A program made the translations under genes and the position numbers. The notes under the pieces are model-generated. The model made no database searches. It saw nothing but the letters and a program-made list of their open reading frames with translations, and was not told the origin of the DNA. Shown here in pieces: positions 1-64,000 of a DNA stretch of 64,000 bases. The stretch comes from Dendrophyllia cribrosa. Lineage: Eukaryota > Cnidaria > Anthozoa > Scleractinia > Dendrophylliidae. The stretch is taken from positions 9,620,639 through 9,684,638 of the forward strand of contig JAJLRJ010000006.1 in the NCBI GenBank assembly GCA_024195265.1, in the 5' to 3' direction. Within the stretch, counting starts at the first letter, position 1; every line of letters starts with the position of its first letter.

Positions 1-1290
1 TTAGGTTTTCTCTTCAACATTGGCCCGGGTTCGATTTTTTTTTGCGCAAATATCGATAAAACCGCATCAAAGTGTTCGCCAACACCACTTTCCCATACAA
101 TAACAATACAGCGGACACTTACCCTTGGTCCCGAGGTTGAAAAACAAAATAGTGCACCAGACGGCGTATAATGCACCAGTACAAGTCTTTTAAAGCTTTT
201 AAGACCACTTGTAATTGTATTATCCATCACAGAGTTGTTGGATGTTGCTTTTTATATTACACATAAATTTAACACTAATTTAAAAACTACGGTTCAAGAT
301 CGAAAGACTTGCCGCTAAATATATACACATATCTGTGAAGCTCATGCATTGCGTCACGATGAAAGCCTTGTTTTCGGAGGTGAACAGAACAAAAGAAGTG
401 CATATTTTATGTACATTGCATGTAGTTATTTTCTGAAGCGCAAATTGTCCTTATAAGGTACGTAAAAAGAAACTATCGATGAGTGTCTGCTTTCGCGGTT
501 CCCTGATCTTAAGTTCTCTTAAGATATCCGACACCTTGAAATCTAAATGACTGGTTATCTACATAAAACTGTACTGTTAAGACTCGCACTTCGCTGTTGT
601 TTAGGTCAAGCACAATTAAAACCATTAAAACCGAACTTATTTGTTTAGAAATTTTTTTGATATCGTTTACTGTCCGCTTACGGGAGGTTATTTTAGACTC
701 TGTGGACCCTTAATAGGGTTCCGCTTACGATAGGTTAAAAATGTAGTGTTGGAGAGGATGAATCGCCGGGACCGCAGTTTGGTGTCAGCTTAAGGGAGGT
801 GTCCGCTTTCGGGAGGTGTTCGTTAGTGGAGGTCAAAAATATGTGACGTCATTAGTGAACAGCGCTATTCAATAAAAGTGTAGCCATTGCAGAGGTTGAA
901 AACAATAGCTACACTAGCTTGTTAATTAATTGACCCCAGGTTCGAATCCGAGTAAAGTCATCGAATGTTTTTGTTTTCTTTTTTTCCATTCTTTTAATTT
1001 TACAAACGCAAATTTGATGAAGTTTGCAACCTCTGTCGAAAGTCTTAATTTAAATTCTTAATTTCTAAAATTGCGACCCAAAACATTCGACTCTGAAAAA
1101 CTGTGATGAGTTTTGTCATGAAATTTAGCTACCCCGAGGACGCCGCTAAAAGTCAGCTTTAATATGGATCTGTTTCTCAAGTGCAAACCTCTATATACCA
1201 TGAATTGTTGTTGGGTGAAGAATCTTTTATTTAGAGCGTTTCGTATTGACGAGTTAGCTCATAGAGCCTTTGTTTATCATTTTGTTTTAA
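1..1290. other. Upstream flank of the SPRY gene, no coding region seen
   Basis: I see no supportable gene here. Positions 1-110 and 820-900 resemble sequence near 41480-41660 and 20690-20770 (shared CAACATTG and TGACGTCA contexts), so much of it is dispersed repeat. Positions about 668-840 carry repeated GCTTACGGGAGGT-type motifs like the Tigger-like element at 30113. A box-B-like GGTTCGAATCC at 942-952 may be a SINE remnant. A promoter for the downstream gene should lie here, but I cannot point to one. Confidence 0.4.
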
Positions 1291-1294
1291 GAAC

Positions 1295-1361
1295 ATGAAT
1301 ATATCAGCAGAACTTGGAGAGGATTATTTCAGAAAGCATGGAGATATCTTCCCTGTAACAG
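1295..1361 (+). CDS. SPRY gene exon 1 (start codon)
   Basis: ATG at 1295 with A at -3 and an in-frame stop upstream at 1262. It encodes 22 codons starting MNISAELGEDYF and ends in phase 1 at ACAG|GTAATA. The single leftover G completes an Asp codon with the first two bases of exon 2. A further 5' exon cannot be excluded. Confidence 0.55.
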
Positions 1362-4300
1362 GTAATAAGGGCGTTAAACAACCACTACGTTAAAAGACGG
1401 AGAACGTCGCAAACAAAAGGTTGCGTTTAGTCAGCAGTGCAATGGCTCTGCGGAGGCGCGGCGGTGTAGTGGTTAGCGCGTTAAACTTCAGACTTAAATG
1501 TTGGGAGTTCGAACCCTGGTCTCTGCCGTCGGGTTGTCTCCTCAGGAAATCTTTGCTCCACAATGACTCTTTCACCCAGGTATATAAAAGGGTCCCGGCG
1601 GATAACCCTGTGATCTAGACTAGCATATCATATGCGGGAGGGTAAGGGAGGGAGGGAGGGGTGGGTAGCCATACTCTTAGTTCAGCTTCGTGCTTCAGAA
1701 ACTGGGTTAATCTCGAGCTGTGTCAGGACCGCCTGTGGCGCGTTCATATACACATTTTGGTTCATTTTGCCATTTTATGGAAAAACGCAACGACAGTTGT
1801 CCAAACGCAGGATTTATTTTATTTTTATTTCATTTAAGTTTAGACATTGGAAGGAGAGAACATTGCGTGATAAGAAACAATCTCACCCTCCCTCCCAGTG
1901 GTTGCTTTTTGTTGTATGACGTTTTCTTTGTTGTTACCGTTGTGCTTGCCTTAGGTCCCTAACAGAATTTTTAGAACAGAACTATTTATTATATTGTAGT
2001 TATTGTAATGCGCATGCGAACAGACATGCTCAATGCAATCATGCAAGTTGAAAAACATTATTATTATTATTATTATTATTATAACTATTATTAACATTAT
2101 ATAATATACATGCAAAAATTTACGCATCATGATTGGCTGAGAGAATGTCAATTAATCCCAAAAAGTGCAGAAAGTTCACTTGCGGCATTACTATCGTTAT
2201 TCTAAAGGCGGGCAAAAACTTTGTGGGTGTCGCGGTTTACTGGAAAGAGAAGTATCGAGGAAAAAAATTAAACGTATTCTTCTGTTTATTTAGATACAGA
2301 AAAGAAGGTAAATGACATACAAACGAAAGTAGAGGATGTAAAAATGAAACTTACAGAAATAGAGCAAAGCCGACAAATCACGAGTGAAATTCTTATAACA
2401 ACCTTCCTATCCCAGTTTGGGGATCAAGGAAAACTACGTACCAGTCAAACGGTTAGTAGCCTTAACAATTTGACTTGTTTGTTCGAACTTAAAAAATGTC
2501 CTACACGACTTGTTGTTTCACTTATTCGTATTATTATCCGTTTCATCTATTTACGTTACCAACTACAGTGTAATACTATTTAGAATGTTTTACTTCATTT
2601 TATGTCATTTTTTTTTACTGAATTGTATTTTTCAAGATGAAATTTGACATACTTTCACTTTAACTTGAGCTCGCATTCTTCAGTCAAGCCTGAAAGGTCT
2701 GAAAGGTGTAAAAAGTGACAAGACTTTCCGATACGTTACTGCAAAATATGACGCCATTACCATCGAGGCGGCAATTTTAAAGCTATTGAAGTAAATATTT
2801 CGTTCATATTTTTTCAGGAATGTTGCAATTGTGCTCATGATAACTTTGATATAAAAGAAATTTGACTGAAAGTTCGTAATGAAAAGAAAACTGACATCAC
2901 GGATATTATCAGTTTATACTTTTACTTTATTATTCCAAGGCTTGGCACTACCACCCAGGGATACGAATAGAAGGTCCACTTTTGACCTTTAAATGTAGTA
3001 TTCCTAAGGAGTATGTCCGTGGCGCCAGATATCGCAACCACTTCTCGCCCGTGTTTCCCCATTTCGAGGTGAGTAACTACAACTTCTGTCAAAAGTATAT
3101 TAGGCTCCAACGGGGTGGGCGGTCATTTAATGTCAGGCCACAAGAATGAGCTAACATTTGTAAAAGTTCAAACAAACCAAATTTAATTGTTTCCATGAAT
3201 TAAAAACATGTCTTAGCAATGACACAAATACGCATTGTTTAAAATAAGAGAGAGAACTAGATGATACAATGTTTTAAATCTGTTTACTTGTCAATTCTTG
3301 GACTTCAATTCAGTATGGAACATTAAAACCGATCTGCGAACTTCAAATGGATTTTTCAAGACTTAGGTAAACACAGCATGGTAAATGTTGTTTTTAAATG
3401 TGCGAAGTTTCGCTGCCATTTGTTAAATCATGCGAAAAGCAACAAAAACTTTGGACTTCTTCTTTGTGCAATTGTTTATGCTCATTGTTATTATAATTTC
3501 AACCCGTGAGGTATGTTTGAGTCTTTGACGTCACTTTCTCCCATTCGCAACCAAGCCTTGGAACAAGGTTGATTAATGGCGGACGTAAATTCTCGGAAAT
3601 AAATGTTAAAGTGCCGTTACGACGAAAATTTTTGTATTTCGTTTCCGCTTTTTATAACGCAGATAGGTTTAGACAAATGCGAATTGCTAAAATTAGATTG
3701 ATATATTCTTACACAGCCCAGAAATAGCTGGCTGAAAACCCACGAAAATCACGTTAAATCCGTCCACCATTACTCCGTTCATAAATCCGAGCCCACGTTC
3801 TACTGGTTTGCGATCTGGTACACGTGACTTGATTTGTGACGTCAATGACTCAACGCGCGCGGTTCCTCCGGGTCACAGACAACAAAGCCAAAAGGCACGT
3901 GTTGAGTCATTGACGTCACAAAATCTTTAGGCCAACTCGATCCAACTCTCAGGGTTCGGTCCCGGTCATTTTTGAATTGAGTAATGGCGGCAAGCCGAAT
4001 TCGAAATGTAAAGTTAAAATAATGGCACTTCCTGTACGAGTTTTGAGTTGAAACTTCGCAAGGTAAGTAACGAGTACTTATATTTTCAAAATATGAAGAG
4101 AGCAGAAAATGTATATTTTTGTTCACAGTGGCACTTTAAAATAAAATGACTTCTGATGTTCGTAATGGATTGAAATTTGGCAAGATGAGTAAGAAAGTCT
4201 AATGGTACACGAAAATGTAAAAAAATGAAAATAAAAAATTTGATCATAGGGGCACTTTAAATGTATGTGATGATCGAAAGATTCATATAATTGTAAAATA

Positions 4301-7300
4301 CTGTGATAAATATTTAAATATAAGTACAGAATAAACATAACCTTACCTTAAATGTTGTGCATTGCCGTCCTTGTAGTTGATAACGGCGAATTTAAGCGTT
4401 TCGAAGTGTTTTGCGTCGGAGGTTTACCTGAGCGTATAAAAGAGAGACAAGGTGGGAAATGTTGGATTTTGCCCGGTCCAACGCCGAGCCGAACGGCGTG
4501 ACTGTTACAGGCCGGAACACCAAACTCCAGCCGCGGATCGGTCGAGCTTCGATTGCTGGATTTCTCAATATTCTCTGGGGAATTTGCTGGCTTTAAGCTT
4601 GCCTGGTGCGCGGTTTGGAAGCTGGGCGATGGAAATTTCTTGGTGAAAATCGGCTAGGCGCTGCACCGGTCCAAAATCCACCTTTCCTCCCTTGTAGAGG
4701 CATTGTTTCTATTATACGTTCAGGTAAACGTCCGACGCGAATGTTTACTCTAAACTTATATGTATACACCGGTTCTTCAGGAGTTACCCTGGTTTCCTGT
4801 GAGTTATTATTTGATGTATACGGTGGGCGTTCTCGCGTGTAAGTGTGTGAAAGGGCTAGCACCTGGTTACTTGAGTGATCGTTTTGTGACAAGATCTACT
4901 GTTCATGATCACAACACAAAAAAAAAGTACTATCTTAATATTCCAGCAGCTTATCAATCGGTTGCAGGTCAGCGAACTTTTCTATATAGAGCAATTTAAC
5001 TCTGAAACTCATTGCCACGTGCGATTACTACTGCAGACAGCCTGCGTACTTTCAAAAAGAAACTTAGAGAATTCCTTTTTCGAATCATTTCTTGTTAGCT
5101 AGGAGAGTTACCTGTTGATGTTTTAATTTAATTTAATTCAATGTTTATCGCAGTATTTTACAATTATTTGAACCTTTCCATATTCCCATATTTTTCCTCT
5201 AAATTTTAAAATACAAAGACCTACAGACGGTCACACAGTTTGTGTGGGTGCCCTGTGATCATATCAGCTCACGTGTAACATTAGTTATAAAACATACGCT
5301 CACGTGTACACTCTGTACACTCTGTTATGTAACATGTGTAATGCCCTAATTTAGCGTGGTGAATGGAAAAGGAAGAAGTGAGTTTGAGAGGGCGCTTTAT
5401 TGGCTTCGGCTGGTTGTTTTCTTTCGAATACGTACAGAATATGGACTTAAACTGTGGTTTATAACCTTTACTGGACAATCTAAAGTGCCAGCTTTAGCCC
5501 CCGCCGCGGAGAATACGCTATGACGCTCAATAGAATACGCAATGACGATGCGAAATGCGCTCCCGATTGCGATGTAAACAAAATATGCATATAACATGTA
5601 ACACGAGATCCCGGATAAAGTTTAATGGGAAAAGTGAAGAAGGCGCTGCACTCCGGAATGGGATTATCGGATTATCACACCTATAGCTACTTATCAACTA
5701 TTCCCTTTAAACTATTTTTTAAGAATATCTCGAGTTCGGTTAACAATTTTGCAAAACTTCTTTCAATATTATCTAGATTAATGTTATATCTTTACAGAAA
5801 TTAAAAAAGCTAAAATTATGCAAAATGGGACCAAAAAAGGTTCACAGTACCCTTCATTGCATCACCCAGTTTTCAATGCGTATTTTTGTCACGCAAGTTT
5901 AATTCATACGTTTTATGTGAACTTTTACAAATGGTAGAAAAACCTCGCACATTTAAAAACAACATTTACTGTGCTGCAGAGTTTTCAAAGGAATCACGAC
6001 ATTTTGCATATTTGTCCCCGTCCTGACTACAACACATTCAACGTTTCGCGTATTCACGAGTTAAAAAATGAAAGCTTAAGGTTTATAAAAATTACTAGTG
6101 GATGCATGAGCTACAAAGGCGAATGCATTCGGCAGTTTTTATAGACTTCATAAGTGCACTATTTTCTTTTATAAAATGCTCAAGGAAATGCGCGCGCTAT
6201 GATTGGTTAAACCGAGTTCATTATAACTCGATAAAGCACGCGTGTGACGTAAGGTTCATTATAACCGTTTTTATTTTATAAAAGAAATAAAAAAACTTGT
6301 TCCTTGTGCATTGTTGAGTTGTATAAGCACTTGGGAATTTTTAAGAACACTCGAGAAGTGCGAGAAGCACTCGCCTTTGGCTCGCGCGTGTTATATTCAA
6401 GAAATAAAAAACGCGCCAAGTACATTATTAAGTTATATAAGCACGCGGTAATTTTTAAGAACACGAGAGAAGTGCAGAGAAGCACGAGCCAAAGGCGAGT
6501 GCTTCTCGCACTTCTCGAGTGTTCTTAAAAATCACCAAGTGCTTATATAATTCAACAATGCACGAGGAACAAGTTTTTTATTTCTTTTATAAAATCAGAA
6601 AACGGTTATAATGAACCTTACGTCACGCGCGTCATTTTTCGAGTTATAGTGAACTCGGTTTACCCAATCATAGCGCGCGCATTTCCTTGAGCATTTTATA
6701 AAACTCAATAATGCACTCGGATTTTTTTTATTTCTTTAATAGAACATAGGAAAACTATCTCCTATTTACAAACTTGACAACATTGGCTTGTTGAAGGTAA
6801 CCTCGGGTGGCCTTGCACATTGTGTACATGAATCTATTTATATGTTACTTTACTTTCCAGAAACCACCATTAATTACTCTACGAGCTTCTACGACAAACA
6901 TGTACAAAATTTACAAGTTACTTGACACACAAAAAGAAACATTTATGCAATTACACGGTGCGTCACTGCAGTTGGGGTTACTATTTACACAATCTAAAGT
7001 AAAATAACAAGCGCTTATTTATCAACAAGGTCAAGATCAGATAATAAAAACTCTTTCCTTCTATACTCATGCCAAATGATGGCAAGCCCAGACGAAGGAA
7101 CATTCCCTAATAAGCGACAGCGGTCTTGAGTCAGTAAGAGTTTCCGAGAATAGAACGCATAGGCCTACTCTGGGACCTAAAGTCGCCGTAACTTTAGGCG
7201 ACTTTAAGCGATTTAAGGCGACTTAAGGCGACTTAAGAAAAAATTAGGCATGAGAGAGTTGCCGGCAACTCTTTTGATAACTCTCGGCGACTTTCGTTCT

Positions 7301-10300
7301 CGTTTTGTCCGGCTTTGCATTATGATCGATAACTGTTTCAATAACAGCAACAGTCTCTTATAGTTGATTAATTCCACGAAAAATATTCAGCAAATCCTTT
7401 ACAACTGACTTGACAAATGGTGTTGCCTCTTTCACCCTAGGTCATCATTATAGAAACTGGCGAGAAAGGGGTCCTGGGAATAAGTATGGTGTATGAAGGC
7501 TGTAATACCACTGAAATGCCAGGAGATCATGCTGAAGGATCTGTTGGATACTATACTTATAATGGAGCAATCTATCACAGAAACAATCAAGAAAGGCGGA
7601 AAAAAAAGAATACCGAAGGTATGGAATCCTGCGAGAGCCTACCCAAATGAAAACCTTAAGTTTGGCCATTCACTTGAAAGCTATTGAATAGTTCTTTCCC
7701 TTGGTACTGTTTTCATGCTCTACAAGTGCTTCTGACATTTGAGACCTTTGTTGTTTGCGTAGTAATATGTTCGAAACTGAATTTATTTAGTTGCTACAAG
7801 TTAAACATAAGTGAGTGACAATGCTATTAAGTGTAAAAATGGTGCGAGTGCATATGATTTGTAGTGTAAACAAGTGCGTAGTATTACACCTTCAAGTGAA
7901 AGCTACTGAGCACTACTTTTTTGCGGTATAAGGGGACGCTATCTTTGCATTTGTTAATGACATCCTTAGAGTGACTATTCCTATGAAAATTATAGAGCAG
8001 TGCCTTCTTAACTGACTCAGGTCGGGCATTTTTGGGACTGGGGGAGGGCGGATCCCCCCACCCCTTCTCCGTAACTTCTGGAATATTAAAGCTATGGCCG
8101 TGAAACTTGAATATTTTATAGTACGGCAAAAAATCTCTAAGTCAAGGTAGCTCACATAACGTGAAATTGCGTTACCGTTTCCAATTTACCGCTATGTTGG
8201 ATCCGCCATCCATCTTAAATTGTAACGTTAACTACGAAAAACTTTAAAATGCTCTGTTTAATCGTTAATTTAATGAGAGAATTCACATGTCATAAAGACA
8301 AAAATGTCAGAAAGCTTACTTGACTACTGACTAGCCATCTTTGCTTTTGTTAATGACATCCTTAGTGTGACTATTCCTATGAAAATTATAGAGCAGTGCT
8401 TTCTTAACTCTATTCAGGTCGGGCATTTTTGGGACTGGGGGAGGGCGGATCCCCCCACCCCTTCTCCGTAACTTCTGGAATATTAAAGCTATGGCCGTGA
8501 AACTTGAATATTTTATAGTACGGCAAAAAATCTCTAAGTCAAGGTAGCTCACATGACGTGAAATTGCGTTACCGTTTCCAATTTACCGCTATGTTGGATC
8601 CGCCATCCATCTTAAATTGTAACGTTAACTACGAAAAACTTTAAAATGCTCTGTTTAATCGTTAATTTAATGAGAGAATTCACATGTCATAAAGACAAAA
8701 ATGTCAGAAAGCTTACTTGACTACTGACTAGCCATCTTTGCTTTTGTTAATGACATCCTTAGTGTGACTATTCCTATGAAAATTATAGAGCAGTGCTTTC
8801 TTAACTCTATTCAGGTCGGGCATTTTTGGGACTGGGGGAGGGCGGATACCCCACCGCTTCTCCGTAACTTCTAGAATATTAAAGCTATGGCCATGAAACT
8901 TGAATATTTTATAGTACGGCATAAATTCTCTACGTCAAGGTAGCTCACATGACGTTAAATTGCGTTTTTACTTACCATTTCGAATTTCCGCTATGTTGGA
9001 TCCGCCATCCAGTTATTTATTCATCATGTTTAAAAAGTGCCAATTTGTGTCAAAATTAATCAAAATAAAAAAAAACAAAGCTAAAAACATCTTAAATTGT
9101 AAAGTTAACTACGAAAAACTTTAAAATGCTATGTTTAAACGCTAATTTAATGAGAGAATTCACATGTCATAAAGACAAAAATGTCAGAAAGCTCATTTGA
9201 CTACTGACTAGCCATGTTTATACATATGTGTATACATATCCTCACACTCACTGAACGCTCTCAAAAAAATGTTCTTATGATGAGCATTCGTCCAATAAAA
9301 TCTTTCTTTGTATGAAAATGGGAAAATTAGCCTAAACATCACCAGAACTGTTATACTGTGAATAATGCTGGCTGGCTCTGCTGCAGTGACGATGTTCTCG
9401 ATGTCCTGGATACAGAGCTCATCCAGGGTACTGCTTTGCCATACCAGATTTATGTAACAGAATAAAAAGAGTCCTAATGCCTGTTTCACGGACTGCCGAC
9501 AGTGACTTAGTATACAGTGCACCAGCCACTAGTTTGCAAAATACATTTTGTGATTCTTATTTTCACTTCAACTTTTCTGGGTGTGGTTCTAATTTTTTTA
9601 GTCTTAAAGTGCGAGCATTTTAACGAGAGCAATTGGGAAAAACGTTCTTCTTGTATACTGTTCGTGTACATTGTACAACTCGTACTTAATGTTTGAAAAT
9701 TTGGTGTTAATGGAAGGAACCAAAAAGCCACATCAACTGCAGGTAACGATGTTTGAAACATTTTTTGTGTCATTACGTAGTCTGCGCGCAGGAGCAAGGA
9801 AATCGGAGACGGCTGCATACAGGCAAGTCGTTACGCTGTAAATTTCTGCCGGTAAGAGTTACTGTCTTCGCTGTAGTTCGTTCAAATTTGCACCGCTCTG
9901 TTCAGGTAGCCGTGTGTTTAAACAATTTGTTTTGATTCTGAATTGAACTTTTTTAAGATACGAAACACTTGTCATTAGGAATTCTCCGCCATTTTTCTGT
10001 GCTTTAACTCGTATAGTCATTACTCTGTCGTTCTTTAAGTAGACGAGAGCTCTCCATATAAAACTCTCAATTTGTTTACGTTTAAGCTGAATTTAAGCGT
10101 GGCAAAATTATCATTCGCTGCTTGTTGTGTATGAAATGGCGCGAGGTAAAATATTGTAGTGAGCCTTTTTGCCGAATAAAAGAACGAAAACCTCAATAAT
10201 TATTTTTCGAAACAGTAACTTTTCATCAATGTATTGAAATATAAAACAGTTATAGCACCCAAGCTTGTGCAATATTGCCTGATTGTCGACATGGCCACAT

Positions 10301-13300
10301 CGGGCGATATTGCGGGCCATTTTACACTGTAAGTGTGAAAAATCGTTCTCGCATCGTATCGATTAGAAAAAGCGGTATCGTATCATCCATCAGTATTTTT
10401 TTAGTAAAGTGTAGAAATCATCCCGTTGAAGACCTGGATTTTTTCAACATAACTGCGAGGATTATTTCTTCACTTTACATTATCTATCCGCAGTTCACAT
10501 AGTCTATATTATTTATTCACATACCGTACCTAATTTGTAAATATTTGGTTTGTCGTAGGCCCTAAGGCTGGCTCAGGTGATCGCATTCGCTGTACAGTTA
10601 TGTTTGAGAAAAAGCGAGACATAGACGGCAAAGTTCCAGTTTTCTTTACTCTGAATGGCAAGAAGATAATAGTAAAAAAGACAGTTAAAGATGAAGATGA
10701 AGATAAAGATGAAAGGAGTCATTTTTATATGGACTGTGATAATCCGCTATTCCCTTACATTGGCATGACGGAAGGTTGTAGTGTGTTGGCCAAGGTAAGA
10801 ATTTTGCTTGAATCATGTTCTTTTAAGACCTTGAAAGTACATCTTCAAATTCGTCGTCCTTCAGGATATCTCGTTACTATTCGTGTATAAGTTTCTTTTA
10901 TATTTGGAAAAATCTCAATTAGATACACAGTCAAACCTTTAGTTTCAAAGCGGTCACCCTTGAGGAATAGCCATCTGACCGCGGATTAATAAAGATTGAC
11001 CGCTTAATAGAGGTGTTCTAAAATTTAGCATGTAGTGTAGCAAAAATTGAACTAGAATGCGAGATTGCTCACATGATGTATATTTTATTGCTAACAGCAA
11101 TAGTAATACAAAATGTGATGAATAGGAATTTAGCAATTTTATTTCCAATGAAGTTCATGCCTGGCTATCGGATTTTATAATGTTGTTCGTAAGGCAAATC
11201 TTTATTGTAAACCACATCATCAAAAGTTTTGCCACCACATTTAACATAAAACGAAACAATTAGTTATGGTTGTCTGTAGTTTGGGGTCGCGTAGCTTAAT
11301 TTCGTGAAGCAAGTCACTCACTTTGTTTTGTGCAAATAAGAGTTCTTTCTGACCATTAAACTAGGTGACCGTTTTAAAATAGAAGTGAAATACAATCAAA
11401 TCAATCGCCAATTGGGAAATTTAAACGGTGACCGCGTCTGCTAAATAGAGGTGACCGTTAAAGAGGTTAAATTTACAGTAAATATGGGGAGCGATTTAGG
11501 GGGATTTTATAAGTAACCGCTTAACAGATTTGGCAGTTAGTATATCCAAACTTGAATCTCTTTTCCTTTTTCTGATTGGAAAATATTGACGATACCCTGG
11601 TTAAACGTTCACGATGCAAAGCGTTGTAACGTTCGTCGATCGATGATTGATGATCGATGCTTGACTACATGTACACGGCCATCTCTCCGGTAAAAGCGAG
11701 GGAAGACATATCTTTATAAGTTAGGGGGTCACTATTGACGTACAAAGTTCAAGAGAAAAAATTATATTGTAGACTTTTGCATATCCATTAATAATATAAT
11801 AAAGAAAGGGAAGTACTAAGCCATACTTTTCTATAATACCGTGTTTTTTTTTCTGTAGTAGTTTACAAAAAGATATTTCTTGATTTTGAATTCGAGCACG
11901 TTTAAAAAATTATCATATGAGGACCGTACGAGGACCGTACGTGGTGACATGAACGGGCCAAAAAAAGGCGTCCGGTCCTGCGAGGATCGCCTACGGCCCG
12001 ACTTACACAGTGCGAACTGAGACAATTTTGTAAGCGTACAAAATCCACAGTTCTGACTCACACTGATTACAAACCGCATTTTAAAGAAAAAATCGTTAAC
12101 TGTAGCCAATGTGGCTAATTTATAGTCCAATCTATCAGAAAAAATATTTTAAAACAAGTAAGCTAAAATCGAAGTACGAGCTGTTGATTGCTGTTCAATT
12201 GTTTATAAACTTCTCGTTTTTTTAAAGCCGTGAACTGGTGAGATTGTTCAGCTCCAATCCAGTTAAAGCAAAGCTCAGAAACATTTTTACGAAGCATCGA
12301 GTCCATATCATATTCCAGAGGCGATTAGTACAAGGAATTTTGCTCCTTCGTTCACTTCGTGGCGAGCGGTTGTTAAAAACTTTGAACGTTACTTTGAACC
12401 AGCCTTTAATCAGCTTCGCCAAGAAATATTGTGACACAACTGAAAATTTCGTGCATTTTTTGTTCAATCACGTGATCGATAGTTTTCCCTTTTCTTCTCC
12501 TTTTTCTTATTATTTTTCATAAAAATTCGCGGTTAAGTGGTCATATAATAAAATGCCTATTGACTGAGTTAGGTCGGGCCTGACGGGAAAATATTTGGCT
12601 CTCGGTCAGGTTAGGGTCACTTCCAAATTATCTTGTTATATTTCCTCGCTCTCGAAGTTTTTTTTAACTTATTATTTATTTTTGATCGGCTTTTTCCAGA
12701 TGTGTGCTAGAGAGGATGACGAGCACCACAGCTCACAGCTGCAAGAGATAAAAGCTGATCCTGCTGATGTTGGTAAGCACTGATTTCAGATTTTATTTCT
12801 TGAATACGCAGATCATCTGCATATTCAGAAATCGTGTTAAAGGCCCATCGTCACTAACCGTGACTCATTGCGGGCGTTCTAGAATTTCTGGGACCACGAA
12901 AATCCATTTTGTGGCGAGAAAGTTTGATTCCTAAAATAATCCGTTTACATCGGGGAATCTGTATCGTCTATTAACTTCAAGATGATTTCGTTCAAATATT
13001 TAGTTCATATTCAAGGCATTGCATCTTGTTTTTGTATATTTTCTTTCATTTCCCATCGTTACTGATCGATACGTTTTCTAAGCAACGCCGCCGAAGGCTC
13101 GAGGCGGCTGTCAAGAAACGAGATCCTTCAGAAGGTTTGGCTCAGAAATTCGGTCGTCCATGGAAAAGAAATAGGTATATTAGACTGCCTACTAGTTAAG
13201 ATTTATCTTCGAATCTTTTCTTTGTAATTTTTTTCCACACACACATACTGTCAGTTTAATTTACATTTGAATATTATTACCGTTGATGCATGACCGGTCG

Positions 13301-16300
13301 ACCGTAACCGTAAACAACACGAAAAAGCTCAAAACGTCTCGGCTCGCCGGCAGAGTTTTTTTTGCCAGCATCTATGTGAAATATTCCATGGAAGTTGAAG
13401 GAGGTTTTCCCCGTCCCTAGCCGTCGAATTTTTTTCATGCAAACTTCTGAAGCCGAGAAAACGTCCTCCGCCAGCGGAGCTCATTAATTATGCCCGATGC
13501 AAATCAGATAGCCGACAGAACAGCCCACAAAATACAAACACTTCTCGACTCGCTGGAGGTTTCGTTTTAGGGGGCATCGACCTTAAACTTTCGGTAAAAA
13601 TAGTAGGAGCTTTTCCGCGTCCCTCGACGTGAAAATACATACATACATACATACATACATACCTATGTTTTCGATGCGAAATTTCGAAGCGGAGGAAACT
13701 ACCTCGGCGACTGGAGCTACATTAAGGCGGGTTGAGCGGCCCCAAACAAAATGCGAGACATGTTATACGGACTTTTAATATCTAACAGGACCGCTTCTTT
13801 GGACTAATAAATTTTAAAATCAATGTCGAATGAAATTTCAAACTCAGTGTTTATTTCTTCCTAAAGATGAGAGGCCAAAATTTCACTTCGCGAGAGATCG
13901 CATTTATCTGGGGATGTTACTAAAAGCGGGAACGGGGAACCGGGAACGGGGAACGGGGAACGGGGGTCTGGGAATGAGCAGTCAGCGGTATTCGCCATAA
14001 AATATAGGTCCTTCATATATGCATTGGTTGTTATTGTAAAGAAATTTCAAAATGGTGGTAGCGACCGGGGATCGCGACGAGAAAGCGAACCACAGAAAAA
14101 GTTATACCTTTCATCTCAGGTAATAAGATTTAAAGGAACTCGGAACCGTAACGTTGTGTTTATTTGTGCTTTGTACCGTCTGGCAGAGGCAGTGTATCAC
14201 CGTTTTTGCAGCGATGAATCGAAACGAATAAAATCGAGATCAATCAAACTCAAAGCAGTAGTGACACCCAGAACTATGCTTTTATTCCAGATCACATACA
14301 AGTATTGCTTCTACAAAGAATTCAAAGGTAAAAAAACAAAGCCTGATAAATAAACTGATACATACATGTATGTTTCTGTACAGATCAAAAACAGTTTTTT
14401 GTATTAACAATTATAGATTCACTGACGTAGACAAAGCGTGTGACTTTAGAATTTATTGTCAATCAGTTAAACTAGAAAGTTTTTAATTAAAAGTTTTAAC
14501 AGCAATAACCAACATATTATCAAATTGACATATTATCAACATATTAACAGAAACTGTGTGCAACTAGGGTAGAGTATAACTTATTACTTAGTGCAATTTT
14601 GCCCTTTGTGGAAATTTTGTGTTATTTTGCAATTGTGTCATGATCATGTTAATCATTTGTATTACCATAGACTGAAGGGAATATTGCAAACAGCATATGT
14701 TTACCTTACTTTCAAGAGTCCCTTTATCTCAAATAATATGTGCTTTTTTTACTATTGAATTTTCCGGATTTGACTATAACAGAACATGACAATGCTTTGT
14801 ATTCCTTATATGCAAAGATATGTACGGTGCATTACTACAGCATTATCTTGTAATGTACTCATCTCATCTAATTTCTGTCATGGCTGTGATTCAGCTAAAA
14901 TTCCAAAACCTTACTTAAACAAGCATCTCAAACTTGGTGTGTTCAATTGTTCATATTCATCACACACTTTAGTGTGTTTTATGTTAGAATAAAAGTAGCA
15001 AAAATGAAGGTACTTGTAGGGTACTTGTTAAAGGAGTTCAGTCATGGCAATTTTCAGTTTTTTTTGGTCAAAACTGCCTCCAATTAGAATTAAGTATCTT
15101 ATAGAACACTAAGTGTAAGATGTCAAGTGAATTTTCGTAGAGAAAATAAACCATAATCTGAGTTTTGAGAGTTCTCCAAGACAGAAGTGATAAAGTTGAA
15201 AAAAATTGGCCTCATTTTTTCAAGATGTAATCCATTTCCATCCTGGCCATCTGCAGCCCAAGACACTAATGGTTACTCTAAAAGCACTAGTAGAATAATT
15301 TTAAACAAAACTGAACCCTTATTTTTGGGTTTCCAGTGATATAAATGTCTTTTGACTTTTTAAAGTAACACTAAAAATGATGTTATATGCCCATTTAAAG
15401 CACCTTACTTAAACAAGCATCTCAAACTGGGTGTGTTCAACTGTTGATATTCATCAGGCACTTTAGTGTGTGTTAATGTTTGAATAAAAGTAGCAAAAAT
15501 GAATTCAATAGGTGTTCTGCTTTCAGTTTCAGAAATATGTTCATAGTTTAGTTCATTTTTGTCCACTACTTATGCAAATGCTTTTGTTTATCATTTCAAC
15601 AAGTACATGGCTATAAAAGTTTAAATCAATCAGCTCTTTCAAGGCAGCCTTAAATATCCAGAGGTTCATACATGTCCACAGTACATAAGACTTCATTTTA
15701 GAAGTTAGTTATCCTTCTGAAAGTTATTGTTTGTTTGGCACCTACAGTCAAGGCACAAAGTAAATGTCAGTTCCTAAATCTTTCCCTGTAATTATGCTAT
15801 ACCTTACATTCAAAAGTATACAAGACTTTTTCTGAAAAGTGCATTATCAAAAAAAGTCCTAAAACCAGACCCCAAAAAAGTATGATGGCCCAGAACGTAA
15901 CCCAAAAAAGTTCCTTTTTTTCACTCTATAAAAAAGTTAATACAAAAACACATCAAGATAGTTACAGACAGTTTTTGCATTCACGTTTCTTAATTCATGA
16001 TGTATCTGTCAGTGATCTATGACAAACTTTAGGCAGACTGCAATCATTCTTGAAACTGATACAATTTATTGTTTGATACAATATATTGCTTGTTTTAGAA
16101 CCCTGGGTTTTGCTTTTGGTCAACTCCCAATAAAGTCATAACCACAATCTTTCACCCAAAACAAATCAACACAAATTTTTCTAACCCCAAAAAAGTCCAC
16201 AGATTGCTAATTTCAAACCCAAAAAAGGTCTTCACACTTCCCTGTCACTAATATACCTGAGGACCCCCCCCCCCCCCCCCCCCACCCCCACACACACTCC

Positions 16301-18207
16301 TCTGTGAATGATCCACAGCATTATTATGCAATGCATCAACATTATTTTAATTACTGTACTAGATGCCACTTTAACTTTTGGTCAGGTTTTTATACTGTTT
16401 TTTTTTCTTTTTGTTTAGTTTTTATGTTAAGCTTTCAAAAATAAGATTTAACAGACATTTAAATGGCATGTTTCAGAATTCACAGGCTTGGACACAATAG
16501 TCCAGCATTCTTTAACTTGCCTGCAGATTTCCATAAGAATAGGTATATTCCTTGTCAACTGATTTACATCTGGTTTGACATTGTTAGATTTCATGTAAAG
16601 ATCATTTGGATGTGCAAGAAAATAAGGGGGGATTTGGGGAGATGAACAATACAACTTATGTCCCTGAATTGTATGTTCTTGTCAAGTTTTTGTTACATGG
16701 TAGGCAATTACTGCGCCTTTCAATAACATGCAGAATTTGAAATTCAAATTTCCACCAACGGTTGCGTTTTACACTGCCGTCAATCATCTTAGCTTACCTC
16801 TCAGGAAACAGATCTTCACTTCAATGAGTTCAAAAGGTCATGTCCGTGCGTTATGATTGGTAGATTTCAATCCATTTTGTTTGTTTCTTTTTTACATGGT
16901 CCATTGGCTTTCGTATTAATTATGATTGACGGCAGGGAATAACGCAACCGTTGGTGGAGATTTGAATTTTAAATTCCGCATATTATTGAAAGGCGCAGTA
17001 ACAGTGTACCATCAAATGTTTGTCAGTTTTTTGATATGTTTAGTTGACATTCGATAGTTGATATTCTATTTTCCCTTCAGTCTATGGTAATATAAATGAT
17101 TAACACTGATTAACATGGCACAATTGCAAAATAACGCAAAATTTCTACAAAGGGCAAAATTGCACTAACATAATAAGCTAAACTCTACTTGCACACGGTT
17201 TCCGTTAAATAAAGCAATGACTAGAAAATATGTTGGTTATTACTGTTAAAACTTTTAAGAAAAAACTTCTTAATACAAAACTGTTTTTGATCTGTACAGA
17301 AACATACATGTATGTATCAGATCTTGAATAAATATACTGTTCATTTATCAGGCTTTGTTTTTTTACCTTTGAATTCTTTGTAGAAGCAATACTTGTATGT
17401 GATCAGGAATAAAAGCATAGTTCTGGGTGTCACTACTGCTTTGAGTTTGATTGATCTCGATTTTATTCGTTTCGATTCATCGCTGCAAAAACGGTGATAC
17501 ACTGCCTCTGCCAGACGGTACAAAGCACAAATAAACACAACGTTACGATTCCGAGTTCCTTTTAAATCTTATTACCTGAGATGAAAGGTATAATTTGCTT
17601 TTTCTGTGGTTCGCTTTCTCGTCGCGATCCCCGGTCGCTACCACCATTTTGAAATTTCTTTACAATAACAACCAATGCATATATGAAGGACCTATATTTT
17701 ATGGCGAATACCGCTGACTGCTCATTCCCAGACCCCCGTTCCCCGTTCCCCGTTCCCGGTTCCCCGTTCCCGCTTTTAGTAACATCCTTTATCTGGGTCC
17801 AAATCAAAAAAAAAACAATGCGCGGTGCATCACGGTAAGTGACGATGGGCCTTTAAACCCAGGCCGTTTGGGCTACCTTTGACTCGTATGCGTCTTTACC
17901 ACTAAGAGCTGCACCCACAAATTTATCTTGCAAGAGCGTTGTGTTGTAATATAACTGGAAAAAAATGTTTCGGGTTACAGCACCCTCAGAGACAGGAGCA
18001 TTAAAGGAAAACAGCCCACAACTGAAAAAGATGAAAGCTGGTCTTGCTGATGTTGGTAAGCATATTCAAGACCTGAAATCAGACCTTGCAGCTGTTCGCG
18101 GGGACATGTGTTCAAAGGAGGATGTCAGCAAGGAAGTTAAAAAAGCGACAAAAGGCTTGGAGGAAAAACTCGATGCTTTACTGACGAGGCTGGGTGAAAA
18201 GGAATAA
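1295..18207 (+). CDS. SPRY-domain protein with C-terminal charged helical tail (7 exons, spliced)
   Basis: Proposed exons are 1295-1361, 2294-2451, 6861-6998, 7441-7618, 10559-10794, 12700-12772 and 17981-18207 (TAA). Every intron is GT-AG, all phases agree, and the join is 1077 nt (358 residues plus stop). Exon 2 is charged and helical. Exons 3-5 form a SPRY fold: VIIIETGEKGVLGIS, a MPGDHAEGSVGYY turn, GDRIRCTV, VFFTLNGKKI and LFPYIGM. An acidic insert (DEDEDKDE) lies between the last two blocks. Exons 6-7 are lysine- and glutamate-rich and probably coiled coil. SPRY domains usually mediate protein binding; the partner is unknown. The layout, with an acidic insert near the end of SPRY, recalls SPRYD3, but I do not assign orthology. 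Exon 1 and the exon 3 donor are the weakest parts. The introns are largely transposon sequence. Confidence 0.72.
1453..1640 (+). repeat. tRNA-derived SINE
   Basis: It contains box-A-like GTAGTGGTTAGCGCG and box-B-like AGTTCGAACCC at tRNA spacing, followed by a non-tRNA body with CCCAGGTATATAAAAGGG. It lies in intron 1 of the SPRY gene. A functional tRNA is unlikely because the acceptor stem does not close. Confidence 0.55.
2058..2081. repeat. (TTA)n microsatellite
   Basis: An uninterrupted run of about eight TTA units in intron 1. Confidence 0.9.
2294..2451 (+). CDS. SPRY gene exon 2 (charged helix)
   Basis: The acceptor is TTTATTTAG and the donor ACG|GTTAGT. It enters with two bases and leaves in phase 0. 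It encodes about 52 residues with heptad-like spacing (VNDIQTKVEDVKMKLTEIEQ), consistent with a short coiled coil in front of the SPRY domain. Confidence 0.6.
3610..4256. mobile_element. TTAA-flanked non-autonomous DNA element with two right ends
   Basis: TTAA at 3606-3609 is followed by AGTGCCGTTACGACG. Two related right ends each read GGCACT|TTAA, at 4135 and 4256. The ends match the 57054-58945 element (AGTGCC...GGCACT). An internal inverted repeat, TTGTGACGTCAATGACTCAA, occurs at about 3834-3853 and in reverse at about 3900-3920. There is no ORF. Candidate superfamilies with TTAA targets are Kolobok and piggyBac. Confidence 0.55.
4770..5103 (+). pseudogene. LINE ORF2 C-terminal fragment
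   Basis: Broken frames encode CKCVKGLAPGYLSDRF, a TVHDHNT block and GQRTFLYRAI, then LSKRNL...FF in another frame. This is the conserved tail seen after the reverse transcriptase in many non-LTR elements. It has frame changes, no RT core, and lies in intron 2 of the SPRY gene. Confidence 0.7.
6168..6702. mobile_element. Hairpin MITE, nested double palindrome
   Basis: The inverted ends read TTATAAAATGCTCAAGGAAA with GCGCGCGCTATGATTGG-type sequence just inside. The inner part is a second palindrome (GAGAAGTGCGAGAAGCACTC / GAGTGCTTCTCGCACTTCTC). A shorter copy is at 41048-41345. The interior carries an extra hairpin copy, so one copy probably inserted into or duplicated within another. Confidence 0.7.
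6861..6998 (+). CDS. SPRY gene exon 3
   Basis: The acceptor is TACTTTCCAG. It is open for 46 codons in phase 0 and ends at AAA|GTAAAA. The alternative donor CACG|GTGCGT at 6957 would leave phase 1 and break the frame of exon 4, so I prefer GTAAAA. Its end (LLFTQSK) runs directly into the first SPRY strand of exon 4. Confidence 0.5.
7441..7618 (+). CDS. SPRY gene exon 4 (first half of SPRY domain)
   Basis: The acceptor is TTTCACCCTAG and the donor GAAG|GTATGG. It encodes VIIIETGEKGVLGIS followed by the MPG...GSVGYYTYNGAIYH block, matching the SPRY pattern of a beta strand, then the PGW/GSVGYH-type turn. It exits in phase 1, and exon 5 supplies GC to make Gly. Confidence 0.8.
7941..9213. repeat. 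397-bp tandem repeat, about 3 copies
   Basis: Units start near 7941, 8337 and 8734 (spacing 396 and 397). Copies 1 and 2 are nearly identical. Copy 3 is more diverged and carries an extra segment of about 75 bp at 9012-9088. The array lies inside intron 4 of the SPRY gene. Short - strand reading frames recur in each unit only because the DNA does. Confidence 0.9.
10559..10794 (+). CDS. SPRY gene exon 5 (second half of SPRY domain)
   Basis: The acceptor is TTGTCGTAG and the donor CCAAG|GTAAGA. It encodes GDRIRCTV, VFFTLNGKKI, an acidic DEDEDKDE insert and LFPYIGM, in the order expected for the C-terminal SPRY strands. It enters with two bases and leaves in phase 0. Confidence 0.82.
10924..11480. 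mobile_element. Degenerate Tigger/pogo-like non-autonomous element
   Basis: Left end TACACAGTCAAACCT and right end AGGTTAAATTTACAGTA are imperfect inverted repeats bounded by TA. GGTGACCG and AAGCGGTCACC motifs lie inside, resembling the better preserved element at 30113-36772. It lies in intron 5 of the SPRY gene. Confidence 0.4.
12700..12772 (+). CDS. SPRY gene exon 6 (duplicated tail module)
   Basis: The acceptor is CTTTTTCCAG and the donor GTTG|GTAAGC. It encodes about 24 residues ending SSQLQEIKADPADV. The DNA around its donor matches coding sequence inside exon 7 (18041-18061), so exons 6 and 7 share a duplicated segment. Confidence 0.62.
14908..15006. repeat. Direct repeat, copy 1 of 2
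   Basis: About 100 bp beginning TTACTTAAACAAGCATCTCA recurs in the same orientation at 15403-15501 with scattered substitutions, inside the MULE-like element. Confidence 0.8.
16708..17001. mobile_element. Hairpin MITE nested in the MULE-like element
   Basis: The inverted ends are TTACTGCGCCTTTCAATAA and its near complement. CCACCAACGGTTGCGTT lies further in, mirrored by AACGCAACCGTTGGTGG. The arms are about 90 bp with an unrelated centre. Confidence 0.7.
17981..18207 (+). CDS. SPRY gene exon 7 (C-terminal coiled coil, stop)
   Basis: The acceptor is CGGGTTACAG. It starts with two bases that complete the codon left by exon 6 and runs 75 codons to TAA at 18205. The product is rich in Lys and Glu with leucine spacing (DLKSDLAAV, LEEKLDALLTRLGEKE), consistent with an amphipathic or coiled-coil tail. 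Confidence 0.7.
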
Positions 18208-18590
18208 GAAGAATGCCGTCAACAACAAACCTTATTTCAAACACACCGAAAATTTTTTAAGATAAAAGTTACCCTTGTGGTGTTCCTTATGTTTCGTTAA
18301 GAATGCTGCTAGACCATCGCAGACAATCCGGCTTCCCTTGAAATTTTTATTGCACCTTGTAATTTGCAATGCGCCTTGTAATTTGCATTGCACCATGCAC
18401 CTTGCAGGAATGCTGACGATGGCAGCTAGTCAAGTTGCAAATGCATGACACACACTACATCGTATCTCATAACTTACAGGAAGGTGAAGACTTGTCTGCT
18501 TAAAATATGCAACAACGTGCAACACAGCCTTCTTTGCAAGCCAAGTTGCCAAGACGTGTTACACGCACAATTTCTGAAAATATTTGCATT
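18208..18590. other. 3' flank of the SPRY gene
   Basis: This is probable 3' UTR and downstream sequence, with short repeats of GCACCTTG and TTTGCAT. I see no close AATAAA and no second gene. Confidence 0.4.
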
Positions 18591-18664
18591 GCAAGGGCGT
18601 TGTGATGTAATGTATCTGTAAAAAAAATTACTGCGCGTAACAGCACCTTCACACACAGGAAGCA
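18591..18664 (+). pseudogene. Decayed copy of the SPRY exon 7 acceptor region
   Basis: GCAAGGGCGTTGTGATGTAA and the following CGTAACAGCACCTTCACACA parallel the intron end and start of exon 7 at 17931-17995 (GCAAGAGCGTTGTGTTGTAA, GTTACAGCACCCTCAGAGAC). The reading frame is not kept beyond it. It looks like a remnant of a tandem exon duplication. Confidence 0.6.
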
Positions 18665-19230
18665 TTTTTATTCTTTATCCATATATATATATATTCATAT
18701 AAAAGGAGAACAAGGATTATAGTTTGCCTCTTATGTATGACGCTTATTGATATATGCATGTGATGGACAACTGTGAAAGATCTTTAACAGATGTAGCCAG
18801 CTTCAAGCACAGAAGGTGCAATACAAATGGTTTTAGTTATTCAACTTATAAATTGATTAGTTGACGCAATCATTTTTTTTTACTTATTACAGGGCGTAGC
18901 AAAGACCGGTTACTTTCGAGACCATCAAAAGCCGCTTCTCCAATATTAAAAGAAAAAATTCTCCTTTCACGTTCCCTTACATTTTATTATAACAGTAGTG
19001 GTGAAGGTAATTTTTTTGACTATTGGGGCTTCGAAATGGTGAAGTGTTGTTTCTGTTGCTTGTGAAAAATATATTAAAAAGTACAGGTCAGGTTAAAACC
19101 AAATGTATGACTGACTTCATCAACTTAACGTTTTCTATATGAGGGTCAATTGTTCAAAGAGTGGATAATGCTATCCGCCAGATAAAGCAGCACACAGCAG
19201 GAAAAACAAGGAACAAAACCAATAGGCTTC

Positions 19231-19367
19231 TTTCGATATATTAATATTCAACTTGATAATGAGGCTTAGAGAACAGACAAAGGGAATGAAAAAAAAACAT
19301 GTTTATTTATTTCTTTTGTTTGTGTCCTCTAAGCCTCATTATCAAGTTCAATCTTAATATATCAAAA
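19231..19367. mobile_element. Hairpin MITE, CGATATATTAA family, copy 1
   Basis: The left arm TTTCGATATATTAATATTCA and a GATAATGAGGCTTAGAG stem pair with the right arm at 19324-19367. The same outer ends and the GAGGCTTAG core occur at 29513-29691 and 47796-47936. Confidence 0.75.
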
Positions 19368-20042
19368 GTGGCCCATTGGTTATCCAGTTGATACATTTCT
19401 ATCAGTGGAGAGCGCTATCCACCTTTTGAACAACATGCCACCGGGCATGTAATAGATATTGTACAAATCATAGAGATAGCCTTTAAACTTTAGATTTTAA
19501 CGAGTGTGTAGGCTAATTACATAATTGGTTGTAAATTTGTGAAGGCCGTTGGTGTCATTTGCTAATTATTTTTCATAAAAGTTAATGATTTGGTGTTCAT
19601 CATAACGGAATAAAAATTATATATATCTATCTTTCCATCTCGTGGTTACTGTTAGCTGGTAATGAACCTTTCTTCTGTTAAGGATATACTTTGAAGTCTT
19701 TTACAGTCGGATCTGTAACAGAGGTAAACTGGCCCCATTAAGGGAAAAGGAGGATTGGGGATTGGGTTTGCATATTCCGTATCCCTGTTATTTTACCAAA
19801 ACAATATTAATCTTATATTTTTCCCAATATCCCGTATACCGATAGCCCCTGATAATGGATACATCTCATGGGTAGTTTGCACCCGATGTTTAAAGGGATC
19901 GACTGCATGTATGTGTAAGCGCATGCTTGCACAAATCTTTCCATTTCTTGGCTAAAGTCAGATTCAAATTTGTGACAATGGTGAAAGAACTTTAAACATT
20001 TAACCTAATTGTTTCAAGTCGCAATCCATTTCTATCATGGAG

Positions 20043-20290
20043 GCAGCGTGGTCGAGTGGTTAGGACGCCGGACTTGAAATCCGGAGGTCCCGGGTTCAAG
20101 TTCCGCTCTGACCACTGGCTGGAGTTGTTTCACGATATACCCGAGTTCAACTCCTCGGCCACGCTTGTAAAATAGCCAACTGGTTTGCCTACTGCCAGTT
20201 GGAATTTTTAAAATGTTATGTTTAATTTGAATGCCCAGTACCACTTGCACTTGTGCTATTAACACTGCCGAGGGTAATATAAATAAAGGA
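20043..20290 (+). repeat. tRNA-Ser-like SINE
   Basis: The head has box A (GTGGTCGAGTGGTTAGG), an anticodon arm CCGGA-CTTGAAA-TCCGG (anticodon UGA) and box B (GGGTTCAAGTTCC). It lacks the long variable arm of a true tRNA-Ser and runs straight into a non-tRNA body with GAGTTCAACTCCTCGGCCAC, ending AAATAAAGG. This supports a SINE rather than a working tRNA. Confidence 0.75.
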
Positions 20291-21398
20291 TGTTTATTTA
20301 TTTTAATTTTTTATTTTTCTGCAGTCCAAGACACCCGTTAATAGGTTGTCTTTTTCTCAATTGTTAATAAGACTGGACTATTATTTGCAGGTTTTCTTTG
20401 ATAAAAATGTCTTTTGGCTTTTTTAAGTGATACTGAAATTGGCGACATAGCTCTTTTAAGCAAAGACGTCACCATAAGAACCCTGAGCGACGACATCACA
20501 CTGTCGATATCGATATCACTGTATCGCCAAAACTGCCGTTGGTATCGCACCCAATTGGAGGACAAGTATCGGCCCATATAGACTTGAGAAAACATAATGT
20601 TTTTTTTTCTTTAAAATTTTTTTTTCTCATTTTTAATTTTTTTAATTTTTTTTTTTCAATTCAGTTTACTTGAATTCATTCAACGGGATCATTATTACAC
20701 AATAGCGCTTTGCACTAATGACGTCACGTACTTTTGACCTCCGTTGTGACTCAGACAAACAAACTCCTCCATGTGTTATCTGCATAAGAATTTTGTATGG
20801 GAAAATGGTGTTGGCGAAGACTTTGGTGCGGCTTTTATCAATATTTTCGCAAGAAAATCGAACACCTGGTAGTTATAGTGCTTTCGGTCGACTTTGCGGT
20901 CACACCACGCAGTTAACTACAGTTAGTTCTAATTAGCCTATGGGTGACGTCAGGATTAAAAGAGGTTCGTGACGGACCTTATTGGTCAACATGGTTGACC
21001 GACGTAAAGTGTGTCTAGTTTTTCTTATTATTTATTTTTTTCGTGCGGCAAACCGTCGGAGAAAAATGAGAAATAAGCTGAGAATTTTAACGGATGCTCG
21101 ACGCCGGGTACATGTGTTGCTTGTTTGTTGTTTTTGGTTTCCCCCTCGCTTCACGCTTGGTTTTTATTTTGCATATTTATATATGCTCATCTCGCACGTT
21201 CGAAAAGAATTGTTACATTCTGATTGGTTGTTTGTTTGTAAACTTAAGACTAACCCATGAACCTTGCTTGGGTATAACTATAGTTAATGAATGGGGTTAG
21301 TTTCTAGAGAAACTGTGGTGCTGCGTCGGTGGGGGGATGAAACACGAGAATTTAGTTTTATCGACTGAGTCGATAAGGTAAATTGACCACCGTAAAAA

Positions 21399-21447
21399 GA
21401 TTCAAATAGCTGACGTTTCGAGCGCTAGCCCTTCGTCGGAGCGAATC
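21399..21447 (-). ncRNA. Hammerhead-like ribozyme motif in Penelope-like end
   Basis: Read on the - strand: GATTCGCT (stem I), CCGACGA (box 1), GGGC-UAGC-GCUC (stem II), GAAA, self-complementary ACGU (stem III), then C and AGC...GAATC closing stem I. Metazoan Penelope-like elements are known to carry minimal hammerheads that may act as dimers. Here box 1 has C where the consensus has U4, and one extra A stands before stem II, so activity is doubtful. Confidence 0.6.
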
Positions 21448-21537
21448 AAGGAATTGTGGGTAGTGTGTGGTTTTATATAGTAAGCGGTGGAGCTACGCTA
21501 TTGGTGGAAATTTGGTGACGTGAAAAACAAATGTAGA

Positions 21538-22704
21538 TTAGTTGAATGAAAAGCGTTCGTTGATTCCGTGGGGTTTGAGAGTGCCGATTTGAAAGATGAT
21601 TTTTTGTTCTAGGTTTTTACGGCTTTCTGTGTTACCCTGGTGTAGGGAAAGGCCGCAGATTGTCATGTGTTGTTTAGAATGGTTAGTAAGATTAAAATGG
21701 CGCGCGACTGGTTTGGATGCGTCTTTGTCATTTTTTTCAACGTCTCGGAGATGTTCACGAAAACGGTCGCCCAGTCTCCTCCCTGTTTCGCCAATGTATA
21801 TCTTTTTGCAAAAAGTACATGTAATGCAGTAGATAACATTTACGGAGGTGCATGTAAAACGATCAGTGATTTTAATAGATCGTTTGGGTCCTGTTATTTT
21901 GTCCGCGTTGTGAATGAAAGGACAAGTGTTACATCGTGTGCGTGTGCATTTGAAAGTTCCCGGTACATCGTCAGATTTCAGTGCGCTCGTAACTAGAAAG
22001 TTGCCTATGTTTTTGTCACGTTTGAATGAAATTAGTGGGGGTTGTGAAAAAATTCTGCCAGTTTCGGGGTCGTTTTGGAGTAATTTGAAATTTTTTAAAA
22101 TGATGCTTTTGACTGTGTTGTTGTGTGGGTGGAAAGTGAGGGTGAATGGAATTCTCTCGTTCTCTTCCTTCTGTGGCGTTTGTAGTGCTGACTGTCTGTC
22201 GATCTGTTGTGCACGTTGTTGGCCCGTATTAACAACAGAGTCAGGGTACCCACGTTTCTTGAAAAACTGGCACATTTCTTCTGATTTGTTGGAAAAATCA
22301 GAGTCATCACTACATAGACGTCGAAGTCTGAGAAATTGAGAATACGGAATGGCGTTTTTAACGTGCGATGGATGTGAGGATGAATGTAACAGATAACTGT
22401 GGGAATCTGTAGGTTTGTAGTGCACACTTGTGGATAAACTGTTACCGTTGATTGAAATATTAATGTCAAGAAAAGCGACTGAGGTTTCGGAAATTTCCCA
22501 GGTATATTTTAGAGCTGGATGAAAAGTATTGACAGAAGTTATGAATTGATTAAGTTCCTCTTTACTGGAAGAGGTAGCGCCAATGCAATCATCGATGTAA
22601 CGGCCGTAGAGTTCGGGTTTGGTTCCGTGGTACTGATTAAAAAATTTGTCTTCGATGTGGCCTACAAAAAGGTTAGCGTAGCTTGGTCCCATTTTGGTGC
22701 CCAT
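21538..22704 (-). CDS. Penelope-like RT C-terminal part plus GIY-YIG endonuclease (5' truncated)
   Basis: The 388-residue open frame begins inside the RT; the codons before the first Met continue the RT (KQVNGVAMGTKMGPSYANLF region). The catalytic YIDD is at residues 36-39. A cysteine cluster (C253, C258, C261, H265) precedes the GIY-YIG domain, seen as VIYC near 290-293 and YIGETGRR from 303, with R314 and H318. The stop is intact. Penelope-like enzymes prime reverse transcription at a nick made by their own endonuclease. RT fingers are missing, so this copy should be inactive. Confidence 0.85.
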   Translation of the reverse strand: MGTKMGPSYANLFVGHIEDKFFNQYHGTKPELYGRYIDDCIGATSSSKEELNQFITSVNTFHPALKYTWEISETSVAFLDINISINGNSLSTSVHYKPTDSHSYLLHSSSHPSHVKNAIPYSQFLRLRRLCSDDSDFSNKSEEMCQFFKKRGYPDSVVNTGQQRAQQIDRQSALQTPQKEENERIPFTLTFHPHNNTVKSIILKNFKLLQNDPETGRIFSQPPLISFKRDKNIGNFLVTSALKSDDVPGTFKCTRTRCNTCPFIHNADKITGPKRSIKITDRFTCTSVNVIYCITCTFCKKIYIGETGRRLGDRFREHLRDVEKNDKDASKPVARHFNLTNHSKQHMTICGLSLHQGNTESRKNLEQKIIFQIGTLKPHGINERFSFN

Positions 22705-22727
22705 GGCGACTCCATTTACTTGTTTAA

Positions 22728-23684
22728 ATTTCCGAAACCTCAGTCGCTTTTCTTGACATTAATATTTCAATCAACGGTAACAGTTTATCCACAAGTGTGC
22801 ACTACAAACCTACAGATTCCCACAGTTATCTGTTACATTCATCCTCACATCCATCGCACGTTAAAAACGCCATTCCGTATTCTCAATTTCTCAGACTTCG
22901 ACGTCTATGTAGTGATGACTCTGATTTTTCCAACAAATCAGAAGAAATGTGCCAGTTTTTCAAGAAACGTGGGTACCCTGACTCTGTTGTTAATACGGGC
23001 CAACAACGTGCACAACAGATCGACAGACAGTCAGCACTACAAACGCCACAGAAGGAAGAGAACGAGAGAATTCCATTCACCCTCACTTTCCACCCACACA
23101 ACAACACAGTCAAAAGCATCATTTTAAAAAATTTCAAATTACTCCAAAACGACCCCGAAACTGGCAGAATTTTTTCACAACCCCCACTAATTTCATTCAA
23201 ACGTGACAAAAACATAGGCAACTTTCTAGTTACGAGCGCACTGAAATCTGACGATGTACCGGGAACTTTCAAATGCACACGCACACGATGTAACACTTGT
23301 CCTTTCATTCACAACGCGGACAAAATAACAGGACCCAAACGATCTATTAAAATCACTGATCGTTTTACATGCACCTCCGTAAATGTTATCTACTGCATTA
23401 CATGTACTTTTTGCAAAAAGATATACATTGGCGAAACAGGGAGGAGACTGGGCGACCGTTTTCGTGAACATCTCCGAGACGTTGAAAAAAATGACAAAGA
23501 CGCATCCAAACCAGTCGCGCGCCATTTTAATCTTACTAACCATTCTAAACAACACATGACAATCTGCGGCCTTTCCCTACACCAGGGTAACACAGAAAGC
23601 CGTAAAAACCTAGAACAAAAAATCATCTTTCAAATCGGCACTCTCAAACCCCACGGAATCAACGAACGCTTTTCATTCAACTAA
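22728..23684 (+). CDS. Second Penelope-like copy, C-terminal part with GIY-YIG
   Basis: It is in frame from about 22728 (SETSVAFLDIN) to the stop at 23684 and matches the C-terminal part of the opposite-strand copy residue for residue as far as I can compare. It has lost YIDD and everything upstream, but keeps the cysteine cluster and the complete GIY-YIG domain. The junction with the other copy falls in AAATTTCC, a short microhomology. Confidence 0.8.
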   Translation: MSETSVAFLDINISINGNSLSTSVHYKPTDSHSYLLHSSSHPSHVKNAIPYSQFLRLRRLCSDDSDFSNKSEEMCQFFKKRGYPDSVVNTGQQRAQQIDRQSALQTPQKEENERIPFTLTFHPHNNTVKSIILKNFKLLQNDPETGRIFSQPPLISFKRDKNIGNFLVTSALKSDDVPGTFKCTRTRCNTCPFIHNADKITGPKRSIKITDRFTCTSVNVIYCITCTFCKKIYIGETGRRLGDRFREHLRDVEKNDKDASKPVARHFNLTNHSKQHMTICGLSLHQGNTESRKNLEQKIIFQIGTLKPHGINERFSFN

Positions 23685-23774
23685 TCTACATTTGTTTTTC
23701 ACGTCACCAAATTTCCACCAATAGCGTAGCTCCACCGCTTACTATATAAAACCACACACTACCCACAATTCCTT

Positions 23775-23823
23775 GATTCGCTCCGACGAAGGGCTAGCGC
23801 TCGAAACGTCAGCTATTTGAATC
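23775..23823 (+). ncRNA. Hammerhead-like ribozyme motif, second copy
   Basis: The same sequence and features as the motif at 21399-21447, on the + strand, downstream of the second Penelope-like coding part. Confidence 0.6.
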
Positions 23824-23928
23824 TTTTTACGGTGGTCAATTTACCTTATCGACTCAGTCGATAAAACTAAATTCTCGTATAACTATAGTTAGTCTGTATT
23901 GTTTCGGATCACCGAGGCGTCAATATTC

Positions 23929-24028
23929 TAACTATAGTTAGAGCGAACAGAGAAGCGGTCACATTACCGAAATAGCTAACTATAGTTGTCCCTGTCTTAA
24001 CTATAGTTAATAGCCCAGATGTGACCGC
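23929..24028. repeat. Cluster of TAACTATAGTTA palindromes
   Basis: Copies lie at 23929-23940, 23977-23988 (last base changed) and 23997-24010 (14-bp TTAACTATAGTTAA). The last two sit inside an inverted repeat, 23955-24028, starting GCGGTCACAT and ending ATGTGACCGC. The Penelope-like target duplication (21275-21286, 23880-23891) is the same palindrome, and a variant lies near 20912. Confidence 0.75.
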
Positions 24029-24338
24029 AGCCATTGTATATCCAATACAATACGGGCGCGAATATTGTATTGTACTTACGAAATGAAAAGCACGCTTTGT
24101 TTTACCCTGATTAGATAAATAGACATATATCTAACGTGAATGGTGAGGATGGCGTAAACATTTTAGCGAGGGGTGACCGAAGGTAAGTGTAAGAAATTGG
24201 TTCTCGGCTGTTGAAATACACATTTACAGATTTTAATGGCCAATTCTGGCTTGGTTGTTATATTTCGTTGCCAGTGCTCTGGTAATAAAGCATTTGTATG
24301 TTTACCCTTTTTGCGTCCCTGTTTTGCTTTAATGCGAG

Positions 24339-24468
24339 GGTTTTGGTATCCTGTATGAAGTTGGTGACAGAATACTGAGTGACCTATTAGTATTCTGTAA
24401 CAATTTCATGCAGAATACCAATAGGTTAATTAGTATTCTGTATCAATTTCATACAGAATACCTATTTC
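24339..24468. repeat. Short hairpin repeats of GTATTCTG...CAGAATAC
   Basis: Two adjacent units of about 41 bp each read TAGTATTCTGTA, CAATTTCAT, CAGAATACC, so each can fold on itself. A third, looser unit precedes them. No coding region is seen from 24029 to 24890. Confidence 0.6.
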
Positions 24469-24910
24469 AGGCTGTTTCAGGGCAACAATTCATTGCTAAT
24501 TCATAAACCCCAGTTTTTCCCTGCTATCTTTTCAAGCCCTCCCCGAGCTTTCAGACAGTTGGAATTTGTATCGGGTTTACAGTGGTATCCGTTTGACTTA
24601 AATTACATGTTTGGATTGGCTTACTTGCTCATGAATTATTAATGAATTTTGTGATGCTACTTGCTAATTTTTTATCTATAAGTGTAAATATTCTTACAGC
24701 AACTTACAAATTAGAATTATTATTTTTTACTTTTCTTTTTTGTATTATTTATTCAATTGTATCGTTTATTAATATGTATGCAATTTGTAAATGAAAGGAC
24801 CACTCGACAAATTAGAAGTACTGGGTCCTTGTGAAGGATCTGATCAGCAGAATTAATTATAAACAAATAAAATGAAAGGCTGATCGTACAGTAAGGAATA
24901 TATTTTTTTA

Positions 24911-24948
24911 ACCGATTAATTTCGAACGGCACGGCCGTTCTTCTTCAG
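24911..24948 (-). ncRNA. Hammerhead-like motif of second Penelope-like element
   Basis: On the - strand: CUGAAGA (fits CUGANGA), a stem GAACGGC-CGU-GCCGUUC, GAAA, then self-complementary AUUAAU and C. Box 1 fits the consensus better than in the other family, but one extra A precedes stem II and I cannot find a good stem I. Confidence 0.4.
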
Positions 24949-25183
24949 TGTATAACCGTACTAAAAGAAAAAACGTTACAGATTTGAATATATAACAAGC
25001 GAAAGATATGAAATTACATACTTTGTTAATGGTATAAGCTTAATGGATAAAAATAGGACGCTGAAATTTACATAAGTATCTATTAAGTTTCATCGCGTTT
25101 GTTTAACCCTTTGGGTTCGAGCGTTTGGCCTTTATCAATAAGATGAGCCTCTCGAGCCTTACGCACGTCGTCACGGTTAGATT

Positions 25184-25815
25184 TTATAAGCTCAAGCGGG
25201 ATAAGTAGCATGTCAGAGGCAGAATGATTAGGTGAAAGAAAATGTTCTGATACTGCCGTAAGTTTAGAGTTGTCGGGGTGTACTTGTTTGTCAGTTGTCG
25301 TTTAGTCTCTCCAATGTACTGTTTGTTGCATCGTCTGCATTCTACCATGTATACAACGTTTCTAGAATTGCAGTCAATGCGGTGGTTAATGGTCCTAGTG
25401 TTTCCTGTAGAGTGAAATGTGTAATCTGTTTGTCCGTCATTGATGTATTTGCATGTACGGCAGCGGTTGTTGCCACAACGGAAGGAGCCAGGATGTGGGT
25501 TAGAGGGCGCAGTGGTGCGTAGTTTAGATCTGACTAGTAAGTCGTTAAGATTTTTAGTACTTCGGAATGCAACGAGAGGTGTGGCCTTGAATACATTGGC
25601 GCAACGGTAAGAGGAGGACAGGATATGAAAGTGTTTGTGTATGATGGATGACAGAGAGCGTAATGCGAGGTTGTAAGTGATAACAAGGGGAACACGGCTA
25701 GGTTGGTTAGCAGAAATGTCTTTGGGTGTGAATGCTTCTTCGCGTGTAATGGTACGAACGCGTTGAAATTCACGGTTAAGGAAAGATAGATTGTATCCAC
25801 GTTTGTTAAGATATG
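25184..25815 (-). pseudogene. Penelope-like GIY-YIG part, truncated
   Basis: It carries CGNNRCRTCKYI, the pre-endonuclease cysteine cluster, then VVYMVECRRCNKQYIGETKR, the start of GIY-YIG. The conserved Arg/His portion after that is replaced by unrelated residues, so a deletion or frameshift lies near 25290. Confidence 0.8.
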
Positions 25816-25817
25816 TT

Positions 25818-26399
25818 TTAATTAAGTTCGTTGGTACGAAGTGTGAAGGTCTCGTCGGAAGAACAGATACGACGAAGTCTGAGGAAGAGAATGAAGGGGA
25901 TAGCTTGTTTGGTATGATGAGGATGGCAAGATGAGTGTAGCAGGTACTGATGTTTGTCAGTAGGTTTAGTGTAGCTGTTTCGATAGGCGTTATTGAGAAC
26001 AACGTTAACGTCCAGAAAAGGTAGAGACTTAGAGGAGTGATTGGATGTAAATTTGAGAGTGGGGTGTATGCTATTCAGATAAGAAGTGAAGGCAAAGAGG
26101 TCCTGTTCAGTATGTGTCCATATCATAAAAATGTCGTCTATGTAACGCCACCAAGTATGGGGCTGGTGTGTTGCGCGTGAAAGAGTGTCGGTCTCGAATT
26201 TAGCAAGGAAAAGATTGGCGTAAGAGGGTACCATTTTGGTTCCCATAGCAGTTCCGTGTATTTGAAGATAGTGTTTGTCGTCGAATTCAAAGTTGTTCAT
26301 ATTAAGTATTATACGTAGGAGGTCGCATAAAGTTTCTGTGTAGGTACAGTTGAGTTGGATGGAGTACGTGTGTCCAAGTAATGCCGCGACAGGCAGCAA
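25818..26399 (-). pseudogene. Penelope-like RT, part 1 (frameshifted)
   Basis: The open frame contains GTAMGTKMVPSYANLF and WWRYIDDIFMIW, the RT motifs B and C, and LPFLDVNV. It then meets a stop near 25818, and homology continues in another frame (LNKRGYNLSFL). A frame change near 25815 therefore separates the RT from the endonuclease. Confidence 0.8.
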
Positions 26400-26440
26400 T
26401 AGCTTCGTTGTGGGGTATGTTGGTGTAGAGCGAATATGTA

Positions 26441-28356
26441 TGGTTTATTTGTAAGTGTACAACATTGTAACCTGTGTTAAATGCAAATAAAATATGTTTA
26501 ATTTAAAACAAGAGGCTAAACATAGCCTATACTCATGCGCATGAGACTCTAAGACACGTTAATTGAAGCTACCAATTTTTCTGTAGTCACTTTGAATATT
26601 TAATTTATTGATTCTGATCAAACCCACACTAGTGTAATACTTCCCAAACGTTAACCGTGAATTATTTCTATGACACTGGGTTATTCCAGAAAGAATCCCC
26701 CCCCCCCCCCCCCCCCCCCCCCCCACCGACGGATGGCAAGATTGTTTGACCCCTTCCCCCCTCTCTCCCGCCTGGATTTCCAAGCCGAGAGACCCCTTCT
26801 CCTGCCCGGATTTCTAATAAATTTGTGGAAGCCCTAAATTTACAGGTAATGAAAAAAATACATGTAATCGGTGATGAGTGCTATAAATTGGTGAAACATT
26901 TTAATAAAAATAAATATTGCGTGACACATCATGACCCCCCCCCCCCCCCGTTTGATTTCAAGTCCAAGTCGAAATGAAAATTTTCTTTTAAGCTAGTTCT
27001 TTAAATAACTGCTTTGATTTTGCCATGTATTAGTTTTTTCCAGGCTTCACAGTTTTTTCAAAGTGTTGTCGCAAATACACTTCTTTCATATATGCAAATT
27101 TCGTGTGGAATGTAATTCGATCGTGCGCTGCTTGTACCAAAATATTTGTTCTAAAGGTCAAAACTTTTTAATGAAACTCGTATTTCCTTGAATGAAAATG
27201 TCTTTCCCTTGAATAAAAGAGTTAAACGCTTATCAGAATTCAGTGATTTTCTGCTTCCGGAAGGCTTGGCGATTTATTTATCCTCATTGCAGCGCACAGC
27301 GCTGGCGTCTGCGAATTATATTATAAACATCACAAAGTAATATTTAAATTCAGCAACCTGCTTTATTATATCTAGTGTTTTCTAAAATTTCCGACTTTTC
27401 TTGTGTATATAGAATGCCATTCTTATCCGTAAAGATGATTCGCATAATGTTTTCGCGAATCAAAAAATCTTGAAAGCAAACTTTATTTCAGAAAGCGCTA
27501 TTTAATTCAATTATATTTACTAGTGTGCCTTACCATGATTATTGGATGGCTTCATGAAGAAAACATTCGAACAAGTTTGCGTCTAATGTCCAAACCGTGA
27601 CTGCTTTCTGTTACATTTGAAAAGACTACTTTTAAAAGATCCTTAAAATCAGTAAACGACCGGGTTATTTTTCAATTTTAGCAATTCTCAAAAACTGTAT
27701 TACGCGACAGTCCGTTGACTCTGTGTTTCGGAGTGCACAAAAGCTCACAAAAGCAACTTTTTCTCGGTCTAGAATAACAAGTATGACACAAAGAAAAAGT
27801 CAATCACAAATTGGTATCAACATAAATTCTCACCGAAAAATGAAATTTCTTTTATGGTAAAGTCCTTCGCCTGCTTGAAAATTCTTTAAAACTCCGCTTC
27901 TTCGGATTTGATCGCCCCGCACTGATAAAACTTGAAGCAAGATTTCGTCGCTTACAGCTCTCCTTTTTCTGCACTACAGCGGCTTCTGAGTATTCTTTAA
28001 AGCTTTCTCTTTCCATTTTGAGTATTTTGAATGTGTGTTATTATTCCGACAAGACAAAACCCAAGCACATGCCGAGCGCGGCAGCCATTTTTGTAGAATT
28101 TTTATGTGACCTGCGACTCGGTTAGTAATAATATATGCGTGCATAAATTTGCATGCACTAATGTGACAAAAAGACGAAGAAACGCAACCCATTTTCTACC
28201 TCATGCGCTTACTGCGCATGAGTAATAAAACATGCAAATGCCTCCAAAATTAGAGTAACTTCTCATTGTTCAACTTATTGTTACAACTTGTTTTGGTTGC
28301 GAGAAAGGGTACACAAAATTTAGTGTATTTTGGTCTCGAAAGATACCCCATCATGC
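26441..28356. other. Intergenic or intronic, poly-C tracts and dispersed repeats
   Basis: C runs are at 26697-26724 (28) and 26935-26949 (15). A dispersed repeat (AAACAAGAGGCT..., TAGCCTATACTCATGCGCAT) at about 26508-26551 recurs inverted at about 62284-62330. If the - strand XDH gene is intact, its next exon should lie to the left of 28357, but I did not find one. Confidence 0.5.
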
Positions 28357-28456
28357 CTGATGGTCTCCGGTAAGACGATCAATTTCAACTTCAGAACACG
28401 CGGCGCCATAGTAGAAATAACTATAACAATGCTTTAAAACGCCCACGTTGGGTTCC
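28357..28456 (-). CDS. XDH-family exon, C-terminal Mo domain (second of two)
   Basis: The acceptor is TTTTTTCCACAG. One base completes a Lys codon left by the previous exon, then 33 codons follow including [14 protein letters not shown] and DRLTGDH, matching the [19 protein letters not shown] block of xanthine dehydrogenase. The exon would end at CATCAG followed by GC, a non-standard but known donor type, or a mutated GT. The frame is open. Confidence 0.75.
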
Positions 28457-28845
28457 CTGTGGAAAAAATAATAATTTGTAAGAATATATACAGATAGGTC
28501 ACTCTAACAGCGGAGCCCCCAATAACACGACATTGGAGCGACACTGGTTAAAAAGACGTACGTACGTTCACTGAACCTAATGCATCAATTTCTATAATGT
28601 GTTTTTCAGCATAACAGCACTTGTGATTGGCTGAATGTCTCAGTATAATGTGTAAAACAGAACTTGTGATTGGCTAAGGCATCGTTGTCTGACCAGCCAA
28701 GCATGAAGCAAAACAGGATCGGTGAATAAGGTTTCAAATAAGTCACGCGCCGTTTAAATCCGTTGTCGCTTCATAGTCGTGCGTCACGCGAAAAGCTAAC
28801 TTACGGTCTGGCGTCTGAATCCGAAAATATAATTACAAATCTTAC

Positions 28846-28973
28846 TTGTAGAATCCATTCGCAGATAGGTTGACGCGGTCTATCCAAGCCGAGCGTACCC
28901 AGTCTTCCCAGGATCCTTTCATATTCCCCATTTGATATGGTTTCAACCGCTCCATTATTTTCTCACACGCAAA
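28846..28973 (-). CDS. XDH-family exon, C-terminal Mo domain (first of two)
   Basis: The acceptor is CTTTTGTAG and the donor TACAA|GTAAGA. It encodes ACEKIMERLKPY, GSWEDWV and NLSANGFY in one open frame. These correspond to the (A)C..I..RL.PY / GSWEDWV / LSATGFYR segment of xanthine dehydrogenase, a molybdenum hydroxylase oxidising hypoxanthine and xanthine. The phase (two bases over) fits the exon at 28357-28456. It should be preceded by an exon ending NGQAV or similar, which I could not find up to 30 kb. Confidence 0.82.
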
Positions 28974-30112
28974 CTACAAAAGTACGGGAAAATAAGTAAA
29001 GAAATTTAAGATGAGACGTACGTAGGATTTGCGCAAAAAGAACAAGGCCACACTAAGCCCCCCTCTGCATATTTGGGTAAGTAAAGACTGCGAGTTAATT
29101 GAGGTTACTTGGAGAGGATCCCGGGGAGAGGTTTAACAAAAATACGTCTTCTGACCAATCATTATAACATATGGAAAAAAGATTACAAAATTTGCTATCC
29201 TGGAAAGTTTAGGTGCTTTGGTTTTTGAAAGTTTTAAATGTATAATCATACAATTTTAAGAGATCTATACGTGACATGTGAGATGTGATGATATCACTGA
29301 GTTGTGGTCAAAGAAAATACCGAAGATCATCTGACACTCTTCGTTACATAACTCGGCACAGCTTTCATAAAATCTTCGGAATTTCAATCAGTGTCGTGGG
29401 GCTAGCTCCCTTAAGCCGTAAGGTATGTGCTATTGGTCTTCACTCTTACGTTATCCTTTTAATGGTACGTCGAGTGATAATGGTTGCCGAAACTGTTTTG
29501 AGCAGAGAATTCGAGCCAATAGACCAATTCCGATATATTTAAATTCATACTTGGCTCCGAGGCTTAGGGGTATAAAACAAAAGAAGTCACATCGAGGTTC
29601 AGGTATGAATAATTTATTTCTTTTGTTTTATTCCCCTAAGCCTCGGAGCCAAGTATGAATTTTAATACATCGGAATTGGTCTATTTCGACACGGGTCGAG
29701 CGGTGGAGCTCGCTCACTCGCCTTCCTTGTGGTTATATTATACACGGTAGTGTAGTTCAGTCAAAAACCGCTTAAATTGCGTGTAAACGCTATGTAAGTA
29801 TTTCGCTTTTATTTACAGCTAAAACAGTCAATTTTGAAACGCTGTACAAACATATTCAACCTACATTTTAACCAAATGCAAATATTATGCTTCGGTCTCC
29901 TGCGGGTTAAATAATCTCCTAAAGGTCACCAAATTTAACAAATCTCGGCTTTCATTTCACAATATGCATATTTATGTCACGCATGAGAAACCCACTTGTG
30001 ATGCTGTAACCGAACCAGTCACTTGTTACTAATTGAAATACCTTGACTTTCTATACGTAACAGAAATGTATTCCCGTTTGTTTCATAATTTCAGTCGATT
30101 ATGATGGAGGTA
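28974..30112. other. No further gene seen
   Basis: Besides the hairpin at 29513-29691 I see no exon or RNA gene. Short frames at 29285-29542 have no recognisable domain. Confidence 0.4.
29513..29691. mobile_element. Hairpin MITE, CGATATATTAA family, copy 2
   Basis: The arms read AATAGACCAATTCCGAT, then ATTCATACTTGGCTCCGAGG and CTTAGGGG, mirrored in the right arm with few changes. It shares the GAGGCTTAGGGG core with copies at 19231 and 47796 but has its own matched stem bases. Confidence 0.75.
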
Positions 30113-30734
30113 CAGTCGAACCTCCCGTAAGCGACCACCCAAAATGTCAAACCTAGGTGGTCGCTTACGGGAGGCGGTCGCTTACGAGAGTTCAGACCAT
30201 ATTGGGTCAAAATTTGGCCTTATTAGCATATGGTAACTGCGGAGACTTATCCCATGTGCCAATGCCCATCTAAACCCATGTAATAACTTTTAGTAGTTAC
30301 AAAAATACTCAGTTTAAGCTTTCCAACTTTATTCAGAGTTTCACGGTTCGCTCCTGTTAATTTACCTAATAAGGCGAATGACCGGCCAAGGTCGAACAAG
30401 TCTCACGATAGTTACAAATTGAATCTTTAATGTTGTCTAAACGTTAAGGGGAACTGAACATGAACTGATAAGAATTGGATTGCTAGCTTTAAATTTGACA
30501 GCCTTTTATATTACTGGTGATTTACATGTTAACAAGCGTAAAAACTGTACATTAACCCTTTAACACCCAAATTTCCACCAAAAATACCCTTTTTCGATTC
30601 AGGCTACAAATGCCATTTTATGGCCATTATCTAACCAAATTGAGGCCAAACAGTCAAAAACATCGTTTACAGCTCGGAAACTAAACCCTCCTACCATTTG
30701 TAGAAGAATTTGAGAATTTGAGTTCGGCATAGGG

Positions 30735-30943
30735 TGTGGGAAACGTTTTTACCCGGTACACCAAATAAAATTCACAAGTTTAACACTTCCTTGATTTAAT
30801 AAACAGCCTTGAGTCTACACAAAAGTCAGAACGTCTCCGCCATGTTTTGAACCACGAGGTCTCTCTCTTTTACATATCACGTGACTTACTTTCCGACCTA
30901 ATTTGCATAATGCAACCTGATTTACATATTTGAATTTCGGACA
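30735..30943 (-). repeat. BEL/Pao 3' LTR
   Basis: 209 bp, equal to the copy at 36261-36469 except for one base (A versus C after TTAATAAAC). Near identity implies a recent insertion or gene conversion. Confidence 0.9.
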
Positions 30944-30987
30944 CCCTCCCCCCATTTAAGTATTAACTAAACAGCTTAAATGTCACT

Positions 30988-33900
30988 CTAATCGTCCTCG
31001 TATTCCTGTTTTGCAATGTTCCGGAAAAGTTCATTTGCAATCTCCTTGGCTCGTCGGTTTGGTCCTACTCTCGGGACGAACACTGCAGCCTCAGGGTTTG
31101 GTGTCCACTTAGGATCTTCCCCTCCAATTTCTAAGTTGCACACAAGCTGCAAGGGGCGCTCGACTATGTATCCATTTCCCTGTTTCAGCTTCAATCCACG
31201 CACGGTTCCATCTTTGCCAATGATCTTGCTCACTACTCGTCCCAGCTTCCACAATGCTTTGTCCTTTGCTTCAGTTCTTAACAACACCACTACTCCTGTG
31301 TTTGGTATCTTCTCAACATTCCCTTCAGACCGCTGCTGCCTTTCTTCAAGGGCGTGAACATACTCTTTCATAAACCTCTTTCGTAGGTGCTGTTTGCTTT
31401 TCTCTAAAAATCTCATGCGCTTAGTCACATCCTCTTCTCCTAGATACATGAGTGGCCTGTTGTTCATGGTCATCTCGACGTCCAGCAAGACTTCTTCTAG
31501 TTCCTGGAAGGTTAGCAGACTTTGACCAATCACCTTTGAAAGACTCCTCTTCATGATGCCGATAAGGCGTTCAAAGAAGCCTCCCCACCATGGGGCACGG
31601 GCCAAGTTGAACTTCCATTTTATCTCCAAAGCACCTAAATAGTCTGCGAGACGCTGGTCCTTCTTCAGCTTGGATAACCATTTTCCAGTGGCGACAAACG
31701 TTTTTCCATTATCACTTACAATAATTTGAGGGCAGCCTCTCCTGGCGACAAATTCCTTCAGTGCTCTCTGGAACTCTTGGGCAGTCAGGTCACGACATAA
31801 CTTGAGATGCACTGCACGAGTACTGGCGCAGGTAAATAGTGCTATGTATGCCTTTGAAGTAGAAGTCTTGCTAATCTTGTGATTAACAGGACCAGCAAAA
31901 TCCACTCCTGTAACAGCGAAAGGGCTTGAGAGTTCAGTTCTGAACGCTGGCAAGGTTGCATCTCGGCTGCGAGAGGTTGAGATTGGTTTCTTCCAGTAAC
32001 GCCTGCAAACGTTGCAGTTGCGGATAACTGTTTTGGTTAGCGACCTCAGCTTTGGTATCCAATACTTCTCTCTCATATGACACATGGTAGTTGAAACTCC
32101 CCCATGTAGCATCCGCTCGTGGACTTGCTGAACCATCATGGAAGCCAACTTGCTGTTTCGTGGTAGAAAGATTGGATGATAATGGGGGACTCTACCAACA
32201 CATCTCAATATTCCTTTTGCGTCCTCCCTTAGTCCCACATCTGTCTTGGACACTGTGGTCTGTGCTTGAATGATCCAGAACTTCTCTGCTGCCTGGAGCT
32301 CTTCGGTCATTAGTGGGCCTTTGCACTTCTTGTGGTTTCTGCAGTTGTGGTTAAATCGCTTTACAAATGCAGTGACCCGCAGAAGTTTCCAGTATGACGC
32401 ATACTTGCTCAGAAGAGTGTCTCTGGTCTCATTCATTTCTTCCTTTGTTTTAACTAAGAGTTGTTTTTCGACCTTAGGTTTGACTATTTCCTTGTAATTC
32501 TCTGGGCTCTCTGTCACTTCAGGTTGATCTGGCCATTCTTCTTGAGTACTAAGCCACTTTGGCCCTCGAAACCACAACTCCCCCATTTTGCTTGGGGCCA
32601 CGCCACGGCTTCCTTGATCACTAGGGTTGTCAGCAGTAGGTACATGATGCCATTGTAAATACTTCTTTTCCTGGATAGCCTTGGTTCTGTTACGAACAAA
32701 TTGGGACCAAGTTCCTTGCCCTTTGATCCAATAAAGCACCGTCGTACTGTCGACCCAGCAGTGATACTCCTCAATGCGCTCATCTTTCAAGACTTCCTTT
32801 ACATGGTGCATCAATCTGCTTAGGGTATGTGCTGCAACAAGTTCTAAGCGGGGAATTGACTGATCTTTCGGTGCTATCCTTGACTTTGCTACAAGCAGCC
32901 TCTGTTAAACTGGTGTGGCGGTGTGAGTCGTTACAGCATACACAGCTACTGAAACAGCCAACTTGCTGGCATCTGAGAACCCATGCAAGTTCACTCTGGT
33001 CAAGCCAACACCCACTACACTGCGGGGAATGCTTACATAAGGACAGTGCTTCATATCATTTAGCCACTTAGCCCACGGTTTCCTTATGTCATCTGGTACC
33101 TCTTCATCCCACCTCAGATTTCTCAAGCAAACTTCACTGTACAGTATCTTTCCAACGATAACAACAGGTGCAGCAATTCCAAGTAGGTCAAAGATACTGT
33201 TGATAGCAGACAACATCTTTCTCTTTGTCACTGAGCCCTCCTCAACACCATTTAAGGTCTTTGCAAAGTTAATAGGAAATGTGTCTTCTACCTTGTTCCA
33301 TGGGACTCCTAAGATTTTTGATTCATTTGGCTGAGTTCCAACTGCTAACTTGGCGTATGTTGAATTCTCCTGAGGTTCTTCTTCACTTGTACTCTGATTC
33401 TCAATTTCTGGAATGTTACAGTGCCACTTGTGTAGCTGAAATCCACCTTCGTTCATGATTTGCGTTGCCTCCTCCTTGAAATTCAGTAACTGTTCCTTTC
33501 CATCACCACCAGATTGAACATCATCTACATAGGTATTTTGAAGCAACTCATTTACAGTCTTGGGGTACTTTTCTTCATACTGGCCAATGTGTTTCTCAAG
33601 TGTAGCACCCAGGATGTATGGACTTGGACCCGACCCGAAAATTACTCTTGTGAAGCGGTATTGGACAATGTTCCTTTCTTTTAAGTTGTCATACCACAAT
33701 AGTCGAAGGGCATCTCTATCCTCCGGACTGATTTTGATTTGTAGAAAAGCTTTCTGTATGTCCCCGGTGATGCAGAAAGGTTTCATTCTGTTTCTTAGCA
33801 GGATGTCAAAGATTGCTGGTTGTAAGGGTGGGCCAACCTCCAGACAGTCATTCAATGATGGTGACTGTGGGTTTTGTTTTGCGGAGCAATCGTACACTAT

Positions 33901-36177
33901 CCTCATTTTTGTGGACTGTGCTTCTTCTCTTATCACCGCTTGATGTGGGATGTAGTGAATCACCTCCCCTGAGGGTACTTCAGGTACCAGCTCCAAGATC
34001 CCTTCTTCCAATTGTTGTTCCATAACTGCGTGATACTCTTCAAGTTTCTGCATCCTTTCCAGCTTTCGGGTAGTGCTTTGCAACCTTTTTAAGGTCAGTC
34101 CTTTGTTCGGTGGCAAGGAGGCTGGCTGATGTGACTTCCATGGTAACCGTGTTATATATGTTCCATCATCCAATCGTTGCAGCTGATTTTTGAAATCTTC
34201 ATGGAACAAACCTTGCTCAACAGGCTCATCTGTTAGCCCTAGGACTTCCTGCGAACACATCTGTTTGAATTCGTCTTGGCTTGACTTCAAAAAGAAACCC
34301 TTCTCAGTCTCAGTTCCAGACAACATTGACTTTCCTGTGATTGTCCAACCCAGCATAGTGAACTCTGCTCCTGGATCAGTGTCTGGATGTTTGCCCAGAA
34401 CAGCAGGCTCGGTTGTTTTAATCCGCTGTATATCTGCAGCCCCCAGGATAACATGCACTGGCAGGTTATCATCTGTTACTGTTTCTTCAGTAAAGTTTGG
34501 TCTCCTTATTCGATGATTGGCTTTCTTCAATTCTGCAATTCTTGGGTTAGGAAGGTGAGTTAGGACTGGTTTTTCTGCATTAATGCAATGTAGCTCAAAT
34601 CCAAACCCCTCAACAACATTTGACTCAACATTGACCTTATAGATCTCAACATCCCTGTTGACTGTTCCGTACATTTGCTCAATAATCCTTCTTTCAGTTT
34701 TGTATGGTTTCAGGTTCAGTTCAGTGAGTAAATTTGAGCTGATGTAAGAGCTTCCAGCTCCACTATCCAACATGATTCGAGCCTGTACTCCATTAATCTT
34801 AGCGATGACAGTTGCATGCAAAGTAGTTTGGGTATCCACCACACCATAAAACCGCTCCGACCTGCCTGAAGACCCAGGGTTGGGTTGGTGAAAAAGTGTG
34901 CTCTTCATCTTGTTACAAACAGAGGTATGGTGCCTCCCATTGCACTTCCCACACCCTCGTGATTTACATTTGGAAGCCACATGCCCAGGCCGGGCACAAT
35001 TGAAACACAACCTGTTCCTTGTTAAATGCTCCTTTCTGCTGGCAATATCTAAGACCTTGGTACAATCACTGCTACGATGGTTCTTTAAACCACAGTAAAC
35101 ACAGGGTGGAAGCCCTTGCGACTGCTTTGGGGTTCCCCCAAACATCAGCAATTTGTCTTCTCCTTTTGGGCGACCGTCTTGGTTCCCAGGTACAGTATCA
35201 CTTGTTGTGGGTGGGCCGGATTCCACTAAGGATAAGGGGTTTCGGTCTGTGTACTTTCTTAGATTGTCAACTAGCTCCTCAAGTCCCCATTCTTCCCAGT
35301 TATCATCCTTTTGAGCCATAACCTCTCTAACAGGACCCAATTTATCCATTATGCTGTACACATAACTTTGGGCACCCTCCAGTTTCTTCATTGTTGCTAA
35401 GGTTCGAACTGTTTTGGACAACTGTGTGTGAAACTCATGTATTTCTTTGATTTTGTGCGTACTGGTGATGTTTGGCAAGGCTTCCAAATCCTTGATTAAG
35501 GCCTTATGGACCTTAATGTCCTTTCCAAAGGTTAGTTCTAGAATTTTCTTGGCTTCATTATAGCCTTCAGGGGTGTGCGGCAGCCCCAGAATGTGATCTT
35601 TCGGTTCCCCTTCGACTAATTCAAGTAAGTAATTAAATTTACTTATCTCAGAAATCTTTGAGCTGTCTGCTTCCACAACAAACTGATTCCAGAATCTAAG
35701 CCAGTCCTTGCAATCCCCCTTGAATGGTGATATGGTGTACTTCTGCAACTTCACTGCTTGAGGTTTGGCCTCTTGTTGCTCAGCCTTCTTCTTTTCCAAT
35801 TCCATTTCGAGCTCAATCTTCTTCTTGAACCAATCCTCCTCCCGTTTGTGCAGCTCTTGTTTTTCCAATTCTCTCAATTCATCCTTAAGTCTCCTTCTCA
35901 ATTCGTGTATAGGTACTAAATCCTCCTTGTGAGCATCTGACCAGCCCTTCACATCTGCAAATAATTTTTCGGCCTCCAACATGGCGTCCTTGACAAGATT
36001 TGCCGAAGCTTCCACGGTTTTGCTGATATCACATATTTTCTCGTAAGCTGATGATACGTCCTCTTTCACACCGAAATCGACCGTTTCCTTGATCTCATTG
36101 ACGTAGTAGGTTGCTCTGTTAAGTTCCTTCGTGTAGCGCTGTTCTGCGAGTTCCACCATGTTTGTATAAATTTCCAC
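30988..36177 (-). CDS. BEL/Pao gag-pol polyprotein with one internal stop
   Basis: The frame is open from 36177 to 32908, has one in-frame TAA at 32905-32907, and continues in the same frame to 30988. Part 1 (1090 aa): a coiled-coil gag to about residue 145, a gag homology region about 146-290, zinc knuckles at C359-C372, C391-C404 and C409-C421, protease DSG at 471-473, RT with GDIQKAF at 805-811 and YVDD at 883-886. Part 2: the end of RNase H (WVDSTTVLYWI), the HHCC zinc region (HGGVSTTMCH, CNVCRRYW), and the integrase core with GVDFAGP and VSDNGKTF. The final part resembles the DUF5641 tail of BEL elements. The stop falls in RNase H, so full polyprotein would need readthrough; otherwise the copy is dead. 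Confidence 0.9.
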
Positions 36178-36260
36178 GCGCTCGATGATGAGTTGAAAGC
36201 TGTTTATCCGTTTGAATCTAGTTCCGTTCTGTTTAGTCCTGGCAGGGTCGCCACTTTTGG

Positions 36261-36469
36261 TGTGGGAAACGTTTTTACCCGGTACACCAAATAAAATTCA
36301 CAAGTTTAACACTTCCTTGATTTAATAAACCGCCTTGAGTCTACACAAAAGTCAGAACGTCTCCGCCATGTTTTGAACCACGAGGTCTCTCTCTTTTACA
36401 TATCACGTGACTTACTTTCCGACCTAATTTGCATAATGCAACCTGATTTACATATTTGAATTTCGGACA
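36261..36469 (-). repeat. BEL/Pao 5' LTR
   Basis: 209 bp, partner of 30735-30943. The promoter for the element's transcript should lie here. Confidence 0.9.
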
Positions 36470-37104
36470 CCTTTGAACGAGAAAAACAGGATTTGTCTTG
36501 AGGAATGCGATAATGTTACAACACCTCATTATCCAATTTCCGCTCTATTATCTGTCAAGTAGCTTCAAGTGGTCGCTTACGGGAGGTTAAAAACAAAAGA
36601 AAATTTCAAACTTTTAGCTCTAAAAGTGGTCGCGGTCGCTTACGAGAGGTGGTCGCTTACAAGAGGTTCCAAATATAGTGATTTGACTTGGAAACTTTTG
36701 GTATTTTGGAAAACTGGTCGCTGAGGAGAGGTGGTCGCTTACGAGAGGTGGTCGCAACCGGAGGTTCGACTGTACTGCTTAGTAGCTTTCATTTTATGAA
36801 TAGGTCACACTTGATACAAATACAAACGTGTTGGTTGCCCTGTGCCTGCCTCGTCCCCAGTTTCGCGCGGCCATTATCCGTTCGCTAATGTTTTTTCGTT
36901 TCCCGCTCGACGGACTAAGCTGGAAAAGAGAGACTGCTCGTAGTCTATTGGTGTCCGGTCTTCCAAATGGCCGCCCCTATTGCTTTTTTCAAAGGGGGTC
37001 ATTTCCGCCGGAAATTCGTTCGAACGCGTCTCCATAATCTCTGATTACTGCTAGTAACAAATTGAGCGATGTTCATCACAGGAGTAGATAATAAAACTAT
37101 GTTC

Positions 37105-37191
37105 ACCGACCCGATAACTCGAACCCCCGCTAACTCAACTGATTTTCGTTTCCCTTCACAGTTCGAGTTAGCGAGGTTCTACTGTAATCAC
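37105..37191. mobile_element. Tigger-like terminus fragment
   Basis: It ends with AGCGAGGTTCTACTGTA, and AACTCGAACCCCCGCTAACT lies upstream, resembling folded ends of CAGTAGAACCTCG-type Tc1/mariner relatives. Only a short piece is present. Confidence 0.4.
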
Positions 37192-38714
37192 GGACCGATG
37201 ACATCAAAGAAAAAGATCCATATTGGTCAGCATAACAAACAGTTTGCATACAAACGATATCTGCTGCTGAGTGTTGTAATTGTTTTTTTAGCACTTAACA
37301 ACAATTGTCTTTGTTACTTATTATTTCTCATGCGTGACAAAACAGAATAAAATGCGAAAACATCAGCGGTAGTTGTTTCGACCAAAGCCCCTTTCTGTTT
37401 ACATATTTTTTAAATTACTCTAGTCAAACCAAAATACAGACTATGATCATTCTTCAGCAATCATTATACGTGTATATTTTCTTCTTATTGGTCAATCGTA
37501 GCATGGCCGTGCTCATGCGCTCACTCCAGAATTGTTGCCAGAATTGTTTGAGGTTTCGTGCTTCAAGCGCGGAGTTATCGCACGGTTGTTTTATAATCTG
37601 GTATAATGTTCCGCTCGTCGAAAACAAGGGTTTCGTGGTTGGGTGTCTTTTGCATCTGTGACAATTTACATGCAAAAAAAAAATTGCAAGAGCGCCTTCC
37701 GCCTGTTAATCATAACTTGACCGTATAAACATCCAATGGTACTCCCGGGGTATTTGATCGAACAACAAAATTGAACGAAGAACCAATCGATGTCAATGGA
37801 ACACCAATGGCTTGATTGGGTTCGCCAGCCACCAACAAGCGAACATTTCATTTTGGGTGAGTTCGATTATCTAACAAATCGAACCAGTCGAACTAATGGC
37901 ACAATGTCCTGTTTGATTTTTTTTCGGATTGCATCTCTTGATGAGTGACGCATATATACTTTAAACAAACAGGAGTTTAGTAATCCAACATTCGGTTTTT
38001 GTTCGATATTGACTGTTCGATTGGTGAGCGTTCAGAAATTGAACGTTCAATTGCGTTCGATTGCTTGAGTAGTTTTCTTGTGTATGATCAGTGATTCCCG
38101 GCGTATCACATCGAACGTTCAGTTTTCGAACACAATCGAACTCTTTCGTTTGATTGAGGTCGGTCATCGAACAAAATCGAACATTTGATTTTCGAACTCT
38201 ATCGAACGAAAGAGTTCGATTCAGTTCGGTCATCGAACAAAGTGGAACTCGAATCGAACAAAATCTTACTTTCGATTTTCGAACTCTTGATAACAAGTTC
38301 GTAAATTGATCCAGCGTTGAAACAGTCAAGGCGACAGATACCACGCAGCTCTTTACAATCTCTAATTTCATTGGACCTGGGTATCATGCAGCGGAATACG
38401 AAAAAATTGTAATGATTGTATTTCTACTCTGCCTTTCCGCCTAATCATCGGAATTTTGTGCGCCAATGCTTGTGTCGCAGTACGAAATTTAATTGCAGCC
38501 CTGATGCAATCGGCTGATTTGCTTCTGCTTCGAAAGGTGTTGCCGCGCAACTCTGAGAAGAACACAAGTAACCAAAAAGTTAACTTTAAAATAAGTCAAG
38601 GCGGGCATCTTCTCTGTCATGTGCAATAATACATCGTAATAATATGCCGTTTCTGCGAAAATAGATTCAAGATTTACGCATTCACAGGATCGACTTCAGT
38701 CTCTTTATTTTGTA

Positions 38715-38977
38715 CGAGAATTTAGTTTTATCGACTGAGTCGATAAGGTAAATTGACCACCGTAAAAAGATTCAAATAGCTGACGTTTCGAGCGCTAGCC
38801 CTTCGTCGGAGCGAATCCTTGATTCGCTCCGACGAAGGGCTAGCGCTCGAAACGTCAGCTATTTGAATCTTTTTACGGTGGTCAATTTACCTTATCGACT
38901 CAGTCGATAAAACTAAATTCTCGTGTTTCATCCCCCCACCGACGCAGCACCACAGTTTCTCTAGAAACTAACCCCAT
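38715..38977. mobile_element. Miniature Penelope-like inverted dimer
   Basis: It consists only of two inverted copies of the Penelope-like end found at 21.3 and 23.8 kb, meeting at GAATC-CTT-GATTC (38813-38825). It is flanked by 13-bp TCTTTATTTTGTA (38702-38714 and 38978-38990). One side stops at CGAGAATTTAG; the other extends about 54 bp further to ACCCCAT, the same asymmetry as the 21-24 kb insertion. Confidence 0.88.
38769..38869. ncRNA. Two facing hammerhead-like motifs
   Basis: One motif is on the - strand (38769-38817) and one on the + strand (38821-38869), identical to those at 21399 and 23775, with the same C at U4 and the same ACGU stem III. Confidence 0.55.
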
Positions 38978-39223
38978 TCTTTATTTTGTATTTTAGCTCA
39001 AAGTTCGATTTCCGAACTCAATCGACCTAAATCGAACCATGACCGTTCGATTTCGTTCGATTTTATTCGATCTGGTTCGGGCATCGAACTCACAAAAATG
39101 TTTGTGTTCGATTTCGTTCGATGGCCGAACTAAATCGAACTTTTTCGTTCGATTTCGTTTGTTGTGATACGCCGGGTTGATTGAGTTCGATTACCAAACG
39201 TTAGATTGGATACCCCGTGTGGT

Positions 39224-40230
39224 AATTAAACATTTTTTAGACCAGTTGCAAATAGCTCATTTTATAATTCAACACATTGATACACTGCGCAGATATGGTC
39301 GAATGCGGCGATGGTGGTAAATTTTGCATTTTCAAGGAAAGTGAAAATGAAAAGGGAAAAGAAAGAAAAAAGAGAAAAAGAGAAAAGAAAAGAGAAAATT
39401 ATTAATCACACGGATTGGACAAAAAAGGCGCGAAATTTTCGTGTTGTCTCGCAGTGTTTCTTGGTGAAGTTGAATGAAAGCTGGTTCAAAGTTTCAACCG
39501 CTCGACACGGAGAGAATGAAGGATCACATTTTAAGTAAAGTAAAGTAAAGTTTAATTTCAACATCATCGCAAATTAATGAATTACAATGTTGTTACAAAC
39601 GGAAAAGTTAAATACCTCTGGAATATGATATAGACTTCATACTTCCTCAGAAACGTTTCTGATCTTAGTTAAAAGCGGATTGAAGCTAAAAGATCTCGCC
39701 ATTACGGCTGTAGGAACTAAAACTAGCAAATTTGTAAACAACAGCGATCGATTTGCTCTTACTTCGGTGTTTGGAAATTTCGTGCTAATGGAAGGGACTA
39801 AAAGGCCATCTCAACGATGTTTTAAACGTTTATTATGACCTTGCGCTGTGAATTGTTGTAAGCCATACTGTCCTCGCTGCAGCTCTTTCAGACTTTTCGC
39901 CCCTCTGTTCAAGAAACAATTGTCACTTAGAAATTATCTGCCGTTTTTCTGTGTTTTAAACTGTTCTGTCCCGATCCTAACCGTATAAAACTCGCAATTA
40001 GGGACGGTGAAAAGTACTTAACGCTTTCACTCTCCGAGCCGAGTGAATTATGGATACATAAAGTGTAGTTCTGCCTGTGGACGAAATCCTATGGTGTGAC
40101 CATTCAAATGAAACCTCCGGCAGTACTTTTGGATGGTACAATTTGTTTTTCAAACAGTTTAATGTAACACACCACACCGGTTAACTAGACCTGACATGTT
40201 AGGTAGACGCGGACAGCTGTTTCGGCCTTT

Positions 40231-40263
<33 letters not shown>

Positions 40264-40690
40264 TAATAAAATCAATTTATATCGCGCGTGTTACATTTGA
40301 ATATGTTCACACGCGCATGTTTATAGCTCTGTTTTTGAAGCTCGTCACACAAATATTCAATACAGTTTTCACCAACTCAATTGTTTCTTCTCAAAAATCC
40401 CAATATTTAATTTTCCTTTGCGTATATTTTCTAAGAAATAATAATACTGTAAAGTTTGGAGAGTCTATAGGCTAAATGACTGATGAATTGACCGCATATT
40501 CTCGAGCATTAGCGCAATACGTATATAAACATACTAATTCCCGCGGCTTTCCAGTATTTGACCGCATAAACAGCATAAAAATAGCTGTTAGTATCTTTTC
40601 TGTATTTTTGCCATTAGCAGTGGACAGATTATTTTTTCTTTTCAGCATTGAAACCTGCCTTTTTGCCATGGACTACTTTCCCACCATATT
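39224..40690. other. Dispersed repeats, no gene seen
   Basis: 39410-39530 resembles 12230-12470 read in reverse, and 39770-40010 resembles 9690-10080, so these are members of dispersed families. An (AAT)n run lies at about 40231-40262. A purine-rich stretch at 39340-39400 gives a Lys/Glu-rich frame without a recognisable protein. Confidence 0.5.
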
Positions 40691-40695
40691 CTATA

Positions 40696-40846
40696 GACGG
40701 TTTTCACTCACGTGATCTTCAGTCCTGTGGGACTCAAATGACAAAGGCCATGGCGGCCATGTTGGTGCACATAACAAAAGAAGTTTATGAAAATTCTTTT
40801 GTAAGTGTGCACCAACATGGCCGTCGTGACGTAACGTGAAAACCAC
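40696..40846. mobile_element. Hairpin MITE with GGTTTTCAC ends
   Basis: GGTTTTCACTCACGTGA pairs with ACGTAACGTGAAAACC, and GGCGGCCATGTTGGTGCAC pairs with GTGCACCAACATGGCCGTC. There is no ORF. Confidence 0.6.
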
Positions 40847-41047
40847 CTATATGCTACGTTTCTATTCACTGGCTCAGCTGTATATGCTGTAAATAGAACC
40901 TCTCGAAAGTGAAATCTTTCTGCAACAACAACAGCGTTTATTCGTACTGTAAAGTTACAAAGATGTATACATAATATATAATACAATATAGATACAGTAG
41001 CTGGTTACCCAAAATAACTAAAAAGCTAAACTACTTGGGTAACCAAT

Positions 41048-41345
41048 TATAAAATGCTCAAGGAAATGCGCGCGCTATGATTGGTTAAACCGAGTTCATT
41101 ATAACTCGATAAAGCACGCGCGTGACGTAAGGTTCATTATAACCGCGTTTTATTTTATAAAAGAAATAAAAAACTTGTACCTCGTGCATTATTGAGTTAT
41201 ATAAGCACTTGGGAATTTTTAAGAACACTCGAGAAGTGCGAGAAGCACTCGCCTTTGGCTCGTGCTTCTCTGCACTTCTCTCGTGTTCTTAAAAATTCCC
41301 AAGTGCTTATTTAACTCAATAATGCACTCCGCGCGTTTTTTATTT
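41048..41345. mobile_element. Hairpin MITE, shorter relative of 6168-6702
   Basis: It starts ATTATAAAATGCTCAAGGAA and holds the GAGAAGTGCGAGAAGCACTC palindrome, as at 6168-6702, but with a single central hairpin. The right end lacks the outer arm. Confidence 0.65.
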
Positions 41346-41956
41346 CTTTAATAACATACACGCGAGTCAGAAAAGTGGCTTAACATATTGACAACAATAT
41401 CGCCGCTCTCAGCTCTATCTCTTCTTTCTGCACTTTCAACAAAATCTGGTCGGTTGTTCAAAGAATTATTTTTCAGGTTTTCTTTTCAACATTGACCTGG
41501 GTCGCATCAAAGTGCTTGTCAACAACATTTTTCTGCCGACTAACGATTTGTTTGTCTGAGTCACAACGGGGGTCAGAAACCTGTGACGTCATTCGTGCGC
41601 AGCGCTAAGCCGACCGACTATTGCATAATGAGTCATTATTAATGCGTGTGTACCATTGCAGGTCAGATAGGCCTCGAGCTACAGTGTTCCAGGAATTGTC
41701 TTTTGTTAATATACGCTAGTTTGCTGCTCTGAGAATAAAAAATAACACAAAAACTGGTGAGATAGTACAATCAAAAGATGCCGTCAGTATACAGCCAAGA
41801 AATCAGTTTCTTTGTTAACGGTAGAAAGGTATGTAAATTTCGATGTTGTTTGTTTGGTCGGCTATATGTATCAAATCCAAGAGCGCACGTCCCCCCGCCC
41901 CACGGGCAAACCATTTGACATTTAACAAAAAAATGGTCAAATACCCCACATGTTGG

Positions 41957-42111
41957 TAGCCTGTTCCATGCTCCGAGATAGTGGGAAAAGCGCGAAGTAA
42001 AAAAAGGGAAAAAATCACGGCGCCGCCCTCATCTCCCCAGTTTCCCAGTGGTTTTTTCCTTTTTTTTTTACTTCGCGCGTTCCCCACTATTTCGGAGCCT
42101 GGAACAGGCTA
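41957..42111. mobile_element. 155-bp MITE with 9-bp target duplication
   Basis: TAGCCTGTTCC...GGAACAGGCTA inverted ends, with GCGCGAAGTAAAAAAA mirrored inside, are flanked by identical ACATGTTGG (41948-41956 and 42112-42120). The 9-bp duplication suggests mobilisation by a Mutator-type transposase. Confidence 0.8.
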
Positions 42112-42119
42112 ACATGTTG

Positions 42120-42653
42120 GCAGTTTGAGTGAAATTTGATCCTCGCAGTGCGCTATCAACTTAAACACGGACCCGCGCTATGAAAGGAACCTTGGCCTGG
42201 CCAATGCAAACCGCCAGTCATTTCACACTTGACACCGAACTGTCAACATCACGTGCATCCTCTCGCCAATGGAGAACCGTTACCGGCGCGAAATTCAAAT
42301 TTGGCAAGCTAAAATATTATATTCATGCTAAAAGGCGCATAAATTCAAATAATGTTTTTAGTTTTATTTTCGTGAAAGATAAATCCTATACAAGATTGAA
42401 CTGGTGAAGGTAGAATTAGACTTATTTTGGGGGGCAACGGTCTTCCTCCGTGTTGTTCGCAGTGTCAGCCATCTTTGATTAGCCGTTGAAGCAGTGATGG
42501 TGTGACAAAAGGGGGCGGAGCTATCCCTTTTATAGCTTGGGTCCGTGTTTAAGAAGTTGAAAAGCAACCTGAAAAAAATTCAGGCTTGAACGGGATTCGA
42601 ACCCATGACCTTGCAATACCGGTGCAATGCTCTACCCACTGAGCTACCAAGCA
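42120..42653 (-). repeat. tRNA-derived SINE, split by a TTAA element
   Basis: The tRNA-like part (about 42584-42653, - strand) has box A GAGCATTGCAC context and box B GGGTTCGAATCCCG. CCTGAAAAAAATTCAGG adjoins it at the 3' side. The tail (ATCCTCGCAGTGCGCTATCAA) is separated by the element at 42165-42548. It is the same family as the units at 48.1-59.1 kb. Confidence 0.75.
42165..42548. mobile_element. TTAA-flanked MITE in SINE tail
   Basis: ACACGGACCC...GGGTCCGTGT inverted ends, extending to GCTATRAAAGG with mismatches, are bounded by TTAA (42161-42164 and 42549-42552). It lies at the SINE's TTAA, the same position used by the pair at 55253-58945. Confidence 0.8.
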
Positions 42654-42928
42654 ATATACACTGTCAAATGTCCCACCGGTTAGAGCTTCACAGAGCGTCA
42701 AATACCCCACCCTCCGGGCAAGAAGCTATTAAAGGAACAAGTTTAAGGAAATTTTACACATTTCACACTTTTGTTACTGATAACAACAGTGAGCCCACAT
42801 TTGACAAGCCTTTTCAAAGAAGCTGTTACACCTGTGCAAGTGTCCTTGTCAGTGCTTCAGATTTTTACAAAAAGGCATCTTTAAAATGACTTCAAAACAA
42901 TAAACACTTTATTACTGGTGATGAGGGA

Positions 42929-43003
42929 AACAGTGAATTTTGTTTCGCGAATCGAAGTCGAAGGAAACATCGAGATTCGAGGGAAAAAAATTCACTGTTT
43001 CCC
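42929..43003. repeat. Short inverted repeat
   Basis: GGGAAACAGTGAATTTT and AAATTCACTGTTTCCC flank about 40 bp. The sequence right after it (GGGACTGTGCAATAATTATC plus a G-rich run) recurs inverted at about 60055-60107. Confidence 0.6.
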
Positions 43004-45175
43004 GAGGAATCAGTTATTAGGGACTGTGCAATAATTATCGGGGAGGGGGTTGGAAAACCAGAGGGGGGGGGCATAAAGTAAAATCAAAGCAAGGATAGGG
43101 AGGGCTCAAAGTAAAATAAGTCACTCAAAAGGAGGGGGCATTTTATTTCAAGTGTTTATAGTTCTCACTGAAAGACTTGATGATCTGTTCTGTGGCTGAA
43201 CTGCAATTTCAATCTGTTGCAATACGATTATCTATTTTTCTCTATTTCTATAATATAGAGACGAATATTGCGATAAAGCGTTTCTGGCTTTTTAAGAGCC
43301 AATGTCTGAAATTTTCGAAAATTGGGCGACAGACGCAAAATTTCTGATTTCTTCATATTTTGCCCAAATAATCTATATAGTGAAGCATTTTCAAAAATAA
43401 CATTAAAAATTGTAACGGCGTTTTATTTTTTTCGAAAACGGGCAAAGTTTGAAAAACGGCAAATCGGCGGCCTTTCAGTTGTGAAACCGGCGAAAAATTA
43501 CACATTTTCATCTCGCTCGTACAGAAAAACGCGATGCCATATATCAATAAAATCTGGCCACAACATAAACACACTCTTGTTCTTTAAACTACAGTAATTT
43601 ACTTTGAATTAGCTGTTGAAATAAGAATATTTCGTCCGTTAGGAGAAACATTATTTCTTCCATTTTAAAAATTACAAAATTTGAACCAATTTCAACGCCG
43701 TGGAAACCCAATTGGTACGTTGAGTTTGAAAACAAAATCAAGACAGTCTTGAAGCACAACTTCTGTTGTTTACTGTGGTAAAATATTTCTGGCGGCATTT
43801 TAAAAGTGCCCCGTCGAGAGACCAAAACGTGAAGGATAGTTTGACAGGAAAATTTGTGATACGAACGAGCGCCGACGCTACGAATAAAGTGTTTACCGCA
43901 AAAAAAAAAATAGTTTCTTTGAGATAAAGCCTTTCTCAGAATTGCAAAGACATCAGAAGAATTTTATCTATCCTTTGCTAACTTAAAAATGATATATTTT
44001 AAACAGTTTGTTGGGATACGAAGTAGAGACAAAAGCATGTTGTGCGACCTTATATTAAAATAACAGCGATCAACACTCACCCGCTTTCCGTTGATAGTTC
44101 ATCAGAAAATTAAACTTACCCGAGCCTTGAATTGCGTTTATGATAAAGGAAATCCTGCACTCCATTGTTGTGTTTGGAATATCTGAGCCTTGTAGATCAT
44201 ATCATAGCGTTATTTACTGCAAATGTGTTAAAACGAAAGTCGCTAAATGACAGTCCTCTGAGTCCTCAATGTGTTGCAAAGAGATTGCGTGACGCGTAGC
44301 GCACTGAAATTTGAGAAATACTTTGCTCCCTGGGCGAAAAGTTTTGGCAATTACCAAAAAATAAATTCCTGCACAGCAAAAGTAGAGAAAAAAAAGATTG
44401 TCCGCAGCGAGCGAAAGAAAAGTATGGAATAATCTCGAAAAAAAATTCTTGCACAGCCTCAAGGCGGAAAAAAAATTCATACATCACACAAGGCTTCTTC
44501 AATCTTCTTACAAGAGAAAATAAAACCGTAAAAGCGGTTAGCAATCTTGCATTACATTGGCCCTTCATTTTCTAGCTTTACAAGGGCAACTATATATATC
44601 CTCAAATTCTTCAAGGAGGGCCATCGGTGGCGCTTTCCTCTTCACTGCCGGGCACGGGCACGGCGCATTTCTTTTGTGACTACATCCGGGCCGACTTTTC
44701 GTTGAATCGGTAGCAAGGGCTTTTACATTTCCTTTAGCGCCCAGCCCGCCTTGAGGCTTTGGCCTTTGTTTGAGCTGCTAACTGAGCTTGAGACTTGTAA
44801 AGAAAGGGAGAAGTGCAACGCCTTCGCTGAGGAGGGTGGCGTACTGTTGTTTGGCCAGGTTCATTAGTGGTACGGGAGGCCTCCTCATCCCCCCCAATTC
44901 GCGAGCCCGTTCCCAACCCGAGAGCTTGCTCGCAGGCTAGGGGGATACTCGGATATGTTTTGGCTGGGTATGTACCGTCCGGGTCTCCAAATTTAAACCC
45001 CGTTTTAGAAAGAATTTGCACTCAAAATGTTATCTCGGATGGCAGAGCCTTGAAGAGCGCAGGGCTGTCAGCCGCCTATCCCTGATTGTCCACGGCCTTG
45101 TGAACGTTGAAAGTCAGATTCTGGTCAAGACTAGACAATCCCAAGGTCAACACCACTTTTGAAATATCCTCTCGG

Positions 45176-45769
45176 AGGGGGAGGGGGTACTCCCTATAAT
45201 GGGCTATACGGGGATGCTCCGCCCGAAAGGGGTACCTTTTTGAGGTTGGAGGTATATGAAAGGGTCGGGATTTCACGAGTTGAAGTATATGAAAGGGCAT
45301 GGTTTTCACGAAGAATAGGAAAGGGTAGCGAAAAGACGAGTTGAAGCATAAAAAAGGTAGGGAAAACTGCCATTCAAGTATTATAAAAAGGGCCTTTCAA
45401 AATATATCAAAAAGACGCACGTAAAGGCTATATGAAAGGGGTACCATTTTCAATGAAAGGTATATGAAAGGGGTGCCATTTTCAATGAAAGGTATATGAA
45501 AGGGGTACCATTTTTAATGAAAGGTATATGAAAGGGGTGCCATTTTCAATGAAAGGTATATGAAAGGGGTACCATTTTTAATGAAAGGTATATGAAAGAG
45601 ATACCATTTTCAATGAAGGGTATATGAAAGGGGTACCATTTTCAATGAAAGGTATATGAAAGGGGTACCTTTCCTGTCAAAAACGATATATGAAAGGGTA
45701 AGGGTTTGAACCTCGGGGCGGAGCATCCCCGTACAAAACTTTGTTGAGTACTCCCCCCCCCCCCCCCCC
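45176..45769. repeat. 32-bp minisatellite inside an inverted-repeat element
   Basis: Units reading TATATGAAAGGGGTACCATT plus TTCAATGAAAGG repeat about eight times from 45429, preceded by looser versions from 45250. The block is bounded by inverted GGGGATGCTCCGCCC (45210) and GGGCGGAGCATCCCC (45716), then GAGTACTCCC and a 17-base C run. A similar GAGTAC plus 24-C terminus stands at 46331-46359. Confidence 0.8.
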
Positions 45770-45794
45770 TCCCTCCCTCCCACCCCCACCTCCC

Positions 45795-45977
45795 CCCGGG
45801 AATGTCCTAGCGCTCAAGAGTTGTTACAGAGCATCATTCTTTGCTCGCACTGTCCCAGAGTGGAACCATCTGCCACCTCACATTCATAACGCTTCTTATG
45901 TCGACTGCTTTAAATCCTCCCTTATGCGAGACCAAGACATTAACGATTTGATCTGTAAAAGCCATTACTATAACTGA
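45795..45977 (+). pseudogene. LINE ORF2 C-terminal fragment
   Basis: It encodes SFFARTVPEWNHLPPHI and DCFKSSL, a common C-terminal motif of CR1-like and related non-LTR elements. It is about 60 residues, without the RT. Confidence 0.7.
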
Positions 45978-46664
45978 ATGACCGCTGACCGTTCCCTGTG
46001 ACCGTTCCCTGTGCAGATTTCGTAGAAATTGCGTAACTTTCAATAGCCCATTTTTTGAAATGTTATTTCTCTGTTTGTTCGACTTATACATAAAAATACG
46101 ACAATTCTGCTTCTACTCAAATCAGCAACATAATTCCTTCGATTTCAAACAGAAGATAAAGCCACGATAGACAATTTCTTGATTCACTATCTTATGAAGC
46201 TTTCGTGCGTTCGAAATATTATACCTCGTTCTAGGAAACGTCTCTAAAATGGATACCCGTTCGTTCTAGATCAGGAGTCCCAAAATTACGACTCCGTTAG
46301 GCGACGCATACCCGAACAGGTATTTTTGGGGAGTACCCCCCCCCCCCCCCCCCCCCCCCTTCCCAAACGGGATGCAGCCTTCCTGTGGGCATGAAAATAC
46401 ATTGCATGGATGTTGGTGGTTCAGCACTGTTTTCCTTGTCATCGGACGTGGCTGTTAAGACTGTAACTTGCGGTGGAGATATCACAGAAACAGCTTTAAA
46501 CCCACCAGCCGAAAACAAAACTGACAGCCAGCTGTAGCTCGCATCTGTAATAGTATCACAATTCTCAGATACTTTTGCTTGCTTTTGAGACGTCAATATA
46601 AAGTCGCATTGACGTCTCAAAAATCTAGACAATGTTTAATCGTGATACAAAATAATTTCGATTT

Positions 46665-46816
46665 TGCGGGCGTCAATACTGCATTATATTGACGGTGTTG
46701 GATGAAAATATATTCCGTATTAGGCTCCGTCGCTTCGCGACTCCGCCCAATACGGAATATATTTTCTCCTAACTAGCCGTTAATATAATGCAGTATTGAC
46801 GCCTCAAAATCGAAAT
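46665..46816. mobile_element. Hairpin MITE
   Basis: ATTTCGATTTTG, CGTCAATACTGCATTATATT and TATTCCGTATT are mirrored around GTCGCTTCGCGAC. The arms are about 65 bp. Confidence 0.7.
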
Positions 46817-47670
46817 CAGTTTATAAGAGTATAAAGGCGGTGTGTTATCGCAAAAGAGCCGGCAAGGGGCGTAGTGAAAGGGTTACTGTATTTTTATAAG
46901 GTCGCACAACATGATGCTCGTGTCTCTTCTCCGTATCCCAACAAACTGCTTAAAAGATATAATTTTAAGTTAGCAAAGGATAGATAAAGTTCTTCTGAAG
47001 TGTTTACAATTCTGAAAAAGGCTTTATCTCAAAGGAACTATTTTTTTTTGCGCATTTTCTTGTTTGTTCGTAGCGTCGGCGCTGGTTCGTGTCACAAGTT
47101 TTCATGTCAAACTACCCTTCACATTTTGGTCTCTCAACGGGGCACTTTTAAAATGCCGCCAGAAATATTTTACCACAGTAAACAACAGAAGTTGTGCTTC
47201 AAGACTGTCTTGATTTTGTTTTCAAACTCAACGTACCAATTGGGTTTCCACGGCGTTGAAATTGGTTCTAATTTGCTAATTTTTAAAATGGAAGAAATGA
47301 TGTTTCTTCTAACGGACGAAATATTCTTATTTCAACAGCTAATCCAAAGTAAATAACACTAGTGTGAAGAAAAAGAGAGTGTTTATGTTGTGGCCACATT
47401 TTATTAATGTATGGCAGCGCGTTTTTCTGTATGAGCGAGATGAAAATGTGTAATTTTCGCCAGTTTCACAACTGAAAGGCCGCCGATTTGCCGTTTTTCA
47501 AACTTTAACCGTTTTCGAAAAAAATAAAACGCCGTTACAATTTTTAATGTTATTTTTGAAAATACTTCACTATAGAGATTATTTGGGCAAAATATAAAGA
47601 AATCCGAAATTTTGTGACTGACGCCCGATTTTCGAAAATTTCAGACATTGGCTCTTAAATTTGAATAGAG

Positions 47671-47795
47671 GTTTTGCACGGCAGCCATGTTGCATGGCAG
47701 GAACAATAGATTATTTTCCCTATGGGAAAGAATGTTCTTTCTAATGCAAAACATTTTCATTGTTCCTGCCATGCAACATGGCTGCCGTGCAAAAC
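47671..47795. mobile_element. Hairpin MITE with GTTTTGCACGGCAGCCATGT ends
   Basis: The perfect inverted ends run at least 36 bp, through TTGCATGGCAGGAACAAT. It abuts the next hairpin at 47796. Confidence 0.8.
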
Positions 47796-47936
47796 TTCGA
47801 TATATTAAAATTCAACTTGAAACAAAAGACATCACTGCGAGGCTTAAGGGAATGATAGTAAGGATTTATATGGTTTATTCCCCTAAACCTCGTAGTGTTG
47901 TCTTTTGTTTCAAGTTGAATATTAATATATTGAAAC
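47796..47936. mobile_element. Hairpin MITE, CGATATATTAA family, copy 3
   Basis: The ends TTCGATATATTAAAATTCAA, then CTTGAAACAAAAGAC and GAGGCTTAAGGG, are mirrored in the right arm. It belongs with 19231-19367 and 29513-29691. Confidence 0.75.
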
Positions 47937-48267
47937 TGAGCCATTGTCAACAACATTTGAACAGTAGAATATAGTTATACACCAGTGCAAATATTTTGCT
48001 CCAGTTCAAATATTTTGCACTGGTTCAAAATAAATTTGAACCAGTGCAGACAAAATTGCACCAAAATCATAATTTCACTACAACATAGATAATCGTGAAA
48101 TGATATATATGAAATAAATCATATATGAACTGCGGAAATGAAATCAAATGAAGAATGATCCTCGCAGTTAAGTCAGTATGAACGCAATTTAAGCAATTGC
48201 GAAAAGAAGCCTGAAAAAAATTCAGGACTTCAACGGGGTTCGAACCCGTGACCTCGCGATACCGGTG

Positions 48268-48288
48268 CAATGCTCTACCAACTGAGCT
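48268..48288. repeat. Target-site duplication of the LINE, left
   Basis: A 21-bp sequence from CAATGCTCTACC to TGAGCT, identical to 55077-55097. It covers the box A region of the SINE's tRNA part. Confidence 0.92.
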
Positions 48289-48299
48289 TTTTTTTTTTA

Positions 48300-48967
48300 T
48301 TTCTGGCGTTCCGCAGGGCGGTAGTGCAATGCCCCGCGATCATGTAAAACGGGGGGATAAAAACGAGGAAGAGGAGAACGCCAGGGTGAGGGAGCACCAG
48401 CTCGCCAAACTCGCTAGGGAATCGAACCCCACCTCACCGGGAATCTAAAAAGCAGAGCACCAGCAACTACCTACGTAACTAGACTATATACGTAAAAAAG
48501 GAGGTAAAACAATTGGATAAGACAACTAAAAAAACAGTTAAAATTAAATAAAACATACTAAAAGCCAAGTGGTACAAACTAAGAAGAAACACGTACAATG
48601 CTTATGTAAGGAAAACCCGGGAAGAGGTTCGAGCAGTACAACCAACTAAGGCGACCGCACTAGCCAGGACCAGAAAACAACGCCGTGACGAGACCCAGAC
48701 CACACAAAAGGATCACGCAGTACAACCACTAAAGGCGACCACGATCACCAGAAACAACAAAAACAAGCCGGAACAAGGACAGCAAAGGGTCACGCAGTGC
48801 AACCAATCAAGGCGACCACGATCACCGGAACAAGAAAAGCAGGGGGGATCATGCAGTGCAACCAATGAAGGCGACCGCAATCACCCAAGGCAGTAGGGGA
48901 ATAAGTAGAGACCGGAATAAGCAGAGAAAGAGGAGGGATCACGCAGTACAACCGAGATAGGACACAG
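48300..48967 (-). repeat. LINE 3' UTR with degenerate repeats
   Basis: The + strand shows CACGCAGTACAACCA or a variant followed by AAGGCGACCACGATCACC near 48627, 48714, 48791, 48848 and 48940, with irregular spacing of about 60-90 bp. 3' UTR repeats can serve RT recognition in non-LTR elements; that role is inferred here. Confidence 0.65.
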
Positions 48968-49692
48968 TCACAGACAAACAGAAAAAGTCTCGTCACACAC
49001 CGTACCAACTAAGCCCAGAGCGCCCCACTGGCGTGCAAAAAAACGGCGACGCTGGGCAGATTGAAAACGCTTGAAAAAAACAGGTAAGAAGAAAGAAACC
49101 CTGGCTCTAAACTGGGCCAGCAACCTAGGGCCTGAGGGTCGCACGTCGCGGAAACGAAAATCATTCCGCTGCTTCCAGACCAGAAATTTCAAGACATTCA
49201 ACAAATACGCAAAAACAAGAGGAACGCAACGGAAGTCATCAGAGGAAAAGCCAAACAACATAACCTTGGCATCAATAGGGGGAGCCAAGGAGGAAGCAGC
49301 GGACAACAACGTCTGAACACGGGCAATGCCCTGCTGGATAAAAGGGCACGAAAAGAAAAGGTGCTCTAAAGACTCGTTGCCAGAACCACAAAAACAAACA
49401 GGATCAAAATTGTAACCAAAAGAAATCAAACGGTCCGCAGTAAAAAGAACCCCGTGGGCAACCTGCCAATTCACATCAAAGACATGACGGTCAAGCGGCA
49501 TGCACGAAAGACTAGACCACGTAGAAAGCCAATCAACATTACCATAAATAGGAAGAAACTTGGATATACACCTAGGAACACACGCCAAAGAAGAGAGATA
49601 CGACACGTAAACCACCTTAGAGGTGATGGTCTCCACCGGCAAAGGCCCAGATGGAAATGAGGCACCAACAGCTAAGCCGGAAGTGAGAGCCA

Positions 49693-49723
<31 letters not shown>

Positions 49724-52492
49724 CAGAAAACGCCACGCGTAGAACAGAGAGCGATAAAACGAAGGAAAAACGTCAGGTGAAAAGAAAGAAGGATTAGCAA
49801 AGACGACAGAGGGACCCACACCATAACGATCAAAACACCAATACGTCAAAAGAGAGACCCAACCACCAGGCGAAACACGATACCGCTTGACCCATTGTAC
49901 AAGTAAAGCAAACATTTTAACCTCTACGGAAACCATGGAGAGACCTCCACGAAGACGGGGGTGGATTACGATGTTACGAGCAACCTTATCAGATTTCCCA
50001 CCCCAAAGAAAAGAAAAGGCCAGCTTATCAAGCTGCAGGCGGACCCACGGGGGCATCCCCACCAGAGACCCCACATACCAAACTTTAGAGAGAGCCAGGG
50101 CATTAATGACAAGGGCCTTGCCTTGGAAGGACAACACACGATGACGCCAAAAATTTAAAACCCGCCGCACGGCCTCAATACGGGGCAACCAATTTGCTTC
50201 ATCCACATCACTATTACCAATAAAAACCCCCAGCACTTTTATCTTGGAGTCTGTCCACTGGATGGCAACAGGGGCATCGGAGCGACCGCGCCACCCACCC
50301 AACCACAACCCTTCACACTTCTCCAGATTTAGCTTAGCGCCAGAACCCTTTTCGAAATCTTCGTACACATCAAAGACAGAGACTAAGGCAAGGTCGGAAA
50401 GAACGATAACAGAGGTATCATCGGCATATAGGGACAGAACAGGGAGGGGCCGTGGCACACGAGGGAGGGAAAGACCAACAATATATGGATTGGCCCTAAT
50501 ATTGGCCGCCAAAACCTCCATGGATAGTACATAAAGGAGGGGAGATAGGGGGCACCCCTGCCTCACACCGCGAGAAGGTTTAAGCCGGTCCGAGGTATAA
50601 CCATTGACCAAAACCGCACTAGAAATGTCAGTGTAAAGCAGCCGAATCCAACGGACAAAGTCCGGGCCAAAACCCAGGTGTGCCAAAACCGCAAAAAGAA
50701 AATCCCAGTCTACTCGATCGAATGCCTTTTCCTGATCTAGGGCCAAGATGGCGGCACAGCAACCCGTCTCCTTAGTATATTCCACCACATCCCGAAGTAA
50801 AGCCACATTCTCCCCGATATACCGCCCCTTGACCCCGCACGTCTGATCCGGAGCCACCACCAACTGAAGAACCTTCAACAGACGACCAGCCAGAGCCCGA
50901 GCACACATCTTGTAATCTGAATTTAGCAGACTAATAGGCCGCCAATTCCTGTGAAGAAGACGGTCCCCCTTCTTAAAAATTAAAGAGATCAGAGCCAGCC
51001 GCTGCGACGGAGAAAGAAGCCCGGAGGCGAAGGATGCATTGAAGACCTCAACAAGGTCGTCACCAAGAACGTCCCAAAAGGTAAGATAGAACTCAGGGGG
51101 GAGCCCGTCAGAACCAGGGGCTTTCCCTTTGGCCATCCCTCGAAGAGCAAGCAAAACTTCTTGGTTCGATAAGAGACCCTCGCACAGGGGAACCTGGTCG
51201 GGGGGGAGACGAGCAGTGAGATTGTCCAAAAGACGGGACTGAACTTCAGAGTCGGTAGCAGAAGCAGTAAACAGCGACGAATAGAAACCGCGCCAAGAAT
51301 CCAGGATATCATTCAGATTAGTCACCGTGGTACCTTCAGACAAACGCATGGCCGAGATCCAGGACTCAGCCCCCCTTTTCTTCTCCGAACGTAAAAAGAA
51401 TTTGGACGAGGACTCACCCTCCTCAGCCCACTGGATGCGAGAACGAACCCTGGCCCCCTCGGCCGCAATTTGATCAATAGATGCCAATTGAGTGAGAGTG
51501 GACTCATAGACGCCAAACAAATGGGAAGCCCCATTGTCAATTTGTTTTTTCAAATGCGAAGCCAAATTGGTCAGCAACAATTTGCGTTGCTCCCTTCCTT
51601 GTGCCAAGCGACGACAATGTTGTACAGCAATACCCCTGATCTTTTCCTTCCCGCGGTCCCACCAGGTAGCAACCGACGAGAAGGAGGCCTTCTTACTACG
51701 CCAGTGGGACCAAAACTCCTTCACAGCCACCACAAAGTCAGAATCACATAAAACAGAACAATTTAGCTTCCAACGTCCAGGACCACGCGGAAGAAAGGAA
51801 GGCGGGGGACACACAAAAACAACGGCTGAATGGTCAGAGAAAGGACAGGGAACTATAGAGGAGGACTGGGCCGAGGCCAACCAAGAGGTGGGACAACCAA
51901 AGAGATCAATGCGGCTGGAGACAGAACCATTCCATCTCATCCAGGAATAGCCTCTCTGGGTGGGATTAAGATGACGCCAGATATCCGTAATACAGCAGTA
52001 CCTGAAAAGAGCCCTCAACGAAGCACAACTGTCATGGGAATGGTCCAAAGGGTTCGAACCACGACGGTCAATAGAACGGTTAAAAACGGCATTAAAGTCT
52101 CCTCCCACCACCGTGGGGACTGCAGGATCAACCATATCCTCAACGTAAGCATAGAAATCCTCCCTCTCCGGGTTACGATTGGGAGCGTAAACAGACGCCA
52201 CCCGAAAAACAACATCCCGACATTCAAATTCTGCAAGTACGAAACGCCCCTCCCTATCGGCCCAAGAGTTGACTAATCGGACCTGAGGGCGAAAGAGGAT
52301 GACCGTACCGCACGCATGGGCCGACCCAGGCGAAGAGACAACTTGATAGCCCGCCGCTGAAAACCATGCCGACCCCTCCGCGCAAGACAAGACATGCGTC
52401 TCCTGTAGACAAACAAAATCGGCCCGCAGACCGAGCAGCCATTGAATGAAAGGAGCCCTTTTACTGGCATCACGGATGCCATTAGTATTCAC
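48968..52492 (-). CDS. LINE ORF2: APE endonuclease, reverse transcriptase, zinc motif
   Basis: 1174 residues, open throughout. The endonuclease has N at 4, QETH at 30-33, GGDFNAV at 130-136, SRIDLF at 193-198 and SDHSAV at 219-224. The RT has PGSDGLPPEF from 459, FDRVDW from 591, RQGCPLSP from 644 and YADD at 689-692. A cysteine-histidine motif, CFCGSGNESLEHLFFSC, spans residues 1033-1049. It would nick target DNA and copy its RNA at the nick. A 28-base C run (49693-49720) encodes most of a ten-Gly tract at 924-933 between the RT and the zinc motif, and it keeps the frame. The order and motifs fit the L1/Tx1 group. Confidence 0.93.
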
Positions 52493-52531
52493 CGTTACAA
52501 AATTGAATTTACCAATTGGGGGCCAAAATAA

Positions 52532-54226
52532 CTACGACGACGCACCCAAATGGGCCCTAGAAGCACGCCGGGCCCTCTGTGGCCGAGGGGGCACATTGGG
52601 TTTAATGGCATGTTTAACACGGGAACCGATCTTTTTGAATTTGTCAGAGAGGCCACGCTCCTCGTAAGCCTCCCCCACTTCAGAAACAATACAGGAGGGC
52701 TGAGCAGGCCCAGAGCCCTCCGACTCCTCCATCAATTCTGGACTTTCAATTTGGCCAACTACAGCATCCTGGGCAACAACACTATCAGCAATTTGGGCAA
52801 CATCATTTGCAACATTTTGGTCAACTACATTATTTTGCACGTTACTTAATATACTTTGACTATTTCCACTACTTTCAACATTATTCTCATTAAGAAGTAA
52901 ATTTCCACTTTCATTGTTTACAACTTCATTAGTATTACTTCCATAACTTTCATTATTTCCATTGTTTACGCTTATTACACTGTTTGCAGTGCTCACTACA
53001 TTACTTTCAATATTTACAGTACTCACTGTATCACTTTCAATGTTTACACTAACATTACGTTCACTATGAACAGTATTTACAACATTACTTTCACTGCTTA
53101 CAGCGCTCGCTGTACCACTATCGCTAATTACATTATTGATAGGAGTTTGGGCGCTACTCCCCTGCACAGTGCCACTGTCAACATCACGTTCAACAATTCT
53201 AACATTGACAATCACCCGGGTGTCATTGGGGTCACTGGTGGCGTCCCCCTCCGCACCCGCCAAAAACCCCTGACTATTTAGCACACCACCATGCGCATAC
53301 TCAAAAATTACCACCCTGTTACTGGGATCGCTTGTGGCATCCCCCGCTATCGCAGTTTGCGCCTGCACCTGACTATTCAAAACAACCTCAGCCGACGCCG
53401 CGGGCCCAGAGGAGTCCTCAAACTGGCCCGCATCAGCTCCCTCCACCCCTACACCCTCTACACCCTCAACACCCTCCATATCTTCCACCACACCCTCAAC
53501 CGACTCCGCAGCAGCCTCGCCGGTGGAAAGTGGTACTCTCGCAGCGTCACCGGGCTCAGATCCAGGGGGAACAGACCCAGCACCCTCACCCGGCAGAGAG
53601 GGAAACTGGGCCTCATCAGGATAATGGACTTGAACATCCAAGACATTCCATGGGTTGGGACAATTACGCGCGAAGTGCCCCTCCTGATGGCAGCGCCGAC
53701 AGCGGTCCTTATTAGGACAGTTAGCTGATTTATGCCCTTGGACAGCGCAGAGATTGCAGACTAGCGGCTGGCCGCGATACCATAGGCGGCAGAGATACCC
53801 GTCAACAGTAACCTGACGCGGTGGAGTCGATTCCAGGGCGATCGACACCAACCGCGTCCCCGTGTAAATATTCGGGCAGGAGACATAAGCCTGTTTTTTG
53901 ACCCGCTTAACGTCCCCATAGCTTGCGAGAACCTCCTTAAGAACTGCATCCGATTCCTCGAAAGGATAATCAAATATATGAATCATGGTGAGAGGGGGCT
54001 CCCCGCCAAGAATCGGGCACCATAGACCAAAAAGACGCACCCCTGCTTGTTCCTTCGCCACTTTAAAGTCATCCTCTAACCGGAATGTGACCCGAATGAC
54101 TTCAAAGGCGACTTGCACGCATTCAACACCCTTAAAAACCTTCAGAATTTCTTTCAAGATATCTTCTTTGGTGTTGCCGCTCAATTTTCGGCCGCACTGC
54201 ACGTTAAGCGTGCGAGGAAGACGCAT
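52532..54226 (-). CDS. LINE ORF1: RNA-binding protein with two CCHC knuckles
   Basis: I start at the Met at 54226 (MRLPRTLNVQCG), giving 564 residues. The frame is open for 118 codons further upstream, but that part is Phe-rich low-complexity translation of repeated GCGCGCGAA-type 5' UTR sequence. Residues 60-150 look RRM-like. Two zinc knuckles follow: C157-C160-H165-C170 and C176-C179-H184-C189. The C-terminal half is rich in Asn, Ser and Val with repeated SNVVNTV-like motifs. ORF1 proteins of this group coat the element RNA. Confidence 0.88.
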   Translation of the reverse strand: MRLPRTLNVQCGRKLSGNTKEDILKEILKVFKGVECVQVAFEVIRVTFRLEDDFKVAKEQAGVRLFGLWCPILGGEPPLTMIHIFDYPFEESDAVLKEVLASYGDVKRVKKQAYVSCPNIYTGTRLVSIALESTPPRQVTVDGYLCRLWYRGQPLVCNLCAVQGHKSANCPNKDRCRRCHQEGHFARNCPNPWNVLDVQVHYPDEAQFPSLPGEGAGSVPPGSEPGDAARVPLSTGEAAAESVEGVVEDMEGVEGVEGVGVEGADAGQFEDSSGPAASAEVVLNSQVQAQTAIAGDATSDPSNRVVIFEYAHGGVLNSQGFLAGAEGDATSDPNDTRVIVNVRIVERDVDSGTVQGSSAQTPINNVISDSGTASAVSSESNVVNTVHSERNVSVNIESDTVSTVNIESNVVSTANSVISVNNGNNESYGSNTNEVVNNESGNLLLNENNVESSGNSQSILSNVQNNVVDQNVANDVAQIADSVVAQDAVVGQIESPELMEESEGSGPAQPSCIVSEVGEAYEERGLSDKFKKIGSRVKHAIKPNVPPRPQRARRASRAHLGASS

Positions 54227-55076
54227 AATAGCAAATAAGAGAAATAAATAAATAAACAAAGGCCAAAAAGACCCGAGAAAAAAAAAAAAAACAAAAAAAA
54301 AAACACGCGAGAAAAGGCGCGCGAAGCACGCCCGAAAAAAACCCGAATACACGCGAGGAAAAAGGCGCGCGAAACACGCCCCAAGCCGCGAATGCGAAAA
54401 AAGAAGCCGAAATAAGCCGACGAAAAAACAGCGGGCCGAAGAGAAAATAAACCACAATAACAAAGTGTTATTGCAGTACAAAAATATGGAAAACAATAAC
54501 CAGAGGTTATCAGTGATAATTGCGAAAATTAAGAAAACAACAAAAGCCAAGCGCTTTTGATATAAACACACAAAGCACAATAGCCAAGCTAAAAGTGCTA
54601 ATTACAAACTAATATAACAATAACGGCCAAAGTGCAAATTACAAAGTTAAACCACAAGTTGCAAAACAGAATATTTAATGGCCCGAACGAAAATCCAAAT
54701 CCCCCAAAAACACACTCAATTTAGGGCCAAAACCCAAACCAAAACGATACCAAAAAGAAAAAAAAACACACCACCCAAGTATCGAAAACGAAACCCCAAG
54801 AAAACCCGAAAAAAAGCCCCAAAACCACACCCGAAAGCCCCGAACAGAAACAACAAAGGGAAACAAAGAAAATAACACCACGGATCTCAACTAAACCACC
54901 CGAAAAGTTTTGAACCCAAAAAACAACCAGAAAAACCGCAAAATCCAGAAACAAAAACACCAGCTAAGGAACACGAACCCTTAGCTGAAAGAATATAGGA
55001 AAATTTAGGACTTACTGCCTCGATTAGCGCAAGAAATAGCCGAAAGAGACACAGCTCCAAAAGACGTGTCTATTCC
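54227..55076 (-). other. LINE 5' UTR
   Basis: It lies between the duplication and ORF1. It has purine-rich + strand sequence, repeated GGCGCGCGAA motifs (54314-54372) and no conserved ORF. An internal promoter would be expected here but cannot be identified. Confidence 0.6.
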
Positions 55077-55097
55077 CAATGCTCTACCAACTGAGCT
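55077..55097. repeat. Target-site duplication of the LINE, right
   Basis: Identical to 48268-48288. The SINE tRNA part resumes immediately after it. Confidence 0.92.
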
Positions 55098-55252
55098 ATG
55101 TAGCCACTGACGTTGGGAGCGGGTCAATTGTAGGTTCATATGTTCCCGTGAAAGGAGTGAATGTGAAATGATACATATGAAATAAATCATATATGAACTG
55201 CGGAAATAAAATCAAATGAAAAATGATCCTCGCAGTTATGAACGCAATTTAA

Positions 55253-57049
55253 GGTGACTCGACCCAGTTTTTGGGGGGGTTACCATCCTACTTTGAATCT
55301 ATCTGGTATCCACACCTTTACTTTTATCATAAGTCTAACACATAGAATGGATAACATATAGATCAATCTACAATATAATATAAAATATTTGGCGATCGGA
55401 GTAAATGTCACGTGGTTATAATGCCACGCCCCTTCGAGGTCTGAGTCGAAAATCTGCTGTTACACATAGTGCGCATTAATGCCTTGCGCTTAGCAGAATT
55501 TCACCAACATCGCAAAGACCCAATTCGAGAAATTCAGTGGTTTCCAAATTTAGGTCATAATTTAAGCGAAAATGATAAGCAAACTTTACACGATTATATC
55601 TAATAAACTATGAGACTTATCCCTTTATTTTGGGGATCGTTATAACAGATGAGTCCTTGCAAGTCAGCAAAAAGCTTTAGGGCCTTGTAAATGCGCGCGA
55701 TTTCGAGCAAAGGAAACATATAGAAATTATAGTTTTAGCTATTTGTTGACGTTTGTCAGCGTTTAAGAGTCCTTCTCACGAAAAAAGCATTTTCTTAAAA
55801 ATTCGTAGTTTTTTTTTCCTTCAAAATTTTCAGGGCCACAATTGATTAACTAACTGCCCGGATTCTGAATTTCATGGTCATTGAAAAACTGTGACATTAT
55901 CTTCTATAAGCCCAAAGTTGAGTAAACATTGAAGATTTTTAGCGTTTTGGCTGAGTTTGTGCTCTGGGAGTTGTCTATTGTTTCTAGTCTGTCATTATAC
56001 AGCATTCTTGTTCAGCACGCGTGCAATGACTACGCTTGGCTGACTTCCGAATGCTCACCGAGATATGGTAATTTTGGTACGGCCTGAGACAGGCGATCGC
56101 GTGATACATCATAGAGGTTTAACGCATGATTTTTAATCAATTCTCGGCATGATGTACACTCCTGGCTGCAGACGTTATGTGACGGGAATCCCTTCTATTT
56201 TTTCATACTAATTACCATATCTCGGTGAGCATTCGGAAGTCAGCCAAGCGTAGTCATTGCACGCGTGCTGAACAAGAATGCTGTATAATGACAGACTAGA
56301 AACAATAGACAACTCCCAGAGCACAAACTCAGCCAAAACGCTAAAAATCTTCAATGTTTACTCAACTTTGGGCTTATAGAAGATAATGTCACAGTTTTTC
56401 AATGACCATGAAATTCAGAATCCGGGCAGTTAGTTAATCAATTGTGGCCCTGAAAAATTTGAAGGAAAAAAAAACTACGAATTTTTTTTCGTGAGAAGGA
56501 CTCTTAAACGCTGACAAACGTCAACAAATAGCTAAAACTATAATTTCTATATGTTTCCTTTGCTCGAAATCGCGCGCATTTACAAGGCCCTAAAGCTTTT
56601 TGCTGACTTGCAAGGACTCATCTGTTATAACGATCCCCAAAATAAAGGGATAAGTCTCATAGTTTATTAGATATAATCGTGTAAAGTTTGCTTATCATTT
56701 TCGCTTAAATTATGACCTAAATTTGGAAACCACTGAATTTCTCGAATTGTGTCTTTGCGATGTTGGCGAAACTCTGCTCAGCGCAAGGCACTAATGCGCA
56801 CTATGTGTAGCCGAGAGATTTCCACGAAAAAATGCCGGTAACAGCAGATTTTCGACTCAGACCTCAAAGGGGCGTGGCATTATAACCACGTGACATTTAC
56901 TCCGATCGCCAAATATTTTATATTATATTGTAGATTGATCTATATGTTATCCATTCTATGTGATAGACTAATGATAAAAGTAAAGGTGGGGATACCAGAG
57001 AGCTTCAAAGTAGGATGATACCCCCCCAAAAAAACTGGGTCGAGTCACC
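55253..57049. mobile_element. 1.8-kb near-perfect palindrome flanked by TTAA
   Basis: GGTGACTCGACCCAG starts the element and its complement ends it. TTAA stands at 55249-55252 and 57050-57053. Arms 55253-56074 and 56211-57049 match along their length with few differences and an indel or two. The unpaired centre is about 136 bp. No ORF of note; it is a non-autonomous foldback of TTAA type. Confidence 0.88.
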
Positions 57050-57053
57050 TTAA

Positions 57054-58945
57054 AGTGCCTATGAAATGAATTTTTTTTCTTCGTTTTTCATTAGTTTATT
57101 ATGTTCAAAGAACGAAAACAATAATCATTTCCCGAGGAAAAGAAAGAAAATCTGTTTTTTAGCCCCTCGAAGATGCGTCACTTCGGTTGAAAAGTGGTTC
57201 CAATTTTTGGAGAGCCTGGGGGCGAGTGGGCGTGCGGGATGACGTAAATTACGTAAATAGTATGACACATTGGTTTGTTTACGCTATAATTCCCTTGGAA
57301 TCCTTTAGCGTGGTGGTCATTTTGCCAACGTTTTTGGCTGTACAAATGTCAGACAGCGCCTAATTTTTTTCTTTACAGTCCTCTGAAGGTGAAGAGGATC
57401 AGTTTCGGATCACTCTTGATCAACTGAAATGATCGTGTCCACTGTAGTTTTGCCGTAGCGAGACGAACCGACTGTGCCGCTGAGCGAAGGAAGTGAACAT
57501 GAAGAAGACGGACTTTGATCATTTAGATTATTGAACGTGAAAGGTATACATTTCAGTAGCACAGCGTCTCAGTGGTTCACCAGTTGAGTTGTAAGCTTAT
57601 TGAACGCAGAGGCGTTTTTGTTATTTCTTTTTAGTGGCTCGTTGACTAGCGTTTATCGAACGCGAACGATATATTTGTAGTACAAACAATCATGATATTA
57701 GCGCATTAGCGACTCGGCCGGTCTTCTCTGAAGTTCATTGATCGCGCGTGGAGGTTATGAACTTATTTTATCGGCTTGGCAATTCGCTCGTCTACTTAAT
57801 GTTCTTTTTTCAATGCGAAGGATATGTCTTGGCGGCTTGCTAGTTGAAAGTTTCTAAATTATACTGATATGTTATGCATATCCGAGGTGGTGTTTTTCAG
57901 GCGGCTTGCTGAATTGAATGTGAATGGTGTATTTTTAGCGGCAAGGTGCTTGATAGCGTATTTATTTATTTATTTATTCAAAATGTTTGAACTCAAGTAT
58001 ATACGTAATAATTATGCTTCTTAGTTCAGTGTCTTGCCAGCGATTGATCGTTTCTGGAAATTTTAACCACTTGACGGCTTGCAAGTGAGCTCAATGTGTC
58101 GTGTTTACATTTATGTCTGATTTATATTTCATTGTATAAAAATTGATCTGATCGAACACGCAATGATTCAGCGATGTATTTTGTTTCGAATAGTCTTACC
58201 CATTTGTACGTGTAGATTTTTGATAGATGTTCCGTAGAATAGACGCCTTCCAGTGAACACTTGCGTCGCTGCACTTTGAATTTTATAATTCGGAATACCG
58301 TATAAACATTTATATTACTCGCCAGTCAGTGCCGATCGAGTCAGTATATTTTTGTAGGCCTCGCTGACTTCGACGGCTCTCCAGTCGAGCCGAGGCTTGA
58401 AGGAACTTCCAAACAGGATATGGATTGGAAAAATTATGCTTGATTAAACGGCCTCACCGGCCGGAATGTCATTTTCTTTTGCAAAATAATACTAATCTTA
58501 ACAATAAGCGCTTTCATTGAAAACAACATCGCTTTACGTACCCTTTCCGATGTCGACGAACAAATTTCGTGTATTTCGCCGGCCTATTTTCCTCTGGAGC
58601 AAAATAAAGCTTTGTTACACCCTCTGTTATCGAAGAATTCTAATATCTCGTATGTTTGAGGCCGCTCGCCACATAATATTGGCCCACCTCTAGCGAAGTC
58701 TCTTGTCAGCTCTCTTGTTCTCTATATTCCCGCAGCAGTTTGTACAACTATTTACGTCACAGTGTAATATGACACTGGTTTTGGCCGCGCACAAATTGGA
58801 GCCACTTTTTAGCGCCAACAACCTAACTTTGAGACCATAAAAAAAGCATTTCGCATCGTCCCTAACACTTTAAACCTTTTATTCCAAGGTCTAAAAAGGT
58901 GAAACTTTCGATACATCAAAAAATAAATTTCATTTCATAGGCACT
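57054..58945. mobile_element. 1.9-kb TTAA-flanked non-autonomous element
   Basis: The inverted ends AGTGCCTATGAAATGAA match over at least 17 bp and are bounded by TTAA (57050-57053 and 58946-58949). The left TTAA is shared with the neighbouring palindrome. The interior is AT-rich with a (TTTA)n run near 57960 and no transposase. The ends match 3610-4256. Confidence 0.85.
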
Positions 58946-58982
58946 TTAAGCAATTGCGAAAAGAAACCTGAAAAAAATTCAG

Positions 58983-59033
58983 GACTTCAACGGGGTTCGA
59001 ACCCGTGACCTCGCGATACCGGTGCGATGCTCT

Positions 59034-59054
<21 letters not shown>
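58983..59054 (-). repeat. tRNA-like head of a SINE unit
   Basis: GGCTTC/GAAGTC acceptor pairing, box A TAGCTCAGTTGGTAGAGC, a loop CCGGTAT (anticodon position GGT), and box B GGGTTCGAACCCC. Position 33 is C instead of U, one anticodon-stem pair is mismatched, and a SINE tail follows, so it is unlikely to be a functional tRNA. Confidence 0.75.
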
Positions 59055-59068
<14 letters not shown>

Positions 59069-59132
59069 GGGTCAATTGTAGGTTCATAAATAATCGTATT
59101 GCAACAGATTGAAGATGTACCTCAACCAGCAT

Positions 59133-59513
59133 GGTCAGACACTAGAGGTCATGTAGCAGGAACATGTCGCAGCGACATGTAGCAGCGACAAAAATTTGTG
59201 TAGTACACACTGAAGGACATGTAGCAGGGAGTGTAGCGGGGACATGTTGAACATGTTGTTGAACTTCATGGGACACGTCGCGGGGACAAAATGTCCCCAA
59301 AACTGGTGATGCACAATTATAATAGTATCCGTTCACACGAGGGGACGTGTCCCTGCAACATGTCCCGCGACATTTTCATGTGGCGTGCAAGCGCTATGAT
59401 TTGTCCCTGCTACAGTCCCTGCTACATGTTCCTCAGTGTGTACTAAACAAACTTCTGTCGCTGCTACATGTCGCTGCGACATGTCCCTACTACATGACCC
59501 CTCGTGTTTGACC
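59133..59513. mobile_element. Hairpin MITE rich in GACATGTAGCAG motifs
   Basis: GGTCAGACAC...GTGTTTGACC ends, then GGTCATGTAGCAGG and CGCAGCGACATGTAGCAGCG, mirrored on the right. Small internal palindromes (CATGTCGCTGCGACATG) give further self-pairing. Confidence 0.75.
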
Positions 59514-60668
59514 ACCTTTAAGATCAGTAGAGGTAAAGTGGCACTGGTTGCACCAACCTCGTTCCCAGGGTTTTCCCTTTTTTAAATTTGGAGTAACGAG
59601 GTTGTGGTTGCACGAGTTCTCCAGTACACTCGTGGCGATCATTCTTGCATCCCACGAGACACCCAAGAGTCGTTACGAGGAAACGAGTTCCAGTGCAAGC
59701 AACTCGGATTCGCAATGAAGTGATTCAGAAGTGGAATCGGATGCGGGCTTTATTGAACACTGCTTCGAGGTCATGTTTGTTCCAGACATGGATGTCCACC
59801 AAGTAAACATGTAGTATTGCGCATGCTGTGTATCCTCGTCTGGAACAAACATTACCTCGTAGCAATAACAGGTGGGTGTATATTAAGAAAATGCTGGGTA
59901 TATGTATATAAAAGGTGTGTGAAGGGGGAGGGGGGGGGGGGGGGGGGGGGGGGTCATAGAAAATTTCTGACTGATCAGAGGAGGGGGGGGGGGGACAATA
60001 ACTAAATTCAGTCCTTTAGAAGGGGGGTCTTACCTAATATTTTCCTACTTGAAGCCCATTTTCCAACCTCCCCCCCCCCCTCCTGATAATTATTGCACAG
60101 TCCCTTAAGTTGCCATTGAATTTTAAAAAGGCCGGATTCTTCTGTTGCGACATATCCTGATGGAAAGACACCACGGCCACGAATGTTGGCAAATAAGGCG
60201 TCAACATCATAAAAATTTGCTGCGATACTATCTTCTGTGGCACTGGAAAAGACACCAGCCGGCCTGCTTTAAAAATAGTGTAAGCCTGAAATGGAAAATG
60301 AATGCATACGGTCTGTTGCTCCGGTTCACTTAAAAAAGTGCAGGACCCAAACGACGTTTATCAACTCAGTTTTTATATTTTTATATTGGGGGCATGCAAT
60401 CAAGAAATTAAAAATAATCAACGAAGCATGTATGACTTTTAAAATCCGAAAGATAACGTTGTTTTGACAATGCCCCCACCCCCGGGCGAACCTGTTTTAG
60501 CAATTGCCCCACCCTTGGGAGGGAAAAGTTATAAAATGCCCTGGGGTGGGGGGGGGGGGGGGGGGGGGGGGGGGAGGGGGTGAGCGAGCTTGGAATTGAC
60601 GGAGCCATAACCAGTCTTGCGTTTATGAATGGTGACAATTATGGTGTAAATATTATTTAAATTTTAAG
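59514..60668. other. G-tracts and dispersed repeat, no gene seen
   Basis: G runs at 59930-59953 (24) and 60548-60574 (27). A repeat at about 60055-60107 matches 43017-43060 inverted. The first exon of the XDH gene should be at or left of this stretch but I did not find it. Confidence 0.5.
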
Positions 60669-60726
60669 GTCACGGAGAAACAACCAAAACCTGAAATGAC
60701 CCTTCTCGAGTACCTTCGAAATCATT
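60669..60726 (+). CDS. XDH-family exon, N-terminal 2Fe-2S domain (first seen)
   Basis: The acceptor is TTTTAAG and the donor CATT|GTATCC. It encodes VTEKQPKPEMTLLEYLRNH, matching the (K)VxEKxxxPExTLLxYLR segment that opens the first iron-sulphur domain of xanthine dehydrogenases. It ends in phase 1, and the T left over makes Leu with TG of the next exon, restoring the family's [13 protein letters not shown]. Confidence 0.82.
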
Positions 60727-61157
60727 GTATCCTTTGAAGTAATAGTGCTAAGGCTTTAACTTACATGTTGGAAATACAGAAAGTTTTCATGACACGAGAT
60801 CTAAGATTAATGTCTCGTGTAATTACATGTAATTCAAGGCTTCACAGAGCACCAATTCCCTTATCGCTTCCGAGTTGTCGCTTCCGAGTTGTCACTTCCG
60901 TTCCTGGAGGGACATATTCTATTACAATGTGAGAGGGGAGGCAATAAATTTATTAAGCCCTCTCCTTTTAAGCTCCCCACCCCCTTCCACCCCACCCTTT
61001 ACAACCAAAACAATAAACGACAAGAAATGTTATCGGTACTTGTACTAAAAAATCATCCTTTACCTGAACTTCTGGAACTTGCGAACCCAAATAATGATCG
61101 CGACTATAAGTTATAAAGCCAGTAAATAAAGAATATTAGACCTTAACAAAGATGCAG

Positions 61158-61254
61158 TGGGTTTAACAGGAACCAAGCTTGGATGCAGTGAAGGTGGATG
61201 TGGAGCCTGCACTGTTATGATCTCCAAGTATGATCACAAAAACAAAAAGATTAA
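61158..61254 (+). CDS. XDH-family exon, 2Fe-2S cysteine motif
   Basis: The acceptor is AAAGATGCAG; the probable donor is TTAA|GTATCC. It encodes [20 protein letters not shown] and SKYD, with the C-x4-C-x2-C iron-sulphur ligands of xanthine dehydrogenase/oxidase. The frame reads on past the donor for about 16 codons into repeat sequence before a stop, which supports the donor chosen. The next exon (SxNACLxP) is not in the window, so the gene probably continues to the right. Confidence 0.88.
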
Positions 61255-62540
61255 GTATCCTACCAAAGAGTTTGTTTTACTCTTTCACAATGCAATTAAG
61301 CAGGGCCGTAGCTAACATGAGGCGAACCGAGGCACTTGCCTCGGTAAAACTATAATTTTTAAATACCAGTATAAGCATTGGATCTCTCTTGTAAGACTCA
61401 GGCTATGCATAAAAAAAGAAGGAAGTGTATTTTTTTCCTGATATTTCCTCGGTAAGAGTTTTCGTCTAACTTACGGTCCTGAAATACATAGAAAAAATAT
61501 TCAGCAAAACGTTGTGGAAGAAGGCTGAATATTTTTTCGAGTCAGTTTCTATTTTTTCGAGCTTTTAGCCTAGAAAACGTAAACAATGACGAGTAAAAAT
61601 TCCCAGCCATGTTACACAACATGAATAAATTATTTATTATACGACGTTCATTACGTAATGATATATTTGCATTCGTTTTGATGCGTATTTAATTTGCACT
61701 TTAGATTACTTAGTGGCATTTAACAAATAGATACCATTTTACCATGTGTCTAACTACCCTTGAGAGCCGGCGCGACATTTTAACCGAGCCAAAATTTCGG
61801 CCCTTATCGCTACGTTTACACTGTACCTATACAAAAGTTGCACGTATCTGAAGTGCACTGTAGTGAACGACCTCGTTCCTGTAGCGCTTTTTACTCATGC
61901 GCGTAGCGGCATGAGTTATAAAATGGCCTCCGTTGCAAGCAAATTTATGCACGCATATTTTAAATTGTGCCCTTCCGGTTCATAGCTTTGCCATTTACAC
62001 TTCCTATTTAGTGACTTCCGGCTACTCTCACTTCCGGTAAAACAGCGTTACTGAAGTGTCACGATAGCGTCTCCTACAACCCTACTTTCATAATTAATGT
62101 TCATGTTAGGTATATATAAGACTCAGAAGAATCACTGGCTTCATTGTGGTACAGCCTTCATTTACAAAACATTCAATAGTAAACAACGTGGTTTGCAGGA
62201 ACGATGACTGAATGAAAGGAGTAATTGTACTCCATGTCGGACATCTTCTTGTCATGTTTAAAATATATCATAAAACTTTCTTACGCATGCGCATGAGTAT
62301 AGGCTGCTTGAAGCCTCTTGTTTCTTCCAAAAATGGGGGAAAAGCGCTGGGAACGAGGTTGCTGTAGTGAGCACATAAAATGTGCCGAATATTTGCACGG
62401 TTACGTGTAATCCACCAGGATGTTGGCCTTGCGCCAGAATATATTATTAATTTGGTCAGTGTTAGGGATAGGTCCACTTACCAGCTTAGATCGAACAGCG
62501 GATTGCTACTAAATACACCTAGCGTCATACTAAGACTTTA
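61255..62540. other. Probable XDH intron, repeats
   Basis: No exon seen. 61900-61960 resembles sequence near 28080-28200 (ATGCGCGT, TTTATGCACGCATATT), and about 62284-62330 is the inverted partner of 26508-26551. Confidence 0.4.
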
Positions 62541-62673
62541 GGGGACCGGGCATTTTCATTTGCAGACCCTACGTTATGGAACAAACTATCGCTGGACATT
62601 CGAAAAGAGGACAATTAGTAAATTTAAAGCTAAGTTAAAGACTCACTTGTTTAAGGTTGCTTTTAAAGTTTGA
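62541..62673 (+). pseudogene. LINE ORF2 C-terminal fragment
   Basis: It encodes GDRAFSFADPTLWNKLSLDI and, after a frame change, SKFKAKLKTHLFKVAF, the usual C-terminal block of several non-LTR lineages. A T-rich tail follows. Confidence 0.7.
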
Positions 62674-63307
62674 TGCGTTGCATATATATTTATCTGTAAT
62701 TCAGTATTTTATAGCATTTTTTACAATTAGTAGATTTTATAGTTTTTAATAGTTTTTAGTTTTCAATTAGTTTTAATAGTTGGAAATTTAGTGTCAGATT
62801 ATTAACTTTTGAGTTTTAACTGAGTAGTGAAGTTGGGCTTTAAGGGTTGTTAGTGCTCCTAAGGTACAAGAATTAATTCAATTGTTATGATTTCTTTTAC
62901 AGTCGCTTTTCCGGTGACACAAGGTGATCCGCTGCGCACGTTACTACGTCATTTGAAACTTTTAATCAGTCTTTCGCAATCACTCGTGCCAGCGCATGCA
63001 AGGTCAATTTTAACTTCAACTTCAACTTTACTACTTCCATTGATCTGTTGCTCGAAAAGAAAGAATAGGAAATCGTTATCGAATGGAACTCTCGGCAAAT
63101 CCGGCAATAATGTAAGTTCCTTTTACTTGATATGTTTCGTTTCGTCATTTTCCTTTTTAACCCGTAAATGCGCGCAAGCGTAATGAACGGGTTATTGGTA
63201 ACGACGGCCAATTCACTCACTCACTCAATCCATCACTCAGATGTAAACTTTTTCAGCATATATACGTTTAAATAATAAAATTTAACATTAGCAATTAGCC
63301 AAATGCT

Positions 63308-63380
63308 AGGTAGCGTAGTGGATAAGTAGTCGGACAATAGAGCCGTAGGCAACGGAAGGACGCGAGTTCGATCCTCGCCC
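63308..63380 (+). repeat. tRNA-like SINE head
   Basis: Box-A-like TAGCGTAGTGGATAAGTAG and box-B-like GAGTTCGATCCTC at tRNA spacing, followed by a T run. Stems are imperfect. Confidence 0.55.
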
Positions 63381-63827
63381 AGGACGGATTTTTTTTCGAA
63401 CTGAAAATTACTGGGTTTTTTTGGTTTGTTTGCATTCGTCAAAAATTACCAAAAAACCCCGCAATAATGCGTTACCGTTAGCATTTCGTATTCACGGGTC
63501 AAAACGGACCCGTATAGGGTATTCAGGCTTGAAAGAGCCTTTGATTCTTATGTTGTAAATAATTCCAATTCATCCATGAGCTAGAAGTTGCTATTTCAAC
63601 TGATATGACGTCACTAACACTTCGCCGCCGGCTACAAACCACTTGAAAAGCGCACTTTACCACGACCGAATTTATAAGTCGGGCTTGGCTTGTACCCAAG
63701 CAACCCGACTAATAAACATTATTATCATTTATTATGTTCAATTTATATTCTGGTAAACTGTCGCTTGAACTGAGTCGCGCAGATCCAAAAGTCCAAGGAT
63801 AGGCGGTCCGAATAGCAGGGTACCTGT

Positions 63828-63847
63828 GGGGGGGGGGGGGGGGGGGG
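63828..63847. repeat. Poly-G tract
   Basis: A run of 20 G. Comparable C or G runs of 15 or more lie at 16264-16283, 26697-26724, 26935-26949, 45753-45769, 46336-46359, 49693-49720, 59930-59953 and 60548-60574. Confidence 0.9.
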
Positions 63848-64000
63848 TTCCAGTCCGAACAGCAGGGGACCCTGAAAGACCTGAAAGACTCCTATAATAA
63901 TTATAACGGTGGTGCTCGTCGGAATGTTCGAAAAACACCCTAAAAGGTACCAGAAACTCGTTTGATGGGCGTGGCTCAATTGGATTTTTACCCATAAGAG

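Follow-up and report, generated by a model that had tools for sequence, protein, structure and literature searches.

A young L1/Tx1-group LINE of Dendrophyllia cribrosa, very probably targeting box A in tRNA genes and in SINEs derived from tRNA

Keno and Dewa belong to the Tx1 clade, in which an ORF1 with CCHC knuckles is typical. Keno inserts in U2 snRNA genes (PMC4640811), and Dewa, from zebrafish, in the tRNA-Leu spacer (PMC3706591). The same accounts assign NeSL-1_TV to tRNA-Pro, LIN15_SM to tRNA-Arg and LIN25_SM to tRNA-Glu (PMC4640811), zebrafish Mutsu to 5S rRNA genes, and the Dada DNA transposons, with a target site duplication (TSD) of 6-7 bp, to fixed internal positions of tRNA and snRNA genes (PMC3706591). 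For R2 (PMC3774820) and melanogaster-type R1 (PMC2718515), an annealing model has been argued, in which upstream target sequence on the element RNA would pair with the site of the next insertion. Of the LINEs with a fixed site in small-RNA genes that we have found in print so far, each is described for a single gene. What the targets have in common here is a short promoter sequence of many tRNA genes and SINEs, which gives many landing sites.

The window, by which we mean the whole 64,000-nucleotide stretch analyzed, contains a minus-strand LINE of 6.8 kb, flanked on either side by a tRNA-like repeat's box A (Table 1). Very probably, it is a young L1/Tx1-group LINE whose specific target is box A (D arm), both in tRNA genes and in SINEs derived from tRNA, and its RNA seems to carry target sequence. 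With Keno, known here from a Keno-like element (L002) that lies within a U2 snRNA gene and has an A-rich tail, it shares an APE-type endonuclease, an L1-like reverse transcriptase (RT) and a fixed position within a small-RNA gene of many copies, but its copies are not in U2. Dewa shares the linkage to tRNA genes and is set apart by its description, which places it in the spacer and not inside the gene (PMC3706591). NeSL-1_TV, LIN15_SM and LIN25_SM are also tRNA-gene-specific non-LTR elements, but as described in PMC4640811 they are NeSL-related, use a restriction-like endonuclease and take one isotype each, as opposed to box A across isotypes. Dada has a fixed internal tRNA-gene site as well, and differs as a DNA transposon with a 6-7 bp TSD; Mutsu, going by its target description, differs in using 5S rRNA genes and not tRNA box A (both PMC3706591). 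R2 and R1 target 28S rDNA and belong to other clades (PMC3774820, PMC2718515).

Table 1. Features of the element and its target in the window
Feature	Position	Strand	Basis or remark
LINE body, limits of the initial annotation	48289-55076	-	between identical 21-mers
A tail, 10-11 nt	48288-48298	-	one A shared ambiguously with target
ORF1, 564 aa	52532-54226	-	terminal TAG at 52532-52534
ORF1 CCHC zinc knuckles	53654-53764	-	
ORF2 frame, open from ORF1 stop	48968-52531	-	1174 aa counted from GTG at 52492
Apurinic-type endonuclease domain, Exo_endo_phos (PF03372)	51830-52489	-	Pfam
Reverse transcriptase domain, RVT_1 (PF00078)	50225-50974	-	Pfam
C-terminal zinc-binding domain, zf-RVT (PF13966)	49331-49471	-	Pfam
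Poly-G tract inside ORF2, 28 nt	49693-49720	-	
18-nt motif, five times, 3′ UTR	48626-48953	-	
Predicted hairpin just before 3′ end	48312-48338	-	z -1.8
Missing 5′ UTR sequence, ~54 nt	point 54620-54621	-	comparison with other copies
3′ flank, box A/D arm of target tRNA-like repeat	48268-48288	-	
Likely duplicated target part, AGCTCAGTTGGTA	48276-48288	-	
Target continuation beyond likely duplicated part	48268-48275	-	
Upstream 13-nt box A copy	55085-55097	-	target-derived or carried over
GAGCATTG, element-borne 5′ end	55077-55084	-	constant in 17/17 two-ended copies
5′ acceptor half, interrupted tRNA-like sequence	55098-55105	-	
3′ part of interrupted tRNA-like head	48225-48288	-	Rfam tRNA match 48232-48290
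Further tRNA-Thr(GGT)-like copy	42582-42653	-	
Further tRNA-Thr(GGT)-like copy	58982-59053	-	closest empty-site homologue in window

The initial annotation described a full-length LINE with both ORFs open and an A tail. The tail is there and both frames are open, but the copy is short of full length by ~54 nt of 5′ UTR that are present in the 16 other two-ended copies, and its ORF2 lacks an ATG at the start position seen in relatives (numbering from the GTG at 52492, the first ATG does not come before codon 120). ORF1 and ORF2 lie in one frame, separated by a single TAG. The loci compared show this junction throughout the family. It is therefore not peculiar to the window copy, and a copy-specific loss of the ORF2 start is ruled out. 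The predicted 3′ hairpin is not significant alone, because 11 of 200 shuffles fold equally well.

ORF2 has human L1 ORF2 as its best solved relative (E 4e-72) and combines an APE endonuclease with an RT (PF03372, PF00078, PF13966), as expected of the Tx1 clade of the L1 group; ORF1 has its CCHC knuckles. In an RT tree with human L1 set as root and L006 left out, the window element's relatives and L002, which is the single U2-inserted anchor and is identified by its target, form a clade with support 1.0 that excludes human L1, L001, L003, L004 and L005. The window element and L002 are ~42% identical in RT columns. By these comparisons the window element appears to be an L1/Tx1-group LINE whose RT groups with that of a U2-inserted Keno-like element, this being one anchor only. 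Protein searches returned many relatives, though no genomic context for them (the best 120 of 2567, 120, and the best 120 of 1500). Among viral and genome contigs there was no close relative; six distant contaminant contigs turned up, L002 among them, and pattern scans of the viral contigs found neither an A tail followed by box A nor a SINE tail.

Identical 21-mers at 48268-48288 and 55077-55097 flank the LINE, where ~0.001 exact 21-mer repeat pairs are expected by chance in the window. Joined, the flanking halves read as a tRNA-Thr(GGT)-like sequence with the box A GCTCAGTTGGTAGAGC; tRNA-like repeats are numerous, with 436 exact GCTCAGTTGGTAGAGC in the genome. BLAST within the window gave no match for a common 3′ tail of SINE and LINE. 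A search of published text by the SINE's sequence returned nothing related, only an unrelated bacterial paper, and a paper on coral MITEs (PMC2872659) does not mention tRNA.

The genome (627 Mb) has at least 28 copies including the window one, 97-100% identical at the 3′ end. They were gathered with the terminal 400 bp of the 3′ UTR, which gave at least 46 matches; 40 of 73 first-look candidates were scored. Of these 28, one flank (L036) is masked and left out of the flank count, so that 27 are readable; a 99% piece at C1:21647042-21647219, which belongs to the rearranged L044 copy, was dropped from the counts, and the diverged ORF2 places C17:23351281, C19:29592813, C2:9955310, C19:30266941 and C21:23333291 lie outside the flank reads. 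Among the 27, 26 show GCTCAGTNGG with at most 2 mismatches at the first or second base past the tail, in the same orientation; the 27th (L020) has a degenerate box A with 3 mismatches to it. Random positions match GCTCAGTNGG this well (≤2 mismatches) in ~0.1% of cases. The suggestion that this copy belongs to a tRNA- or SINE-targeting lineage landing in the promoter of another repeat is borne out by these flanks, collected through the 3′ UTR as the initial annotation had proposed. Most copies share one site in a multicopy sequence, as in target-specific non-LTR elements, and a fixed tRNA position against 0.1% at random does not fit the dispersed, targetless insertion of the L1 clade.

In the copies read, insertion is before tRNA nucleotide 9 or 10, in one orientation, and in several tRNA-like kinds. 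ARAGORN, run on the joined flanks, finds a tRNA fold in 13 of the 17 two-ended copies (Thr(GGT)-like 9, Lys(CTT) 2, Ile(GAT) 1, Ser(AGA) 1) and makes no call in 4. Rfam places a tRNA directly behind the tail of L016, L018, L026, L029 and L044; at gathering score it reports nothing at the tail of L019, L020, L032, L038 and L043, which are taken as tRNA from the motif or from inspection by eye. Since tRNA sequences of Lys and Ile (and, by eye, Ala and Tyr) are hit besides SINEs, the target is box A as such. One repeat as the target is too narrow an idea, with several kinds of tRNA sequence hit. We infer that the endonuclease nicks at this box A site.

Instead, gene-bound pol III factors (TFIIIC/TFIIIB) could tether the element, with the endonuclease merely setting the final position. 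The common target is a pol III box A, and the relatives lie in pol III genes of differing sequence: a diverged subfamily (subfamily 2) in tRNA-Asp, tRNA-Glu and 5S rRNA (Rfam; isotypes by eye), the last being a copy (L073) at a site like that of Mutsu (PMC3706591), and L043 in a flank that is tRNA-Ile-like by eye. On the other hand, the tRNA position is constant within a nucleotide or two, degenerate target copies (L020, L032) are hit too, and TRE5-A, which is guided by host proteins, is described in PMC3706591 as landing at a distance near tRNA genes, with no fixed internal position in that description. We consider tethering rather unlikely. Two findings speak against box A specificity: in 5 of 12 subfamily-2 copies (L066, L067, L068, L072, L074) no target was recognized in ~110 bp, and L083, of a lineage of 58% identity, is not at box A. 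L081 and L082 are tRNA-Asp-like by eye only, Rfam being silent at E up to 1.

Genome-wide, 23 element 5′ ends were found, and 17 of them, the same 17 as the two-ended copies, follow box A and GAGCATTG within 3 mismatches. GAGCATTG is at the junction in all 17, while 12 of the 17 targets read otherwise. The 13-mer upstream of it, a box A, differs from the copy's own target in 6 of 11 informative copies. In L075, CTTCATAGCTCAGTT, which is another SINE's 5′ half, stands between the local target ...GGTAGCTCAGTGG and the element; this resembles the R1 junctions of a TSD and then extra upstream target sequence (PMC2718515). One 5′ end, L079, seen on its 5′ side only, has no box A, and L050 and L065 are rearranged on the 5′ side. 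The constant GAGCATTG and the non-local box A upstream suggest an element RNA with target sequence on it, which would pair with the new site in the way proposed for R1/R2.

Mosaic junctions might also be younger than the insertion itself and result from gene conversion or recombination among copies, and the tRNA-like repeats are numerous enough to convert one another. Yet just upstream of box A the sequence matches the local tRNA in most copies (13/17 folds), conversion would not produce a uniform GAGCATTG, and the copies are young, since over 4711 gap-free columns they are 7-43 differences away from their nearest listed neighbours; this explanation is improbable. A still poorer account takes the 21-bp repeat for a normal TSD, with nothing carried over. 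The repeat is perfect over 21 bp in L055 as well as in the window copy, where the initial annotation has it, and the upstream 13-mer is the local one in 5 of the 11 informative copies, as a plain TSD would give; the window copy alone is compatible with either origin. At the family level, GAGCATTG being constant over differing targets, the six non-local box A sequences and the L075 junction refute a plain TSD, which we regard as very improbable, and the 21 bp would consist of a shorter TSD and of sequence brought by the element. In the 5′-truncated copies the TSD measures 13-16 bp (L056) or 7-10 bp (L060), each range covering junction bases of either origin. As for chance landing of an L1-like LINE without target choice in a SINE, one insertion in the window, with tRNA heads at ~0.3% of it, proves nothing, but the flanks of other copies refute it and leave it practically no probability: the window copy and 26 others, one degenerate, are at one tRNA position, against 0.1% in the control.

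For a box A-specific element with target-carrying RNA, the cycle may run as follows. The endonuclease would nick the template strand before tRNA nucleotide 9 or 10, and from that nick the A tail would be reverse-transcribed. The cut in the other strand would fall ~7-16 nt downstream; L062, the clearest copy, gives 13. The element RNA would begin in the upstream tRNA half of the previous site, with its 5′ end expected no further in than roughly tRNA position 15, rather than at GGGAATAG or in the element interior. Its cDNA end would thus bear a box A, able to anneal to that of the new site, and the annealed box A would prime second-strand synthesis, leading to uniform full-length insertions. An R2-type, ribozyme-processed 5′ end does not fit, in that Rfam found no HDV-like ribozyme family at the 5′ end (window 54200-55200, E up to 10), although a diverged one is possible.

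A bolder and tentative proposal, possible rather than probable, is that the target is box A as a pol III promoter module of many tRNA genes and SINEs, that the leader, renewed at each jump, serves as both promoter part and annealing arm, and that ORF2 is reached by TAG read-through or restart. If true, tRNA-headed SINEs would be a large safe harbour for the LINE. Box A targeting ties the life of this LINE to pol III genes and SINEs. Several tRNA targets expose carried-over sequence that the uniform rDNA of R1/R2 shows less easily, so the annealing model of 5′ junction formation becomes directly testable. And a nuclease that reads box A is of interest for RNA-templated gene insertion tools.

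Two further observations concern the element itself. The poly-G tract segment measures 7-32 nt across 15 of 21 loci, the other six having been dropped with the tract unmatched there, and among these 15 the window copy has the longest poly-G tract. At the 3′ end, a stretch of 49 columns is 82% alike in a relative of 58% identity.

The LINE in the window interrupts a tRNA-like sequence. Its flanking 21-mer corresponds to the box A-containing D arm of a tRNA-Thr(GGT)-like repeat, and the tRNA-Thr(GGT)-like fold is regained once the LINE flanks are joined. The acceptor stem of this tRNA-like head pairs well; judging by the C at position 33, however, it looks like a SINE head rather than a working tRNA. 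The repeat, of which the window has two additional heads, presumably resembles a SINE common in corals.

Features of the LINE and of its surroundings in the window
Feature	Position	Strand	Remarks
LINE body	48289-55076	minus	between two identical 21-mers
Identical 21-mers AGCTCAGTTGGTAGAGCATTG	48268-48288 and 55077-55097		flanks of LINE
5′ UTR		element strand	about 850 nt
ORF1	54226 down to 52532	minus	564 aa; CCHC knuckles
TAG between ORFs	52532-52534
ORF2	from GTG at 52492	minus	1174 aa; endonuclease, RT, zf-RVT
3′ UTR		minus	five repeats of an 18-nt motif, then A tail of 10-11 A
C or G runs, at least 14 nt	16264-16283, 26697-26724, 26935-26949, 45753-45769, 46336-46359, 49693-49720 (inside ORF2), 59930-59953, 60548-60574, 63828-63847
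Perfect inverted repeat	21344-23878		arms 1153 nt, gap 229 nt
BEL/Pao-type LTR retrotransposon reading frames	30988-36177		Peptidase_A17, RVT_1, integrase zinc-binding domain
Foldback element	55249-57053		long inverted arms; TTAA at 55249-55252 and 57050-57053

Copies of the element were sought in the coral's own genome assembly (G000; 627,238,274 bases in 22 contigs, including the window), in which GCTCAGTTGGTAGAGC occurs exactly 436 times (242 + 194) and its reversed control not once. Using the terminal 400 bp of the 3′ UTR as query, and scoring 40 of the 73 first-look candidates, we find at least 46 3′ UTR matches, and at least 28 copies (window copy included) that are 97-100% identical. 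We read the 3′ flanks of 30 loci (L015-L044), one of which (L036) is masked. In all 29 readable loci the A tail leads into a tRNA-type box A and a downstream B-box-like motif (≤3 mismatches each), a loose rule that 5.6% of random positions also pass, from a pool rich in tRNA-like DNA. A stricter rule allows at most 2 mismatches to GCTCAGTNGG, starting at the first or second base past the A tail. The initial annotation had proposed reading these flanks as a check on specificity, and under the strict rule box A is present there in all but one of the 27 readable copies with 97-100% identity (26 of 27), versus 0.1% of 200,000 random positions; the exception (L020) has 3 mismatches.

The targets themselves differ. 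ARAGORN, run on joined flanks, calls tRNA-Lys (L016, L027) and tRNA-Ile (L018); by eye, one target is Ala-like (L026) and another Tyr-like with an intron (L029), and the targets also include Thr(GGT)-like SINEs and others. Rfam recognizes a tRNA behind the A tail, from model position 6-9 on, at L016, L018, L026, L029 and L044, and none at L019, L020, L032, L038 and L043. Thus, the constant of the target sites is box A, and no single repeat. The proposed targeting of tRNA or SINE promoters holds as to insertion at box A, but not as to the promoter of another repeat alone, since Lys and Ile tRNA sequences are hit too.

At the 5′ side we analyzed 21 loci (L045-L065), 17 of which are complete at both ends; two of these, L047 and L052, carry internal deletions. 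All 17 have GAGCATTG directly upstream of the element, while the downstream target reads GAGCATTG in only 5; the other 12 read GAGCATCG, GAGCATGA, GAGCGTGG, AGCATCCG, GAGCGGAG or AATGTTTT. Therefore, GAGCATTG travels with the element. The flanks of the window copy had been taken for a perfect 21-bp duplication; the identical 21-mers are present, but the GAGCATTG part of the 5′ one is element-borne.

The 13 nt of box A that precede GAGCATTG are the same as in the local target in 11 of the 17 copies, although in 6 of these the 13-mer is the common AGCTCAGTTGGTA, and so uninformative. Among the 11 informative copies, the 13-mer fits its own target in 5 (L047, L052, L055, L057, L062) and is unlike it in 6 (L046, L048, L049, L051, L053, L064). 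In a FastTree tree without support values, the L051 variant is that of its near neighbor L047, and the L064 variant has no matching neighbor.

Genome-wide there are 23 element 5′ ends (≤3 mismatches). Box A and GAGCATTG stand ahead of 17, which are the same copies with both ends and not an independent set. Four of the remaining six (L075-L078) are a sister group with the junction between AGCTCAGTT and GGGAATAG. In L075, the clearest case, the local SINE runs up to GGTAGCTCAGTGG, followed by CTTCATAGCTCAGTT and then the element; CTTCATAGCTCAGTT comes from the 5′ half of the other SINE type, the one seen also at L076 and L077. L079 shows no box A on its upstream side, and L080, the other end of the masked L036, has a 5′ half that by eye is tRNA-Lys-like. 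As for the incomplete copies, L056 has a target-site duplication of 13-16 bp, consisting of AGCTCAAATGGTA and at most three further bases that could have either origin, that of L060 is 7-10 bp, and L050 and L065 are rearranged.

We propose that the template strand would be nicked before tRNA nucleotide 9 or 10, that reverse transcription would be target-primed from the A tail, and that a second cut would fall about 7-16 nt further on. The cDNA end, with its RNA-copied box A, would anneal to the matching box A in the cut target, priming the second strand. This model would account for the fact that a large share of copies have a complete 5′ end. Box A may be recognized by the nuclease itself or via TFIIIC. 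The same annealing model is argued for R2, where cleavage of upstream 28S RNA accompanies 5′ junctions that are uniform (PMC3774820). It is also argued for R1 of melanogaster type, whose junctions show a target-site duplication and then extra upstream 28S sequence (PMC2718515).

ORF1 and ORF2 share one frame, split by a single TAG. In the window copy the ORF2 frame stays open after the ORF1 stop and lacks an ATG before codon 120; most of the relatives examined have an ORF2 Met start at or near one place. The layout without an ORF2 ATG is common to 17/17 copies with both ends (the window copy and those among L046-L064), with a sense codon replacing the TAG in L053. ORF1 exceeds 500 aa in 12 of them and ORF2 1100 aa in 8. 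Read-through and restart are the options for ORF2 translation. Nine C or G runs of at least 14 nt occur in the window, versus one A run and zero T runs, and the run inside ORF2 varies among element copies.

The best solved relative of ORF2 is human L1 ORF2 (E 4e-72), far ahead of R2 (2e-17). For the RT tree we selected 67 out of 240 listed ORF2 relatives and added the window element, five loci and, to root it, human L1 (74 sequences in all). Relatives of the window element group with those of L002 in a 69-member clade (support 1.0), excluding L1, L001, L003, L004 and L005. The only Tx1 anchor in the tree is L002, identified by its target and not by a named Tx1 sequence: a U2 snRNA gene after it (Rfam) marks it as Keno-like, and Keno is a Tx1 clade member. 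The contig with this LINE (L002 3497-3678) is assigned to a bacterial symbiont MAG and is probably host contamination.

LINEs that insert site-specifically into small-RNA genes are known already; Keno and target-specific Tx1-clade elements have been described (PMC4640811). New here are the promoter-module target and the visible target carry-over. A literature search in few subscription journals and without Repbase, where an entry may exist, returned no LINE described as targeting box A in different kinds of tRNA.

More diverged copies are less uniform. For subfamily 2, 78-84% alike in the 3′ UTR, we read 12 flanks (L043, L066-L074, L081-L082). Rfam identifies tRNA targets, by eye Asp (L069, L070) and Glu (L071), and a 5S rRNA gene (54.7 bits) around L073 (G000:C17:23990708-23990828). 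By eye only, L043 is tRNA-Ile-like, and L081 and L082 are tRNA-Asp-like; five flanks (L066, L067, L068, L072, L074) lack a recognized target. The wider lineage thus tends towards pol III genes without being strict. In L083, from a 58%-identical lineage of the same genome, the sequence after the A-rich tail is unlike a box A target, and Rfam recognizes nothing there. In L084, from a second distant lineage, likeness to the element stops after 140 bases, short of the 3′ end.

Other repeats surround the LINE. The foldback element, piggyBac-like from its TTAA ends, cuts into the SINE adjoining the LINE. The perfect inverted repeat, with an inner ORF whose GIY-YIG match is just below the Pfam cut-off, is probably a Penelope-like element. 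Elsewhere, at G000:C3:19669270-19687082, two groups of four box A 16-mers spaced 70 bp hint at tandem tRNA-like arrays.
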